A program made the position numbers and the translations under genes. Under the pieces are notes generated by a model. That model did not search any database and was not told the DNA's origin. It saw nothing but the letters and a program-made list of their open reading frames with translations. Positions 1-61,770 of a DNA stretch of 61,770 nt are shown here, one piece after another (the stretch's first letter is position 1; each line of letters starts with the position of its first letter). The stretch spans positions 1-61,770 of the forward strand of contig JAMPIL010000009.1 in the NCBI GenBank assembly GCA_023662725.1, given 5' to 3'. This DNA is from Ruminococcus flavefaciens. GTDB lineage: Bacteria; Bacillota; Clostridia; Oscillospirales; Ruminococcaceae.

Positions 1-24
1 GTTTTTTGTTTTTACATAAAACAT
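1..24 (-). CDS. 5' end of a gene running off the left edge
   Basis: On the minus strand a GGAGG ribosome-binding site is followed seven bases later by ATG at 24-22 and an open frame reading MFYVKTKN to the window edge. Only eight codons are visible, so the product cannot be named. It would lie directly downstream of the small HTH gene ending at 45 and so probably belongs to the same operon of the integrated element. Confidence 0.35.
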
Positions 25-44
25 AAATTTCTACCTCCGTAAAA

Positions 45-236
45 TTAGTTGTTTGTGGCTTCGTTCTGAGCTGAAAGCTCGTTGATAATTCTTCTGAATG
101 TCTGCTTGTCCTGCTCTGGGAGTTCGCTTCTGAGCCTGCGTGTCATTGTCGGCTCTGAAACACCCATGACTTTGGCAATCTGCCAGAAGAAAATGCCTTT
201 TTCCTTTGCATAAGCTCTTAAATCTTTGTTGTACAT
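45..236 (-). CDS. Small HTH protein (excisionase or Cro-like)
   Basis: This 63-residue protein has a helix-turn-helix-like centre (IAKVMGVSEPTMTRRLR), typical of small DNA-binding proteins of phages and integrative elements. The start at 236 is chosen because GGAGG sits seven bases upstream; an in-frame start 42 bases further upstream has no such site. It is divergent from the XRE repressor at 417, with a palindromic operator between them, which is the usual arrangement of a lysogeny-type switch. A role as excisionase or Cro-like partner is inferred from position and size; no specific family was recognised. Confidence 0.6.
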   Translation of the reverse strand: MYNKDLRAYAKEKGIFFWQIAKVMGVSEPTMTRRLRSELPEQDKQTFRRIINELSAQNEATNN

Positions 237-350
237 GATATTACCTCCAATTTCTTTAGATTTGGTATTGACTTTCAATCATCATTATGTTATTATGATA
301 ATGACGATTGTTTATATTTTTATTATATCACAACATTTGTTAGTTGTCAA

Positions 351-388
351 CACTTTTGTGAATTCAAATAAACAAATTCACAAAAGTG
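351..388. promoter_or_regulatory. Inverted repeat, probable repressor operator
   Basis: Two perfect 14-bp arms (CACTTTTGTGAATT at 351-364 and its reverse complement at 375-388) are separated by ten bases. They lie in the 180-bp gap between the divergent HTH gene and the XRE repressor gene. Each arm also contains the near-palindrome CACTTTTGTG. Binding by the adjacent repressor is an inference. Confidence 0.6.
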
Positions 389-416
389 AGATCGCAAGCA
401 TCAAAGGAGAGAATAT

Positions 417-1106
417 ATGGAAATTAAAAATACTTTTTCAAAAAAGCTTATTGAATTAAGAAAGAGCAATAATTTAACCAAAAAAGAACTTGCTGAACGT
501 TTGGAAATATCTGCCGCAAGTTTGGGTTATTATGAAAGTGGAGAAAGATTGCCTGACATATCAACTGCATGTAAAATTGCTGATTTTTTTAATATCACTT
601 GTGATGAACTAATAAGGGGAATTAAAGCGGAAAATGTCAACATTAATAAAAAGCTCGGTTTAAGCGATCAAGCTGTTTCAATGTTAAGTGACAGAGGAAT
701 TTTAACATATCCAAGTATCGAAAAACACGATGCGGACTTATACGCTGAAACTTTAAATGAAATTTTATCTAATTCGGAATTTTATAATTTGGTATATAAT
801 TGCACAAAGCTTAAAGAACTTAGCAACATATTAGATTCAAATGGATATTTTTTAATTAGTGATATATGCAAAGCAGATATAAATAAATGCGATTATAAAC
901 TTATTGACGAACTCTTTGTAAGTAATTCTCAAAATACTAAATATAGCCAATACTATAATGAATGTGATATTTGCAGGTATCTTAACATTAAAGCTGCTGA
1001 AAATTTATCAGATATTTTTGATTACAGAAAACGTGCACCCGATTTTATTATAAACTATATAAAGGAGCGTAAAGAAAATGCCGAACATAACCCCACGAAA
1101 GAATAA
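417..1106 (+). CDS. XRE-family transcriptional repressor
   Basis: This 229-residue protein has an N-terminal XRE/Cro-CI helix-turn-helix at about residues 10-65 (LRKSNNLTKKELAERL, then ISAASLGYYESGERLPD). The C-terminal half is not recognised and shows no obvious peptidase motif, so it is not a LexA/CI-type self-cleaving repressor by inspection. The start ATG follows AAAGGAGAG. Its last 29 bases overlap the start of the integrase gene in another frame, so the two are probably cotranscribed. It most likely controls the divergent HTH gene and itself through the inverted repeat at 351-388. Confidence 0.8.
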   Translation: MEIKNTFSKKLIELRKSNNLTKKELAERLEISAASLGYYESGERLPDISTACKIADFFNITCDELIRGIKAENVNINKKLGLSDQAVSMLSDRGILTYPSIEKHDADLYAETLNEILSNSEFYNLVYNCTKLKELSNILDSNGYFLISDICKADINKCDYKLIDELFVSNSQNTKYSQYYNECDICRYLNIKAAENLSDIFDYRKRAPDFIINYIKERKENAEHNPTKE

Positions 1107-2334
1107 AAACGGCGAGATAATCAGCTACAGAATCAGAGTATTCAAAGGATATGACGGGGCAGGCAAGCAGTTAAAGCCTTATGAAATGACTTGGAAACCT
1201 GAACCGGGAATGACCGAAAAGCGGATTGAAAAGGAAGTCCAAAGGATTGCTACGCTCTTTGAGGAGCAGTGCCGCAGCGGCCAGATCGGAACGAACAAAA
1301 ATATGAAACTCGCTGAGTTCTGCCCGATGTACCTTGATATAAAAAAAGACGTTCTTGCGCCTCGTATACGGCACGATTATAGCCGGACTATTGATAAGCT
1401 GATAATTCCGCTCTTAGGTCATATAAAGCTTTCGGAGCTTAAACCTGCTCATGTTCAACAATTTATACAATATCTACAAGGCGATGTAAGGCAAAAGAAA
1501 GACGGTACAATTGATGAAAACAATCCTAAGTTGTCACAGGCTACTATACGGCGTAAGCTCACGGTCTTACAATCTATACTCAAACAGGCGGTAAAACTGG
1601 ATATAATACCGACCAATCCGGCAAATGCTGAAAAGCTCACACTACAAAAGGTCGTTGCTCCTAAGATAGAAATATTCAGCAAGCAAGAGGCAGCTCAAAT
1701 GCTTGAATGTCTGGAGCAGGAGGATCTACAGTTTCAGGTGCTTGTGCAGCTTGCTATAATGACTGGTTGTCGCTGCGGCGAGCTTGTGGGACTGAAATTC
1801 TCTGATTTTGACTACATCAAGAACAAAGTCACAATAGAACGATCTGCATATAAACTTCCCGGAGAATCTATTAAAACAAAAGCACCGAAAGATTATGAAA
1901 TAAGGACTATTTCAATAAATCATCATTGTATAGAACTTATTCAGCTCCTCAAAGCTGAAAAAACAAAGCAAGCTATGGAACTGGGTACATCTTGGAGCAA
2001 CGGCAATTGGCTCTTTACACAGTGGAACGGCGAAATTATGAATCCTCAAACTCCTACAAAACAATTCAGCAAATTTCTTGCAAAAAACGGTCTAAAACAC
2101 CGCAAATTTCATAGCCTTAGACATACATCGGCAACTCTGCTTCTTTATGGCGGTGTAAATCTGAAACAAGTGCAAGAACGTCTGGGGCATGGTGATATAT
2201 CGACAACAAATAAATATCTGCATTGTATCGCCGAAGCCGATGAAGAAGCAGCCAATGTATTACAGAATATGCTTATTACCAGAATCAATAAAAGCGATAA
2301 ATACACTCAGAATCCTGAGCATAAAACAGGCTGA
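1078..2334 (+). CDS. int: Tyrosine recombinase / site-specific integrase
   Basis: This 418-residue phage/ICE-type integrase has an N-terminal arm-binding-like region, a SAM-like core-binding domain at about residues 75-190 and a catalytic domain at about 200-395. The catalytic set is visible: R232 in TGCRCGELVGL, H345 and R348 in FHSLRHT, H371 in RLGHGDIS and nucleophile Y380. The start ATG is preceded by AAAGGAG. The gene ends about 150 bp from the 3' end of tRNA-Thr, the classic integrase-attachment site layout, so the element it moves extends leftwards out of the window. It catalyses integration and, with an excisionase, excision of that element. Confidence 0.92.
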   Translation: MPNITPRKNKNGEIISYRIRVFKGYDGAGKQLKPYEMTWKPEPGMTEKRIEKEVQRIATLFEEQCRSGQIGTNKNMKLAEFCPMYLDIKKDVLAPRIRHDYSRTIDKLIIPLLGHIKLSELKPAHVQQFIQYLQGDVRQKKDGTIDENNPKLSQATIRRKLTVLQSILKQAVKLDIIPTNPANAEKLTLQKVVAPKIEIFSKQEAAQMLECLEQEDLQFQVLVQLAIMTGCRCGELVGLKFSDFDYIKNKVTIERSAYKLPGESIKTKAPKDYEIRTISINHHCIELIQLLKAEKTKQAMELGTSWSNGNWLFTQWNGEIMNPQTPTKQFSKFLAKNGLKHRKFHSLRHTSATLLLYGGVNLKQVQERLGHGDISTTNKYLHCIAEADEEAANVLQNMLITRINKSDKYTQNPEHKTG

Positions 2335-2433
2335 AACAAAAAAAAGACTCCCCGTTATCGGAAAGTCTATCATATTAAAAATATTCAGTTTGTTGTCCTA
2401 ATGTTGTCCTCAAAGAAGTCAAAGCAAATAAAC

Positions 2434-2462
2434 AGGCGTTCTCCAACAACAGGAAAACGCCT
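2434..2462 (-). terminator. Hairpin between integrase and tRNA-Thr
   Basis: AGGCGTT and TCC arms pair with GGA and AACGCCT around a short loop. Read on the minus strand the hairpin is followed by GTTTATTTG, a weak U-tract, so it may end the tRNA transcript. It also lies within the probable attachment region. Confidence 0.45.
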
Positions 2463-2480
2463 ATTTACCGTCTATTCGAC

Positions 2481-2556
2481 TGGAGCTGATGATCGGACTT
2501 GAACCGACGACCTACGCCTTACCAAGGCGTTGCGCTACCGACTGTGCCACATCAGC
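2481..2556 (-). tRNA. tRNA-Thr(GGT)
   Basis: The minus strand folds as a tRNA with acceptor arms GCTGATG and CATCAGC, discriminator T and an encoded CCA end. The anticodon stem ACGCC/GGCGT encloses the loop TTGGTAA, giving anticodon GGT for threonine. The T arm reads GTCGG-TTCAAGT-CCGAT. Its 3' end points at the integrase gene, consistent with use as the chromosomal attachment site. Confidence 0.95.
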
Positions 2557-2641
2557 AATCAACATATAAAATTATACATCATATTCTGAGAATTGTCAAT
2601 AGGCCTGATATTATTTTTTTATATTAACTATTAAATTTCTC

Positions 2642-2670
2642 TTGACATTTATTTTAATATGTGGTATCAT
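2642..2670 (+). promoter_or_regulatory. Promoter of the T-box operon
   Basis: A consensus TTGACA at 2642-2647 and TATCAT at 2665-2670 are separated by exactly 17 bp. Transcription would start just before the T-box leader. Confidence 0.75.
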
Positions 2671-2676
2671 AAAAAA

Positions 2677-2920
2677 AACGTTGAACGAATCAAAACTGAG
2701 GTTACCTGTTTCAGAGAGTTTTCCGGTCGGTGCGAGGAAAAAACAGGCTCTCAGATATCTACATTCCGGAGTTTCTGCGCTGAAATCCAGTAGGAGCAGA
2801 CGGGTTTGCCCGTTACAGCTTTCAAGGTCGGAGAGGAAATTTCTATCCGATAAAACGAGGTGGTACCACGAGTAATTTCGTCCTCGTACAGTCTTTTCGA
2901 CTGTACGAGGATTTTTTTGA
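2677..2920 (+). promoter_or_regulatory. T-box leader, probably tyrosine-specific
   Basis: The leader contains the T-box core AACGAGGTGGTACCACG at 2854-2870 and a strong terminator (12-bp stem around TTTTC, then seven T) at 2882-2917 that overlaps the antiterminator. Stem I features are visible: CTGAG/CTCAG and CCTGTTT/AAACAGG pairings, an AGAGAG stretch and the GGTGCGA loop. A TAC triplet at about 2759-2761 sits where the specifier is expected, which would select tRNA-Tyr. The UGGU bulge fits a tRNA with discriminator A. tyrS lies downstream, but two other genes come first. The specifier assignment is an inference. Confidence 0.85.
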
Positions 2921-2932
2921 GGAGCGGAATTT

Positions 2933-3604
2933 ATGAATATTAACGAGCAGTTTAATCTCATTGCAAGAGAATACGATTCAAAACGCCAAAGCTTTATACC
3001 ATGTTTTGAAGATTTTTATGTCAGTACAACTGCTTTTCTTGCAGGCTTTTACAATAATCCACATCGAATTCTCGATCTGGGTGCGGGTACAGGATTGCTC
3101 TCAATGTATTGGTACAGAATTTTTCCAAACGCCGAATTCGTTCTGGACGATATTGCTTCGGAAATGCTGACAATAGCCAAACAGCGTTTTAATGATCTTT
3201 CAAATATTAAATATATAACCGACGATTACTGCAAGAATTTTCCAAACGGTGAATTTGATCTTATCATTTCCGCCTTATCAATTCATCATCTGAACGATGA
3301 AGATAAATCGCAATTGTTTAAACGTATTTATAACAAACTTCCTGATGGCGGTATGTTTGTAAATTATGATCAATTTTGTTTTGATAATAAAAATTTCAGC
3401 GAATATGCTGATTCCCTTTGGATAGATACTCTTGGCAAATCAGCGCTTTCAAAACATGACATCGAACTTTGGAAAGAAAGAAGAAAACTTGATAAGGAAT
3501 GTTCGGTAACAAAAGAAATAAATCTGCTTAAAGAAAGCGGTTTTGATTCCCCTGAATGCGTTTATTCTTTTCAGAAGTTCTCAGTTATTGCCGCAATTAA
3601 GTAA
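2933..3604 (+). CDS. Class I SAM-dependent methyltransferase
   Basis: This 223-residue protein has the Rossmann-fold motif I ILDLGAGTGLLS at about residues 43-54, followed by a motif II acidic residue in FVLDDIASEML and a motif IV-like stretch (FDLIISALSIHHL). These match the UbiE/Methyltransf_25 type families. The substrate is unknown. It is the first gene after the T-box leader, with a GAGGAG site before its ATG, so its expression should respond to charged tRNA (probably tRNA-Tyr). Its stop codon touches the next gene. Confidence 0.75.
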   Translation: MNINEQFNLIAREYDSKRQSFIPCFEDFYVSTTAFLAGFYNNPHRILDLGAGTGLLSMYWYRIFPNAEFVLDDIASEMLTIAKQRFNDLSNIKYITDDYCKNFPNGEFDLIISALSIHHLNDEDKSQLFKRIYNKLPDGGMFVNYDQFCFDNKNFSEYADSLWIDTLGKSALSKHDIELWKERRKLDKECSVTKEINLLKESGFDSPECVYSFQKFSVIAAIK

Positions 3605-3627
3605 TGCAGATTTACGGAGATAACGAA

Positions 3628-4515
3628 ATGTTGACGATTCCATGTAAAACTATCCTGCAAAAAAATAAAACCTCTGAATGGTTCGGAAACGACTACAATA
3701 TGAATCTCTACCGTGGATGCTGTCACGGATGTATTTACTGCGACAGTCGTTCGGAATGCTATCACGTCGATAATTTCGATACGGTAAAAGCAAAGGAAAA
3801 CACCATTGTTATTCTTCGTGACGAGCTTCGGCGCAAGATTCACAAGGGAATTATCGGAACAGGAGCTATGAGCGACCCTTATAATCCTTTCGAGCAGACC
3901 GAGCTTCTTACACGTCACGCTCTCGAGCTTATCAGCGCATACGAATTTGGAATTACCGTTATAACCAAAAGTCCACTTATAACCCGTGATATCGACGTTT
4001 ACCGTGAAATAGCCGAGCATTCCCCCGTTCTTTGCAAAATGACTGTGACATCCGCCGATGATACGCTTTGCAGGCTTATTGAACCGAATGTAGCGCCTTC
4101 ATCAGAAAGATTCAACGCTCTTGCAAAAATGTCCGAAAGCGGACTGTTTACCGGTATCACGCTTATGCCCGTTCTCCCCTTTCTCGAGGACAGCGAGGAT
4201 AATATCATCAAAATCGTAAGAACTGCTCATCAATGCGGCGTGCGGTGCATTTATCCTTTTTTCGGCGTAACTCTCAGGACGAATCAGCGTGAGCATTTCT
4301 TAAATGAGCTTGATAAAAGATTTCCGGATTCAAGACTTCGGGAACGCTATATCAGCCGTTTCGGAAACAGATACGAGTGCGTAAGTCCGAACGCAAAAAG
4401 ACTCTGGAGCGTTTTCACCTCGGAATGCGACCGCTTTGGAATACTATACAATATGAAGAGTATCATTTCCGCTTACCAGAGAGGTTACGGAGATATGCAG
4501 CTTTCGTTCTTTTAG
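3628..4515 (+). CDS. SPL-like radical SAM protein
   Basis: The protein has a radical SAM cluster motif C-x3-C-x2-C (GCCHGCIYC) near the N-terminus. Surrounding text (NLYRGC.HGCIYCDSRS; later IGTGAMSDPYNPFEQ) is characteristic of the family annotated as spore photolyase-like or DNA repair photolyase proteins. It should bind a 4Fe-4S cluster and cleave S-adenosylmethionine; the substrate is not known. Start 3628 (MLTIPCKTILQ) is preferred because GGAG precedes it and homologues usually begin just before this motif. An in-frame ATG at 3604 overlaps the methyltransferase stop and is an alternative. Cotranscribed with the methyltransferase. Confidence 0.75.
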   Translation: MLTIPCKTILQKNKTSEWFGNDYNMNLYRGCCHGCIYCDSRSECYHVDNFDTVKAKENTIVILRDELRRKIHKGIIGTGAMSDPYNPFEQTELLTRHALELISAYEFGITVITKSPLITRDIDVYREIAEHSPVLCKMTVTSADDTLCRLIEPNVAPSSERFNALAKMSESGLFTGITLMPVLPFLEDSEDNIIKIVRTAHQCGVRCIYPFFGVTLRTNQREHFLNELDKRFPDSRLRERYISRFGNRYECVSPNAKRLWSVFTSECDRFGILYNMKSIISAYQRGYGDMQLSFF

Positions 4516-4630
4516 TATCAACATCAATGAAAGGTTGTGATACCCATGAGATCGCCCGACGATTTCATTGCTTATGGCAGCATAAGCCCAAAACATTAAC
4601 TATTATATTTAAGAATAAGGAGAAAATACT

Positions 4631-5848
4631 ATGACAACTTTTGAAGAACTCAAACGTAGAGGTCTGCTCGCTCAGCTTACAGACGAAAAGGAAATCGAGG
4701 AACTCGTTAACGCAGGAAAAGCTACATTCTACATCGGTTTCGACCCAACTGCCGACAGCCTTCATGTCGGACACTTTATGGCGCTCTGTCTTATGAAGAG
4801 ACTCCAGATGGCAGGCAACAAGCCGATCGTCCTCATCGGCGGAGGTACGGCTATGATAGGCGACCCTTCCGGAAAAACCGATATGCGTAAAATGATGACT
4901 CCCGAAACCATTCAGCATAACGTTGACTGCTTCAAGAAGCAGATGAGCCGTTTTATCGACTTTTCCGAGGATAAGGCTATCGTCGTAAATAATGCCGACT
5001 GGCTTATGAACCTTAATTATGTCGAACTGCTCCGTGACGTAGGCGCTCATTTCAGCGTAAACCGTATGCTCTCTCACGAGTGCTACAAGCAGAGAATGGA
5101 AAGAGGTCTTACTTTCCTCGAATTCAACTACATGATAATGCAGAGCTACGACTTTATGGAGCTTTTCCAGAAATACGGCTGTAATATGCAGTTCGGCGGC
5201 GACGATCAGTGGGCAAATATGCTCGGCGGAACAGAACTTATCCGCCGTAAGCTCGGTAAAGACGCTTACGCTATGACTATTACTCTTCTGCTCAATTCTG
5301 AGGGTAAGAAAATGGGTAAAACCGAAAAGGGCGCAGTCTGGCTCGATCCGGAAAAAACCTCCCCTTACGAGTTCTTCCAGTATTGGAGAAACGTTGCCGA
5401 CGCTGACGTTATCAAGTGTCTGAAAATGCTCACATTCGTTCCGGTCGAAGAAATCGAGGAAATGGAAAAAACTATGGAGGGGGCGCAGTTCAACAAGGCA
5501 AAAGAGCTTCTCGCATATGAGCTTACCAAGCTGGTTCACGGCGAAGAGGAAGCCGAAAAGGCAAGAGAAGCTTCAAAAGCTCTCTTTGGAGGAAACGGTT
5601 CTAACGAGAATATGCCAGTTGCCGAAATTGATTCTGCCGACCTTACAGACGGTTCTATCGGACTTCTCAATCTGCTTGTAAAATCAGGACTTGCTCCGTC
5701 TGTTTCCGAAGCACGCAGACTTGTTCAGCAAGGCGGAATCATGGTTAACGACGAAAAAATGACGGACGCAAAAGCACAAATAAAACTCGACGGAGAAGTT
5801 ATAGTCCGCAAAGGTAAGAAGTCGTTCAAGAAGATAATAGTAAAATAA
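4631..5848 (+). CDS. tyrS: Tyrosyl-tRNA synthetase
   Basis: This is a 405-residue class I aminoacyl-tRNA synthetase of the TyrRS type. The HIGH-like motif is seen as HVGHF in [15 protein letters not shown] at about residue 50, and the KMSKS-like motif as KMGKT at about 235. The tyrosine-binding QFGGDDQW segment is present, and an S4 RNA-binding domain forms the last 60 residues ([19 protein letters not shown]). Length matches the family. AAGGAG precedes the ATG. It lies 115 bp after the radical SAM gene and about 1.7 kb after the T-box leader, which probably controls it by read-through. Confidence 0.95.
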
Positions 5849-6061
5849 TATCGGGATTCCAAAGGGTATGTACTCCCCTTTGGCAGAGTTCAGAGACAGC
5901 ATGAAGAAAGCAAATAGCATTAAAATCATCCCGATACTAAAAATTATAGTAGAACCTATTTTCACGCTGTCCCAAAACTACAAGTTTCACTTCCGCTGTT
6001 CTTGTGAGCGCAGAGCGAACACGCCGCTGTAAACCAACACTAATAACATCCCATATCACAA
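5849..6061. other. Intergenic region with a palindrome, no clear gene
   Basis: The stretch holds an imperfect palindrome (CCAAAGGG ... CCCCTTTGG at about 5860-5883) that resembles the perfect one at 11287-11310. A hydrophobic minus-strand frame with a GTG start at 5965 (KIGSTIIFSIGMILMLF) overlaps the end of tyrS and has only a weak ribosome-binding site. It may be a remnant of a membrane protein gene and is not called here. Confidence 0.4.
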
Positions 6062-6096
6062 AAGCTGTTGCACTTCGGTACAACAGCCTTTTTTCT
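6062..6096. terminator. Bidirectional terminator between tyrS and pflA
   Basis: GCTGTTG at 6064-6070 pairs with CAACAGC at 6081-6087 around a short loop. On the plus strand it is followed by CTTTTTTC, which suits tyrS. On the minus strand it is followed by TTTTG and lies just after the pflA stop codon. Confidence 0.75.
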
Positions 6097-6843
6097 TTAT
6101 TTACTCTTCCTTAATCCGGATTTTATGCCCTCAACTATGATCTCTCTCGCTTTTAACGCTTCCTCTTTCGTAAGAGGAGGCGTATCTCCGAGCGGATACT
6201 CTATCCCCATATTTTCATATTTCGGCTTCGCCATGTCGTGGTACGGAAGAACGTCCAGCGCTTTCATATTACCGAGCGTCGAAATAAATTCTCCAAGACG
6301 GAAAAGCTCGTCTCTGTCGTCAGTAATTCCCGGAACTACGACGTGCCGTACCCAAAGAGGTATTTTCCTATCACGAAGATGCTCTGCAAATGCAAGAATA
6401 TTGCTGTTTCCTGCACCGGTAAGGGCATGATGCTGTTCGTTGTCTATATGCTTTATATCAAGCATAACAAGGTCGGTGAAGTCAAGCGCCTTGTCTATTT
6501 TCTGCTGAGTTGCAGCGTTAAACGTTCCTGCTGACGTATCAAGACAGGTATGAACTCCCTTTTCTTTTGCAAGACGGAAAAGTTCGGCAAGAAATTCCGG
6601 CTGAGCAAGCGGTTCGCCTCCTGTTGCCGTTATTCCGCCTGATTTCAAAAACTCTTTGTATGAATCGTATTCTTTAAGAAGCTCTTCGGCTGTAACCTCT
6701 TTTCCACCCGAAAAATCCCATGTATCAGGATTATGACAGTATTTACAGCGAAGCGGACACCCCTGAAAAAACACTACAAATCTAACTCCGGGTCCATCAA
6801 CTGTTCCGAAACTTTCTGTTGAATGAATTCTTCCTTTTATCAT
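6097..6843 (-). CDS. pflA: Pyruvate formate-lyase activating enzyme
   Basis: This 248-residue radical SAM protein has the cluster motif CPLRCKYC and the family context GTVDGPGVRFVVFFQGC at the N-terminus. SAM-binding motifs follow (GGITATGGEPLAQ; LDTSAG). It would generate the glycyl radical on pyruvate formate-lyase, supporting anaerobic fermentation to formate and acetyl-CoA. No pflB is present in this window. Its start overlaps the end of the upstream HD-domain gene by four bases, so the two are translationally coupled. Length is normal for the family. Confidence 0.92.
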   Translation of the reverse strand: MIKGRIHSTESFGTVDGPGVRFVVFFQGCPLRCKYCHNPDTWDFSGGKEVTAEELLKEYDSYKEFLKSGGITATGGEPLAQPEFLAELFRLAKEKGVHTCLDTSAGTFNAATQQKIDKALDFTDLVMLDIKHIDNEQHHALTGAGNSNILAFAEHLRDRKIPLWVRHVVVPGITDDRDELFRLGEFISTLGNMKALDVLPYHDMAKPKYENMGIEYPLGDTPPLTKEEALKAREIIVEGIKSGLRKSK

Positions 6844-7442
6844 TTTATACTACCCTCTCTGTCAAGACGTTCTGCAATTTTCAAAGCGTCGTCAAGTTCG
6901 TCGTTTTCAGTTAAAACAAAGTCACGTTTGGCTGAATTATCGGCTTTTTTCAGCTTGATGAGCATAGCAAAACACTCTTTTCCGATTTCGGAAATAAGAC
7001 GCTTTATCTGACATTCATTTTCGATCTTGTCGCTGTGATGCGAAATAAGAACCTTTGTAAGATTAATATCATCCTTATCATATCCCAACCGAGCCATGAT
7101 TTTTTCAGCCATCTCTGCGCTTACCGCAGCGTGTCCTTTAAAATGTCCAACACCGTTTTCATCCATGGTAAACATCTCAGGTTTGCCGATATCGTGGAAA
7201 AGCATTGCACGTCTGAGCAAAACCGATTCTTCCGGAGCTGATTCAACTGCGTGTGCGATATGCTCATAAACATTATATTTATGGTATTTTGAATGCTGTT
7301 CAAAATCGAAACAGCGTCTTATTTCCGGAACTATCTCTGCTACTCTTTCCCTGTTTTTAAGCAGAGTTTCCGCCGTATTTTCAACGCAGAGAAGCTTATC
7401 AAGCTCTTCACGAATCATTCTGCTGTTTTCATTGATGCTCAT
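6840..7442 (-). CDS. HD-domain phosphohydrolase
   Basis: This 200-residue protein has the HD metal-binding signature: a histidine in YEHIAHAVE, the HD pair in MLFHDIGKPEMF at about residue 88, and ISHHSDKIE further on. The HD superfamily hydrolyses phosphoester bonds, often of nucleotides. The layout resembles the HD domain attached to some tRNA nucleotidyltransferases, but no nucleotidyltransferase domain is present. The substrate is unknown. It is upstream of and overlapping pflA. Confidence 0.75.
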   Translation of the reverse strand: MSINENSRMIREELDKLLCVENTAETLLKNRERVAEIVPEIRRCFDFEQHSKYHKYNVYEHIAHAVESAPEESVLLRRAMLFHDIGKPEMFTMDENGVGHFKGHAAVSAEMAEKIMARLGYDKDDINLTKVLISHHSDKIENECQIKRLISEIGKECFAMLIKLKKADNSAKRDFVLTENDELDDALKIAERLDREGSIK

Positions 7443-7513
7443 ATACTCTCACCTGCTTTACAATTTCAAACTGCATTTTATTATATCACACTTCCGGTAC
7501 ATTAGTCAATAAT

Positions 7514-7538
7514 AAAAGGAGCCTATACAGCTCCTTTT
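7514..7538 (-). terminator. Terminator after the rubrerythrin gene
   Basis: AAAAGGAGC at 7514-7522 pairs with GCTCCTTTT at 7530-7538. It lies 24 bp past the stop codon of the minus-strand rubrerythrin gene and the stem itself supplies the T-rich end. Confidence 0.7.
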
Positions 7539-7561
7539 ATGTAAGAATTTAAAAAATGCAA

Positions 7562-8113
7562 TTAACCAAAATATCTCTTGAGAAGACCTTCAAATGCCTT
7601 GCCGTGTCTTGCTTCATCCTTTGCCATTTCATGAACGGTATCGTGAATAGCGTCAAGATTAAGCTCTTTAGCTCTTTTAGCAAGAGCAAGCTTGCCCTCT
7701 GTTGCGCCGTGTTCAGCGGCAACTCTCTTTTCAAGATTTTCCTTTGTTGAAGATGAAACTACTTCTCCGAGAAGCTCTGCAAACTTTGCAGCGTGCTCAG
7801 CCTCTTCATAAGCAGCCTTTTCCCAATAAAGTCCGATTTCAGGATAGCCTTCTCTGTGAGCTACTCTTGCCATTGCAAGATACATACCAACCTCTGTGCA
7901 TTCACCGCTGAAATTAGCACGAAGACCGTCAATGATTTCCTGATCTGTAACAGCCTTAGCTGAACCAAGTTCGTGCTCGCAAGCAAAAACAAGTTTCTCG
8001 CTTGATTCCTTAACGATGAATTTTGAACCTTCTACTCCGCACTGAGGACATTTTTCAGGAGCCTCGTCGCCTTCGTGAACATATCCGCAAACTGGACATA
8101 CATATTTTTTCAT
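7562..8113 (-). CDS. Reverse-type rubrerythrin
   Basis: This 183-residue protein begins with a rubredoxin domain ([11 protein letters not shown] ... CPQC, residues about 5-24), followed by a ferritin-like four-helix diiron domain with repeated E/H ligands ([21 protein letters not shown]). Classical rubrerythrins carry the rubredoxin domain at the C-terminus, so this is the reverse arrangement known from Clostridia. It would act as an NADH-linked peroxide and oxygen reductase with electron donors not seen here. The start at 8113 is chosen because GGAGG precedes it; the open frame extends further upstream without a site. The Crp/Fnr gene nearby may regulate it. Confidence 0.92.
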
Positions 8114-8185
8114 AAGTAAAAAACCTCCATAGTAATAATATATGAAATCCTTTAAAAGAATTTCTGATAATGCCGTAAACGGCAA

Positions 8186-8449
8186 TTATACGCCATGTTT
8201 AACCCTGTCATGCTCCTCTGCACGCTTTCCGTTATTAAAGCGGTCAAGAGTTCCTACCAGATAGCCGGTAATTCTTCTGATACGCTCAAAAGGAACATCA
8301 GCGAAATCAAATTGAAGATCAACAAATTCGCCGTCTGTTTTTACCGTCATTTCTGAAATTATTCTATCGCTGTATTTCTTTTTGCCGTAATCTATATATG
8401 CGTCAATTTCTTCCTGCGAAACAGCTTCGCCTATTACATTAACCTTCAT
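8186..8449 (-). CDS. Small NrdD-like protein
   Basis: This 87-residue protein ends with a stretch (TGYLVGTLDRFNNGKRAEE followed by DRVKH) resembling a conserved segment of anaerobic ribonucleotide reductase NrdD just before its C-terminal glycyl-radical region. No cysteine motif or glycyl radical loop is present, so it cannot be a reductase by itself. Such short proteins are often annotated as anaerobic ribonucleoside-triphosphate reductase in Clostridia. Function is unknown. It starts at ATG 8449 with GGGAGAG upstream and lies 72 bp before the rubrerythrin gene on the same strand. Confidence 0.65.
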   Translation of the reverse strand: MKVNVIGEAVSQEEIDAYIDYGKKKYSDRIISEMTVKTDGEFVDLQFDFADVPFERIRRITGYLVGTLDRFNNGKRAEEHDRVKHGV

Positions 8450-8507
8450 AACAACTCTCCCTTTCGACGTTAAAAAACAAATTCTAAATTAAAAAGACCA
8501 AGACAGC

Positions 8508-8569
8508 TTGACTTTTTCTTTTTTTTATTGTATCATAAAAGCATTAAAAAGTCTGTTGCAATTGCAACA
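8508..8569 (+). promoter_or_regulatory. Crp/Fnr gene promoter with palindromic operator
   Basis: TTGACT at 8508-8513 and TATCAT at 8531-8536 are 17 bp apart. Downstream, at 8554-8569, lies the perfect 16-bp palindrome TGTTGCAATTGCAACA, ending 13 bp before the regulator start codon and just ahead of its GGAGG site. Its size and symmetry fit a Crp/Fnr dimer site, so autoregulation is likely. Confidence 0.65.
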
Positions 8570-8582
8570 ATGGAGGTGTTTT

Positions 8583-9239
8583 ATGTTACCTGAAAATAAC
8601 ATTTTATTCAAAGGGATAAATAATGAGGACTGTCGGCGCATGTTAAGCTGTTTCAATATTGATATTCATAAATATAAGTCAGGCAGCGTTATTGAACTTT
8701 CTGACAATAATGATAAAATAGGAATTATTCTCAATGGACAGGCTATCATGGTACGTTACGATATCAACGGCATAAGAACAATCATCGAAACCCTTGGCGA
8801 AAACAGCATTTTCGGAAGCCTTTTTACATTCACTTTTTCTCAGCGCAACAGTATAGAGATCATCAGTGAAACCGACTGCGAGGTAATGTTTTTTCGTCAA
8901 TCGGATATAACCAAACGCTGTGAAAACGCCTGCCGCTGTCATTCTATGCTGGTTGAAAATCTTCTTGAGATCATGTCCGAAAGAACGGTTATGCTGAATG
9001 AACGCATCGAGGTTTTAAGCCAACGAACCATCAGCGATAAGCTTATCAGCTATCTTCAGATCATAGAAGATAAAACTCCGCAGGGAAAATCTCCACAAAT
9101 CCCTTTTTCAACAACAGTTCTTTCAGATTATCTCTGCGTAAACAGAAGCGCTCTTCAGCGTGAAATAGCCAAAATGAAAAAATCAGGCATACTATCTATT
9201 TCAAAAAGAAAATTCAGGCTTGCTCTTAATCAGGAATAA
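8583..9239 (+). CDS. Crp/Fnr-family transcriptional regulator
   Basis: This 218-residue protein has an N-terminal cyclic-nucleotide-binding-like beta-roll (residues about 5-120, with GIILNGQAIMVRYD and GENSIFGSLFTF) and a C-terminal winged helix with recognition-helix text (LSDYLCVNRSALQREIAKMKK). No N-terminal cysteine cluster for an Fnr-type 4Fe-4S centre is visible, so the ligand is unknown. The start is set at 8583 because GGAGG lies seven bases upstream. It is divergent from the NrdD-like and rubrerythrin genes, suggesting a role in redox or oxygen stress control. Confidence 0.88.
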   Translation: MLPENNILFKGINNEDCRRMLSCFNIDIHKYKSGSVIELSDNNDKIGIILNGQAIMVRYDINGIRTIIETLGENSIFGSLFTFTFSQRNSIEIISETDCEVMFFRQSDITKRCENACRCHSMLVENLLEIMSERTVMLNERIEVLSQRTISDKLISYLQIIEDKTPQGKSPQIPFSTTVLSDYLCVNRSALQREIAKMKKSGILSISKRKFRLALNQE

Positions 9240-9271
9240 ATAAAATTCTGCAATATTTTTTCCGATTTATG

Positions 9272-9300
9272 TTGCAAAAAATTTCTATATGTAGTATAAT
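9272..9300 (+). promoter_or_regulatory. asnB promoter
   Basis: TTGCAA at 9272-9277 and a consensus TATAAT at 9295-9300 are separated by 17 bp, about 60 bp upstream of the asnB start codon. Confidence 0.65.
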
Positions 9301-9358
9301 AGATTAGATAAATAAAAAGTATATAATGCGGAATTAAGAACCGGAGGTATTCTTTAAT

Positions 9359-11230
9359 ATGTGCGGAATCGTTGGTTTCACAAATAATATTGACAATTCT
9401 AATAAGGTCATTGATGATATGATGGATAGAATCAGACATCGTGGTCCGGACGCAGAAGGAAAATATGTCGACAGTGCAGTCGCCCTCGGTCACAGACGGC
9501 TCAGTATCATCGATGTAAGTTCGCAGGGCGATCAGCCTATTTTTAACGAGGACGGTTCGCTTGTTATCGTGTTCAACGGCGAAATATATAACTATCAGGA
9601 AATACGAAAAAAACTCGTCGACACAGGACATAAGTTTTCAACCAATACCGATACTGAGGTTCTTATCCACGGATATGAACAGTATGGGGAAAAACTTCTT
9701 AATATGCTGCGTGGTATGTTTTCATTCGTGATATGGGATAAGAATAAAAAGGAACTCTTCGGCGCAAGAGATTTCTTTGGTATAAAGCCGATGTATTACG
9801 CTTTGATGAATAAAACTTTTATGTTTGGTTCAGAAATAAAAAGTTTCCTCGCTCATCCCGAGTTTAAAAAGGAACTGAACACCGCTGCTTTGGAAAATTA
9901 TTTAACGTTTCAGTATTCCCCTTCCAACGAGACTTTTTTCAAAAACGTATACAAGCTTCCTCCGGCTCATTATTTCAGATACAGTGCCGGTAAACTGGAA
10001 ATAAAACGCTACTGGGACGTGAATTTCAACGCCGAAAAGAACGTTTCTCTTGATGAATGGGTAAACAGAATTTCCGATACGTTCCGCAATTCCGTTGAAG
10101 CTCATAAAATTGCAGATGTTGAAGTCGGCTCGTTCCTTTCAAGCGGCGTTGATTCAAGTTACGTTGCCGCAGTTGCCGATGTTGACAAAACATTCACGGT
10201 TGGTTTCGGCAAGGACGAAAAATATAACGAGATAGGCTGGGCAAAAAGATTTTCAAACGCTATCGGAAAAGAAAATACAAGCAAGGTCATCTCTCCGGAA
10301 GATTACTGGGGCAGCATTCCTATGATACAATATCACATGGACGAACCTCTTGCCGATCCGTCTGCTGTTGCACTTTATTTTGTGTGCAATATCGCCTCCG
10401 AAAAGCTTAAAGTCGTTCTTTCCGGCGAAGGAGCGGACGAAATTTTCGGCGGATATAACGTTTACAGTGATCCAGACGGTACTTTGTACGATAAGCTTCC
10501 GAAGCCGTTAAAACGTGGAATAGGCAATATAGCTTCCAAGCTTCCCGCAAAGCGAGGCGTGAATTTCTTCGTCCGCAAGGGAAAAGACGTTGAGGAACGC
10601 TTTATCGGAAACGCTTATATGTTTACTCCACAGCAGCGTAAATCCATACTCAGAATCAAGACAGACGCTCCTGAACCAACGGCTCTTACCAAGCCTTTTT
10701 ATAATAATGTCAAGGGCATGGACGATGTTACAAAAATGCAGTATCTCGACCTTCATATGTGGATGGCGGGAGATATTCTCCTTAAAGCCGATAAAATGAG
10801 TATGGCTAATTCACTTGAACTCCGTGTGCCATTCCTCGATAAAGAGATAATGGCTCTGGCTGAGAAGATCCCGACCGAATACAGAGTTACTCATAAAAAT
10901 AAAACGGACGAAACTAAATATATAACCAAATATGCGATGCGCCTTGCCGCTAAAAAAGATACTCCCGAACAAACCGCTAAAACAGCTGCAAAAAAGAAGC
11001 TCGGCTTCCCTGTTCCGATAAGAGTATGGCTTAAAGAAGAAAAATATTATAATATAGTCCGAAACGCTTTTGAAAGCGAAAGCTCGAAGAAATTCTTCAA
11101 TACTGCTCCGCTTATACGGCTTCTCGACGATCATCGTGACGGAAAAGCCGATAACAGCAGAAAAATCTGGACTATATATATTTTCCTTGTGTGGTATAAG
11201 GTCTATTTTGAAAATAACGGCAGTTATTAA
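9359..11230 (+). CDS. asnB: Asparagine synthetase B (glutamine-hydrolysing)
   Basis: This 623-residue protein starts MCGIVGF, so Cys2 becomes the N-terminal nucleophile of the class II glutaminase domain (residues about 2-200; RHRGPDAEG, NGEIYNY and SEIKSF are typical). The C-terminal ATP-pyrophosphatase domain has the PP-loop-like SFLSSGVDSSYVAA at about residue 260 and SGEGADEIFGGY. It converts aspartate, glutamine and ATP to asparagine. GGAGG precedes the start, and a strong promoter lies upstream. Length is normal for the family. Confidence 0.93.
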   Translation: MCGIVGFTNNIDNSNKVIDDMMDRIRHRGPDAEGKYVDSAVALGHRRLSIIDVSSQGDQPIFNEDGSLVIVFNGEIYNYQEIRKKLVDTGHKFSTNTDTEVLIHGYEQYGEKLLNMLRGMFSFVIWDKNKKELFGARDFFGIKPMYYALMNKTFMFGSEIKSFLAHPEFKKELNTAALENYLTFQYSPSNETFFKNVYKLPPAHYFRYSAGKLEIKRYWDVNFNAEKNVSLDEWVNRISDTFRNSVEAHKIADVEVGSFLSSGVDSSYVAAVADVDKTFTVGFGKDEKYNEIGWAKRFSNAIGKENTSKVISPEDYWGSIPMIQYHMDEPLADPSAVALYFVCNIASEKLKVVLSGEGADEIFGGYNVYSDPDGTLYDKLPKPLKRGIGNIASKLPAKRGVNFFVRKGKDVEERFIGNAYMFTPQQRKSILRIKTDAPEPTALTKPFYNNVKGMDDVTKMQYLDLHMWMAGDILLKADKMSMANSLELRVPFLDKEIMALAEKIPTEYRVTHKNKTDETKYITKYAMRLAAKKDTPEQTAKTAAKKKLGFPVPIRVWLKEEKYYNIVRNAFESESSKKFFNTAPLIRLLDDHRDGKADNSRKIWTIYIFLVWYKVYFENNGSY

Positions 11231-11255
11231 TAGATCAATTTTACTTCCCGCTTTA

Positions 11256-11363
11256 TTCAGGGGACGCTGTCCCCCTGAAACCCCTGCCAAAGGGTGAATC
11301 CACCCTTTGGAAACCCGGTATTAATCTATACAAATCCTCTGAAAGGAGAGATTTGTATAGATT
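11256..11363. repeat. Cluster of three palindromes ahead of pyrB
   Basis: Three hairpins lie in a row: TTCAGGGGAC/GTCCCCCTGAA (11256-11279), the perfect CCAAAGGGTG-aatc-CACCCTTTGG (11287-11310), and AATCTATACAAATC with its exact reverse complement (11323-11336 and 11350-11363). None is followed by a clear T-run. The second resembles a palindrome after tyrS. They may be an intergenic repeat family, with the third acting as a leader structure for pyrB. Confidence 0.55.
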
Positions 11364-11477
11364 AGGGCGATTGCCCATAAGATGATACAGCACGGCGAGT
11401 ATCAAGGGGAAAACGTTCTCTGGATAGCGCAAAAAGTAAAAATGATTTATTGAGAATAAATGGAGGTATAAATTATT

Positions 11478-12560
11478 ATGCAGTCACAGTATCAGCATCT
11501 TATTGATTTAAGCGATTACCCGGTATCTTGGTGGACTAAGATAGTCGAGCTGGGTGAAAAGATCAAAAATGATCCTTCAAAATTCGCACACGCCTGCGAC
11601 GGAAAGGTTATGGCGACTCTTTTCTACGAGCCTTCTACACGAACCCAGATGTCGTTCCAAACGGCTATGATAAGACTTGGAGGTCAGATAATCGGTTTCG
11701 ATAATCCGGCAAATTCGTCCGTTTCAAAGGGTGAGACTATTAAGGATACGACCAAAATCGTAAGCAGCTATGCGGATGTGCTTGTTATACGTCATCCGGT
11801 TGCCGGAGCGGCTAAAGCTGCTTCACTTACTGCGGATTGTTCTGTCATTAACGCCGGCGACGGAGGTCATCTCCACCCCACTCAGACTCTTACAGATCTC
11901 CTTACTCTGAAAATTGAGAAGAAAACGCTCTCCAACCTTACAATCGGTATGTGCGGCGATCTTATAAACGGAAGAACTGTTCATTCACTCTGCAAGGCGC
12001 TTAGTATGTTCAAAAATAACAAATTCGTATTTATTTCCACTCCGGAATTAAGAATGCCGGCTTACATAAAGGATATTATAAAGGCGAACGGAAGCACTTT
12101 TGAAGAAGTTGATACTCTTGAAGAGGCTATTTCCCAGCTTGATGTACTTTATATGACCCGTATTCAGCAGGAACGTTTTTCCAGTCGTGAAGAATATCTT
12201 GCTCAGAAGAATACTTACGTTCTCGACAGACAAAAAATGCAGCTCGCAAAAAGAGATATGATCGTTATGCATCCTCTTCCAAGAGTTGACGAGATAACAG
12301 TTGATGTTGACGACGATTCCAGAGCAATGTATTTCACTCAGGCAAAATACGGCGTGTTCGCAAGAATGGCTCTTATTCTCACTATTCTTTCCGAGCAGAA
12401 AGCGTCTGAAACATTGAAGGGAAAAGTTTATGCCGGAGTTCGCTGCGATAACCCGAGATGTATCACGAATCATGAAGAATATCTCCCCAAAAGTTTCCGT
12501 GCAAGCGGAGATGAAACGCTTCTTGAATGCGAATACTGTGATGAAAGAAAGCTTATATAA
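11478..12560 (+). CDS. pyrB: Aspartate carbamoyltransferase with PyrI-type zinc domain
   Basis: The first 305 residues are a standard aspartate transcarbamoylase catalytic chain: carbamoyl-phosphate site YEPSTRTQMSF at about 50-60, HPTQTLTDL, and MHPLPRVDEI near 265. It catalyses the committed step of pyrimidine synthesis. The last 40 residues add a cysteine pattern C323-x4-C328-x22-C351-x2-C354 with RCDNPRCITNHEEYLPKSF, closely resembling the zinc domain of regulatory chain PyrI. The PyrI allosteric nucleotide domain is absent. This explains the length of 360 residues. GGAGG precedes the ATG. Confidence 0.92.
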   Translation: MQSQYQHLIDLSDYPVSWWTKIVELGEKIKNDPSKFAHACDGKVMATLFYEPSTRTQMSFQTAMIRLGGQIIGFDNPANSSVSKGETIKDTTKIVSSYADVLVIRHPVAGAAKAASLTADCSVINAGDGGHLHPTQTLTDLLTLKIEKKTLSNLTIGMCGDLINGRTVHSLCKALSMFKNNKFVFISTPELRMPAYIKDIIKANGSTFEEVDTLEEAISQLDVLYMTRIQQERFSSREEYLAQKNTYVLDRQKMQLAKRDMIVMHPLPRVDEITVDVDDDSRAMYFTQAKYGVFARMALILTILSEQKASETLKGKVYAGVRCDNPRCITNHEEYLPKSFRASGDETLLECEYCDERKLI

Positions 12561-12574
12561 ATATTAAATCAGAA

Positions 12575-12612
12575 TCGGTTTATGAAAAATTTCATAAACC
12601 GAATTTTTTTTT
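12575..12612 (+). terminator. Rho-independent terminator of pyrB
   Basis: TCGGTTTATGAAA pairs with the following TTTCATAAACCGA to form a 13-bp stem with a very short loop, followed by an uninterrupted run of T. It sits 15 bp after the pyrB stop codon. Confidence 0.85.
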
Positions 12613-12622
12613 GCAAAAGTAC

Positions 12623-12668
12623 TTGACAAATCTGTTATAACTGTGTATACTGTATATATACAGTATAC
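12623..12668 (+). promoter_or_regulatory. gntR promoter overlapped by a 24-bp palindrome
   Basis: TTGACA at 12623-12628 and TATACT at 12646-12651 are 17 bp apart. A perfect 24-bp palindrome, beginning GTATACTGTATA, covers 12645-12668 and includes the -10 element. A repressor bound there would block the promoter. The GntR protein encoded 15 bp downstream is the obvious candidate. Confidence 0.8.
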
Positions 12669-12683
12669 AAGAGGAGGGAAAAA

Positions 12684-13052
12684 GTGAATATTTTTCTTGA
12701 TAACAAAAGCGGATCGCCGATTTATGATCAGATATACACCCAGATAAAAAATCTGATCATAAGCGGAGAACTGAATGAAAACGAACCCCTGCCGTCTATC
12801 CGTAATCTTGCAAAAGACCTTCGGATAAGCGTTGTTACCACCAAACGTGCTTATGACGAGCTTGAACGGGAAGGATTTATTTACACTCTTCCTGCGAAAG
12901 GATGCTTCGTTGCTCCGAAAAATACGGAGCTGCTTCGTGAGGAAAATCTGAAAAAAATCGAAGAATATCTTTTGCAGATTCAGAAACTGGCTAAATCCTG
13001 CAATCTCAGCAAAAGCGATATCATCGAAATGCTTGAAATTCTTGATGAATAG
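12684..13052 (+). CDS. GntR-family regulator, YtrA-like
   Basis: This 122-residue protein has the GntR winged helix at about residues 10-75 (SGSPIYDQIYTQIKNLI; PSIRNLAKDLRISVVTTKRAY) and only a short helical C-terminal tail. That matches the YtrA subfamily, which controls ABC exporters. It starts at GTG 12684 after GAGGAGGG. It is the first gene of a three-gene operon with the ABC genes, and the palindrome over its promoter suggests autorepression released by a transported compound. Confidence 0.88.
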   Translation: MNIFLDNKSGSPIYDQIYTQIKNLIISGELNENEPLPSIRNLAKDLRISVVTTKRAYDELEREGFIYTLPAKGCFVAPKNTELLREENLKKIEEYLLQIQKLAKSCNLSKSDIIEMLEILDE

Positions 13053-13063
13053 GAGATCAAATT

Positions 13064-13897
13064 ATGAATGCAATTGAAATTAAAAATCTGACAAAAAAAT
13101 TTAAGGGATTTGCTCTTGATAACATCTCGATAAGTCTTCCTACCGGCTGTATCATGGGACTTATCGGCGAAAACGGCGCTGGAAAAAGTACCGTTATAAA
13201 GTCGATTCTCGGTATCATTCATCCCGATGACGGAGATATTAAAATTTTCGGAAAAGAACCGACTGCCGAAATGAAAAACGATATCGGAGTTGTTCTGGAT
13301 GAAATCGGAATTCCGATGCAGTTCAATATAAAAAATGTTGATTCAATAATGAAAAATGTCTTTACCAACTGGAACAGCGATATATTTTATAATTATATCA
13401 AAAAATTTAACCTTCCTGATAAAAAGACTTTTAAAACCTTTTCCAAAGGAATGAAAATGAAACTGGGAATCGCTGTTGCTCTTTCTCATGATGCAAAATT
13501 GCTTATACTCGATGAACCGACAAGCGGTCTTGATCCGCTGGTTAGAGATGAGATAATAGACATTTTCAACGATTTTACCCGTGATGAAACTCACTCTATA
13601 CTTATTTCTTCACATATCGTAAGCGACCTTGAAAAAATCTGCGATTACATTACTTTTATCCACAAAGGAAAAATCACTCTTTGTGAAGAAAAGGACATTC
13701 TTCTTGAAAAATATGGCTTCATAAACACAAGCGAAGAGGTTCTTGCCGAACTTGACAAGTCTGCTATCAAGGGTAAAAAGCTGCACAAATTCGGTACAGA
13801 AGCCGTTATTGTACGGGATAAAGTTCCGTCAAGTTTTGATGTGAAACCTGTAACAATCGAAGAATTATTTGTTTATATGTCAAAGGAGGAGAAGTAA
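13064..13897 (+). CDS. ABC transporter ATP-binding protein
   Basis: This 277-residue ATPase has Walker A GENGAGKST at residues 35-43, the signature-like FSKGMKMKLGIA at about 128-139, Walker B LLILDEPTSGLDP at about 148 and the switch histidine in ISSHIVSDLE. It belongs to the group of exporter ATPases found with YtrA-type regulators. It would energise export through the permease encoded next. It lies 11 bp after the regulator gene. Confidence 0.9.
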   Translation: MNAIEIKNLTKKFKGFALDNISISLPTGCIMGLIGENGAGKSTVIKSILGIIHPDDGDIKIFGKEPTAEMKNDIGVVLDEIGIPMQFNIKNVDSIMKNVFTNWNSDIFYNYIKKFNLPDKKTFKTFSKGMKMKLGIAVALSHDAKLLILDEPTSGLDPLVRDEIIDIFNDFTRDETHSILISSHIVSDLEKICDYITFIHKGKITLCEEKDILLEKYGFINTSEEVLAELDKSAIKGKKLHKFGTEAVIVRDKVPSSFDVKPVTIEELFVYMSKEEK

Positions 13898-13898
13898 A

Positions 13899-14531
13899 AT
13901 GAAAGGACTTCTTATTAAAGAATTTATCATGTTCAGGAAAAATTGTATCGCTCCCATAATATTTCTTATTTTTATTATGTTCGCCGAAATAATGGGACAA
14001 TATCAAATGATTGTGTTTGCTCCGATTTTTATATCAATAATTCCGTCAAGCTATATGACTTTTGATGAAACAAGCAGATGGGATATTTATTCCTTGATAA
14101 TTCCAGCAAAAAGAAGCAATATTGTTTCATCGAAATATATTTTTACATTGATATTGATTTCAATTTCGATTATTCTTGCTGCTCTTTCAGGATTTATAGG
14201 CTTAAATATCGACAAAGAAAACGAATTTGTATGGTCATCGTTTTTATCGCTTATCGAAGCATTAATCATCGTAGGATTGATTTTTCCTATGATAATGCTT
14301 CCGTTGAACTTTAAACTCGGAACTGCAAAAGCCAGAATTGCAACAATGATTTTTGCCGGATTCATCGGTGGTTCTACTGCCATATTCGCAAACAGTGAGG
14401 AGTTAAATTTAGCATTGATTTTTTCGGATATGAGTTGTTGGACAAAAATAATCATTGCTGCTGCCGTAGCGATGTTATTCCTGATATCGTGGGAATTATC
14501 CATATTATTTTACAATAAAAGAGAATTCTGA
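13899..14531 (+). CDS. ABC-2 type transporter permease
   Basis: This 210-residue integral membrane protein has about six hydrophobic segments, beginning with IAPIIFLIFIMFAEIM and ending with IIIAAAVAMLFLISWELSILF. The start at 13899 is chosen because AGGAGGAG lies directly upstream, almost touching the ATPase stop. It should form the membrane channel of the exporter. Substrate is unknown; such operons often act in defence against cell-envelope antibiotics or peptides. Confidence 0.82.
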   Translation: MKGLLIKEFIMFRKNCIAPIIFLIFIMFAEIMGQYQMIVFAPIFISIIPSSYMTFDETSRWDIYSLIIPAKRSNIVSSKYIFTLILISISIILAALSGFIGLNIDKENEFVWSSFLSLIEALIIVGLIFPMIMLPLNFKLGTAKARIATMIFAGFIGGSTAIFANSEELNLALIFSDMSCWTKIIIAAAVAMLFLISWELSILFYNKREF

Positions 14532-14536
14532 TAATA

Positions 14537-14564
14537 AAAGGAGCTGTAATAAAACAGCTCCTTT
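14537..14564. terminator. Shared terminator between convergent genes
   Basis: AAAGGAGCTGT at 14537-14547 pairs with ACAGCTCCTTT at 14554-14564. It lies between the permease gene on the plus strand and the FkbM gene on the minus strand and can serve both. Confidence 0.75.
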
Positions 14565-14572
14565 AAGTTTAA

Positions 14573-15637
14573 TTAAATTGTAGCGTAAAGATTGGTTTCC
14601 CAAGCCGGAATATAAAGCTGATGTCTGATGTAAAGCTTATAATTCGGATTCAGCGATTTTATCAGCAGCGGAATCTCAAAAATGTCTTCGTTGCGGTGAT
14701 AAAGAGCGACCATTAGCTTAGGAGAATAATGCGAGATAGTCTGAGACGCACCCCATATAGCTTCACGTTCAAAGCCTTCAACGTCCATTTTAATTATGGT
14801 AGCGTACTTCTTTTCGAGAATGCTGTCTACCGAACGAGCCGCAACAAAATTATCGGAAGACGCATTTATAGCCGACTGCCTTCCGGCTTTTGCGGAAAAC
14901 GGAAGTGATGTATCGGTACACCAAGCTGCTGCATTATAGGCATAAACGTGCTTCATGCCGTCAACAAATTTCGCAAGCTTCTTAAAGTTCTTTTTATCGG
15001 GTTCAAGAGCATAAATGGAATGATACGTACCATGAGTAAACTCAAGAAGTTCCCTTATGGTATCGCCGTTATACGCTCCGAGATCGACGTAAACCTCGCT
15101 GTAGGTCGGCTTGATGATCTTATGGTATATATCAGACTTAGGAGTTGTTACGGCGGAAAGATATTCGATCTTGCCGCTTATTTTGAAATTAATTATATTG
15201 GCATAAACTTTTCGTGAATAATCGTCGGCAAGACTGTCGTAAACAAGCTGTATCTTTTCGGCATTCTGAACACAGTATTCATATGTGAAAAGACCTCCGC
15301 CCGCAACAGGCACATCAGGAACATAAAGCGAATGCTTTGCAGCAATAGCATGGATTTTGTCAACTATCTCCTGATATCCGGCAGCAAAAGCAAGAACAAC
15401 AACGAAATCGTCTATCATTTCCTCTATTTCAGAGAGCTTGTGTACACGAAATCCCTCAAAAGAATGTCCACGAACGAAGTCGTCGCTTGCAAAAATTCCC
15501 GAAACTGCTATATCACGTTCCCTGAAAACAGACATTATTTTAAGCGCACCATCGCCCATTCCATATATAAAAATCGGTCTTTTTTCGGCTTTAAGCCTAT
15601 CCCAGCAGGATTGTTTTTCTGTTATAAACGAGAGCAT
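14573..15637 (-). CDS. FkbM-family methyltransferase
   Basis: This 354-residue protein has two parts. Residues about 15-130 form a Rossmann-like domain (FIYGMGDGALKIMSVF). Residues about 185-330 form an FkbM-type SAM methyltransferase with EVYVDLGAYNGDTIRELL, ALEPDKKNF and IIKMDVEGFEREAIWGA. FkbM proteins methylate hydroxyls, often on sugars or polyketides. The substrate here is unknown. It lies 19 bp downstream of the PH-domain gene and is probably cotranscribed with it. Confidence 0.82.
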   Translation of the reverse strand: MLSFITEKQSCWDRLKAEKRPIFIYGMGDGALKIMSVFRERDIAVSGIFASDDFVRGHSFEGFRVHKLSEIEEMIDDFVVVLAFAAGYQEIVDKIHAIAAKHSLYVPDVPVAGGGLFTYEYCVQNAEKIQLVYDSLADDYSRKVYANIINFKISGKIEYLSAVTTPKSDIYHKIIKPTYSEVYVDLGAYNGDTIRELLEFTHGTYHSIYALEPDKKNFKKLAKFVDGMKHVYAYNAAAWCTDTSLPFSAKAGRQSAINASSDNFVAARSVDSILEKKYATIIKMDVEGFEREAIWGASQTISHYSPKLMVALYHRNEDIFEIPLLIKSLNPNYKLYIRHQLYIPAWETNLYATI

Positions 15638-15656
15638 TTAATTTATCACCCCGAAT

Positions 15657-16073
15657 TTAAAATTGATCGTCATAATCGCTATAGTCATCACATTCATCGC
15701 AGTGATCGTGATTCAAGCCCATCATATCTCTTCCACGAATTCCATATTTATCACGCATAATAGTGAGATATTTGTCGATAAGCTCGGATACCATACGAAC
15801 ATTTTTTATACAGTGAACCTCTTTTGACGGCGTATCGGTATCTTTGCTGTAGATTATGATAGTTCCGCAGCCGAAAAGTCTTTGAAAAAACGGAAATTTA
15901 ACCTTTTTATCGGTAATTTTATAAAGATCTATTTCATCCTCGTCAATACTGAGAAAACCGGTACGTGTTATAAACTTGGTTTCCGTGAGATAATATCTTG
16001 TAAAGGAGATAGGAAGTCCGAATAATGTACGTTTTTTGTCAGTCCAGACATACTTGAAGGCATTTTTTTTCAT
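15657..16073 (-). CDS. Bacterial PH-domain-like protein
   Basis: This 138-residue protein has the pattern of small bacterial PH (YdbS/bPH2-like) domains: TKFITRTGFLSIDEDEIDLYKITD and FGCGTIIIYSKD, ending in an acidic tail rich in D, H and C (HDHCDECDDYSDYDD). There is no convincing membrane helix. The tail could bind metal, but this is speculative. It starts after AGGAGG and precedes the FkbM gene. Confidence 0.65.
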   Translation of the reverse strand: MKKNAFKYVWTDKKRTLFGLPISFTRYYLTETKFITRTGFLSIDEDEIDLYKITDKKVKFPFFQRLFGCGTIIIYSKDTDTPSKEVHCIKNVRMVSELIDKYLTIMRDKYGIRGRDMMGLNHDHCDECDDYSDYDDQF

Positions 16074-16159
16074 AGTTGAATCCTCCTGTCATAATAAAAA
16101 TAGTTTACACATATTATTCTACCACAAAAAACGTCATTAGTCAACCAATTTCTACAATA

Positions 16160-17224
16160 TCATTGTCGTATTCGTATGTCTGTCCAATCGAAGATACCAT
16201 TAAATGTACATCCCTCGTCCACATACAAACCAACAGCAACAACAGTTCCGTCTGACTTCAAGCCTACTGCACGCTCTTTTCCTGCTGAAACTGCAATGAT
16301 ATCTATCCAACCTGGGACATCACCACATTCATAGCTATCATAACCAACAGCAATAACCGTCCCGTCTGACCTCAAACCTACTGTATGATTTCCCCCTGCT
16401 GAAATAGCAACTATATCTTTCCAATCTGAAACTTCACATTTTCCATTAACATTGTAACCGACAGTAACAACAGTTCCATCTGATTTCAAACCTACTGTAT
16501 GATGTTCGCCTGCTGAAATAGCAATTATATCTGTCCAATCTGAGACATCACACTGCCCATATTCATTATCGCCAACAGCAACAACCGTTCCGTCTAACTT
16601 CAAGCCTACTGTATGATATCCCCCTGCTGAAATAACAGCTATATTTTTCCAATCTGAAACTTCACATTGTTCTCTAACATTATTACCAACTGAAACAACA
16701 GTACCATCTGATTTCAAACCTACTGTATGAAGAAACCCTGCTGAAACAGCAATTATATCTTTCCAATCTGAAACTTCACATTGCCCATTATAATTACCTC
16801 CAGTAGCAACTACTGTTCCATCAGCTTTCATGCCGACTATATGATCTCCCATTGCCGAAACAGCAATTATATCTTTCCAGTCTGATAAGTCATCGTATTG
16901 TCCGTCAACATTAATACCAACAGAAACAACCGTTCCATCAGCTTTCACTCCAACTATCTGCCACTCTCCCACAGCAATAGAATCACCAGTCCATGCGATA
17001 TTTTTAGAAACATTATCCTTTTCATTTTCATCATCATTATCTATTACTGACTCATTGGAAATATCATAACTTTCTTTATGCTTATCATAGTTTTCAATTT
17101 GCGAAGATTCAAAAGATGACTTTGTGGATGATTCCGACGAACGCTCATCGTCATTCTTGTCACCGCAGGCCGTCAGACTGAATGCACACATAATACTCAT
17201 TAAAAATGCTATAGTCTTTTTCAT
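16160..17224 (-). CDS. RCC1-repeat lipoprotein
   Basis: This 354-residue protein has a lipoprotein signal peptide with lipobox LTAC at residues about 17-20, then a Ser/Asp/Glu-rich linker (about 22-75). Eight or so repeats of about 33 residues follow, each with the pattern VGLKSDGTVVAVG ... CEVSDWKDIIAVSAG. These fit RCC1-type beta-propeller blades. It is exported and anchored to the membrane. A protein- or polymer-binding role is likely from the fold; no ligand can be named. It is separate from the defence genes upstream, with a terminator between them. Confidence 0.85.
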   Translation of the reverse strand: MKKTIAFLMSIMCAFSLTACGDKNDDERSSESSTKSSFESSQIENYDKHKESYDISNESVIDNDDENEKDNVSKNIAWTGDSIAVGEWQIVGVKADGTVVSVGINVDGQYDDLSDWKDIIAVSAMGDHIVGMKADGTVVATGGNYNGQCEVSDWKDIIAVSAGFLHTVGLKSDGTVVSVGNNVREQCEVSDWKNIAVISAGGYHTVGLKLDGTVVAVGDNEYGQCDVSDWTDIIAISAGEHHTVGLKSDGTVVTVGYNVNGKCEVSDWKDIVAISAGGNHTVGLRSDGTVIAVGYDSYECGDVPGWIDIIAVSAGKERAVGLKSDGTVVAVGLYVDEGCTFNGIFDWTDIRIRQ

Positions 17225-17334
17225 AAAATAACTCTCCTTAAATTATATTTACATAATTATATCATATTTCAACAAGAAAATCAATGATTTGAGTACAAAA
17301 CGTTATTCTTTTTTCTATGATAAAATTATGTAAA

Positions 17335-17365
17335 CACAAAAAAGCTCCCCATAACGGAGAGCTTT
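17335..17365 (-). terminator. Terminator after the Gabija operon
   Basis: On the minus strand AAAGCTC and GAGCTTT arms (17359-17365 and 17341-17347) enclose a short loop and are followed by TTTTTTG. It lies about 110 bp after the gajB stop codon. Confidence 0.75.
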
Positions 17366-17475
17366 AATCGTTGTCTTGTGACTATAAAATAGATGAACGA
17401 TAAAAGTGTCTATTTTCAACTAAAAAACAAGACACGTAATGGCTACTCCGACAAAAAGATAACGCTATTGAGGCA

Positions 17476-19347
17476 CTAGGATTCAGATGATGTTAGGTTT
17501 ATCAACTTTGCAATTCCTGGTGTTTTTAACAACTCGAAAAATTCATTAATATCTTTATGAGATTGCTTAGGGTATTTAACTGTAGAGCGACAATTACAAA
17601 ATGTGAACATAATTTCTAACTTGGCACGAGAAAGTGCTACAAAAAAAGCACACCTATCTTCTTCAGGTTGTTTTTTGAAATTCCAAAAGGCAGAATCCTC
17701 AAGTCCGACAAAATATACAGCTTGATATTCTAAACCCTTACTTTTATGAATTGTCATAATCGGTACTGAATTCAATCCCTCAAAATTTTCTAAAGCAAGC
17801 AACCAATTAAACTGTACGTTTTCAAGTTCATCCCACATAAATGATTGAAACTTACTTAATAATTCAGTCAAATAGGTACCTTGATTATACTTTGGAATCA
17901 TAGCCTTTAAGTGACATAATCCCCAAAACCTTATAGCATGCTGCAGTAATTCATGAAAGTCTTTTTTGGATGACACGTTCTTAATTAAAATATTGAGAGA
18001 ATTTATTTCCTCAATAATTTTGTCCTGCATTTTATAATATGAATCTACTTCTTGCGAAGATCCCATGCCCCAAAGTTCTCCAGATATTGTTAATATAAAC
18101 TCCCAATCCTGAGGTCTCTTCCTATCAACAGATAATCTTAGCAATGCCATAAGCATTTCAATTATCGGCTCTTTTATCAAATCCTGATAATCATTTTCTA
18201 TACGAGCGCGAATTTGATATTTTTCAAGTTCTAAAATTATTTGTGAAGTGTATTTTTGCGGTAACTGTTTGCACAAAATACACAATTCATTTGGTGATAT
18301 GCCCATTGAAATTTTTTGAAATATATCTGCAGCAACTTTTTGAGCCTCTTTCATCTCATTTTCGGCTATAACTAAAGAGATTGCTCCATCTTCAGGATTC
18401 CACTTATTAGAAAAGATTACTTTGCTATCGGATTCGTTTAATGATAAATACATCATTTTTTGTAATTCAATAAGTCGCGGAGCAGATCTGTGATTCATTA
18501 TTAATCTTTGAGAAGATGCATTAAAATCTTTTTGAAAGTTCTCAAATACGGTTTTTAATGCTCCAGCCCACAGCATTATACGTTGTTTATTATCTCCAAC
18601 CGCTGTCATTATGGAAGATGAATTTAGAAAGCATTGTTTTACTAGTTTATACTGCAAACTTGTCGTGTCCTGAAACTCATCTAAAAACACATGTCCATAT
18701 GTTAGTTGAAGTCCTTTTTTTATTTTGGGATTTGTTCTGATTATATATTCAGAAAGAATACATATCATTTTGAATGATAAAGAGGAATTATACTTATCAA
18801 AACCTTTTAATAAAAATTTCCACACCTTTTCACCTAAATCATTTTTTGAGAAAGGTAATGTAACTGAGGCAAGCACCTGATTATAATAAGTATTTAATCT
18901 GCTAGGTGACAAATTATACGGATTGGTAAAACCAGCCTTTTTAAATGCAGCATCAATAACTTCTTTATCTTCTATCAGATAAGAAGCACTTGGTCTGATG
19001 AGCTCTGGTAATGCAAAACGAAAATGATCTAAAATATCTTTAGAAAATGCATCATATGTTAATGACACAAATCTGTTTCTTACTTCATTTCCGCACCTTT
19101 TCATTACTCGTTTCTTTAAATTGTCAGCGGCATCGTTCTTAAAACTTATTGCCAATATTTTTTGTGGATTACGACATTTATTGGTCTGAAAAAGATAACT
19201 TGCTTTTTGTGCTAACAATTCTGTTTTACCAGCACCAGGACCAGCAACAACAAGTGTGCTTGAATCTTTTCGAACTGTTGCTTCAGCATTAGTTTCCAAC
19301 ACAATTCCATCACAAGGCATCCACTTACCGGGCGAAATAATTTTCAT
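17476..19347 (-). CDS. gajB: GajB-like UvrD-type helicase (Gabija)
   Basis: This 623-residue superfamily 1 helicase has Walker A GPGAGKT at residues 36-42, Walker B FLDEFQDTTS with DEFQD at 223-227, motif III VGDNKQRIMLWAGA and motif V MTIHKSKGLEYQAV. Its start overlaps the end of the OLD-nuclease gene by four bases. OLD nuclease plus UvrD helicase is the Gabija anti-phage arrangement, in which GajB joins GajA in a complex that degrades DNA. It is longer than the best-known GajB (about 500 residues). The same operon direction continues upstream into three other genes. Confidence 0.88.
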   Translation of the reverse strand: MKIISPGKWMPCDGIVLETNAEATVRKDSSTLVVAGPGAGKTELLAQKASYLFQTNKCRNPQKILAISFKNDAADNLKKRVMKRCGNEVRNRFVSLTYDAFSKDILDHFRFALPELIRPSASYLIEDKEVIDAAFKKAGFTNPYNLSPSRLNTYYNQVLASVTLPFSKNDLGEKVWKFLLKGFDKYNSSLSFKMICILSEYIIRTNPKIKKGLQLTYGHVFLDEFQDTTSLQYKLVKQCFLNSSSIMTAVGDNKQRIMLWAGALKTVFENFQKDFNASSQRLIMNHRSAPRLIELQKMMYLSLNESDSKVIFSNKWNPEDGAISLVIAENEMKEAQKVAADIFQKISMGISPNELCILCKQLPQKYTSQIILELEKYQIRARIENDYQDLIKEPIIEMLMALLRLSVDRKRPQDWEFILTISGELWGMGSSQEVDSYYKMQDKIIEEINSLNILIKNVSSKKDFHELLQHAIRFWGLCHLKAMIPKYNQGTYLTELLSKFQSFMWDELENVQFNWLLALENFEGLNSVPIMTIHKSKGLEYQAVYFVGLEDSAFWNFKKQPEEDRCAFFVALSRAKLEIMFTFCNCRSTVKYPKQSHKDINEFFELLKTPGIAKLINLTSSES

Positions 19348-21416
19348 TGCGTATCTCCTCGTAATGCTTTTTCTGCTACTGTAATCATTTTGTCAAAAAC
19401 AATAGGCATAGACTTTAATATTATTTCATCATCCATTTTGGAAAGTGCTTCAATATGTGTAGATGGTTTTCCTCTGTTTAAGAAAAAATATGTATACCAA
19501 ATCATTAATTTTTTTTGTGCATCAGTATATGTTTTTCCATCACCACCACAATTCTTTAAAGTATGCCGAACATCGTCCTGAATACGTTTTATGTATTCAG
19601 GATAAATCTCCCCTGATTTTTCAATATCTATTATGTATTTCTGATGTTTTTCCTCGTATTCGTCAACCATAAGTCGAGGTCCTTCTTTTTCATTAAGTAA
19701 TCCTTTATAAATTTTTTCATAATGCTCTAACATCAAAAAATCAATATCCAGTGGTGCAGAAAAGAAAACATTATACCGTTCCAGATAATTAATCCAATCC
19801 TGCAAGATTTTTGAGTCATTAACATCCCATTCAATCATTTCTTTAAATGCTTTATCAGACAGAACACCATTAGTTGTTTTTAATAACTGATTTTTATCAT
19901 ATCCATTTTGAATAAGCTGATCCAAAACATATTTTATGCGTCCCCAACCTCCACCTTCTCTTTCCTTGTCTAAATCCAATAATGTAATATGTGGAATCTT
20001 AAGATCATTAAGAAGTCTCCATAAATGATTGATATGCCTTCCACCCAAAGGAACAATGGATATACCACTTATATCAATATTTTCATTTTTAGCATTCCAG
20101 AACTTAGGCAAAATAATTTCTTCACTATCGCCTTCTCCTAAGATTACAAGTTTAGCAAAATATAGTTCGGGATATGCTTTAACAGCTTCTTTAATAAATT
20201 TATATTGATCGGTCAACTTCTCCTTGTCAGGTAAAGTTATAGAACGAACTTTTGTTGTGCAATCACTAACGTCAAGACGGAAATATCTCAAATTTTCTGG
20301 ATCAACTCTTTTTATAATTGATGTAGAATGAGATGTCAATACAGTTTGTGAATTACTTTTGAAAGCTATATTTTCTAAATTAGAAACTAGCTTTCCAATC
20401 AAATGAGGTGCAATATGATTTTCTGGCTCTTCTAAGGCGATTATAGTTAAAACAGGCGGTTTATGATTAAAAGAAGTGTGTTCAGGGTCAACTTCAAGTT
20501 CTTTTTGAATTTTTGCCTCAACGTCAAGAATACTGTCAACCAAAGAAATATAGAAAAGAGATCGTAATCCATCACTCATATCATCAATAATACATTCTTT
20601 TCCCGTTACTGTTGGAAGAAAAACTACTTCTGATTTTTTTATAGAGGAATCTATATCTGTACTATTAAAACGTAATTGAGCATTTGAATATCTGGTGTCA
20701 GAATCGTAAGCTACCCATTGTGTATGAATAGATTCTCCAAGTATTGATACACCCTTCTCATCTAAAAACTGAGCATTTAACTCCTGAATTTTTTCTTTAA
20801 CATTTTCTTTGGTAGTATCACTCCAATTTATGCTATTCATTATTTTGTGCATCATCGTACCAGATGCATTTCTAAGTTGCTTGGAAGGATCACGAACGGC
20901 TGGTACATAAATAACTCGAATGCGATCCAAATCTCGTCGATTTGCAAGTCTTTTATATTCGTCTTTAATATCTTCGCTTTCAGGGCATGTTATATAGTAT
21001 GTATTGCTTTCAATGGCACCATCTACATTACTGCTTTTCTCCCATGTTGCTTCTAAACGGATACGAAGATATGGCGTTCCTTTAGGATTATCTACAACTA
21101 AGCTTTGAAAGAATGGCGGAATAGTATACTTTCCGTTTTCATCGTCTTCCAATTCTTTGAAAGTAAACACGGCTTCAATATATAGATCTTGAAATTCTAT
21201 TTCTTCGGGTTCTTTATTTTGGGGAAGGTAAAAATCGCTACGCTTTAAAATGCGATCACTACTATTACTAGAAAATAAACAACATAATGCTAACAATGCT
21301 GTGCTTTTACCTGTACTATTGTTACCAATGAAAGCTGTAATATCCTCTATATCAATTACTTGCTCATCGCATCCGAAACAACGATAATTATAGAGCTTAA
21401 GTTTTGTAAGTTTCAA
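19344..21416 (-). CDS. gajA: GajA-like OLD-family ATP-dependent endonuclease (Gabija)
   Basis: This 690-residue protein has an SMC/OLD-type ATPase with Walker A GNNSTGKST at residues 31-39, signature-like SDGLRSLFYI at 281-290 and Walker B TIIALEEPEN at about 324-333. A TOPRIM nuclease domain follows, with ILGEGDSEE (E428) and LLDLDKE (D481, D483). GajA is a sequence-specific DNA nicking enzyme restrained by nucleotides. It is longer than the prototype (about 580 residues), mainly at the C-terminus. AGGAGG precedes the start. An 89-bp gap from the upstream gene may carry a separate promoter. Confidence 0.9.
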   Translation of the reverse strand: MKLTKLKLYNYRCFGCDEQVIDIEDITAFIGNNSTGKSTALLALCCLFSSNSSDRILKRSDFYLPQNKEPEEIEFQDLYIEAVFTFKELEDDENGKYTIPPFFQSLVVDNPKGTPYLRIRLEATWEKSSNVDGAIESNTYYITCPESEDIKDEYKRLANRRDLDRIRVIYVPAVRDPSKQLRNASGTMMHKIMNSINWSDTTKENVKEKIQELNAQFLDEKGVSILGESIHTQWVAYDSDTRYSNAQLRFNSTDIDSSIKKSEVVFLPTVTGKECIIDDMSDGLRSLFYISLVDSILDVEAKIQKELEVDPEHTSFNHKPPVLTIIALEEPENHIAPHLIGKLVSNLENIAFKSNSQTVLTSHSTSIIKRVDPENLRYFRLDVSDCTTKVRSITLPDKEKLTDQYKFIKEAVKAYPELYFAKLVILGEGDSEEIILPKFWNAKNENIDISGISIVPLGGRHINHLWRLLNDLKIPHITLLDLDKEREGGGWGRIKYVLDQLIQNGYDKNQLLKTTNGVLSDKAFKEMIEWDVNDSKILQDWINYLERYNVFFSAPLDIDFLMLEHYEKIYKGLLNEKEGPRLMVDEYEEKHQKYIIDIEKSGEIYPEYIKRIQDDVRHTLKNCGGDGKTYTDAQKKLMIWYTYFFLNRGKPSTHIEALSKMDDEIILKSMPIVFDKMITVAEKALRGDTQ

Positions 21417-21505
21417 AGAAATAACCTCCTGTTATTAATAAATGAAGCTTGATAACCCTATCATAATTTATATAATTATTATAAACATTTTTATAAGCAA
21501 CCTCT

Positions 21506-22720
21506 TTATCCTCGATATGTTAGATTAGAATACTTAACGAAAGGGCGCTCATCTGTAGACCGATCTATTTCAATATCAGGGTATTTATACCAACAATGAT
21601 CGTCAGGGAAAAATGGTTCATTCCAGAATAGCATTTTTTCATTTACATAATGACGAATGGCATTTGTTATCTTATCAATATTTATGCCCAAATAAATTGC
21701 AGCTGTTTTTACTATAGGATCAATTAAGTATTCACATAACTTATGATCAAACATCAAGCTATGTCTCTTTAAGTAATACTTATCAGACTTACATATACAT
21801 TTATATGGATACGATACAAACGGAGGTAATCCTAATTTAGATCTTATACTTACATCTTTATCAACTGATTCAAAATCTCGTAAAACAACTTTTTTTACAT
21901 TAAATTGTGCATCAAATGCGTAAAGTATATTTTGAGAGTGCATTTCTGGAATCAGACCTTCATTAAATACACAGCTAAAAAAAATGTCAATTAGTGGATA
22001 GCAAATCTCTTCAAGCAAAAAATCAATCGGATTCCTTTTTATTCTTAACAATTGAATCAGTATACATTCGTCATTCGGATTTTTAATATCTGATGAAAAA
22101 AGAGAGAATGCTGGAACAAGATAATATGAATAAATATCTATGCCAATCTCCCTAACAACAAACCCTATCTCTGTGTCTCCTTTTTTTAAGATTTTACCGC
22201 CTGTTTCTGGCATAAATCCAAATATATCTGGAACTCTACCACTATTTTTTAAATGGTTTAAAGATTCTGTCACTTCAAGTGCAGAAATTAAATGAGAATA
22301 ATTCAAATCTCTTTTAAGGCGTCCTAATTTATCTGGATAACACAATTTTAAATAATAATTTGTTCCTTTTATACGAACAGTTCGCATGCTTGAAGTAGGA
22401 ATAACTATTTCTCCATCAATAACATTACCTAAAGAACAAACTTCCTTTTCATGGTAAAGAGTCCAGTCTGGATGCATATAAATAAAATCAATTTTTTCAC
22501 TGTCATTGTGACAAAAATGTGGTACTGAGCCATATGTTTTAATAAAACTCTCTGAAACAGAAAACAGCTTTTTAACTCGAAAAGATTCACTATAAAATGG
22601 ATTAGTTTCAATTGATGAAGTGTGGATTGTAGTAAAACCACTTTTCGAACCTTGATTAACCAATCGTTCCATATAGTTCAAAGATTCATTATTTGGCATG
22701 AGAATTTCTGATAATTTCAT
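21506..22720 (-). CDS. Shortened NIS (IucA/IucC) synthetase-like protein
   Basis: Residues about 108-140 (PTSSMRTVRIKGTNYYLKLC, then RLKRDL) match the ATP-binding core of NRPS-independent siderophore synthetases. Residues 258-282 (EMHSQNILYAFD, then VVLRDFE) match their second active-site block. These enzymes adenylate a carboxylate such as citrate and form an amide or ester. At 404 residues it is about a third shorter than usual IucA/IucC proteins; the shortfall is N-terminal. No other siderophore gene is nearby. It lies 15 bp after the serine hydrolase gene and 89 bp before gajA, so a role in the defence cluster is inferred. Confidence 0.75.
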   Translation of the reverse strand: MKLSEILMPNNESLNYMERLVNQGSKSGFTTIHTSSIETNPFYSESFRVKKLFSVSESFIKTYGSVPHFCHNDSEKIDFIYMHPDWTLYHEKEVCSLGNVIDGEIVIPTSSMRTVRIKGTNYYLKLCYPDKLGRLKRDLNYSHLISALEVTESLNHLKNSGRVPDIFGFMPETGGKILKKGDTEIGFVVREIGIDIYSYYLVPAFSLFSSDIKNPNDECILIQLLRIKRNPIDFLLEEICYPLIDIFFSCVFNEGLIPEMHSQNILYAFDAQFNVKKVVLRDFESVDKDVSIRSKLGLPPFVSYPYKCICKSDKYYLKRHSLMFDHKLCEYLIDPIVKTAAIYLGINIDKITNAIRHYVNEKMLFWNEPFFPDDHCWYKYPDIEIDRSTDERPFVKYSNLTYRG

Positions 22721-22735
22721 TTTTCCCTCTCTTAA

Positions 22736-23668
22736 TTATAAATAATAATTTAGAATTTCATATAAAGGATTCATATCACTTTGATGTGATAGAATAGAAA
22801 TAGCCATATTGCTATCTGGAGAAATAATAATTAACTGACCATCTGTGCCATCGCAAAAATAATGAGTTTTTGGATAGTCCTTTGTTCCATTACCACAAAT
22901 CCACAATCCATATCCATATGACATCTTATTAATACAACGTCCTTGTTTATTTACATAATCCGGAAGATTAGCTGTAAAGAAATGAGGTGTATGCATTAAA
23001 TCTACCCACTCTTTGCTAATAATTTGTTTTTTATTAAAACAACCATCGTTTAAAAGCAACAGAGCTATTTCATGTAGATCCTTATTGGTCATTCTTAATC
23101 CGGATGCTCCAAGACAAATTCCTTGCCAAGAACTTTCCCAATTCCCTGTTGTAATTTCCATTGCGTTAAACAGTTCCTTTTGCACCCAATCACCAAAATA
23201 TTCTCCTGTGAGTTGTTGTATAATTGCACACAGAAGATATGTTGCCGCATTGTTATATACAAAGTGTGTACCTGGAGCATAATCAATATTAAAGTTTAAA
23301 ACATAGTAAAGTAAATCTGTATCAATTGAAAGCTTATGGATATCCTTACTAAACATAAGCCCTTTACTTTGACCAATTGTTAAATTAAGAAGGTGTTTTA
23401 CTTTCATCTTACTAAGATAATCAAGATTAGACACATTAGTAATCTTAGTTTCATCAAAAAAAGGAAGAATGTTTGTTTCAAGAGTGAAAAGTTTTTTTTC
23501 GATAGCCTTATATGCTCCTAAACAACTGATAGTTTTGCTTATTGAACGAATATTATTTTCTTTATTATCTGTGAAATAATGCTCATAACGTTTTCCATCT
23601 TTGGTGATAATAATGCTGTCAACATTAAGATCTTGTTCTTGAACAGCATCTACAAAATACTTTAACAT
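22736..23668 (-). CDS. Beta-lactamase-fold serine hydrolase
   Basis: This 310-residue protein belongs to the class C beta-lactamase/esterase group. Motifs visible are S42-I-S-K45 (SISK), Y138-N-N140 in FVYNNAATYLL, and the HxG/KTG-like CDGTDGQ near residue 278. No signal peptide is present, so it should act in the cytoplasm, unlike penicillin-binding relatives. It could hydrolyse an ester or amide. Positioned 36 bp after the membrane-anchored gene and 15 bp before the NIS synthetase-like gene, it may process what the synthetase makes; this is inference. Confidence 0.82.
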   Translation of the reverse strand: MLKYFVDAVQEQDLNVDSIIITKDGKRYEHYFTDNKENNIRSISKTISCLGAYKAIEKKLFTLETNILPFFDETKITNVSNLDYLSKMKVKHLLNLTIGQSKGLMFSKDIHKLSIDTDLLYYVLNFNIDYAPGTHFVYNNAATYLLCAIIQQLTGEYFGDWVQKELFNAMEITTGNWESSWQGICLGASGLRMTNKDLHEIALLLLNDGCFNKKQIISKEWVDLMHTPHFFTANLPDYVNKQGRCINKMSYGYGLWICGNGTKDYPKTHYFCDGTDGQLIIISPDSNMAISILSHQSDMNPLYEILNYYL

Positions 23669-23704
23669 AATAAACTCCTTTTAACTATAAAACAATATAG
23701 AGAA

Positions 23705-25963
23705 TTACTTTTTTTTCTCACGTTTACTAGTGATTAATTTAGGTATAAATTCAATTACACCTGTAATCAAAATTCCTACAGCAATTGGAATCCACATAAA
23801 CGATTCAAGAATCATATCTTTAAACAAATCCGGATTCTTCAAATATAAGAATAAATAATAAGATAGCACAAGTAAAATTGAAACGCTTGCAATTACGGTA
23901 GCAATACGTAATTTTGACTGACTATTATCAAATTGAGTTTTTATATTTTTTAGTTCCAAAAGTTGTTGAATACTTTCTCCGTTTTTCTTTGTAAGGAAAT
24001 CAATTGTTTTCAGTGCAAGTAATAATGAATTATAAGAATCAACTAATTTTGCTTCCTTGCTTACTTGATTTAGAAAATCTTTTGATTCATATGTAGTTGT
24101 TCTATCTGCAGCTATAATTGCTGTAATTGCATTTGCAGTAGTAACAATATTATCCTCCCAATTATTTACTTGATATGCATTTCTTAAAGCAGTAATGCCT
24201 CTGTCAATCGCTTCTTGTACTATTTCTTCATCTTTCTCAAATTCATGCTTAGCTTGATATTTCAAGAGAAACACTAGCAATCTCGCTGTTTTTCCACAGT
24301 TGTTATCCCAACGACCATTTTGCATTTGTGTTTCTAAAATCTTTAAAATACACTCATGTATGTGATTTCGAATATCTTTACGTTCTGCAAAAGCATCCAA
24401 ATAAACCAAACACACTTCAATATCTAGGCACAAATCTATCTCCAATTTGTCTTGTACTGTTCCTGAGGTAGCAATATTCTGTAAATCAGTCTTAAAATCA
24501 GAAATAGCTTTACTTAAATCATCGAATCTACCACAATTATAAAATGATCGAATAATAAACTTTTTATTATACCCAGATGTATCATTATATTTTTTTATTA
24601 ACCAGTTCTTGGTTTCTATGTAGTAATCTTCAATCTTAGTGATTTCATTTCGATATGTTTCATTACTAAGCACTAGTGCTTCAAGTTCAAGTAAACCACA
24701 AGTAGGAGCTAATACACCATCATAACTTCCTTTTTGATAATGAGTTTGGATTTGTAAAAAAACGCTTTTTAGGAAGCAAGATATTGACACACCCATATTA
24801 TGTAACGCAAAAATAACATCATAAGTTTTCCAAAAACTATTATCCCATAATCCTCCATTATATTTGCACCTAAGCCATGTCTCGACCTCTCTTTTTTGAG
24901 TATCAATATAACTATAATAAGAAAAGTTTACTAGAACAAGCTCTTTGTTAATATATTTATAGTAAAACAACTTAACATATCCATCTTGAGGTTTAACATA
25001 ACTTTCCCAAAAATTAGCCACTTCGTCTTCTGTGAAATCTGGTGAGAAAACATATAGTGTATGATATTTTCTTAATAGGTTAGTATCGTTTACAACATCT
25101 CTCAAAGATTTATATGAAATATAAGAGATCTTCGAAAGCTTTGCTTCAGAAATAATAAACTCAAACTCTAAAGATGGAGAATTTTCCTTGTTGACAAAAG
25201 CAACATTAGGAATACCCACAATTAAATAGTATAATATATTTTCTATAAGTTCATAATGACCAGCCCAATCAAGTGCCATTGTTGAAATTACAATTTTTTC
25301 ATTACGTTGTGGGCAAGCAACCATTAATGTATTCCTATAAGGGTCTCTTAAATCAGCTAAGACAGAGAAATACGATGAATCATTAAGCGGTATAATATAG
25401 TCACGATAATAGTGCCTTTGAAAATCATTTTTCTTACAATGATCATCAATAATCTCGTCAGTTATATTTTGTGGATAAGTGGTTAATATTTTTTGAATGT
25501 TATTTTGATTATCATAAAAAATACTGATTGATCCATCTGCAGAACTTTCTTCTTTAGGTCGTGAAACAACCATATATTCATATACTTCGGGTAAAAAATA
25601 TGTTTCACGTGCTTTATATCTATTATTATTTGGAGTTTTTACTTCTTTAAACTTCTTTTGGGAGCAAATCAACAAGCCTTTTCCAAGGGAAATATATTCT
25701 GCTAAAACAGCTTTATTCGCTTCATTGCATAAAATGCTATATACATCGCCATCACTAGTAGCATTTGTGCCAATAATTAAGCAATCATAATCAAGTAAAT
25801 AATTTTCACCTTCTACAAAAAGTTCTCTAATATTAACGCTAGAAAAGCGGTTAAATACATGTTCTTGAAGATCAAAATTCTGTCGTTTATACTTAGGTAT
25901 TGAATCAACATAACCAGAATGTTGCATTTCAACTTCATTTTGAATTACTGCAATTCTATACAT
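23705..25963 (-). CDS. Membrane-anchored protein with amidotransferase-like and alpha-toroid regions
   Basis: This 752-residue protein is not assignable to a known named family. The N-terminus (about 1-260) reads like a class I amidotransferase/ThuA-like flavodoxin fold (YDCLIIGTNATSDGDV; EYISLGKGLLICSQ). The middle (about 370-620) has prenyltransferase/terpene-cyclase-like repeats: GGLWDNSFWKTYDVIFALHN, QNGRWDNNCGKTARLL and VNNWEDNIVTTANAITAI. The C-terminus holds two membrane helices (about 672-695 and 708-735) and a lysine-rich end. There is no signal peptide, so the bulk is cytoplasmic. It is the first gene of the cluster that ends in Gabija. A sensor role is a guess. Confidence 0.65.
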   Translation of the reverse strand: MYRIAVIQNEVEMQHSGYVDSIPKYKRQNFDLQEHVFNRFSSVNIRELFVEGENYLLDYDCLIIGTNATSDGDVYSILCNEANKAVLAEYISLGKGLLICSQKKFKEVKTPNNNRYKARETYFLPEVYEYMVVSRPKEESSADGSISIFYDNQNNIQKILTTYPQNITDEIIDDHCKKNDFQRHYYRDYIIPLNDSSYFSVLADLRDPYRNTLMVACPQRNEKIVISTMALDWAGHYELIENILYYLIVGIPNVAFVNKENSPSLEFEFIISEAKLSKISYISYKSLRDVVNDTNLLRKYHTLYVFSPDFTEDEVANFWESYVKPQDGYVKLFYYKYINKELVLVNFSYYSYIDTQKREVETWLRCKYNGGLWDNSFWKTYDVIFALHNMGVSISCFLKSVFLQIQTHYQKGSYDGVLAPTCGLLELEALVLSNETYRNEITKIEDYYIETKNWLIKKYNDTSGYNKKFIIRSFYNCGRFDDLSKAISDFKTDLQNIATSGTVQDKLEIDLCLDIEVCLVYLDAFAERKDIRNHIHECILKILETQMQNGRWDNNCGKTARLLVFLLKYQAKHEFEKDEEIVQEAIDRGITALRNAYQVNNWEDNIVTTANAITAIIAADRTTTYESKDFLNQVSKEAKLVDSYNSLLLALKTIDFLTKKNGESIQQLLELKNIKTQFDNSQSKLRIATVIASVSILLVLSYYLFLYLKNPDLFKDMILESFMWIPIAVGILITGVIEFIPKLITSKREKKK

Positions 25964-26269
25964 AATTTACTCATCCTCCTTAAGAAAAAGTAAATAATTT
26001 CATCTTATATTTTACAATTTAGTATAATATACAATTATCATCTATCGACTTAAATCAACAATATAATTATACACAAATTTACAACATTTTTCAATAGAAT
26101 TAGCAGATTTCATACAAGTTTGTCTAAATTTCTATATATTGTACAATGTACTAAAGTTGAATTTGTACGTTTTGACAATTCAATACATTTTTGCGACATA
26201 TTTCGACACAGGGCATATGGAAAGCGATTTAAAATAGCAAACTGCTTTCCATACACCTAATATTAGCGA
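25964..26269. other. AT-rich intergenic region
   Basis: About 300 bp without a gene. On the minus strand TATACT-like sequences near 26020-26030 could be the -10 element of the five-gene cluster. An inverted repeat ATGGAAAGC ... GCTTTCCAT at about 26217-26255 lies just after the 86-aa gene and may end its transcript, although no T-run follows. The edge between the defence cluster and the mobilizable element probably falls here. Confidence 0.4.
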
Positions 26270-26530
26270 CTATTCTCCATCAATCATTCTGCAGTATTCC
26301 TTTTCCTCACTGTCAATATAATCCTTAGCAAACTGAATAGCTTCATCAAGACTGTTTTTCAGAAGTTCAAAACCAACTGCTGCCGAAAACACATCAATCT
26401 CAAGCTTTTCAGATTCATCCGAAAAAACTTCTATTGTAAAACCATCGCAATTAACTATTTCGCCGTTTTTATCCTCCCGATGTAAATTATTATCGGGAGT
26501 AATTTTTACAAAAAATCCTTTATATTTCAT
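26270..26530 (-). CDS. Uncharacterised 86-aa acidic protein
   Basis: A small soluble protein beginning MKYKGFFVKITPDNNL and ending in an acidic helix (AIQFAKDYIDSEEKEYC). No catalytic motif or membrane segment is seen and I do not recognise the family. AAGGGG precedes its start. It follows the split gamma-glutamylcyclotransferase-like gene in the same direction, 11 bp after that gene's second stop codon, so they are probably one operon of the mobilizable element. Confidence 0.6.
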   Translation of the reverse strand: MKYKGFFVKITPDNNLHREDKNGEIVNCDGFTIEVFSDESEKLEIDVFSAAVGFELLKNSLDEAIQFAKDYIDSEEKEYCRMIDGE

Positions 26531-26595
26531 TTCTTTTCCCCTTAAAATTTCATTTGAAGATCATCGTCAAAACCGAAATCCTCATCAAATTCTTC

Positions 26596-26810
26596 CTAAA
26601 TGAGCTGCTTATGATAAATTGAATTTTCCAGAGCCGTCTGCAGATAAGACTCATCCAGACCGTTTTCTCTGTATCCCTGCAAAATCGTATTGTAATACAT
26701 CTGACTCGGAGGAGAAAGCTCCCCATAATTCATCAGATATGCCATTCCCTCAACTTCTTTTCCCTCCAACTCAAAAGACATCTTTTCCTGCCTGTAAAGT
26801 CTCGGATATC
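26596..26810 (-). CDS. Gamma-glutamylcyclotransferase-like gene, 3' exon
   Basis: This is the second part of the gene interrupted by the group II intron. Joined to the first part, the frame continues NRYEG|YPRLYRQEKMSFEL and gives a 145-residue AIG2/GGCT-like protein in total. This part carries the ALENSIYHKQLI end before TAG at 26598-26596. The frame stays open for 17 further codons after this TAG (EEFDEDFGFDDDLQMKF), an acidic tail that looks coding, so TAG may be a late nonsense change. Without splicing this part has no start of its own with a good ribosome-binding site. Confidence 0.75.
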
Positions 26811-29509
26811 ATTGCGATAGGTAAGGTTTTGAAGTAATCGCCGCCTTTTCCCCCGCTTAGCACCGTGCATGCGACTTTCACCGCACACGGCGCCCCATCG
26901 GTATTACAAATTCGTTAGATTAGTATTAATTTCAAAGTTCTAAAAACATTAGATTGCAGGATTTCCTGCTGACATTCGGAATATATTTATTTTTTTCAAG
27001 CTGAGATTTGTTAGGTTTAACTTTGTCAAGATATGCCTGAATGGTTTCAGATTTAACAGCGTGGATCAGCATATGAACTTCTTTATGCACGATAACAAGA
27101 TTATTGTATTCGTCCGTACCGCCCTGACTTGTCGGCTTTTTATGATGACAATGGATTTCATCAATCCAAAGTATTCTGCCTGTAACGTCACATTTTCCAT
27201 ATTGAGCGGCGTATAGCGAAACTCTGTTATCCAAATATTCAATGCTTCTGTTGGGAATTACCTCTTTCGCAAGCATATGAAGTACCGTCATAACGCTTTC
27301 ATCAAATTTAAGACTTTTATGAATTGCTTCTCTGCCTTCTGCTGTATATTTACATATCTTTCGCTTTTTGTACATCGGATTTCATGTTTGAATATATCCT
27401 ATTGGACAAATCGGTTCTTGGTGCACATATCGTACCATTCGGCTTTTTCCATAGTTTTTCAGAATGACGTTTCTTTGAATAAATCCGTTCTTCTTCAGCT
27501 GTCCTCTGAGTTGATGATACATGACCGTATAAACTGAAAACTGTATTTTCATACAGTCAAGGCTGATATTTGTTGCATATCTGTAGTAATTGTGTATACC
27601 CATGACCATTGAATTATACTGCTTTATCTGCAATATTTCATCATTTTTAGTTTTGCCATGAGCTATTTCTCTTATCTGATTTTTCAGGTTTTCAGTTACT
27701 CGCTTGACAGCTTTATCTGTCATATGCGACCTGACTACGTACTTTTTCCCTTTGTGAACCGCTTTCAACTTGAATCCTAAAAATTCAGAGTAACGCTTTT
27801 TGAGATTAACAACCTTTGATTTTTCTTCGCTGATTTCCAGCTTTAATCTGTCTTTCAGCCACTTTTTAACAGCAATAAAAATTTTATTTGCGTCACTTCG
27901 CTTACGACAGAAAATTTTAAAATCGTCTGCATATCTTACAATGTACATTTCTTTTAGTTCACTTCTTCTGAGAACTTTAAAGACTACGCTTTTGCTCGGA
28001 GAGCCATTACTGTTTATACCAATGTAGTAATTTCTATGCGTCGGCATTGTTTCCCACTGGCTGCTTATCCACCAATCCAGTTCGTTCAGAACGATATTGG
28101 CTAACAGCGGTGATAAAATACCGCCTTGCGGTGTGCCTTTCGTTGGAAATATTTTATTGCCGTCTGGCAGTATTATTGGTGCTTTCAACATTTCCTTAAT
28201 TATGCAGATTAGTTATTTATCCCGTATTCCCATTGCCCACATTTGACGTATCAGCTTTGAATGATTCACATTGTCGAAAAAGCCCTTGATGTCAACGTCC
28301 ACGACAAAATAAAGATACTGCCTGTGAATCATTTTATAACATTGCGCCAATGCGTTTTCTGATGACCTGCTTGGTCTTAAACCGTTGCTTCGCTCATGAA
28401 ACTTTGCTTCACAAATCGGTTCTAAAACCTGTAAAATACATTGCTGTACAAGTCGGTCAATTATTGTCGGTATTCCCGGTGGTCTGGTCTTACCATTAGG
28501 CTTGGGGATTTCTACTCGCCTAACGGGTTTAGGCTTGTAAAATTTTAGTTTCCTCTGAATTATTTCAGCTAACTTTTCAGCGGACAATTTCTCAATATCT
28601 TTGATATTAAGTTTATCCGCACCGCTTGTATAACTGCCTGAATTTCGCTTGATATTCCTGTATGCAAGCCGTATATTTTCCTCACTCGAAATTATCTCCA
28701 TGAGCTTTGTGAAAACTTCACCTTGTTTACTTTGGGCATACAAATTATCAAAGCATTCCTGTAAATCATAATATTCCAGATGTCTTAGTTTTTTCTGCTT
28801 TGTCATAGGCAACTCCACCTTTCAGTTTCGTTTTTCTCGGATAAAATCCTAATCATACTCGAAGCTATGAATTTCAATACCTATAACTAATTTTGTAATA
28901 TCGACTTGTGGCTGTCCCTCCGTTTTCCATTACAGAAAACATCAACGGTAATGCCACGACTTAGCCCACAATCAAAACAGCTTATTATTCTTCGTCTGTA
29001 CCGCAATAATGCGTACTGTTGGCTGCCACGTTCCGATAATCCTATCTTTGCATATGTACTTAGGTGTCTGCTGTAAGCCTGACAGCTTGGCAGTGACTGT
29101 AACACTGCAAGGTATTTCATAACGAAGATTCTTACTTTACCTCACTGTCCCTGCTCTTTGGCAGTCTGCACATTTCTATGCAGTTCGAGGTTATAGACCC
29201 GTACTTTCGCAGATTCGTCAGATATTTCTATCATTCTCACCATATACATTTTATAGACCCCCGACCTATAGGATACACCATTCACCTCTGAATAGCTTTC
29301 GTTTTGATTGCTCAACTACAGTATCTCTCAGCCGACTTCACCGAGCTTCTGACAAAATCAGTTTCCCAATAATGCCAGTCGGAGTATCAGGGGAGGCATT
29401 TCAAGGCGTTACCCTATCATTCCACCTCTCGGATTATCAGTTCTCCTAACTTGAGAACTTTACGTTCTTTTATTAGTGCCTAATCTTTTCAATTAGGAAC
29501 GTGTCGCAC
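26811..29509 (-). mobile_element. Group II intron with maturase gene
   Basis: The 5' end on the minus strand is GTGCGACACG at 29509, the GUGYG consensus of group II introns. The 3' end ...CTATCGCAAT at 26811 fits the terminal AY rule. Near the 3' end (about 26865-26905) is a domain V hairpin with GCCGTGTGCGGTGAAAGTCG. Between them lies a reverse transcriptase-maturase-HNH frame (26932-28806). The 5' part, 28819-29509, has no gene and should hold RNA domains I-III. Exact removal joins two frames of a gamma-glutamylcyclotransferase-like gene without loss or gain of bases. The intron is 2699 bp. Confidence 0.9.
26932..28806 (-). pseudogene. ltrA: Group II intron maturase, two nonsense codons
   Basis: One frame encodes, in order, a reverse transcriptase (N-terminal RT motifs around PKPNGKTRPPGIPTIIDRLV; catalytic YADD in VRYADDFKIF), a maturase X domain, and an HNH endonuclease (CHHKKPTSQGGTDEYNNLVI). 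The frame is interrupted by TAA at 28215-28213 and TGA at 27384-27382, both in frame with the text on each side, so simple base changes explain it. The start at 28806 (MTKQKKLRHLEY) follows GGTGGAG. The protein is unlikely to be made intact, so splicing would need a maturase from elsewhere. Confidence 0.88.
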
Positions 29510-29732
29510 CCTCGTAGCGGTTTAAAGTTGGCAGATCTCTATCATCAAGTTCCCAAATCAGAGCAGGAACACTTGTGTCCTTATTCGGAACGATTGTCGC
29601 AACGCCTCTGAACTCCAATTCATAATCCTTGATTTCTGCCGTACCCACAACTCTTGAATGCGGACATCTGAATGCCATTTGCTCAAGATTGATGTTGCTT
29701 CCGTAAGCAATATATAACTGTTTATTTTTCAT
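29510..29732 (-). CDS. Gamma-glutamylcyclotransferase-like gene, 5' exon
   Basis: The first 74 codons of an AIG2/GGCT-like protein start at 29732 with MKNKQLYIAYGSN, containing the family YGSN loop and RCPHSRVVGTAEIKDYEL. The exon ends after GAGG at 29510, where the intron begins. The family forms pyroglutamate from gamma-glutamyl peptides or amines. Small members of this kind occur in the accessory regions of Firmicutes conjugative elements. Without splicing the frame would run six codons into the intron and stop. Confidence 0.8.
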
Positions 29733-29745
29733 TTTCTACTTCCGA

Positions 29746-29805
29746 TTACATTGACATTTCCATGCCAAATCGCTGAGTTTTTATTCCATCAAAGTTTTTT
29801 GACAT
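29746..29805 (-). CDS. Possible 19-aa leader peptide
   Basis: A short frame (MSKNFDGIKTQRFGMEMSM) starts at 29805, with GAGGTG seven bases upstream, and ends 13 bp before the cyclotransferase-like gene. It is either a small peptide, a translational leader, or the remnant of a longer gene. No family is recognised. Confidence 0.35.
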   Translation of the reverse strand: MSKNFDGIKTQRFGMEMSM

Positions 29806-29871
29806 TTTATTTCACCTCGTTCCCAACAAAAACAGCTTGCAGATCTCTCCGCAAGCCGTAAATTTTAATCG

Positions 29872-31497
29872 TTATTCAATTTCCGTTCTGACCTCGTATC
29901 CGCCTTTGAAAATCACCAGTATTTCGGTCTTACTTATCACTTTTACGCATTCAATCAGCTTTCTTATCAGTACATTATCAAAGGTTTCCAGTTCGAATTT
30001 CTCATGCTCTATCATATCCATGATCTTATCAAGCTTGGCTTGGGTTTCAGCGGAAGTCTGATTCTGTGATTTCAGCAATGTAAGCCGTTCGCTAAGACCT
30101 TGTTCCTCTGCATAAAGCTTCGCAAATTCACTGTCAAGCTTGTCCTCGTCGCAGCTGCCAGAGGCTATCAATCCGACTAAATCGTTCCTTGCCTGATCTA
30201 TTTCTTTCAATCTTTTTTCTGCTGTGAGAATTTCTTCCTGTCCCTGACATTCAAGCACCGAACCGATATTCGCTTTCAAAATCCTCGCAATATCATTTCG
30301 GCAGGAATAGTAATTATTGATCGCCCTAATTATTGCCTTGTGGAGCTGTTCTTCCTTTATCGTTGGCGAATCGGAACAGTACTTTTTGCCGTGTTCCAAA
30401 CGGCTTATACACCGCCATACAATTTGCTTTTTTCCTCTTGCCGCCCAAGTGGTTCTGCGATAGGGAGTGCCGCATTTTCCACAGATAAGTAATTCGGTAA
30501 GCGCATATTTGCTTGAATATTTGCCTTGTTCAGTAGTAGTTTTATCGCTAATTTTACGCTTTGAGCTTCTCCTTGTAAGCTCCTGCTGTACTCGGTTATA
30601 TGTGTCACGGTCAACTATGGGGTCATGATGATCAGAAACCAGATACATTGGGCGTTCTCCGTGATTTTTCACCACTTTATGAGTAATACAATCGAGAGTA
30701 AATGATTTTTGGAGCAGAGCGTCTCCAACGTATTTTTCATTCTTCAAAATACTGCGTATATGAGACACATTCCAGATTTTCTTACCTGTTGAAGTTAGAA
30801 AGTCCTTGCTTTCAAGGACTTTTTTAATATTACTCAAACTGTATCCGTCAAGGAACAACGTGTAGATCAGTTTTACGATTTCCGCTTCTTCGGGTACGAC
30901 CTCCGGTTTGTCGTCCGCTCCCTTTTTATAGCCAAGCAGATATTTGTACTGGAATGATACTTTACCCTCACGGTAAGCTTTTTCTTTTCCCCATGAAACG
31001 TTTTTACTGATTGATTCGGATTCTGCCTGTGCGAATGAACCATATAATGCAATCATAAATTCGCTTGTCATAGTCATCGTGTTTATATTCTCTTTCTCGA
31101 AAATCACTCCGATTCCGAGATCTTTGAGCTGTCTGACGTATTCAAGGCAATCGACGGTGTTTCGTGCAAATCTTGATATCGACTTGGTAATTACAAGGTC
31201 AATTTTCTTGTTTCTGCACATACGGATCATGCGATTAAATTCGGTACGCTTTTTTGTCTGAGTGCCGCTGATACCCTCGTCAGCGAAAATTCCGGCGAGA
31301 GTCCATTCCTTTTTGCGATTTATCAAGTCTGTGTAATATGCGATCTGCACTTGGTAGCTGTTCTGCTGTTCCTCCTGTTCGGTGGATACTCGGCAGTATG
31401 CGGCTACTCTCAATTGGTGGTATTTACTACGGTTTTCCGCAGTCTGTGCTTTCGCAGGAATTATCGTTACATTTGGAGCTGTTGACACAATTCTCAT
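29872..31497 (-). CDS. Large serine recombinase 1
   Basis: This protein of about 541 residues has an N-terminal resolvase catalytic domain with nucleophile serine in AAYCRVSTEQEEQ and the conserved ITKSISRFARN and AEKENIN-like segments. A recombinase domain, a zinc ribbon (CGKCGTPYRRTTW ... C) and a coiled-coil region complete it. It is the last of three recombinase genes transcribed in tandem. Start 31497 (MRIVSTAPNV) is chosen from the homologous look of the N-terminus, although AAAGGA abuts the ATG; GTG at 31488 has better spacing. It overlaps the end of the preceding recombinase frame. Confidence 0.88.
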   Translation of the reverse strand: MRIVSTAPNVTIIPAKAQTAENRSKYHQLRVAAYCRVSTEQEEQQNSYQVQIAYYTDLINRKKEWTLAGIFADEGISGTQTKKRTEFNRMIRMCRNKKIDLVITKSISRFARNTVDCLEYVRQLKDLGIGVIFEKENINTMTMTSEFMIALYGSFAQAESESISKNVSWGKEKAYREGKVSFQYKYLLGYKKGADDKPEVVPEEAEIVKLIYTLFLDGYSLSNIKKVLESKDFLTSTGKKIWNVSHIRSILKNEKYVGDALLQKSFTLDCITHKVVKNHGERPMYLVSDHHDPIVDRDTYNRVQQELTRRSSKRKISDKTTTEQGKYSSKYALTELLICGKCGTPYRRTTWAARGKKQIVWRCISRLEHGKKYCSDSPTIKEEQLHKAIIRAINNYYSCRNDIARILKANIGSVLECQGQEEILTAEKRLKEIDQARNDLVGLIASGSCDEDKLDSEFAKLYAEEQGLSERLTLLKSQNQTSAETQAKLDKIMDMIEHEKFELETFDNVLIRKLIECVKVISKTEILVIFKGGYEVRTEIE

Positions 31498-32365
31498 TCC
31501 TTTCTGATATATTTTTGATGTGTATGCCGTTGATAAATTCAACTTCAACGGTACAAAAATGACTTATCCAAATTCGTGAAACACACGCTTTGAACAAGCC
31601 ACTATACATCGTATTTAATTGTTTGTGATTTTCAAGCAAAGCCTTTATTTCCACTGTTTTCTGTGGATTTTCGTTATATGTACAGCAGTCGTACTTCATC
31701 TCGGCAAGCCTGAAAAACTCGGCTTTTACTCTGTCAAAATCCATTTGGATAGAGTCGGTCATCTGATTTATCTCATTCTGCTAACGAATAATATCCGCAG
31801 TTGGAGAATATATGCTTACCTCACCGTCAGACTCCAATAGGCTGAGATTTGCGATAGCTGTGTTCAGAACGGTCAGCACTGCTCCAATTATCATCTGGTC
31901 GGTCAGTCGATATTCAAATTTATAGCAATCGGCATTTCTGCAATCCCAATGCTCGTATCTCGAATTACCGCCTATTCTTGTAAGTCGGTGACCGCATTCG
32001 GCGCAGTATGTAACCTTTCTGATTTCCTGTAAATCATCGCATACCAGATTAAGCGTGGTAGCTTTTCTTACTCGCTTTTCATTTGCCTGATTAAAAATAT
32101 CCTCATCAATTATCTGCGGATATTTGTCAGTTCCGAGATATTTCTCATTTTCGATTATCCTCTTGACCATATTTTTATTCCAATGATCAGAATCCTCGGT
32201 ATATCGGATTTTCTCGGATTCCATAAGCTTTGCGATTTGAAGTAAGCTGCTGCCATTCAGATATTCTCTGAAAATCGTTGATACTGCGTAAACTTCTTTC
32301 GGGTTGGTAGTTATTTCTCCGTTTTTCATGCAGTAGCAAAAAGGTATAACTCTGTTTCTTGCCAT
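31427..32365 (-). pseudogene. Recombinase 2 lacking catalytic domain, split by an in-frame TAG
   Basis: The first 194 codons (32365-31781) start MARNRVIPFCYCMKNGE after GGGAG and encode a recombinase domain and zinc ribbon (VTYCAECGHRLTRIG ... C) without a resolvase catalytic domain. TAG at 31783-31781 ends it. The same frame continues directly (QNEINQ, then MTDSIQMDFDRVKAEFF) to 31427, giving the coiled coil and C-terminal domain expected of the family. Originally a 312-codon gene, it now probably makes a truncated product. Such catalytic-less partners are found beside serine recombinases in Firmicutes elements. Confidence 0.82.
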
Positions 32366-32373
32366 TGACCTCA

Positions 32374-32402
32374 CTCCCTTCAACCAACAAGGATACCACA
32401 AA
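32374..32402 (-). repeat. Leader repeat, copy A
   Basis: A 29-bp sequence (minus strand, containing TTTGTGGTATCCTTGTTGG) ends at the ribosome-binding site of recombinase 2. The same sequence with one mismatch precedes recombinase 3 at 34644-34672. Confidence 0.7.
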
Positions 32403-32478
32403 AATCTGCGGAAATCCAGTATCAAAGGCAATAAAAATACGCTCTGTGTTTTGGTCACAAAGCGCAATTTTTATTTGT

Positions 32479-32787
32479 TTAGTTAAAAAATCTCATATAA
32501 TCACTTCTGCCATAAAAAATTCGAAGTAGATTTATATTCTTCTTTTCATCATCAACTTCATATATCAGAATGTAGTTTTTAACAATAATTTTTCGGTAAC
32601 CAAGTGATTTCAGGGGCTCGTTACATTCGGGATACATATACGGCATATTTTTAAGATTCATAATGGAATCATCAATTTCCTTCATTAGCTCCTTTGCAGC
32701 TTTATCTGCACATAAAACATGGGATATATATTCAAAAGTGCTATCAAGATCCCTGACAAATTCCGGAGCAAATACAAGCTTATACAT
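32479..32787 (-). CDS. RelE/ParE-family toxin
   Basis: This 102-residue protein has the RelE/ParE plasmid-stabilisation layout (YKLVFAPEFVRDLDSTFEYI at the start; YRKIIVKNYILIYEVDDEKK and LLRIFYGRSDY near the end). Members are mRNA interferases or gyrase poisons. It overlaps the end of the antitoxin gene by eight bases, the usual coupling. The pair sits between recombinase genes 3 and 2. Confidence 0.85.
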   Translation of the reverse strand: MYKLVFAPEFVRDLDSTFEYISHVLCADKAAKELMKEIDDSIMNLKNMPYMYPECNEPLKSLGYRKIIVKNYILIYEVDDEKKNINLLRIFYGRSDYMRFFN

Positions 32788-33043
32788 ATCCGTATTTTTC
32801 CCTCATTTTTTTCAGCACATCTTCTCCGTCCAAGCCTTCTCCGTTGTCTATTTGCCTTTGAGCTACAAGCAGCTTGCGGAAAACCTCTGCTGCTGCCAAT
32901 TCCCTTTCATAGGTCTCATTACTCATTAATACCATATCACCGTAGCCATTTTTAGTAATAAAGATCGGCTCTCCGGAACTATGGCAAAGCTCAGAAATTT
33001 CTATCGTATTCCTTAAATCCGTAATTGGTCTTATCTGTGGCAT
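32780..33043 (-). CDS. Phd/YefM-family antitoxin
   Basis: This 87-residue protein has the Phd/YefM fold signature (IRPITDLRNTIEISELCHSS; PIFITKNGYGDMVLMSNE) followed by a helical toxin-binding tail. It would repress its own promoter and neutralise the ParE/RelE toxin encoded next. GGAGG precedes its start. Confidence 0.88.
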   Translation of the reverse strand: MPQIRPITDLRNTIEISELCHSSGEPIFITKNGYGDMVLMSNETYERELAAAEVFRKLLVAQRQIDNGEGLDGEDVLKKMREKYGYV

Positions 33044-33106
33044 AACAACACCTCCAACTTTTTTATGACATTATTATATCATAATTATGTCTACTTGTCA
33101 ATGCTT

Positions 33107-34633
33107 TTAGATAGACTCTTTAAATTTCAATCCGCCGATCAAATGAAATTCCAGTTCATTTTGATTTATTACCACGATCTTCTCAACTATACTCTCAAAT
33201 GCCGATTCTTCAAACTCGGTTATCGGATTATCTCGCTTTTCAAAAAAGTTGATCAGGATTTCAATCTGATCAAGCGTTTCGTCCTCATCGTCGGAGCGTG
33301 TGAGCTTTTTCAGCTCGGTTTGCAGTTTATTGATTTTAGCTGTAAGCTCTGTGGTTTGCTCCATAAACTTAGCCTCGTCCAGAAATCCTTTTGTTTTCAG
33401 CCTTGCAAGGACGTGTGTCTGTTCCCGAAGCTTGGCGATTTCTTTGTGTATATCCATTACCTGAGTTTTACCGCTGAATTTTTTCAACTTTAAATCCTGT
33501 AGCGCTGTTTGGAGAGGTACAAGAATTTGCTTGTAATTGAATAACAGTTTGTTGCAAAGCATTGTGAAAGCTCTGTAAATATTATTTTCAGCAATTTGTT
33601 TGTTTGGACAATTTTCAGCTCGCTTATCGTGTTTTGTACAGGTCCAATATATTATTTCTCGACATATTTTCCTTCTATAATGCAAATGGCAATTCCCACA
33701 TTCTATTTTTCTGGTCAGAGGATATGTTGCAGTTTGCTTTTTGGAAGTTCTGCGTTCTTCTAACAATTTCTGAACTGCACAAAACTTCTCTTTTGTGAGA
33801 ATAGGCTCATGTGTATTCTCAATGTAATATTTATCCGCTTGTCCGTGATTTTCTCTGTTTTTCATACCTACTATATCAGGTGTGTAATACTTTTGGAGCA
33901 TAGTATCGCCTATATACTTTTCATTTGTAAGAAGATAACGCATACTTGATTGAGACCACTTTCGCAAATGAGAATATTTTTTCCTAAAATGTTCGGCTGC
34001 ACTTTGTACACCGCCTCCGGACAATATGTAATCAAAAATCTCGTTCACAATTTTAGCTTCATCCTGATGAATATATAACATATTATTGATAAGCCGATAA
34101 CCAAACGGAGCACATTGAGTGATATAATTTCCCGAAAGCATACGTTTTTGATAACTCCACTTCATATTTTTAGATATTGATACCGATTCCTCCTGCGCCA
34201 GACCGCCCATAATGGTTATCATCATTTCATCGGTCATATTGGCGGTATCAATGTTCTCTTTCTCAAAAAATATTGTTATGCCGAGGCTTTTAAGTTCTCT
34301 GACGTTTTTCAGACAATCCCTTGTGTTTCGGGCAAATCGGCTGATTGATTTCGTATAAATTCTGTCGATCTTACCCTTGCGGCAATCCTTCATCATCCTC
34401 TGAAACTCGTCGCGCTTGTCCTCACGAGTTCCTGTGATACCTTCGTCGGCGTATATGTCGATCAGTTCCTCTGTTTCCGAACCCTCAAAAACCTGACTGT
34501 AGTATCTTGTCTGCGCCATAAAGGAATTAAGCTGATCTTCACTGTCTGAGCTTACTCGGCAATATGCGGCACAACGTATCTTGACTGCTTTTTCTTCTGT
34601 TATTGTCGGCTGTATAACCGTTACTATCGGCAT
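33107..34633 (-). CDS. Large serine recombinase 3
   Basis: This 508-residue protein has the resolvase catalytic domain (AAYCRVSSDSEDQLNSFMAQ, with the nucleophile serine; TKSISRFARNTRDCL), recombinase domain, zinc ribbon (IECGNCHLHYRRK ... C) and a coiled coil. The start is set at 34633 (MPIVTVIQPTI) after AAAGGAG; the frame is open 34 codons upstream but lacks a site there. It is first in the order of the three recombinases. It and recombinase 1 probably drive integration and excision of the element. Confidence 0.9.
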   Translation of the reverse strand: MPIVTVIQPTITEEKAVKIRCAAYCRVSSDSEDQLNSFMAQTRYYSQVFEGSETEELIDIYADEGITGTREDKRDEFQRMMKDCRKGKIDRIYTKSISRFARNTRDCLKNVRELKSLGITIFFEKENIDTANMTDEMMITIMGGLAQEESVSISKNMKWSYQKRMLSGNYITQCAPFGYRLINNMLYIHQDEAKIVNEIFDYILSGGGVQSAAEHFRKKYSHLRKWSQSSMRYLLTNEKYIGDTMLQKYYTPDIVGMKNRENHGQADKYYIENTHEPILTKEKFCAVQKLLEERRTSKKQTATYPLTRKIECGNCHLHYRRKICREIIYWTCTKHDKRAENCPNKQIAENNIYRAFTMLCNKLLFNYKQILVPLQTALQDLKLKKFSGKTQVMDIHKEIAKLREQTHVLARLKTKGFLDEAKFMEQTTELTAKINKLQTELKKLTRSDDEDETLDQIEILINFFEKRDNPITEFEESAFESIVEKIVVINQNELEFHLIGGLKFKESI

Positions 34634-34643
34634 TTTTCTCACG

Positions 34644-34672
34644 CTCCTTTCAACCAACAAGGATACCACAAA
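34644..34672 (-). repeat. Leader repeat, copy B
   Basis: This 29-bp sequence is a near-identical partner of 32374-32402, again ending at the ribosome-binding site of a recombinase gene. The shared position suggests either common descent by gene duplication or a common translational control signal. Confidence 0.7.
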
Positions 34673-34706
34673 TCTTTTCAGAATGGTATCACCAAACCTG
34701 ACTAAA

Positions 34707-34826
34707 TTATTTGTCTGAACCTGTGCATTTTTCATGTTTGTCTGCTTGTCCTGCCGCCGTGCAGAGACACATTGTGATCACTCCTGCTGTACCACCTACA
34801 AGCAATCCAATAACGAATCCTAACAT
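34707..34826 (-). CDS. 39-aa membrane peptide, DUF3789-like
   Basis: A 39-residue peptide starts MLGFVIGLLVGGTAGVIT, a single glycine-rich membrane helix, followed by a short charged tail. It resembles DUF3789 proteins of Firmicutes conjugative elements. Function is unknown. It lies 12 bp after the 52-aa gene and about 75 bp before recombinase 3, in the same direction. Confidence 0.55.
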   Translation of the reverse strand: MLGFVIGLLVGGTAGVITMCLCTAAGQADKHEKCTGSDK

Positions 34827-34838
34827 TTCTGAACCCCC

Positions 34839-34997
34839 TTACGCTGTGTCTCTTGAAGACGGGAACTGACTGTATATATCTTCAGTATTTCTGCTGTTGA
34901 AATTCTGTTTTTCGGCTTCTTCAAGAATTTCATCAAGCTTGTCCGCAAATACTCTTGCCATAAAATCGCTGTATTCTGCCTGTCCGAATTTAGTCAT
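34839..34997 (-). CDS. 52-aa protein coupled to mazF
   Basis: This 52-residue acidic protein (MTKFGQAEYSDFMARVFADK at the start) begins at an ATG whose A is the last base of the mazF-like stop codon (TGATG), so the two are translationally coupled. It has a predicted helical segment (LDEILEEAEK). Position downstream of a MazF-type toxin makes an antitoxin or accessory role possible, though antitoxins usually precede the toxin. No family is recognised. Confidence 0.6.
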   Translation of the reverse strand: MTKFGQAEYSDFMARVFADKLDEILEEAEKQNFNSRNTEDIYSQFPSSRDTA

Positions 34998-35341
34998 CAA
35001 AATCCACTCCAATACTTATTTTTTAAAATCCCATTGATCTCTTTCATCAATTCTCTGTTTAGAGAACCTACATATTTACGCAGTCTGCTGCGGTCAATAG
35101 TGCGAATCTGCTCTGCAAGGACTGTTGAATTTTTAGGCGGTTCAGAACATCTTATCCGAATATGCACAGGCAAATTCTTTTTTCTTACAGACGAAATAGG
35201 GACAACGATTACTGTCGGGCTATGCCTGTTTCCCACATTATTCTGTACGACCAGAACAGGACGAATGCCGCCTTGCTCCGAGCCGACAACGGGATTCAAA
35301 TCAGCGTAAAATATATCTCCACGTTTAATCAGCATTTTCAT
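34997..35341 (-). CDS. mazF: MazF/PemK-family endoribonuclease
   Basis: This protein of about 114 residues has MazF signatures: RGDIFYADLNPVVGSEQGG at the N-terminus, RPVLVVQNNVGNRHSPTVIV, and AEQIRTIDRSRL. Members cleave mRNA at short sequences. A usual MazE is not seen upstream; the preceding gene is a cysteine-rich 75-aa protein overlapping by 17 bp, and a 52-aa protein follows. ATG at 35335 is an alternative start with better spacing from AGGTG. Confidence 0.88.
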   Translation of the reverse strand: MKMLIKRGDIFYADLNPVVGSEQGGIRPVLVVQNNVGNRHSPTVIVVPISSVRKKNLPVHIRIRCSEPPKNSTVLAEQIRTIDRSRLRKYVGSLNRELMKEINGILKNKYWSGF

Positions 35342-35552
35342 TCACCTTTTTCTTTGGGACTTCAAAGCATTTTTTGTATCTTACACAGCTGTGAAACGGA
35401 CAGAAAAGTACGTCTGTATTCCTGTCATACCACACACAGCCGCAGCATGAGTGCTTGTCAGATAATCTGACTGTTGGAGTAGAAATATCAACTCCAAATT
35501 TATCGTATTTGTATTGAAAATATGTTTTTTCTGACGTATCATTATCGTTCAT
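35325..35552 (-). CDS. 75-aa cysteine-rich protein
   Basis: The centre reads SCCGCVWYD ... LFCPFHSC ... CF, giving seven cysteines in about 35 residues, suggesting a zinc- or iron-binding knuckle. GGGAGG precedes the ATG. It overlaps the start of mazF by 17 bp. It may be a regulator of the toxin gene, but nothing beyond position supports that. Confidence 0.6.
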   Translation of the reverse strand: MNDNDTSEKTYFQYKYDKFGVDISTPTVRLSDKHSCCGCVWYDRNTDVLFCPFHSCVRYKKCFEVPKKKVNENAD

Positions 35553-35559
35553 ATATCAG

Positions 35560-35999
35560 CCTCCCACTTTAAATTTTATATGTAACAGGCGGTCTGCATT
35601 TTACGCAAACCGCCGTAATAATTCGTTTTGCCTTTGCATGATATTTATCCCCGATACCCGTCACGCACGGAACTCTGCAAGCTGCGGTCAGCGTAACCGC
35701 ATCATGGGACTCTCACCCGCTATATTAGCCCTCACTGGGAAGTATCATTATCCTCACACGTTTCATTGCCGACTTTGGCTGCTGTCCAAAGGTCTGTGAC
35801 TTGTCTTTATCGCTCGCTTTTTCAAGGTCATGGCGGACATCACATTTGGCTGTCGAGATTTCATACCGACCGTGTGATTAACGTACTTGCAGAGTTGCTA
35901 TTCTGTTGTCAAGATTCTATCGGGAAAATTCTCCGAATTATTTTCATCGATTTTTCCCTTCACTACTTACTGGCAACGAAATTGCAAAACTACAGGGAT
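35560..35999 (-). other. 440-bp gap with paired segments, possible structured RNA
   Basis: No convincing gene is present. On the minus strand several self-complementary segments cluster at 35585-35745: GGCGGTTTGC/GCAGACCGCC just before the 75-aa gene, GCGGT-TACGCTG-ACCGC, and GGGTGAGAGTCCC nearby. The text GGGTGAGAGTCCC with GCGG following is loosely reminiscent of cobalamin riboswitch cores, but the rest does not match. A leader RNA controlling the small genes downstream is possible. Confidence 0.35.
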
Positions 36000-36527
36000 T
36001 TATTTTTCGTTTTCAAATAATTTCAGCACTTTCACCAAAATTCTATTGCATTTTTCATTCATTGTTTGTTGTGATATGCCATATTCTCTGGCAAGTTTAC
36101 TCTGACTTTTCCTTTTCCAAAATATTTGATAGATGATTTTCTGTTCATAAGGCTTGAGTTTTTTCATGACCTTTTTGAGCTTTACCAAGTCATGCTCCAA
36201 GCCTAACTGCTCTAAGATGCGCTCCTCAAGCGAAACAACCGTACTGTCCTTGAGAATCTTCTGCTCGTAATTACCGCCGTATGTATACTGCTCCAACGAA
36301 ACAGGGACAACTTTCTTCCAGTTCCTATCCTTTTGCGTATATTCTCCGTGATCCTTCTTGGAAAAGTGATCCGTATACTGGCTTTCCTCGCATTCCAGAA
36401 CGCTGTCGCCGAATCTGATAAACCAACGGTTTTCTTCTTCCTTCGCTTTGAGGTACTCAGCTTCAGTAAATTCGGAATACTTCTCATTTCCGCCGTTTCT
36501 GTTGTATTCAAAATATTTTGTTTTCAT
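36000..36527 (-). CDS. Sigma-70 region 4-like protein
   Basis: This 175-residue protein has a C-terminal sigma-70 region 4-like helix-turn-helix (LKKLKPYEQKIIYQIFWKRK, then SQSKLAREYGISQQTMNEKC). The N-terminal half (NRWFIRFGDSVLECEES) is of the type common in Firmicutes mobile elements. It may act as an alternative sigma factor or activator for element genes. The start at 36527 follows GGAGG; the open frame extends upstream but the ribosome-binding site decides. Confidence 0.75.
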   Translation of the reverse strand: MKTKYFEYNRNGGNEKYSEFTEAEYLKAKEEENRWFIRFGDSVLECEESQYTDHFSKKDHGEYTQKDRNWKKVVPVSLEQYTYGGNYEQKILKDSTVVSLEERILEQLGLEHDLVKLKKVMKKLKPYEQKIIYQIFWKRKSQSKLAREYGISQQTMNEKCNRILVKVLKLFENEK

Positions 36528-36628
36528 CGTAATTCCTCCGTTTTGATTTTCTTGTTCTGAATCAAAACGAAGGCTTACGGATATTTTGCAATTTGGCATT
36601 GCCATGTCTTAAAAATAGGCATAAAAAC

Positions 36629-36709
36629 ACTCTGTTTCGCACTTAAAGCGAAACAGAGTCCAAAAACGGCATAACAGTCAAGCTCAGATTGCTTAACTGT
36701 TATGCCGTT
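36629..36709 (-). terminator. Two tandem terminators
   Basis: On the minus strand the first hairpin has 14-bp perfect arms (AACGGCATAACAGT, 36696-36709 with 36665-36678) and is followed by TTTTTGG. The second has 12-bp perfect arms (ACTCTGTTTCGC, 36629-36640 with 36648-36659) and is followed by GTTTTTATG. They close the 150-aa gene and separate it from the sigma-like gene. Confidence 0.8.
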
Positions 36710-36739
36710 ACTGTACATAATTCTATTTCCGTTATAATT

Positions 36740-37192
36740 TTACACTATATTTCCGTTTATTCCAATATAAATATCAACTATATAACATGTTTTGTCTATG
36801 ATTACATAATAAAAATCTGTTACAGCTTCCATTTGATTTTCTGCCATATACTTTATAAATTCGGATTTTACCTCAAAAATATTTTTATGATTTAGAACAC
36901 ATTTGGTTTTCAATGCGTTTTCAATTCTGAGTTTCGGTTTAAATACAAAGTGTTCATTACTTTCAAATTCTGAAAAAACAGGCATAAGCGCTTCAATATC
37001 GAGTATTTTTCCTTTATAGGAGCTCACAGCTTCTTTAATAGTAAATATCATATTTCCTGTGATCTCCATTCCCAATATTTTGGCGCTTTTCTCCATATGT
37101 TCGAACAAACCGAACAGCCTGTTTTCGTTTACTCTGGTTCTATAGGATAATAGATTATTACAGCACAAAAATTGATTTTGAATTATCTGCAT
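36740..37192 (-). CDS. Uncharacterised 150-aa protein, possibly GyrI/DUF5085-like
   Basis: A soluble 150-residue protein with an alternating strand-helix layout (FGLFEHMEKSAKILGMEI; GNMIFTIKEAV; FVFKPKLRIENAL; DFYYVIIDKTCYIVDIYIG). It is loosely similar to small-molecule-binding GyrI-like or DUF5085 proteins; I am not certain. It is divergent from the response-regulator gene at 37403 and may be controlled by it through the intervening region. Confidence 0.5.
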   Translation of the reverse strand: MQIIQNQFLCCNNLLSYRTRVNENRLFGLFEHMEKSAKILGMEITGNMIFTIKEAVSSYKGKILDIEALMPVFSEFESNEHFVFKPKLRIENALKTKCVLNHKNIFEVKSEFIKYMAENQMEAVTDFYYVIIDKTCYIVDIYIGINGNIV

Positions 37193-37318
37193 ACAAGAAT
37201 CTCCTTACCAACCAAAAAATATATGCCAAATATACCAGCCCATAATAGCGCCCCCTTTTTGTTTTATATATAAAGAATAGTCAATTTTAACAAATAAATC
37301 CATATAAAAATGACGAAA

Positions 37319-37379
37319 GCACCAAAAATCGGCATGAACGAACTATTTAGTAGAAATGTTTTATAAAATATGATATAAT
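37319..37379 (+). promoter_or_regulatory. Activator-type promoter of the AgrA/AgrC-like operon with shared motif
   Basis: The sequence GCACCAAAAATCGGCATGAA starts at 37319 and runs on to ACTATTT at 37348. TATAAT lies at 37374-37379 with a poor -35 element, as expected for an activator-dependent promoter. A copy with few changes is found at 53749-53778, near the 2302-aa gene. A LytTR response regulator binding here is plausible, because these regulators bind direct repeats upstream of weak -35 elements. Confidence 0.6.
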
Positions 37380-37402
37380 TTAGGGAAAGGAGGGACAGTT
37401 AT

Positions 37403-38116
37403 ATGTTAATTGGAATATGTGACGATGAACAAGTTTTTCACGATGAGCTTTGCAATATGCTTCAAAACTATTACATTGAAAACCATTTATCGCTAAATAT
37501 TAATCATTTTTACTGCGGCAATCAATTGCTGAACAGTGATTTAAACTTTGATATTATTTTCATGGATTTCCAGATGGATGACATTGACGGACTTGAAACC
37601 TCGCGCATTTTAAGGAAAAGCAATAAAGATGTAAAAATTATTTTTATTACAAGCTTCCCTGAAATTGTCATGGAAAGTTTTGAAGTGGATACATTTCGTT
37701 TCCTTGTAAAACCTGTCAAACGTGAAAAGCTTTTTAAGGCATTGGACGAGTACAGAAAAACTCTTGATCCTACAAAATATTTCATTGTCAATACAAACGA
37801 TGGAACGTGGAAAATTAAACATTCAGATATAATCTATCTTGAAGCCAAAACAAAACATACCATAATCAGAACGGCGAATAAAGTTTATGAATTCAACAAA
37901 AATCTCAGCGAAGCTAAAAAAATGTTGCCTTCAGATATTTTTGTACAATGTCACCGCGCTTACATAGCCAACGTTCAATACGTCAGCAGCTATACTTCCG
38001 GTATTATTATTTTTGACAACGGAGAAAAAGCACAGCTTGGGAAGAAGTACAGAACAAATTTTAAAAATTCTTTTATGGACTACATAATTACTAATAATAA
38101 ATCACGAAGGGAATGA
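37403..38116 (+). CDS. LytTR-family response regulator (AgrA-like)
   Basis: This 237-residue protein has a receiver domain (residues about 1-120; acidic pocket in GICDDEQ, phospho-acceptor D in DIIFMDFQMDD, FLVKPVKREK lysine) and a LytTR DNA-binding domain (about 135-232; IIYLEAKTKHTIIRT; FVQCHRAYIANVQYV). It overlaps the sensor kinase gene by four bases. AGGAGGG precedes its start. It would activate target promoters when phosphorylated by the kinase. Confidence 0.92.
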   Translation: MLIGICDDEQVFHDELCNMLQNYYIENHLSLNINHFYCGNQLLNSDLNFDIIFMDFQMDDIDGLETSRILRKSNKDVKIIFITSFPEIVMESFEVDTFRFLVKPVKREKLFKALDEYRKTLDPTKYFIVNTNDGTWKIKHSDIIYLEAKTKHTIIRTANKVYEFNKNLSEAKKMLPSDIFVQCHRAYIANVQYVSSYTSGIIIFDNGEKAQLGKKYRTNFKNSFMDYIITNNKSRRE

Positions 38117-39435
38117 TCAGATTGACCTTTCTGATGCCTGTTTTATTTTCAGCGTCAACGCTTTTTCTGATATTAAATATAAAAAATATAGTTTCGATTT
38201 TTTCCGGAGAAATAATAAAAAGCACAGGATTATTTACATCTCTGTGCTGCGTGTTTGTGATTGTTTCATGGCTTTTTTCATATTATTACATCTCCGAAAA
38301 AGATGAATTATATACATTGTTTCTTATGCTCTATTATTTACAGCTTCTATTAACCGCAATAATACTTAACCGCAGGAAACTTTTAAATTTTATTTACTGC
38401 TTTATATTGTTGGAAAGTACGGAATCATTTATAAAATCTTTTTCACTGAATATCACAGCCTGTTTTACATACAATATCAAGCGACAAATCTGGTCTATAA
38501 CGGTCTCTCTGATTTTTCAGATACTTCTGTATATGGTATTACATATTCTATCTGCAAAGTATGCTGAACGTTTTTATAGGCTTTTGCACAGTATGTCCAA
38601 ATCAACTTATTTACTTATCATATCATCTGTAATATCACTTGAATTATATACCTCGCTTCTCTTTTTAAATGACAATATCAGTAATAAAAAGCTTCATATT
38701 CTTCAAATAACCGCATCAATGTTTATGGTGTCGATGATCATTACAGTTTTATTTTTTATCATTAAGGATATTTCAAGGAAACACCTTCAGAATACAGCTG
38801 CACTTCTTGAACAACAAGTAAAAATTCAGCTTGAGCACTATGAAACCCTGACTCAGCTCAATAAAGATTTTCATAGCTTCAGGCATGATTACCGCAATCA
38901 TATATATTGTATACGTTCACTTTTTGAAACTGAAAATTACTCCGAAGCCGAGGCTTACATAGATAAGCTTACATATGATTTTGACCCTGAATTAATATTT
39001 ATTGACTCCGGCAATAAGATTGCAGACGCTATCCTGACAAGTAAAATTTGTTCAGCGCAAAACAGCAAAATAGACTTTCAGTTTGAGGGAACATTTTTCA
39101 GCGATATTTCTCCCGTTGAGATTTGTACAATTCTGTCAAATGGGATAGATAATGCAATTGAAGCCTGTCTGAAAGTTGATGGTATAAGGTGGATAAACAT
39201 AACTGCCGCTAAAGAAAAGAATTTTCAGTATATTGAAATATCAAATTCCAAAAATCCTGACCTCACATTTTCTTATTCTCAGAATTTCACTAGTAAAACA
39301 GATAAAATTAATCACGGATACGGATTGTATAATATACGCAAAGCCACTGCACGATATGATGGAAAGGTTGAAATTGAAGATAAGAATGATACTTTTATTC
39401 TTACTGTTATCATTAATATAAATGCTGATATATAA
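38113..39435 (+). CDS. AgrC-like GHKL sensor histidine kinase
   Basis: This 440-residue protein has about six or seven N-terminal membrane segments (residues about 5-225), a histidine region in FHSFRHDYRNHIYCIRSLF (phospho-acceptor H in the RHDYRNH motif) and a GHKL ATPase with ILSNGIDNAIEAC and NHGYGLYNIRKAT. This is the layout of peptide-sensing AgrC kinases. No AgrB protease or AgrD peptide gene is found in the window, so the signal may be encoded elsewhere. Confidence 0.92.
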   Translation: MIRLTFLMPVLFSASTLFLILNIKNIVSIFSGEIIKSTGLFTSLCCVFVIVSWLFSYYYISEKDELYTLFLMLYYLQLLLTAIILNRRKLLNFIYCFILLESTESFIKSFSLNITACFTYNIKRQIWSITVSLIFQILLYMVLHILSAKYAERFYRLLHSMSKSTYLLIISSVISLELYTSLLFLNDNISNKKLHILQITASMFMVSMIITVLFFIIKDISRKHLQNTAALLEQQVKIQLEHYETLTQLNKDFHSFRHDYRNHIYCIRSLFETENYSEAEAYIDKLTYDFDPELIFIDSGNKIADAILTSKICSAQNSKIDFQFEGTFFSDISPVEICTILSNGIDNAIEACLKVDGIRWINITAAKEKNFQYIEISNSKNPDLTFSYSQNFTSKTDKINHGYGLYNIRKATARYDGKVEIEDKNDTFILTVIININADI

Positions 39436-39453
39436 ACCTTAATTAAAATATGA

Positions 39454-39486
39454 AAAGAGCGAGTCAATAGTAACTCGCTCTTTTTC
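39454..39486. terminator. Terminator between the kinase and immunity genes
   Basis: GAGCGAGT at 39457-39464 pairs with ACTCGCTC at 39473-39480 and is followed by TTTTTC on the plus strand; it ends the regulator operon and lies directly beyond the SUKH pseudogene on the other strand. Confidence 0.8.
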
Positions 39487-39488
39487 AT

Positions 39489-39934
39489 TTAATACTTTTT
39501 GTATATTTCCTTAACAAAGTAATCATTCATCGAATCATATATTTTTTGGGGCGGCTCAGCCGATGACAGCCCTCTTATGGTTTGGTAAATTTCGCCCTTT
39601 GTGTTTTGCCAGATGAGAATGTCTCCTATACCCAAATTATGTATCAGGTAAAAATCATTTGGAATTGTATAGCCATATTCTTTTGCTATTTTGCGTTCAT
39701 TAATAGTACTATCTACAACAGTATAAAAAATTTTCCCCAGTATTTTGAAATAAATATTCCAGTAAACTCCACGCCATTGGAAGTAAACGATCCTATCTCC
39801 TGTAAGTATTTAACATATTCAGCGGAAAATTTGAGATCAAGCTTTTTCTGGGATTCAACAATTACTTCCATACTTACTGTATCTTCTTCAAAAAATCCTG
39901 GCATTTCTTTCATAAGTGTAATAAAATCATTCAT
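39489..39934 (-). pseudogene. SUKH-family immunity gene, frameshifted
   Basis: The first part (39934 to about 39735: MNDFITLMKEMPGFFEED; LDLKFSAEYVKYLQEIG) and the second part in another frame (TVVDSTINERKIAKEYGYTI, then PNDFYLIHNLGIGDILIWQ, stop at 39491-39489) together read as one SMI1/KNR4 (SUKH) protein of about 147 residues. The frame changes near the A6T4 run at about 39725-39734. SUKH proteins are immunity proteins for polymorphic nuclease toxins. It is at the end of the toxin locus and probably non-functional. Confidence 0.8.
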
Positions 39935-40017
39935 AAATATTTTCCCTTTCGTTTATAAAGGCTGAGATAAATTTTGTAAAGCATTATTTTAAATATTACA
40001 AACTAAAAAAGATATGT

Positions 40018-40488
40018 TTATTGAAGCATCTTCAGAAATTCAGAAAATGAATTTGCAACTTTGTGTGTATGAGGATCAAAATCACCAGAGTTCTCATGCT
40101 CCCAAATACATATTGATGGATTACATAAGCTTTCTCTAAAATCAATACATATATAATCCCCAGCAAATAATTCCACAATAGGTAACACTTCAACCCCTAT
40201 TAAATCTTCATTAGAAGTTAGTCTTTCTCCTATCTGTGATTCCACTACACTGATATCATACCATCCATAAGAAGAATTTGAAGGTTCTTTTAATATGCAT
40301 AAAAATCTATTAATAGCATATTGGTGGCTATTATATATAAAAGATTTCTCTTCAGGTATTACACCATTATATTCTTCAATAAATTCTTTATAATCATTTG
40401 GTAATGTTAATCTCCATTTTCTCTCACATTCCTTTATTAATATTTCATCTGGTAGTGGTTTAATAATTGTATTTGTTTGTATCCTCAT
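40018..40488 (-). CDS. SUKH-family immunity protein
   Basis: This 156-residue protein has SMI1/KNR4 features (IKECERKWRLTLPNDYKEFI; EVLPIVELFAGDYICIDFRE; SICIWEHENSGDFDPHTHKV). It directly follows the HINT-WHH nuclease module with a 14-bp gap and is its likely cognate immunity protein, because SUKH proteins commonly pair with such nucleases. It would bind and block the toxin in the cytoplasm. Confidence 0.85.
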   Translation of the reverse strand: MRIQTNTIIKPLPDEILIKECERKWRLTLPNDYKEFIEEYNGVIPEEKSFIYNSHQYAINRFLCILKEPSNSSYGWYDISVVESQIGERLTSNEDLIGVEVLPIVELFAGDYICIDFRESLCNPSICIWEHENSGDFDPHTHKVANSFSEFLKMLQ

Positions 40489-40502
40489 TTTCAGTCCTCC
40501 TA

Positions 40503-41327
40503 TTAACGTGGTGCGTCAGCCCACATTCCAGGTGATCTTCCACCGTTATGTGTAGTAATATTATGAATTCCTGTAGGTACTAATTGCATTTTCCCTGGAA
40601 CTTCACTGTGATGCCAAGTGTAACCAGGAACTTGACCACCTATTTGTGAATTAAGCCATTCAAATTGTATTGCATCAGACATTTTCCACATTTCTTCAGG
40701 CAATTGTACAGTTTCTTTAACAACACCTGCTGATTCAAAATCAGCAAAGCCATATCTCATGCCTTCAACTTTAGTCACTTTTACATTTGGAATTAAGCCA
40801 TTGTCTATTGCTCTTTGTTTTATTTGACTCTTTTGCTTTTTGGTAAGTAATTCTTGACCTGGTATAGAATCATACCATGACCACGGTTTATTTGAATTAA
40901 CGCACTCAGAATACATACGTGCATAATCATCAAGTACACTGTCAAATGAAGCCTTACCAGCAATGAAATCATCAATAATACTGCCCTCATGGCATATATT
41001 ATGAACAAGAACATTAAACTGACAAACAAAATAGGTATGATTATCTTCGACAGAGAAATTGTAAACCTTTATAGGTTCTTCAAGTATTTCATGCTGAACC
41101 TGTTCTACAACAACATATTCGCCGTTTACTGTATAAAGAACATCTCCGGCTCTTAACTCGCAAGCTTCAGTCCAGCCTTTTGCAGGAACATAGAACGGGT
41201 GAGTAGGCGTTGCATTGATTGCAGAATTTCCCACAGTTATATGTACAAGCTCATCAGATTCCTTTTCATAAACCTGAAGCACGCTCTTTAATGATATTTC
41301 CTGTGTTTTTTCATCAAACGAATATAC
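40503..41327 (-). pseudogene. Orphan HINT-WHH nuclease toxin module, N-terminally truncated
   Basis: The frame opens after TAG at 41330-41328 and reads VYSFDEKTQEISLKSVLQV, then a HINT (intein-like) self-cleavage domain with THPFYVPAKGW and the C-terminal VHN cleavage motif. An HNH/ENDO VII-type nuclease tail follows with YTWHHSEVPGKMQLVP and HNGG. The first part of the HINT domain with its catalytic cysteine, and any delivery domain, are missing. No proper start is present; GTG at 41282 lacks a good site. This is a displaced toxin tail of the kind exchanged by recombination in polymorphic toxin loci. Confidence 0.85.
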
Positions 41328-41341
41328 CTATATGATGAAAA

Positions 41342-41761
41342 TTATTTTAATTCTATTTCTAATGCACCTTGTACTTTAATATTAGTATTAATTTCTATTA
41401 CTAAATCATATTCAAATTCAATTATAATATTATCACCCAAACCATCAATTTTGCACACTACAATATCAGTACCATTACTTTCAACTACCTTTCCTATTGC
41501 TATAACAGTGGATGATTTATTAATTGGTTGAAAAAAACCTTGTTCATCTTTGTTCTTATCTTCATAAGAATCAACTAGTGATATTTTTATTTGACCACTT
41601 AATATATCACCCTTTTTTCGTTTTGACAGATAGTTATCACTATCAAGGTATTCATCATATTCTACAAAATGAACCCAAATCTTTCTTTTTGAATTACTGA
41701 GTTCTATTTTAGCCCAACGTTCATATCCATCTCCATATATTTCTTCTATCTTATAATCCAT
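41342..41761 (-). CDS. Probable immunity protein for the 1646-aa toxin
   Basis: This 139-residue soluble protein (MDYKIEEIYGDGYERWAKIE; DGLGDNIIIEFEYDLVIEIN) lies 11 bp after the toxin gene in the same direction, the position of the cognate immunity gene. The fold looks all-beta with an N-terminal extension. No family is recognised, so the role rests on position. Confidence 0.6.
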   Translation of the reverse strand: MDYKIEEIYGDGYERWAKIELSNSKRKIWVHFVEYDEYLDSDNYLSKRKKGDILSGQIKISLVDSYEDKNKDEQGFFQPINKSSTVIAIGKVVESNGTDIVVCKIDGLGDNIIIEFEYDLVIEINTNIKVQGALEIELK

Positions 41762-41772
41762 ATTAAAATCTC

Positions 41773-44700
41773 CTACGACATTTTCTGAAATGATTTTGGA
41801 TCACTCGGCATCATCGATTGAATTTTTCCATCTACAACGATAACTACTACACCTTTTTTAGGCTTTTTTGCACCATCTATATAATATATTACTTTTCCTT
41901 GTAAATTCCTTGATTGTCCATTTTTTATAACTCTTTCAGCTTGTTGAGTAAAATTTTCAAATCCTTCTACTGAATTTTCAAATTTTGAAACATCAACACC
42001 TAATCTTTCAGCTAAAGAAGGTATTCTTTCTGGGTACTTTTCCCAATAATCTGCAAAATGCTTTACACCTTGATTGGTACCATCTTCTAATACTCCCCAT
42101 AAACTTGCAGATGGTGATTTTAACATCTCATCCTTTAATAAATTTATAGACCATAAATTTTGTTCTTTAGTCCATTCATCTACACCTATTTTACCACTTT
42201 CATCAAATTTGTCAACCAGTTCACCGGCAATTCTTTCACTGTCAGGGTTATCTATAAGCGCATCTGCAATTTCGCGTCTTGTATTATCGGGGACGTTATC
42301 AACTACGTCTGCTACTCTTTGATTTTTTATCAGAATATCGGCAGCGTCGTCGACATCATCACCGGCATCGACCAGAAAATAGAATCCTTTATATGCATAT
42401 TCGCCAAAACCGTCTCCTGCAAATGCAACTCTTTCCATTGCATTGCTAAGTTTAATATTATCGGAAAGCTGGTCTACAATATTCTGAAGATTATTCAGAC
42501 CATTTCGTACTACTGTAGAAGCATGTTTAGCCGAAGCAGCCATGTCGTTCAATATCTTGCAAACGCTTCCCTTGGCTTTTGTTCCGAGATTAGATATCTG
42601 CTTCAGCAATGTTGCCGCAGCTCCTGCGTCTTTTACTGAAATAGCCAGATTGGATATCAGTTCAGGGAATTCCTTTATGGTGTTTATCACCTTGTTATAA
42701 TCTATCTTGCTTAAGCTCTTCAAATCTGCAATGGTCTCTAGTATCTGGAGAGTATGATGACCAAACTGTTTTGCCTTTGCATAAGCTTCACCTTCTGTAT
42801 ATGTTGAATAAATTCTCTCAATTTCATATTCAAACGCAGTCATCAGAGCTTCACGGTCTTCTTCATTAAATAATGATTTTACTAAATTCGTAAGATCCTT
42901 TATTGATTGAACAGGATGTGAAAGGAACTCTGCTGTGCTTTTGGCTGTATCGACAACTTCTTCTCCCATTCCCCATATCCAGTAACCCAGAGTAACTTTG
43001 CTTGCATCCCATAAATAAGCATCAAGATAATTCAGTAAATATAAGCCGTCACTGTCTAATTTATAATATACGCTATGTGCCCAATCAATAAACGCTCCCA
43101 TACTGTCAACATGTTCAAGATTGGAATTATGATACATGAGCATTGGCCAAATATTGTTGAAGAAAAAATCTTCCGGCGAACCGGGACCTTTAAACTTATC
43201 ATAATTATTAAGGGTTATTTCTTTTCCGTTATATTCAAGAGGAATATCCCATACTTTATTAGCACTTAAGGCAACTGTATTTCCTTTTGCTAATTTACCG
43301 TTGTTATTTAAAGAGTATCCAGCATAATAAATCGATCTGGGACTGATGACATACAATCCATCTTTGTTTTGATAAATATCCCAGCACTGTTCGGCATTGC
43401 CAAAATTATCAGCTAATTTGATTTCAGCGCTTCCGCTATCTCCGATTGCAGTTAACAGCAATTCATTATAAACATCATCTATGAAAATATGATATCCATT
43501 TGTTAACGAGAAAGTGTATCTTTGATACTGGGAATCAACAAATTGATATGCACTGAATCCATAATAAGTTGACGCCTCGCCAAATGTTAAATACTCGTTT
43601 TCCTCTGCATCAGATATATACAGAGTATGTCCAGGTAAATCAACATTATTTTTATAGAATGGATTGGGATCGTTGAAATCGCTTATATCGTCATCATCCA
43701 AATCTGCACTCATTATAGGCGTCTTAATAGGAAGAACCTGAACTGAAAGATCATCTGAATATCTGGTCAACGGGTTATATGGAGCGTATTTGTTGAAGTA
43801 AGAACTTGCTGCTCTTAACACTATTTTATCATCAACGATCTTAATATCTCCCTGGTCAAAGCGACGGTCACTCAGATCGGCTTCAAGAAAATCATATAAT
43901 CCGTCATCATCTGAGTCAGCCAGATAAACATAATCTACAATATTATTAACGTCAGCTTCAACAGCATCATATGCTTCCTTGTAAATTGGCGCTATCGGTT
44001 CATCAAGTTCAACTATTTCAAGATTATTGGGCAGCATATATGTTTTTTGAGCCCTTATTTCATCAGCTGAAGGAACATAAATGTAATCTTCGCCAAATAT
44101 AAATTTAATTGCATCATTACAGAATTTATAGTTATTTATATGTATGCCATTTGTATTTTTTTGAGCGTCAATCATAAATCCAACTTCCGGAAGTGTAATA
44201 GGCGCTACATTGCTTATTCTGACATTGGATTTTATGCATCTCTCAACAAGTTTATCTCCTTTGGGGTGACGATAAAACAGGTTGTTTTCATCAAAAATTG
44301 AAAAAGCATACGTTGGATATGAACTTGATTCAGCAATTTCAGCTACGAATGATAAAGGACCTGTTACATCAAGTTCTCCGTCAGCAATTGTTCTTGGAAA
44401 AGACAATAAAACATCGCTTATGTTGTCAGAATATATGTAAGGTTGTTCTTTATTTAAAACAGCATAACCGTCTCCTAACAATCCGTATATAACTATATAG
44501 AAATTTAATTCAGCAGTATTTCCATTGGCTATGCGCATAGTATCGATTGCCTGAGTATTAATAGTCTCCAAATCCTTATCGGAAATAGCTTTTCTGCCGT
44601 CTACCATTAATATGATATTGACTCCATCATATACATCTTCATTAATTACATTTGCATCAGATTGAGATTTAGCCGATAAAAGTCTGACAGTTGAATTTGC

Positions 44701-46713
44701 AAATAATGAGAGCATAGGTGCGATCTGATTGTTTTCGTTTGTGTTATTTAAGGATACTTCGCTTTTGTCTTCATATTTTGCTTCAATTTCTTCAATCTGA
44801 TAATTCCAGTTTTCAACGAGCTGATTTGCATCAATAACTGCATATGATCCCAGCATATCAGTTTTTGCAGATATTATATTATTTTCCTCGTCATACTCTG
44901 TTTCAACAGGAAGGAGTGAATTCTGATCCTCGAAATATTTAAAAATAACATATCTCTTCAATCCATCGTCATCAAATTCTACATAACTATCGTCAATTTC
45001 AAACTTAACTTCAAACGAATCAATTTTAAGATTATCAGGATAATTAAACTCCGGAATTACTCCAAGCATGGCATCGTTATATATTGCATATGTATAATTT
45101 GACTCATAAACCTCAAGACTGTTCAGAATATTGCCAGAGGCTGACATCTCAACTGATACTTTTGTGGGAGAAAGTGCAGAATTTATGTGATATAAAATTT
45201 CACTTTCTTCGGGTATATTTTCACTAAATATCCTTTCAACATCTTTTATGCCGTCAGTAAATTCAGAATTTGGATCCAGACCAAGCAAAATTTCATCGTA
45301 ATCAGAAATTCCATCACCGTCTGTATCCGGATTTAAAGGGTCAGTATGATAAATTTTTACTTCTTCACCATCATTTAGTCCATCTCCATCCGTATCCTCA
45401 GAATTCGGATCGGTACCTAATGATATTTCTTCTATAGAAGTAAGCAGATCAAGATCCTTGTCAATGTCGCCGTCAGATACGCCTGAAGTAACTGAATCAT
45501 ATACTGTAGGATCGGTATACGTTAAATTAACCTCATCATAATCCGAAATACCGTCATTATCGGTGTCTGCACTGTTAGTATCAAGTCCAAGTATTTCTTC
45601 AAGGAAATCAGGTATTCCGTCATCATCTGTATCCGGTTCGTCCACTGAATAATATCCATTTTTACACTGTAGAATAAAAACTGGACTTTCAATACAGATG
45701 TTGTTTGTGAGTGTTTGAGTGACTTTATAATATCTTGTTTCAAATTCATCAGTTATTTCATACGCAAACTCTGAAGCATCTGTTACCGACCCGATTTCAG
45801 TAAAATTAATCTCATCATCAGATTCTAAAATTCTGAATATACCTTCTTTTTCAGAAGCATACCAAAAGAAATTAATTACGCCTGTCTGTTCTACAGATGC
45901 TGATGCTGAAATTACGGGAGTATCATCATCGCTCGTGACAATATCAGGGATTTCTGAAAAAACTGATTCATCAAATATAATTTCCGAAAATACAATATTG
46001 GAAAGCTCAGCTATATCTGCGTCCCCTGCAGCATTTAATCCCAAAACAACGGAAGAATTTGCTTCAATGTCTGTTTGAGGATAATCTCCTGTTATTTTAA
46101 AATAACCGTCACAATTTTCAATAAGATCAGCACCCCATACGTTATTAACACTGAAATTTTTATTAGTTCCTAATTCCCATGAATAAATCTTTTCATCAGA
46201 ATTATTAGTTATTTCTACGCTTGCGTTGAATCCGTTATCCCATTGTGGATCAACGTTAAAGTTTATCTCATAGCCGTCAGTTTTATCTGCTCTTTTTGAA
46301 GAGTAAATAAAATTTGGAATACTATTGTCACAGTCCTTCAAAGTATAACCGAATTCGACCTGACCTCCAGCTGGAATATCTTTGTTGTGCTTTGCGTTTT
46401 TTATTAGATATTTATTGCCGTCCTGTTTATAGATTTCGGCATTCCAGATACCTTCTATTTCACCTGTGACAGCATATGCCAGCGACCAATTTTGAATTAT
46501 TTCATCAGAATCATTTCTTAACGTAATTTTTACATTACGATAATTCATCCATGAGTCAGATGCATTATAAGTTACAGATAATCCTTCAATTTCAGGAACC
46601 TCTTGAGTAACACATATTTGTCCGTAAAACTCAAACGCCTGGGCTATGCTGACTGTAATAAAATTGAATATAAATATCAACGCTGCAAAAGCTGAAAATA
46701 TTTTTTTCTTCAT
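41773..46713 (-). CDS. Secreted multidomain polymorphic toxin
   Basis: This 1646-residue protein has a signal peptide (1-27) and two CBM2-like beta-sandwich regions (about 35-130 and 150-245; NWSLAYAVTGEIEGIWNAEI). Thrombospondin type 3/calcium-binding D-rich repeats follow (about 370-500; DTDGDGLNDGEEVKIY), then a VWA-like region (about 690-850; VNIILMVDGRKAIS), more D-rich repeats, and a ricin-like beta region (about 1030-1150). A helical region leads to a 110-residue tail ending GKVIYYIDGAKKPKKG and VVVIVVDGKIQSMM, which looks like a small RNase-type toxin of the BECR group. Delivery by secretion and cell-surface binding is inferred. It lies 35 bp after the 2302-aa gene. Confidence 0.75.
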   Translation of the reverse strand: MKKKIFSAFAALIFIFNFITVSIAQAFEFYGQICVTQEVPEIEGLSVTYNASDSWMNYRNVKITLRNDSDEIIQNWSLAYAVTGEIEGIWNAEIYKQDGNKYLIKNAKHNKDIPAGGQVEFGYTLKDCDNSIPNFIYSSKRADKTDGYEINFNVDPQWDNGFNASVEITNNSDEKIYSWELGTNKNFSVNNVWGADLIENCDGYFKITGDYPQTDIEANSSVVLGLNAAGDADIAELSNIVFSEIIFDESVFSEIPDIVTSDDDTPVISASASVEQTGVINFFWYASEKEGIFRILESDDEINFTEIGSVTDASEFAYEITDEFETRYYKVTQTLTNNICIESPVFILQCKNGYYSVDEPDTDDDGIPDFLEEILGLDTNSADTDNDGISDYDEVNLTYTDPTVYDSVTSGVSDGDIDKDLDLLTSIEEISLGTDPNSEDTDGDGLNDGEEVKIYHTDPLNPDTDGDGISDYDEILLGLDPNSEFTDGIKDVERIFSENIPEESEILYHINSALSPTKVSVEMSASGNILNSLEVYESNYTYAIYNDAMLGVIPEFNYPDNLKIDSFEVKFEIDDSYVEFDDDGLKRYVIFKYFEDQNSLLPVETEYDEENNIISAKTDMLGSYAVIDANQLVENWNYQIEEIEAKYEDKSEVSLNNTNENNQIAPMLSLFANSTVRLLSAKSQSDANVINEDVYDGVNIILMVDGRKAISDKDLETINTQAIDTMRIANGNTAELNFYIVIYGLLGDGYAVLNKEQPYIYSDNISDVLLSFPRTIADGELDVTGPLSFVAEIAESSSYPTYAFSIFDENNLFYRHPKGDKLVERCIKSNVRISNVAPITLPEVGFMIDAQKNTNGIHINNYKFCNDAIKFIFGEDYIYVPSADEIRAQKTYMLPNNLEIVELDEPIAPIYKEAYDAVEADVNNIVDYVYLADSDDDGLYDFLEADLSDRRFDQGDIKIVDDKIVLRAASSYFNKYAPYNPLTRYSDDLSVQVLPIKTPIMSADLDDDDISDFNDPNPFYKNNVDLPGHTLYISDAEENEYLTFGEASTYYGFSAYQFVDSQYQRYTFSLTNGYHIFIDDVYNELLLTAIGDSGSAEIKLADNFGNAEQCWDIYQNKDGLYVISPRSIYYAGYSLNNNGKLAKGNTVALSANKVWDIPLEYNGKEITLNNYDKFKGPGSPEDFFFNNIWPMLMYHNSNLEHVDSMGAFIDWAHSVYYKLDSDGLYLLNYLDAYLWDASKVTLGYWIWGMGEEVVDTAKSTAEFLSHPVQSIKDLTNLVKSLFNEEDREALMTAFEYEIERIYSTYTEGEAYAKAKQFGHHTLQILETIADLKSLSKIDYNKVINTIKEFPELISNLAISVKDAGAAATLLKQISNLGTKAKGSVCKILNDMAASAKHASTVVRNGLNNLQNIVDQLSDNIKLSNAMERVAFAGDGFGEYAYKGFYFLVDAGDDVDDAADILIKNQRVADVVDNVPDNTRREIADALIDNPDSERIAGELVDKFDESGKIGVDEWTKEQNLWSINLLKDEMLKSPSASLWGVLEDGTNQGVKHFADYWEKYPERIPSLAERLGVDVSKFENSVEGFENFTQQAERVIKNGQSRNLQGKVIYYIDGAKKPKKGVVVIVVDGKIQSMMPSDPKSFQKMS

Positions 46714-46748
46714 TTTCTTATCATCTCCAATTATTCATTACTGCTCTG

Positions 46749-49700
46749 TTATTTCCACTTATACTTAAATCTTCCTATTATGCATTCTCCTGATTCTAAT
46801 GTAAATCCAGAAGTAATCACAGAGTTCTTATCTGAATCAACTTCTACGCCCAACGCAGGCAAAATAATATCAGAATTTCCACTCTTATCAATGTAAATCC
46901 GAGTTCCGTCGGGCAGAATCAATATTTTGTTTTCTGCTGTATCTTCAGAATATTTACCATCAGACTTTGCTCGCTCAAATACATCGTTTATACTGATTTG
47001 ATATATTGGTTTATCAGAAGTGTTTATTAACTTAAATTCCCAGATATAAGTTTTTTCGTCAATAGTTACAGTATTAATATTTTCAAGCTTTAATGCGTTT
47101 CCGCTGTCTACAACCAGTTCCGTTTCGGGCGAAAAGGTTCCTGTAATTTCAGCGCCGAAAGGTTCTAATATTCCTATAAAATCGGCTGTAGGTTTATAAC
47201 TGCCCACACGGTCTCCGCGAAGAGTCCATGAAACAGTTTTTGTTTCTCCGCCATTAATGCTTCCCATATCCTGAATAGCATTATTATTCATCAGCGTAAG
47301 TCCCGAAGGTACCTTCAAAGTTGCTAAAGAGTTTTCTATACTGAATTCAGGATCAGCATTATTTGTTATTGAAAGGCTTACTTCATAAAATTCTTTTAAC
47401 CAGGAAAAATCAGTACTTACCTTGAAAAAAGCTATAACAGGAGGCGTTTTAGGAAGTTTTTTTCCGCTTACTGTTACCAAAGAAGAACCGTATCCTCCAG
47501 TATATCCATGTGAAGATCCATATCCTCCTGTATTGCCTTGATTATTTCCAAAAGATGGTGTGAAAGAATCTGACGAATATCCCAAATTTTTAATTACAAT
47601 TTCTGTATTGCCGTCATATACATGTACTGATCCGTCATCCATCTGTTTTATGTCATCAAATTTTTCTATACTGGTCGTACCTTGCGTAAAATCGTCATAC
47701 TTTTGAGATACAACACGAACTCCGCCTGAAAAAGGAATGATCGTACCGCTTCCCGTTGCAGCAAATGTAATTGTTTTTGTTTCACCTGATTCTACCTTTA
47801 CGTCAACATCGTAGCTGAAAACATTTTGATTTTCCGGCTTGGTAATATCAATTCCAAGCTCCTTTATTTCATCAATTTCAAGCTCTCGTACTTTCATTTT
47901 TCCTGTAATAATTTCATCTTGTTTTAATTCAATCAAACCTTCATAGTTATCAGTAATTGAAATTGTTTCATGAACAGGCAAATATCCTGATTTATAAAAA
48001 TATAAATCCATATTTTCTTTAGCGGTGATTATGGTAACCCGTCCGCTTGAGTCTGTATTATATATTTCGTTTTCTGATACATACACTGTTGCTTCAGAAA
48101 TGCTATTTTTAGTATCTTTATCCCTGATTTTAAAAACTGTTTCAGTATAGTTTGAGGGGTAAACATGTACGTTTATTGAAGCGGAATTACTGTTGTCCGC
48201 ATCATCATATACAGTTAGAGTAAGTGCGAAGTCCCCCTCAGATGTATAAGCATGGGTACTGTTAGGAGTCGTTGAGGTCTTGGAACTTCCGTCGCCAAAA
48301 TCCCATTCATATCTGGCTATTTTATGGTTATCCCAGGATTTTGAAGCGTCAAATGTAATGGACTTCGAACAGATAGCTGCACGGCTATAACCTACATCTG
48401 CAATCGGATTTATATCATCATCAAATGTTGGTATGGCAGAAACAATACTGCTTGAAATATCATGACCATAAATATCAACAGCTTCTATTTTATAAAAATA
48501 CTCCTGTCCCGGATTAAGGTCGTTATCCTGATAACTTTTGTTAGTTTTGGATATACGGGCAATAACTGAAAAGTTTTCTGACTTACGATTCTTGCGATAA
48601 ATCCTGAAGCCTGCGATTGTCTCGTTTTCTTCTGCGCTCCATTTAAGAACATTTCTATATCCTTCTCCTGTTGCTGTTAGAATTGGAGCTGTTAAAGTCG
48701 AGTTGGAATATTTAAATTCATATATATCATTACAGTAATTGCCACTGGAATCAGTCAATTTAATTGATAAAGCATAGTTTCCGTCAATTAGATCCTTAGT
48801 ATTTATAGCAAAATTTACTACCTTGTGGTTCGAGCCGATCTGTTCTGAGTGTATAACGCCATAATCCGCATCTATATCCGTATTTTTCAATGCCACTTCA
48901 ATATTTCCGAGTTTGAAATTATCATAACACGAAATAGACACGTTTTGATTTACACATATCTTTGGATTATCTGTAAATTGCGGACTAATACTTAAAATCT
49001 GAGGTTTTACTGTATCATCGGGAAGAATCATAGTTACCGGATCAGATAATTCGCTCTCATTTCCCGCAGTATCAACTATACTTACGGCATACTTATACTC
49101 AATTCCAAGCTCTATGGTTGTGTCCGTGTAATCAATGTATCCGTACTTTTCCCTTATTTTTATAAAATCTCCGCCATTTTCAGAACGATATATATTAAAA
49201 TATGCAAATCTTGTACCTTCTTCTGGCTGAGCAAAAATTAATCCTGCACTATTATCGTTAACATTAAGCGTAATTTTTCCGGGTTTTGACGGCGGATTAT
49301 TTAAGATGTACACTACTGAAATTGGGGATTTATCTATGTCACTCTCATTGCCGTAAAAATCCTTAGCTTTGGCTCTGAAATAAACCACCCCGTCCGGTAA
49401 ATCCGTAACATCAAAGTTATACAGGAAATTTTCAGAACGTGCTCCATTTTCTTTTGTCAGTGTAACAACACTATTCCATTTTTTATTATCAAATGAGTAT
49501 TCTATAGTCAATTCGGTTACTGAGAAATTATCTGAGGCTGTAACCGTTAACGGAATATACTTAGAAAAATACTTCTGTGTTGGCAAAATTGAGACTACAT
49601 TAGGTGCTATTGTATCTGCGTTGACCGTTATAGAACACAAAGCGCTTGCTTCTGATGTATTTCCTGCTCTGTCAGTCGCAGTTAAATAATATGTGTATTC

Positions 49701-52700
49701 TCCTAAATAGGCAACAGAATTATCTGTATACGACGATTCGTTATTTCTGCTGTTTATCTTAATGCTGCGGCTTTTTTCCTCGCCGTTTTCTAACCAGTTT
49801 ACTGTAACAGTATAATAGCTGATACCAATATTATCATTCGAACTCCATGATAAATATACGGATTTTTCGCTTGATGAGATTTCATTTATCATCGGTTTTT
49901 CAGGAGCTTTATTGTCAAAAGTCACAGTACTGCTTGCTGATGAAATATTATCATTGTCATCAAATGCTTTGACAAAATATGTATAATCTCCTTCAATCAG
50001 ACCTGTATCTTTAAAGCTTGTATCGTTTACAGTCGAGAGATATTGATTATCCCTATAAATATAGTATCCTTTTACTTTAATATCGTCTTTAGATGCATTC
50101 CAGACAATAGTAACGCTGTCTTTTGTTTTATCGCTGATACGAATACCTGATGGAACGGTTGGTGCAGTAGAATCTTCAGGAGTTTCTACAACAATTGTTT
50201 TGCTTTTATCGGAAAAGTTATTGGATTTGTCATACGCCTTAACGTAATATTGATATTTTGTTCCCGGTTCAAGAGTTGTATCAACAAATTTTGTTATTGT
50301 TGATTTGCCAATACATTTGCCATCACGATAAATTTCATACCCTGAAACAGCATTATTATCAGTAGATGCATCCCATGTAATTTCAACTGTTTTCATAGTA
50401 ACCTTATCAAATTGCAGTGACATTGGAACTGTTGGAGATAAATTGTCATAATTAACGCTTCCGCTGAAATTTGAAGCATTACCAGCTTCATCAATTGCTC
50501 TGATTTTTAACTTGTGATCTCCTGAAATAATATTTGATATCGTATAACCTGTATCTGCAGTAATCCCCAATAAAGAATTATCAAGGTATATTTCATATTT
50601 TACCGAACCGGTTTCATCATTTACAGACGTCCATTTTAAGGTTACAGAACTTGAAGTATACGATTCTATTCGTAAATTTTGAGGAGTTTTAGGAGAAGTT
50701 GTATCCTTATCAGTATTAAATGTCTGATGCTTACTTTCGCCTGACTTATTGCCCATACAATCAATTGCTATAACATAATATGTGTATTTTGTATTTGGCT
50801 TTAGGTTATAATCTGTAAACGAAGTAATAGCAGTAGACGCAATTAATTCATTATTCCGGTAAATATTATAAGCACAAATATCGTTGTTTTTATTCGGAGA
50901 TTCCCAGATAAGTTCAATAAAATTTGTACCAATATTTTTGTAAGTTAAATTTTCCGGTGCATCAGGAGTACTGGGTTCACCAATTGTTATCGTACTATTT
51001 ACATTTTGATTTTCATATACTACATTATCGTTGTACTGATGTATATTTAAAATGTATGAATATGTACTATCAAAAGAAATTGTTTGCTTATCATCTCCAC
51101 AAAGTACAAATGTATTTCCTTCTTTTGCTTGAAAATGATCGCTTCCCGCACTATATTTCTGAGTAAAATCACCTTTTAAATAAATTTTACCATCATTCAA
51201 AGTTGTTATTTTAGTTGAATTATATTTAAAGTTTCCATCCACAATTAATGTTCCGCCATTTAATTCCAGTGTTCCGCTTCCGTCTATTATTAAATCTCCT
51301 GTTATATGGAGTTCATTGCCATTTAAGTCAAGCAAACCTCCGGTCAAATTAAGATTTCCTACTATTTCAGTATCCTCTGTTAAAGTATTTCCTTCATAAA
51401 AATATGCATTTCCATTCCATGATCCGTTTAAAATCGCAGAGTTTGAAAATGTTATTGTTGTTCCTGATATTTCTTTATAATTTGTAGCCTTTCCAACAAC
51501 TTTTGTTTCATTCTTAAAATATACACCCTCACTTGATATATTTGTAATTTCAAGGCTTCCAAAATATGAATATGTACTATCAAAAGAAATTGTTTGCTTA
51601 TCATCTCCACAAAGTACAAATGTATTTCCTTCTTTTGCTTGAAAATGATCGCTTCCCGCACTATATTTCTGAGTAAAATCACCTTTTAAATAAATTTTAC
51701 CATCATTCAAAGTTGTTATTTTAGTTGAATTATATTTAAAGTTTCCATCCACAATTAATGTTCCGCCATTTAATTCCAGTGTTCCGCTTCCGTTAATCGT
51801 TACATCTCCGGTTATATGCATTTCATTGCCATTTAAGTCAAGCAAGCCTCCAATCAAATTAAGATTTCCTACTATTTCAGTATCCTCTGTTAAAGTGCAC
51901 CCATTCGTAAATATTGTGTCTCCATTCCATGGACTTGAAATAGTCATTCCTTCTTTAAATGCAAACGTTATTGTTGTTCCTGAAAGAATAGTTTGTTTAT
52001 TCTTTGCATTTCCTATAACTTTAGTATTAGTTTTAAAATATACACCCTCGCTTGATGTATTTGTAATTTCAAGGCTTCCAAAATATGAATATGTACTATC
52101 AAAAGAAATTGTTTGCTTATCATCTCCACAAAGTACAAATGTATTTCCTTCTTTTGCTTGAAAATGATCGCTTCCTGAGTTCCAATCATTTGTAAAGTTT
52201 CCTTTTAAATATACTTTACCATCATTTAAAATTGTTGTTTCATACGAAGAATAAGTCATATTTCCGTCTACAATCAGTGTTCCTCCACTTAAATCCAATG
52301 TTCCGCTTCCGCTTATTGTTATATCTCCTGTTATATGCATTTCATTGCCATTTAAGTCAAGCAAACCTCCGGTCAAGTTAAGATTTCCTTCTATTTCTGT
52401 ATCTTTTGTTAAAGTACATCCATTAGTAAAAAAAGCGTCTCCATTCCATGGACTGGCAAGAGCCATCCCATCATTAAATTCAAATGTTATTGTTGTTCCT
52501 GAAAGAATAGTTTGTTTATTTTTGGCGTTTCCAATAACTTTTGTATTAGTTTTAAAATATACACCCTCGCTTGATGTGTTCGCTATTTCGAGACTGCCGA
52601 AATATGAACTGGTACTATAAAAATAAACAGTCTGTTCTTTATCACCGCAAAAAATAAAAGTATTTCCATCATTAGCTTTAAAATGATCGCTTCCTGAGTT

Positions 52701-53657
52701 CCAATCATTTGTAAAGTTTCCTTTTAAATATACTTTACCATCATTTAAGGTCGTTGTGTTGTATGAAGCATAAGTAAAGTTTCCATCTACAATTAATGTT
52801 CCGTTCCCTAATTCAAAAATCCCATTTCCACTTATTGTCAAGTCTCCAGCTACATGAAGCTTATTGCCATCTAAATCGAGCAATCCTCCAGTCAGGTTAA
52901 GATTTCCTAGGATTTCAGTATCTTCTGTTAAAGTGCATCCATTAGTAAAAATTGCATCTCCATTCCATGGACTGACAAGCGCCATATCATCATTAAATGC
53001 AAATGTTATTGTTGTTCCTGATAATATCGTTTGTTTATTCCTTGCATTTCCAATAACTTTTGTATTAGTTTTAAAATATACACCCTCACTTGATGTGTTC
53101 GTTATTTCAAGACTTCCAAAATATGAACCGGTACTGTAAAAATAAACTGTCTGCTTATTGTCTCCGCAAAGAATAAAAGTATTTCCATCATCAGCTTTAA
53201 AATGATCGCTTCCTGAATTCCAATCATTTGTAAAGTTTCCTTTTAAATATACTTTACCGTCATTCAAAATTGTTGTGTTATATGAAGCATAAGTAAAATT
53301 TCCATCTACAATTAATGTCCCACCGTTTAATTCCAGCGTTCCGCTTCCGTTAATTGTTACGTCTCCGGTTACATGAAGTGTAAACCCGTTTAGATTGAGA
53401 TTATTAGCACTGATATTCAGGGATTCAATATCATAAATATTTTCTTTTAATTCCGTGTCAGCTGTAATATTCAGAATTCTGTTTTCACTTTCGTTAAAAT
53501 AATTTTCTGTTAAGCCTTGTGCTGCGGAAGCAATTATTCCCACAGAAATAAAGATATTGAAAATAAATATGCTGGCAATTAACAACGATATTATTTTCTT
53601 AACCTTAAAAACTATCTTTTTCTTATTCGCTGAAGTTAACGCACCATTATTATCCAT
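46749..53657 (-). CDS. Giant secreted repeat, FN3 and PKD protein
   Basis: This 2302-residue protein has a long signal peptide (about 1-48, ending IASAAQG). Four and a half tandem repeats of about 180 residues follow (about 60-870; NLNLTGGLLDLNGNELHITG-type text), which look like parallel beta-helix turns. Next come about eight fibronectin type III domains (about 880-1700) and a PKD domain (YEWDFGDGSSKTST). A carboxypeptidase-regulatory-like domain (SGRVTIITAKENMDLYFYKS) and a beta-rich tail end it. There is no sorting signal or dockerin. It is the first gene of the toxin operon and could provide surface attachment. Confidence 0.8.
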   Translation of the reverse strand: MDNNGALTSANKKKIVFKVKKIISLLIASIFIFNIFISVGIIASAAQGLTENYFNESENRILNITADTELKENIYDIESLNISANNLNLNGFTLHVTGDVTINGSGTLELNGGTLIVDGNFTYASYNTTILNDGKVYLKGNFTNDWNSGSDHFKADDGNTFILCGDNKQTVYFYSTGSYFGSLEITNTSSEGVYFKTNTKVIGNARNKQTILSGTTITFAFNDDMALVSPWNGDAIFTNGCTLTEDTEILGNLNLTGGLLDLDGNKLHVAGDLTISGNGIFELGNGTLIVDGNFTYASYNTTTLNDGKVYLKGNFTNDWNSGSDHFKANDGNTFIFCGDKEQTVYFYSTSSYFGSLEIANTSSEGVYFKTNTKVIGNAKNKQTILSGTTITFEFNDGMALASPWNGDAFFTNGCTLTKDTEIEGNLNLTGGLLDLNGNEMHITGDITISGSGTLDLSGGTLIVDGNMTYSSYETTILNDGKVYLKGNFTNDWNSGSDHFQAKEGNTFVLCGDDKQTISFDSTYSYFGSLEITNTSSEGVYFKTNTKVIGNAKNKQTILSGTTITFAFKEGMTISSPWNGDTIFTNGCTLTEDTEIVGNLNLIGGLLDLNGNEMHITGDVTINGSGTLELNGGTLIVDGNFKYNSTKITTLNDGKIYLKGDFTQKYSAGSDHFQAKEGNTFVLCGDDKQTISFDSTYSYFGSLEITNISSEGVYFKNETKVVGKATNYKEISGTTITFSNSAILNGSWNGNAYFYEGNTLTEDTEIVGNLNLTGGLLDLNGNELHITGDLIIDGSGTLELNGGTLIVDGNFKYNSTKITTLNDGKIYLKGDFTQKYSAGSDHFQAKEGNTFVLCGDDKQTISFDSTYSYILNIHQYNDNVVYENQNVNSTITIGEPSTPDAPENLTYKNIGTNFIELIWESPNKNNDICAYNIYRNNELIASTAITSFTDYNLKPNTKYTYYVIAIDCMGNKSGESKHQTFNTDKDTTSPKTPQNLRIESYTSSSVTLKWTSVNDETGSVKYEIYLDNSLLGITADTGYTISNIISGDHKLKIRAIDEAGNASNFSGSVNYDNLSPTVPMSLQFDKVTMKTVEITWDASTDNNAVSGYEIYRDGKCIGKSTITKFVDTTLEPGTKYQYYVKAYDKSNNFSDKSKTIVVETPEDSTAPTVPSGIRISDKTKDSVTIVWNASKDDIKVKGYYIYRDNQYLSTVNDTSFKDTGLIEGDYTYFVKAFDDNDNISSASSTVTFDNKAPEKPMINEISSSEKSVYLSWSSNDNIGISYYTVTVNWLENGEEKSRSIKINSRNNESSYTDNSVAYLGEYTYYLTATDRAGNTSEASALCSITVNADTIAPNVVSILPTQKYFSKYIPLTVTASDNFSVTELTIEYSFDNKKWNSVVTLTKENGARSENFLYNFDVTDLPDGVVYFRAKAKDFYGNESDIDKSPISVVYILNNPPSKPGKITLNVNDNSAGLIFAQPEEGTRFAYFNIYRSENGGDFIKIREKYGYIDYTDTTIELGIEYKYAVSIVDTAGNESELSDPVTMILPDDTVKPQILSISPQFTDNPKICVNQNVSISCYDNFKLGNIEVALKNTDIDADYGVIHSEQIGSNHKVVNFAINTKDLIDGNYALSIKLTDSSGNYCNDIYEFKYSNSTLTAPILTATGEGYRNVLKWSAEENETIAGFRIYRKNRKSENFSVIARISKTNKSYQDNDLNPGQEYFYKIEAVDIYGHDISSSIVSAIPTFDDDINPIADVGYSRAAICSKSITFDASKSWDNHKIARYEWDFGDGSSKTSTTPNSTHAYTSEGDFALTLTVYDDADNSNSASINVHVYPSNYTETVFKIRDKDTKNSISEATVYVSENEIYNTDSSGRVTIITAKENMDLYFYKSGYLPVHETISITDNYEGLIELKQDEIITGKMKVRELEIDEIKELGIDITKPENQNVFSYDVDVKVESGETKTITFAATGSGTIIPFSGGVRVVSQKYDDFTQGTTSIEKFDDIKQMDDGSVHVYDGNTEIVIKNLGYSSDSFTPSFGNNQGNTGGYGSSHGYTGGYGSSLVTVSGKKLPKTPPVIAFFKVSTDFSWLKEFYEVSLSITNNADPEFSIENSLATLKVPSGLTLMNNNAIQDMGSINGGETKTVSWTLRGDRVGSYKPTADFIGILEPFGAEITGTFSPETELVVDSGNALKLENINTVTIDEKTYIWEFKLINTSDKPIYQISINDVFERAKSDGKYSEDTAENKILILPDGTRIYIDKSGNSDIILPALGVEVDSDKNSVITSGFTLESGECIIGRFKYKWK
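51055..53400 (-). repeat. Tandem DNA repeats inside the giant gene
   Basis: Units of about 510-550 bp encode the N-terminal repeats. The segment 51061-51283 is identical by eye to 51571-51793, and parts of it recur from 52090 and, more diverged, towards 53400. The sharpest identity is between the two copies nearest the FN3 region, pointing to recent duplication or gene conversion. Confidence 0.8.
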
Positions 53658-53748
53658 TTATACACCCTCCGTTATTTTTATAAAATTGTAAGATACAACT
53701 TACATTATTGTATTTTTGGCACTTTTTTTCAATCCACATCGGACAAAC

Positions 53749-53778
53749 GCACCAAAAATCGGCACGAAATGACTATTT
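53749..53778 (+). promoter_or_regulatory. Second copy of the regulator-operon motif
   Basis: GCACCAAAAATCGGCACGAA begins at 53749 and continues to ACTATTT at 53778, matching 37319-37348 except at a few positions. It lies 92 bp upstream of the 2302-aa gene (opposite strand) and 67 bp upstream of the 79-aa gene (same strand). Confidence 0.65.
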
Positions 53779-53844
53779 GTGTAAAATATTATTTCATATC
53801 AGTTTACTTAAAGCCTATTTTATTGCTTTAAAAAGGGTGATTTT

Positions 53845-54084
53845 ATGGTGCGAAAGGTTTATGTTGAGGTTACGGCTAAATTTGATACGGAAGGAAATAT
53901 CACTCCGCTTTCTGTAACTTGGGAGGACGGAACAATTTACGAGATCGACAAGGTAGTTGACAAAAGAAGAGCCGCAAGCTTAAAAGCAGGCGGCATCGGT
54001 ATGCGGTATACTTGCAGGATACTTAATCAGGAGTCCTACTTGTTTTATGAAGAACCCAGATGGTTCGTGGAGGCGAAGCGGTAA
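53845..54084 (+). CDS. 79-aa conserved mobile-element protein
   Basis: A small basic protein (MVRKVYVEVTAKFDTEGNIT; KRRAASLKAGGIGMRYTCRI) of a type found next to relaxase or DNA-repair genes in Firmicutes elements; function is unknown. It looks like an all-beta fold. AAAGGGTG precedes its start. It is convergent with the relaxase gene (10-bp gap) and divergent from the giant gene, with the shared motif upstream. Confidence 0.65.
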   Translation: MVRKVYVEVTAKFDTEGNITPLSVTWEDGTIYEIDKVVDKRRAASLKAGGIGMRYTCRILNQESYLFYEEPRWFVEAKR

Positions 54085-54093
54085 TGTGTACGA

Positions 54094-56970
54094 TCAGTAT
54101 GATTGCTCATAATTCTGTGACTGCTCGTCCTTAATACCAAGCGACTGTTTCTTCTGACTTATCATTCTCCGCAGTCTGCTGTCAACTGTCCGTCTGACCG
54201 ACTTATATTTCTGCGTATAATCATCTTTAATACACTTGCTGAGATTTGCGAACAGACTAAGCACCGTATTTTTCAGCGTTTGACTTTCAAAATTATCTAT
54301 ATCATCAAGTATGTTCTGTGCATATTCACTTCCGTCGTTTGCGGACTTTGTAAGCCACTCCACAGCCTTTTTCTTATCTTTTTCAAGTTCCTCTGCTCCG
54401 AAAAGATAAAGCCTACCAAGCCGATAGCTTGACCAATTGTTTCTGTCAGCGGACTTTTCAAAGTAATCGACAGCCTTTTGAATATCATACTTTTCTTCCT
54501 GCAAATAAAGTTTGCCAAGAGCATATTGCGTGAATTCGTTATTCTCAGCTGACAGCAAGTATTTCTCAGCTTTCTCTAAGTCCTGCAAAACAATTTCACC
54601 CTTGAAATATATCTTGCCGAGCTTGTAACAGGCAAAAGTATCTCCGCTGTCAACGCACTCAGTCAGCATAGAAAGCCCTTTTTCAATGTCCTGATCCAAG
54701 TGTTCGCCTGAAATATATTCAAGTGCAAGAAATCGCTTTGCATTGGTGTTTTCAAGCTTAATAGCTTTTTCCAGCAGTTTTACCGCTTCCTTCTTATCTT
54801 TTGGAATATGCTCGCCAAGCAATAGAGCCTTGCCGTACTCATATAGACCATTCTTGTTATTCATCTCAGCGGAACGTTTAAAGTAATCAATTGCCGTATC
54901 CATATCGCTGTCGGTTCCAAGTCCATTTTTAAACATAGCGCCCAGTTTGTAATATAGGTTATCGTCCGCCTGATCCTTGCTTTCGAGTTCAAGAAAACCT
55001 GATAATGCGACCTTGAAATATCTCTGTGCGGTTTCTTCAATTTGACTTACATATTCGCCGTTATCGTACATCTGCGCAACGGCATAGGAAGCATAAGGCT
55101 GCCCCTGCGAAGAAGATTTCTGATTCCACAAAAATGCCTGCGACAAGTCTTTTTCCACACCGTTGCCGTAATAGTATAGATTAGCAAGGCTGTACTGTGC
55201 AAATTTGTTGCCCTCCTGAGCTGATTTCAAGAACCAAGTAAAAGCCTGTTTATAATCTTGTTCCGTTCCTACCCCATAGCAATGCATTTTACCAATGCGA
55301 TACCAAACGTAAGAGCGCATATCCACGGGTTTCATAACCTGTCCCTTGTATTTAGGCTCGTATGGAAACATATAGTCAGCATCCGGTTCGATCTCCATAA
55401 AGCCCTGCAATGCCTCTTTGTAGAATGCAAATGATTTTTCTTCGTCTTTTGCGCCAAGCTTTTCAGTAGAATACAGCTTTCCTAGATCGTGAATGGCAAG
55501 AACGTTGCCTGACTCTGATTCGGTAAGCAAAAGCTGTTCTGCTTTTTGAAAATCTTCAAGCTTTGATTGCTTGTTGTAAATCAGTTTGCAGGCTTCTTTG
55601 TATGTTTTACTCCATTTGAGGTAGTATTTGCTTTTGGGTGCATTATCAACATCAACTGTTATCGCATTACTCCAAGTGAAATCCTTGGCTGTCAGATCAT
55701 CGTTATCTGAAAATGTCACGTTACCATTTTCGGATTGCTCAGATTCATCGAACTGCGGAGAAATATCAACATAAAAGTCATCATTCTCAAATTGTTCTGT
55801 TGGTTCGGGTTCGTCCATTTCTGCATCAACGACAGGATCGCGCATATCAAGTACAGTTCTGATTATCATATTCCGCACAGGTTTAAAAACTTTGTTGTCA
55901 ACCAATGGCGGCAGTTCTTTTTCCTTTTGCGTATAGGTCTTGTATTTTAAAAGCTCCAAGCTGCACCATTTTTCATAAAGCTGACGGATATTATCGTCTT
56001 TTGCAAGTTCCGAAAAAATGCTGTTGACTGTTTCTTTGACCTCCGGCAAAAGATATCCATAGACTTTTTTGCCTTTGACACTTTGTAACTGAAAATATAG
56101 TTTGCGGATAAGATTTTCAAGCTGCGGATTTTCAAAATCGCCTTGCTGAACTTTTTTGACAATGCTTTGAAACTCTGTTTTTGATACAGCTTTCAATTCG
56201 TCACGGCTTAACGTCTGTTCCTGATATATGGACTGCAGATCATCATGAAATATATCGTTTGCAAATACGGAACGAATTTTATCTATGCCCTCCCGTGTCA
56301 AAAATCCCTGCTTCGGATTTGCCCCATACACAAGCAAATGAATATGCGGATGATGAGTCGTGTCATGGAATGCGGCATACCATTTCAGATTGCATAGCGG
56401 AATACGCTGCGCTTTTGCAATATCGGAAATATGTCTTTTCACAAGGTCACGCCACACTTCCGAATTATCATAACCTAGACGGACAGCGTCCTCACGACGA
56501 AGCGAAACAACGTGTGACCATACGTTGCCCTTGTGATTTGCTATTTCGTTAGCTACTCTGTCAAGAATGATCAGTTCATCTTTTTCATTGAAAAGACCAT
56601 GAGATCCTCTTTTCTGAACTCCCGGACGCATAGCCATGTAGCCGACAAAATTCTGACGGTTGCCAATGACATCAGCATTGCGCTCAATGATTGTTGAAAT
56701 CAATTCACATGCATTTTCTACCGTAGGATCAGCGATGTAGTCCTCATATTCCAAATATTTTTTAGATTCGGGAAAATCCGAAAGCAAATCACGAAGAAGT
56801 TCTTGCTGATTTTTGGTAGCGTTATCATTTTTGGCAATAGCGTTTTGGTCACGAACTTCAACTGTTTCACGGATTGCGATGTACTTTGTGTAATTTCTGC
56901 GCTTGTTTTTACTTTTCTGTGTACCGCTTTTCAGATAGCGGCTTGTGACGATTATTTGAGATAAAGCTAT
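54094..56970 (-). CDS. mob: MobP-type relaxase with Sel1 repeats, apparent ATA start
   Basis: The frame encodes about 958 residues from ATA at 56970. The N-terminal text (LSQIIVTSRYLKSGTQ) and the histidine cluster HHPHIHLLVYG mark a MobP-type relaxase that nicks at oriT and leads DNA transfer. The C-terminal half (about 460-900) has roughly a dozen Sel1-like repeats (GVGTEQDYKQAFTWFLKSAQ; YYYGNGVEKDLSQAFLWNQK). AGGAGGAG lies five bases before ATA, where ATG is expected; the next usual start, TTG at 56787, would remove the relaxase N-terminus. It follows the XerC-like gene by 11 bp. No coupling protein or type IV secretion genes are in the window. Confidence 0.88.
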   Translation of the reverse strand: MALSQIIVTSRYLKSGTQKSKNKRRNYTKYIAIRETVEVRDQNAIAKNDNATKNQQELLRDLLSDFPESKKYLEYEDYIADPTVENACELISTIIERNADVIGNRQNFVGYMAMRPGVQKRGSHGLFNEKDELIILDRVANEIANHKGNVWSHVVSLRREDAVRLGYDNSEVWRDLVKRHISDIAKAQRIPLCNLKWYAAFHDTTHHPHIHLLVYGANPKQGFLTREGIDKIRSVFANDIFHDDLQSIYQEQTLSRDELKAVSKTEFQSIVKKVQQGDFENPQLENLIRKLYFQLQSVKGKKVYGYLLPEVKETVNSIFSELAKDDNIRQLYEKWCSLELLKYKTYTQKEKELPPLVDNKVFKPVRNMIIRTVLDMRDPVVDAEMDEPEPTEQFENDDFYVDISPQFDESEQSENGNVTFSDNDDLTAKDFTWSNAITVDVDNAPKSKYYLKWSKTYKEACKLIYNKQSKLEDFQKAEQLLLTESESGNVLAIHDLGKLYSTEKLGAKDEEKSFAFYKEALQGFMEIEPDADYMFPYEPKYKGQVMKPVDMRSYVWYRIGKMHCYGVGTEQDYKQAFTWFLKSAQEGNKFAQYSLANLYYYGNGVEKDLSQAFLWNQKSSSQGQPYASYAVAQMYDNGEYVSQIEETAQRYFKVALSGFLELESKDQADDNLYYKLGAMFKNGLGTDSDMDTAIDYFKRSAEMNNKNGLYEYGKALLLGEHIPKDKKEAVKLLEKAIKLENTNAKRFLALEYISGEHLDQDIEKGLSMLTECVDSGDTFACYKLGKIYFKGEIVLQDLEKAEKYLLSAENNEFTQYALGKLYLQEEKYDIQKAVDYFEKSADRNNWSSYRLGRLYLFGAEELEKDKKKAVEWLTKSANDGSEYAQNILDDIDNFESQTLKNTVLSLFANLSKCIKDDYTQKYKSVRRTVDSRLRRMISQKKQSLGIKDEQSQNYEQSY

Positions 56971-56981
56971 AGTATCTCCTC

Positions 56982-57890
56982 CTAACCAATATTCAGTTTG
57001 TTTCTTGGATGTTTTGTTTTAAGTATCTCTTTTTGTTTTGCAGACGTAACATGCGTATAAATCTGAGTTGTAGTTATTGAACTATGTCCCAACATTCGCT
57101 GTATGTAACGGATATCAACGTCTTCTTCAAGAAGAAAAGTAGCAAAAGAATGTCGGAACATATGAGGCGTTATGTGCATTTCTACTCCGCATAATTGACA
57201 GTATGAATTGATCATGTTGCGTACAGACTGTTCGGTCATTCTTCTGCCTAGCTTGTTTACGAAAAAATATCCCGAGTCCGAAATTTCTTTTTCAAATAAT
57301 GAATGATATTTTTTAAGAATACTGAGTACCGAAAAGTTTTCAATAGGTATAATACGTTCTTTGGAACCTTTACCGTAAAATTTAACCGAATTTCCTAACA
57401 GATCAACATTATCTGAACGCAAAGTACAAATTTCTGCTACTCTCGCTCCTGTGGCGAAAAGCAATTCGAGAATTGCTGTATTGCGAACTGCACAGCGAAT
57501 CTGATAATCGCTTTTAGCAAACACAATTTGCTGATATGAAAAAGATATCAGTTTGGCTATGACTCCAAGGGGAATGGTTTTCGGCAGCAGCAAAGGTTCT
57601 TTTATCGTTGTTTCCAATTTATCGAACGGATTAAAGTCGATAAGATCCTGCAAAAGCAGAAAGTGAATAAACGCTTTTAGCGTTGCAAGCTTACGCTTGG
57701 CTGTTTTGGGCTTGTACTTTTTGTTGAGATATTCTATGTAGTCCCACAAAGCCTGCTTTGAAAGCTCGTTCGAAAAATCTCCGTACTGCGACAAGTCGAT
57801 TTTATACGCTCGTATCGTTTTCTCACTGAGCTTTTTGTGGTAACGGCAATAATTCAGAAATTCATCAATGTGCAATTTATATTCAAACAT
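56982..57890 (-). CDS. XerC-like tyrosine recombinase
   Basis: This 302-residue recombinase has a SAM-like core-binding domain (about 1-95) and a catalytic domain with R150 (TGARVAEIC), K174 in YGKGSKERI, H243 and R246 (HMFRHSF), H269 (MLGHSS) and nucleophile Y278. Size and text match XerC/XerD-type enzymes of mobilizable elements. It is the first gene of the operon with the relaxase. Its role may be integration or dimer resolution; the three serine recombinases at the other side could be the actual integrases. Confidence 0.92.
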   Translation of the reverse strand: MFEYKLHIDEFLNYCRYHKKLSEKTIRAYKIDLSQYGDFSNELSKQALWDYIEYLNKKYKPKTAKRKLATLKAFIHFLLLQDLIDFNPFDKLETTIKEPLLLPKTIPLGVIAKLISFSYQQIVFAKSDYQIRCAVRNTAILELLFATGARVAEICTLRSDNVDLLGNSVKFYGKGSKERIIPIENFSVLSILKKYHSLFEKEISDSGYFFVNKLGRRMTEQSVRNMINSYCQLCGVEMHITPHMFRHSFATFLLEEDVDIRYIQRMLGHSSITTTQIYTHVTSAKQKEILKTKHPRNKLNIG

Positions 57891-58195
57891 AATGGAAAAC
57901 TCCTTTAATTTTTAGTATTGGTAAATTTGACATTTTAGTCAAATTGAACAAATGAAACAGAAATTTATTCTTAGCATTTGATTCAGTTTACATCTATTAT
58001 ACCAGAGTTTTCGGAGTTCGACAAATTCCGACAATTTGTGGAAATTCACGAATTTTGTCAGATTAAATTGACATTTTGCGGATTCGGTGTTATATTTAAA
58101 GTAAAAAAGTTTAATAAGTGATAACTATTAATTATAACCTTTTATATAGTATTGAATATAGCTTGTTTTGATTTATAAGAAAGGATTAAAGAATC
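57891..58195. other. AT-rich intergenic region with inverted repeats
   Basis: About 300 bp with no gene. AATTTGAC (57924-57931) faces GTCAAATT (57938-57945), and ACAAATT (58021-58027) faces AATTTGT (58033-58039), with further GACA/TGTC-rich text to 58080. These could be operator or recombinase sites at the right edge of the mobilizable element. The promoters of the XerC-like and glycosyltransferase genes should also be here. Confidence 0.4.
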
Positions 58196-59176
58196 ATGGA
58201 GAATATTTTAATCAGTATTATAACACCTTTACATAGCTTTGATAGTTATTTCTATAAATGTCTGGACTGTTTATTGGGTCAGACACTATCAAATATGGAA
58301 ATAATAATTGTAGATGATTATTCAAATGATAATATACCATGTTTAATTAAACAGTACCTTCAGGATCCTCGATGTAAATATATTCGATTGGCTGAGCAAT
58401 TAGGCCCTGGTGGTGCAAGAAATAAAGGAATGGAAATTGCAAAAGGAGAGTATATTGGATTTTGTGATAGCGATGATTGGGTTGATTTAGATTATTATAA
58501 AAAAGCAACAGATTTGTTGGCTTCTACGCAAGCAGATATTGCAATGTGCGGACAAATACGCGAATATGATACCAGATTAAATGAACCAATATACAAATGC
58601 AAATATGACAAATTTATGGAAATGAATGGCGAAATGGCATTTCAAATTATGTCATATAATTATCAACTTGATATTAAAGTAATACCACCTTGCACAAATA
58701 AAGTCTATAGAAAAACTTTTCTTGAAAACTTAGGAGTTCGGTTCCAAGAAAAAGTATTCTTTCAAGATTCGATTTTTTCTGTTGAAACGATTCTTAAGGC
58801 TAAAAAGATAATATGTGTTCCAGGAGTATTATATCATCATTATAAACGACGCAACTCAATCATTCAATCGTTTAGTGATAAACATATCATCGATTTCGAG
58901 AATTTTTGCGTTAGTATAAGAGAATTTCTTCTTAGAGAAAATCTTTATGAAAAATACAAGCGTAATTATTATAATATGATGACACACTTTTATGGAATCA
59001 TCATACGAGAAATCTTTGAATTTATAATTGATGATGAATTGCGCAAAAAATATATGATTAAGACTTTCTCATCGTTAAATTCTGTAATTAATTATAATGA
59101 GTACATTGAAAATATAAGTGCAGAACAGCTACGTTTACACTTATTTCCCCAGATGAATGACACAACATTGTATTAA
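58196..59176 (+). CDS. Family 2 glycosyltransferase
   Basis: This 326-residue GT-A enzyme has the nucleotide-sugar binding start (ISIITPLHSFDSYFYKCLDC; MEIIIVDDYSND) and the DxD motif in GFCDSDDWVDLDY at about residue 97. Acceptor and sugar are unknown; family 2 enzymes build capsule, teichoic acid or other glycans. AAAGGA precedes the ATG. It is convergent with the STAND-like ATPase gene, with a gap of one base. Confidence 0.88.
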   Translation: MENILISIITPLHSFDSYFYKCLDCLLGQTLSNMEIIIVDDYSNDNIPCLIKQYLQDPRCKYIRLAEQLGPGGARNKGMEIAKGEYIGFCDSDDWVDLDYYKKATDLLASTQADIAMCGQIREYDTRLNEPIYKCKYDKFMEMNGEMAFQIMSYNYQLDIKVIPPCTNKVYRKTFLENLGVRFQEKVFFQDSIFSVETILKAKKIICVPGVLYHHYKRRNSIIQSFSDKHIIDFENFCVSIREFLLRENLYEKYKRNYYNMMTHFYGIIIREIFEFIIDDELRKKYMIKTFSSLNSVINYNEYIENISAEQLRLHLFPQMNDTTLY

Positions 59177-59177
59177 A

Positions 59178-61550
59178 CTACCAGCAACTTCGAATCTCCA
59201 AATAATAGATACCCTTTTCGAGTGATCCACCCAAATAATACTTTAATATAGGATTATTAATCAAACTATCTTCATCATTAGAATTATCCTCATATTCATG
59301 TTGTAAGACATAAATGTTATGTTGAATTAGGTCATTGTAAGATGGGATGTTTTCAAATATTAGAGAAGCGTTCTTAAGTTCTTCAATAGCTCTTTCGTAG
59401 TTTCCTGTTACAACATTTCGTGCAGCACTTGCAAGATGGAAAAAACCTTGTAATCTGGGGCGACGTTTTCTTATTACATAAAAGTCTGATAATAGAAAAC
59501 TATCTCCTCTTTTAACATCTCTTCGATAATAAAAATACATTGCCATACCTAATAATGTTTTTCTATAATCATTATAATATTGACTATGTAGCTTTTCCAT
59601 ATATAACAGTGTGTTATCTTCCTCTGATAAATCGTTATCAATTATCATTTTCATATATGATAAATAAAAGTGTGCCCATATAAGATATTTATTGCTATAT
59701 TTGTCTAATCTTTCTTGGTTTGGTTCATAATAATCAAGGCACGATTCAATAATATCTATTGTTTTCTTTGGTTCACGTTGCATTAAGGTGAGACTATATC
59801 TGATACAATATGAGTAATATCTACTCTGTAGTCGATTATCAACCAAATCTTTGCATACTTGCTCAAAAAACAAATTGCTATCATTCTCTTGAAGTTCGGA
59901 TTTAATCATACTGATAATTATATTTGCGTTATGATATCGTACACATTTATGGAGTTCCTCCCTAATTGTTTTACGTGATATTAAATCCGATGTGCTTTGA
60001 ATTAGTTCTTTCGCATAGTTATTTGCGCCTTTATAGTCAAGTGATTCAAATGTACTATTTGTTAGCTCCCATAATGCTGCATTTAAAACTTTTCGTATTT
60101 GTGGAGAGGGATACTTTAATGCAGAACTTTCTTCATAAATACGCTTGAACATATATTTCCCTGAATAGTCCATACTACAATGTGTACAGGACAGTGCGTA
60201 TTCATAAAACAAAGTGTAATATTCAGTTTCATTTATTGTATTTTTAAAAGTAGATGATGTTGTATCACGATACACTGGTTCAAGCGAATAATATACAAAA
60301 ACATATTTGCCTAATTTAAAAGCTTGATGTATTTTATCTATTGCTTTATTTAAAGCACTTAGATTGGTACATTCAAGAAGTTCTATAAATGAAATATTAA
60401 GAAAATCGCTATATGGATAATTCCTCCTATAATAGTTTGTGTAAATATCATGATATGGTATTAATCTTCCAGTGTATGGATCGTGCTTTACTAAATGATA
60501 ACTTAGTAGCTTTTGTCCTTCTCTCTCGTTTGGGACTTCTATGCCCGATGAATTCCAGTAAACCATATTACATAATTTTTCGGCAGCTTCATCTTCACGT
60601 ATTGCATCCATGAAAAGACGACCAATATACATATTCATTATTTTTTCCTGAAAAAACAGATGATACAGTGTTGCAAAAGAATTAAAATCATTAATCGCTT
60701 CACCATGATCTAAAACATACTCGGTGAAAAAAAGTAATTCTAAAATGTTTGAAAAAAAGAACTGTGACTGCAGTAATTCCAGTACCTCTTGTTCTATTTG
60801 TTCTTTTGGAAGCAATGATAAACAATCAGATACACTGATACAAAGTTCATACTGAAACACTGGCATTTTTTTTGTTAATTCTGAAAAGCATGAATTTTGT
60901 TTAATATGCTGACCAGACAGAATAATTATAAATGGTGCATTTATGTTTAAAAGGTCGTCCACAATTCTATATATAGTATTGATAACTAGTTCATTTGTCT
61001 TATGTATATTATCAAAAATAATTAAACGAGGGTTTACATAAAGCTTTGGTGGAAATAATTGAATCCCCTCATTAATATATTTTGAAAACATTCGACCAAG
61101 AGACTCAGCTGAATGGCTGCAGGAGATAATATCATAATATAGCTGAGAAATAAATTGCACATCTTTTAATTTATCGAGGTATTCCTTATTTACACTATTG
61201 GCTGGCAGAAACGGGAAATGGATATAGTTAATGCAATACACCAAGCTATTTAGATTATTTATTTGATTCTCTGACATTTCAAATCTAAAAGTCAATATAT
61301 TAGAATAACTAATATCGTTAATAAATTGATCTAAAAGATAACTTTTTCCGACTCCAGAAAGACCTTGAATGGAAAACAACATTGTTTTATTGTTCTGTAG
61401 AAATTTTGAAAAGCCACGACGAATATTTTGTAATAATTTCTCTTGGGAAGGAATACAATATTTTTTATTCTTATTTATGGAAATTGTAACATTTCTTTTA
61501 GGAACTAAACTTAAAGATCCAAGTTTGAATGCAGGAATGGGAAGCTGCAA
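59178..61550 (-). CDS. STAND/NACHT-like P-loop ATPase with helical repeats
   Basis: This protein of at least 790 residues has Walker A GLSGVGKS at residues 63-70 and Walker B PRLIIFDNIH at about 174-183, then a winged-helix-like region and a long helical, probably TPR-like, C-terminal half. STAND ATPases act as signal-sensing switches, often in defence. TTG at 61550 is the first usual start but has only a poor site. The frame is open for 52 codons further (to TAG at 61709-61707), with plausible text (SRLQGIIKLQPKRWNLNIG), so the true N-terminus may have been damaged or begins at a rare codon. Confidence 0.7.
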   Translation of the reverse strand: MQLPIPAFKLGSLSLVPKRNVTISINKNKKYCIPSQEKLLQNIRRGFSKFLQNNKTMLFSIQGLSGVGKSYLLDQFINDISYSNILTFRFEMSENQINNLNSLVYCINYIHFPFLPANSVNKEYLDKLKDVQFISQLYYDIISCSHSAESLGRMFSKYINEGIQLFPPKLYVNPRLIIFDNIHKTNELVINTIYRIVDDLLNINAPFIIILSGQHIKQNSCFSELTKKMPVFQYELCISVSDCLSLLPKEQIEQEVLELLQSQFFFSNILELLFFTEYVLDHGEAINDFNSFATLYHLFFQEKIMNMYIGRLFMDAIREDEAAEKLCNMVYWNSSGIEVPNEREGQKLLSYHLVKHDPYTGRLIPYHDIYTNYYRRNYPYSDFLNISFIELLECTNLSALNKAIDKIHQAFKLGKYVFVYYSLEPVYRDTTSSTFKNTINETEYYTLFYEYALSCTHCSMDYSGKYMFKRIYEESSALKYPSPQIRKVLNAALWELTNSTFESLDYKGANNYAKELIQSTSDLISRKTIREELHKCVRYHNANIIISMIKSELQENDSNLFFEQVCKDLVDNRLQSRYYSYCIRYSLTLMQREPKKTIDIIESCLDYYEPNQERLDKYSNKYLIWAHFYLSYMKMIIDNDLSEEDNTLLYMEKLHSQYYNDYRKTLLGMAMYFYYRRDVKRGDSFLLSDFYVIRKRRPRLQGFFHLASAARNVVTGNYERAIEELKNASLIFENIPSYNDLIQHNIYVLQHEYEDNSNDEDSLINNPILKYYLGGSLEKGIYYLEIRSCW

Positions 61551-61701
61551 ATGTTCATCTTTTCTTTTTGAACTCTTATATCCAAATTTTTCAGAGAGCG
61601 AAAACTTAAATTCGACACTGTTTACGCCTATGTTTAAATTCCATCTCTTAGGTTGTAGTTTTATAATACCCTGAAGACGACTTTCAGATTGAATAGAACC
61701 C

Positions 61702-61754
61702 TTATCCTAAATTCGGGATAAGGGTTCTTATCCCGAAAAATAAATTATCCCGAT
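61702..61754. repeat. Palindromic TTATCCCGA repeats at the window edge
   Basis: TTATCCTAAA, TTATCCCGAA and TTATCCCGAT lie within about 50 bp. TTCGGGATAAG (61712-61722) and CTTATCCCGAA (61727-61737) form a perfect 11-bp inverted repeat with a four-base loop. This is either a regulatory array for the ATPase gene or a short mobile palindrome. Confidence 0.6.
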
Positions 61755-61770
61755 AACAAGAAAAAGCCAC

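Follow-up and report, generated by a model that had tools for sequence, protein, structure and literature searches.

A canonical Gabija pair and a probably separate, putative small-molecule trio in the cargo slot of a Ruminococcus flavefaciens serine-recombinase cassette

Introduction

Does a run of five same-strand genes in Ruminococcus flavefaciens represent an enlarged form of the Gabija defence system, or two modules that happen to share a site? In the portions of two reports that we drew on (PMC10781630, PMC12407980), Gabija is a gajA-gajB system. The initial annotation of the 61,770-nucleotide stretch of contig JAMPIL010000009.1 studied here (the window) proposed that this pair is joined by three upstream genes, encoding a shortened NIS synthetase-like protein, a cytoplasmic beta-lactamase-fold serine hydrolase and a membrane-anchored protein, to form a composite system. 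If these three genes were a defence module, NIS-type ligase chemistry would enter phage defence, a connection for which we found nothing relevant in the open-licence literature.

Results

Recomputing the five open reading frames from the window sequence gives, to the base, the arrangement of the initial annotation: all lie on the minus strand, with a 4-bp overlap within the Gabija pair followed by gaps of 89, 15 and 36 bp up to the gene for the 752-aa protein. The first gene, gajB (17476..19347), encodes a UvrD-like helicase that scores 720.6 bits against its PADLOC model and contains a Walker A motif (AGPGAGKT) from residue 35 and DEFQD from residue 223. Adjoining it, gajA (19344..21416, with a TTG start) encodes an OLD-type ATPase-TOPRIM nuclease (850.7 bits against the PADLOC model; PF13175 and PF20469 matched) with a Walker A motif from residue 31 together with Glu-428, Gly-458 and Asp-481/Asp-483. 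By eye, this E, G and DxD pattern agrees with the active site given in the part of PMC10781630 that we consulted, while a phmmer search of the PDB with GajA returned no match at 1e-10. Both proteins, their order, the overlap and the active-site motifs are those of Gabija, so the original assignment of the pair holds; judged by these intact motifs GajAB is a canonical Gabija system, and nuclease and helicase would work as in the systems described. The locus differs from the described two-gene system in the three additional same-strand genes directly upstream.

The nearest of these genes (21506..22720, minus strand) encodes a short NIS-synthetase-like ligase of 404 aa. It falls under the Pfam cut-offs for IucA_IucC (19.6 of 25 bits) and FhuF (21.4 of 25.2 bits) and is 175-249 residues shorter than solved chains of 579-653 aa. 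A seven-row profile nevertheless matches AsbB (5.4e-7) and AcsD (5.9e-7) with the motifs aligned, and these motifs (His-83-Pro-84, PTxSxRT at 108-114, Lys-125, HxQN at 261-264 and Asp-282) are invariant over the seven rows. The individual residues presumably have the roles that they have in NIS synthetases. Likeness to AcsD, AsbB and IucA/IucC lies in the HP, PTxSxRT, HxQN and RDF segments, which align to AsbB or AcsD; the differences are the 404-aa length, the sub-cut-off Pfam scores and the lack of siderophore genes seen alongside. The description of a shortened NIS synthetase-like protein thus stands on motifs and profile matches, and falls short on the Pfam cut-offs and the usual length of about 600 aa. 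We considered whether the NIS-like gene could be what remains of a siderophore cluster in the cargo and rejected this, there being no transporter. A search of the genome with PF04183 gave 0 matches, which says little since PF04183 does not detect the NIS-like gene of the window either.

The second gene (22736..23668, minus strand) encodes a 310-aa serine hydrolase or acyltransferase of the beta-lactamase fold, for which PF00144 is matched at 71.7 bits (cut-off 27), with the domain covered over most of its length. It has SxxK at residue 42 and YxN at residue 138, as do class C beta-lactamase-like serine hydrolases, and differs from these in scoring far under the class C equivalog cut-off (25.2 of 415 bits) and in having no leading hydrophobic segment; indeed, no hydrophobic segment was found in the protein. 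Its score against a 3-succinylated cholic acid synthase model is likewise far under the cut-off (109.7 of 800 bits). A drug-resistance beta-lactamase was rejected on the low class C score and the missing leading segment. Relatives of the hydrolase matched 92 plasmid records and 11 phage-collection records; in all three of the records examined the context differs from that in the window, and in two of them a YdjC/ChbG-type deacetylase is present in one frame with the hydrolase relative.

The third gene (23705..25963, minus strand) encodes the 752-aa protein, in which hydropathy identifies two C-terminal membrane-type segments (683-709 and 716-746); the window of residues 239-257 also passes on hydropathy. 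Model searches, which included the supposed amidotransferase-like region, gave no family match above cut-off, with a sub-cut-off similarity to LANC_like (E 0.025, 13.6 of 23.2 bits). Of the features first ascribed to this protein, hydropathy thus favours the membrane anchor and the LANC_like similarity weakly favours the alpha-toroid, whereas the amidotransferase-like region finds no family support. Kinship with the S51 peptidase of a Clostridia NIS cluster is unsupported (best E 2.6).

A mobile cassette with three serine-recombinase genes starts at 17372 and extends to about 35.9 kb, and its cargo slot is filled by the five genes. The left end of the cassette is marked by a motif (TGTCTTG..ACTATAAAATAGATGAA, 17372..17397, plus strand) that is common to sister cassettes with different flanking DNA. 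Of 125 genomes of the genus, 7 contain this motif, at 12 sites in all, with a control count of zero; it has a single match in the window and none in 100 shuffles. The inner border of the slot is the backbone gene orf86 (26270..26530, minus strand), present in the window and in five sister stretches. Sister cassettes resemble the window in this end motif and in their backbone genes, and carry different cargo: Lamassu LmuB/LmuA/LmuC in L063, a STAND-like AAA-TPR protein in L061, an AAA-PDDEXK_9 gene in both L063 and L065, PADLOC candidates (radical SAM plus NUDIX) in L038, or unknown genes. The slot is often used for defence-like genes. Moreover, cargo is stacked in one of these cassettes, in that the AAA-PDDEXK_9 gene stands alone in L065 and adjoins Lamassu in L063 (60% identity). 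The L038 mix of a membrane protein, recognised by eye, and two small-molecule enzymes is comparable to the three genes discussed here.

These comparisons lead us to favour, as the probable explanation, a slot that holds standard Gabija and, beside it, a separate stand-alone small-molecule module whose three proteins are not Gabija subunits. Evidence on the other side comes partly from the same cassettes: stacking is seen in one sister only, and orf86 is present at only 5 of the 11 other end-motif sites, with recombinases at only 4 of these 5. In addition, no direct scar was found between the NIS-like gene and gajA, and no second full end motif lies within the cargo, where shorter-core matches occur at chance level.

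Recurrence was examined in samples of genomes, plasmid records and phage records, and by exact-peptide scans. None of the other four genes accompanies the NIS-like gene at eight short-NIS loci (0/8), and the trio is absent from the three Gabija loci examined (0/3), one of which is a record that covers only 249 bases upstream of gajA. The GajAB of that record, at 66% identity the closest of those found, has an HTH-like frame (by eye) before it and Septu genes after it; the NIS gene does not directly precede it, and the trio is absent within the 9.7 kb of the record. A search of 297 genomes of the family and 398 of the phylum found the 752-aa protein in its own genome only, and 0 plasmid and 0 phage records contained it. 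Exact-peptide scans of viral contigs with the NIS-like protein, the 752-aa protein, GajA, the NIS alignment and the hydrolase gave no relative; these scans are weak evidence of absence because even GajA found none. As far as such searches of limited reach extend, then, neither the five-gene unit nor the trio was found together in another genome, which argues for two modules to the extent of that reach.

This outcome, which within that reach is the one named by the initial annotation as refuting its proposal, bears most heavily on the composite system originally proposed, in which a molecule made by the ligase and removed by the hydrolase would gate the membrane protein or GajAB during infection. 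The Gabija pair, the three genes and their single block all stand, and recurrence gives no support to their union in one system. Together with the two-gene make-up of Gabija in the portions of the literature cited above, it makes the composite improbable, even though the five genes share a strand and short gaps in one block with no other long frame, the ligase and hydrolase retain active-site motifs, and defence-like genes occupy the slot in sister cassettes.

Lying together in one block of cargo, the five genes may form a single transcription unit, and the strand and spacing count against separate modules to that degree. The scan listed no same-strand terminator-like site between the genes except a weak one within gajB. 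A promoter-like sequence (TTGAAA-17-TATAAT, 26066..26094, minus strand) lies upstream of all five, and such sites are not enriched in the window (68 found, 69.3 expected from shuffles). Terminator-like sites are commoner than chance (14 found, 6.4 expected), and the consensus scan places one hairpin (17341..17365, minus strand) 3' of gajB, just beyond the left cassette end. Third-position GC is similar across the five genes (0.20-0.25), which also counts against separate modules; similar values are seen, however, for orf86 (0.264) and for one gene beyond the cassette (0.239).

Discussion

If standard Gabija and a separate trio share the slot, the trio would lie as a unit between Gabija and the cassette backbone. 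Its NIS-like enzyme most likely uses ATP to activate a carboxylate, which it then links to an amine or alcohol, with both substrate and product predicted; the cytoplasmic serine hydrolase would cleave or transfer the resulting acyl group, and the membrane-anchored 752-aa protein may use or respond to the product. The retained motifs make this ligase and hydrolase chemistry plausible.

What such a module would be for can be read in two ways, whose probabilities together make up that of two modules in the slot. The trio is possibly, with some doubt, metabolic or natural-product cargo that makes a fitness metabolite, such as a small molecule that is acylated or binds metal, and has no defence role. 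Most short-NIS relatives adjoin DUF1259/MFS genes or a cluster of sugar, radical-SAM and peptidase genes, as expected from this reading: in Methylocystis the neighbours are an MFS transporter and DUF1259, a Planctomycetia MAG has DUF1259 there, and three Clostridia MAGs have a sugar/radical-SAM cluster. The cargo itself, however, contains no transporter or further biosynthetic gene, and in the other cassettes with orf86 most of the cargo is defence-like or unknown.

That last fact is what gives the other reading its appeal, namely an undescribed stand-alone defence module, stacked beside Gabija, that couples a ligase-made small molecule to a membrane effector or sensor. Lamassu, the AAA-TPR protein and the PADLOC candidates occupy the sister slots, and L038 offers a similar mix of membrane protein and small-molecule enzymes. 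The trio has no match among the PADLOC models, so its defence role rests on its place, and no defence gene was noticed on inspection of the neighbours of the eight short-NIS relatives; we consider this reading rather unlikely. More tentative still is an undescribed defence module, with or without control of GajAB, in which the ligase product, trimmed by the hydrolase, controls the membrane protein on infection.

Whichever role the trio has, the cassette family amounts to a recognisable slot, defined by end motif and backbone genes, that exchanges defence and candidate defence genes within one genus, and each unknown cargo in it is a candidate for testing. Searches of the literature on Gabija accessory genes, beta-lactamase-fold defence, serine-recombinase defence elements, Ccr elements and amidoligase/GGACT pairs did not find this arrangement described. 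Beyond orf86, and on the same minus strand, the backbone comprises a GGACT-like gene whose 3' piece (26545..26808, residues 76-163) and 5' piece (29508..29732, residues 1-75) are split by a group II intron (26811..29445) with its reverse-transcriptase frame in two pieces. Then follow large serine recombinases 1 (29872..31548) and 3 (33107..34735), and between them recombinase 2 (31781..32467), which has the Pfam Recombinase domain and a zinc ribbon with no resolvase catalytic domain matched. The cassette most likely integrates by these enzymes. Three neighbouring serine-recombinase genes, the middle one without a Pfam resolvase domain, recall triple serine-recombinase elements, and the part of PMC4701971 consulted describes streptococcal ICEs with serine-recombinase triplets. 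NCBIfam matches include CcrA/B/C and XisF, far under the Ccr cut-offs (138 of 900 bits at best), in which the cassette differs from SCC; it differs from both classes in its backbone of orf86, GGACT and amidoligase genes and in its defence-like cargo. The putative right end (approximately 35900..35925, no strand assigned) is placed where the main similarity to sister cassettes ends (35887-35925). A 66-bp match to L061 lies past it at 36535-36600, and the genome contains another copy (96%) of 35850-35984.

Gabija and the three genes upstream of it

The locus is an ordinary Gabija pair together with an unusual trio of genes, carried by an element of a known kind that has an exchange slot. All five genes lie on the minus strand of the window: gajB (17476-19347), gajA (19344-21416) and, upstream, genes for a short NIS-synthetase-like ligase (21506-22720, 404 aa), a serine hydrolase (22736-23668, 310 aa) and a 752-aa protein (23705-25963). 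These places agree with the initial annotation, whose overlap and gaps between the genes were reproduced on recomputing. Its identification of GajA and GajB as Gabija is borne out by strong PADLOC matches for both proteins, and the catalytic motifs that we sought were all found, agreeing by eye with the pattern in PMC10781630. The gajA start codon is TTG with AGGAGG ahead of it, as is also the case in the nearest GajA relative found (66% identity, human faecal record). In PMC12407980, the GajA-GajB complex is reported to cleave DNA, to be inhibited by nucleotides in vitro, and to be favoured when RecBCD is blocked by phages; GajAB is assumed here to act likewise, as a DNA-cleaving complex. A record titled Bacteriophage sp. 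(L015, MT839996.1), in which the gajB frame is broken, looks like a bacterial defence island because it contains both Gabija and Septu genes.

The 310-aa protein had been read as a beta-lactamase-fold hydrolase, and its PF00144 match and SxxK and YxN motifs agree with this; judged from sequence, it is a serine hydrolase or acyltransferase of the PF00144 family. In a Parabacteroides plasmid and, judged by eye, in a faecal record (L066, L067), relatives share a single reading frame with a YdjC/ChbG-type deacetylase. Pfam scores for the 404-aa protein alone fall under the cut-offs; a seven-row profile of this protein and six relatives matches AsbB (5.4e-7) and AcsD (5.9e-7), with the HP, PTxSxRT, HxQN and RDF motifs aligned, and so upholds its assignment as a short NIS-synthetase-like ligase. 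Searches of the open-licence literature for Gabija together with IucA returned two genome surveys, unrelated to judge by their listing, and nothing was returned joining NIS synthetase with antiphage or pairing any two of NIS siderophore, IucA IucC and DUF1259.

In three Clostridia MAGs (L008, L009, L010), the short NIS gene lies within a common gene set (UDP-sugar dehydrogenase, epimerase, radical SAM, glycosyltransferase, YdjC and, by eye, a methionyl-tRNA-synthetase-like gene), which is possibly an undescribed biosynthetic cluster. In Methylocystis and a Planctomycetia MAG (L001, L002, L011, L012), DUF1259 stands immediately 5' of the short NIS gene, which in the Methylocystis loci is followed by an MFS transporter.

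Two C-terminal membrane-type segments support the proposed membrane anchoring of the 752-aa protein, for which Pfam gave no match above cut-off, PADLOC and NCBIfam gave none, and the PDB gave a single match at chance level (E 0.51). The genome of origin was the sole match among the 297 family and 398 phylum genomes searched; relatives occurred in 0 plasmid and 0 phage records, and no viral contig matched. The stretch 5' of this gene (26034-26176), which includes a promoter-like site, resembles two places in the same genome (G000:C43 and G000:C11; 72-75% across 126-144 bp), whose surroundings, by eye, include an adjacent subtilase-like gene and a nearby serine recombinase.

A cassette with an exchange slot

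Comparison of window 14500-36500 with two stretches of the same genome, G000:C68 (L037) and G000:C15 (L038), gave matches that flank the five genes only, at 17372-17416 or 17372-17397 on the left and from 26267 or 26278 rightwards on the right; the slot filled by the five genes is 8.9 kb. The left match is the end motif, outside which the DNA differs from copy to copy. With up to two mismatches tolerated, this motif occurs 12 times across 7 of the 125 genus genomes; four of these sites are in the genome of origin, and controls have none. Ten of the 11 other sites were inspected, all but the G807 site, which lies at a contig end. The backbone gene orf86 is present at five (L037, L038, L061, L063, L065), and in L061, L063 and L065 it is accompanied by GGACT, amidoligase and the three recombinase genes. 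The same genes occur in L038, the source of the GGACT and amidoligase queries, with the third recombinase gene matched partly within the stretch covered; L037 has orf86 only, over ~4.5 kb past that gene. No backbone was found at L059, L060 and L064, which hit contig ends, or over 16 kb at L058 and L062, the latter resembling ordinary chromosomal genes by eye, so some sites of the motif could be bare or have no relation to the cassette. Streptococcal ICEs with serine-recombinase triplets are described in PMC4701971.

Most of the similarity to L061, L063 and L065 runs out at about 35.9 kb, which is the putative right end. Since L061 matches another 66 bp at 36535-36600, and a 96% copy of 35850-35984 occurs at another place in the genome, this end and the cassette length of ~18.5 kb are approximate. 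Left of the cassette are an FkbM methyltransferase gene and a PH-domain gene, both present in all 5 relatives compared; the left-flank query matched in 49 of 60 genus genomes, a few of them by short pieces only.

A group II intron (26811-29445), whose reverse-transcriptase frame is in two pieces, splits the cassette GGACT-like gene after residue 75, the second piece starting at residue 76. This gene is whole in L038, and in L061 the second piece starts at residue 76 too. The backbone amidoligase gene of L038, L061, L063 and L065 is absent at 29751-29756 (no tblastn match), where the window lacks ~1 kb of the L038 sequence.

What the sister cassettes carry, and the case for two modules

Of the six cassettes with orf86, two contain a named defence system (Gabija in the window, Lamassu in L063) and two more contain genes that are candidates or STAND-like (L038, L061); L065 has just an AAA-nuclease (no PADLOC match), and L037 has unknowns. 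We ourselves assigned the terms STAND-like, cupin-like and membrane protein, and likewise take PDC to mean candidate; no family call underlies these. L063 carries Lamassu-type genes (LmuB 1e-103, LmuA 3.9e-39, LmuC 1.3e-13), with ABC-3C-type domains in Pfam, and an AAA-ATPase_like/PDDEXK_9 gene, whose counterpart in L065 (60% identity) is the only cargo there. L061 encodes an AAA-TPR protein (general TPR model only in PADLOC, 3.4e-9), a cupin-like protein and a methyltransferase-like protein (partial mad2 match, 7.1e-9). The L038 cargo (219-3164) is another candidate module in this slot: a B12 radical SAM protein (PDC-M51A 2.6e-20) and a NUDIX protein (PDC-S07 2.8e-12), both with PADLOC candidate matches, together with a membrane protein. 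The three L037 proteins (5195-7288) have no match above 1e-3; the first contains by eye a HEYVHH stretch that may bind metal. The end motif on the short contig L060, which lacks backbone, is accompanied by a NACHT protein and a 1092-aa partner. A worn second orf86 and part of GGACT lie between cargo and normal backbone in L063 (5704-6095, element coordinates), which suggests that cassettes pile up.

L063 stacks two modules, and L065 has one of the two by itself; the simplest account of the window is canonical Gabija beside a separate three-gene module. It parts from the composite defence system proposed in the initial annotation. Against this account, the five genes could form one transcript: a promoter-like site lies 5' of the 752-aa gene and a terminator-like site 3' of gajB just outside the cassette, and of the 14 terminator-like sites listed, the sole one to fall among the five genes on their coding strand is a weak site inside gajB. 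The promoter-like matches are at chance level, and eight weaker promoter-like sites come in addition to those listed. Third-position GC is 0.20-0.25 in the five genes and 0.36 and 0.39 in two chromosomal genes at left, a weak argument because close values are seen in orf86 (0.264) and in the RCC1-like gene that borders the cassette (0.239). Within a separate three-gene module, the ligase would activate a carboxylate and then carry out condensation, the hydrolase might perform cleavage or acyl transfer, and the 752-aa protein, bound to the membrane, could be the user or the sensor.

A phage-type integrase gene adjoins tRNA-Thr near the window's left edge (1078-2556), perhaps marking another integrated element.
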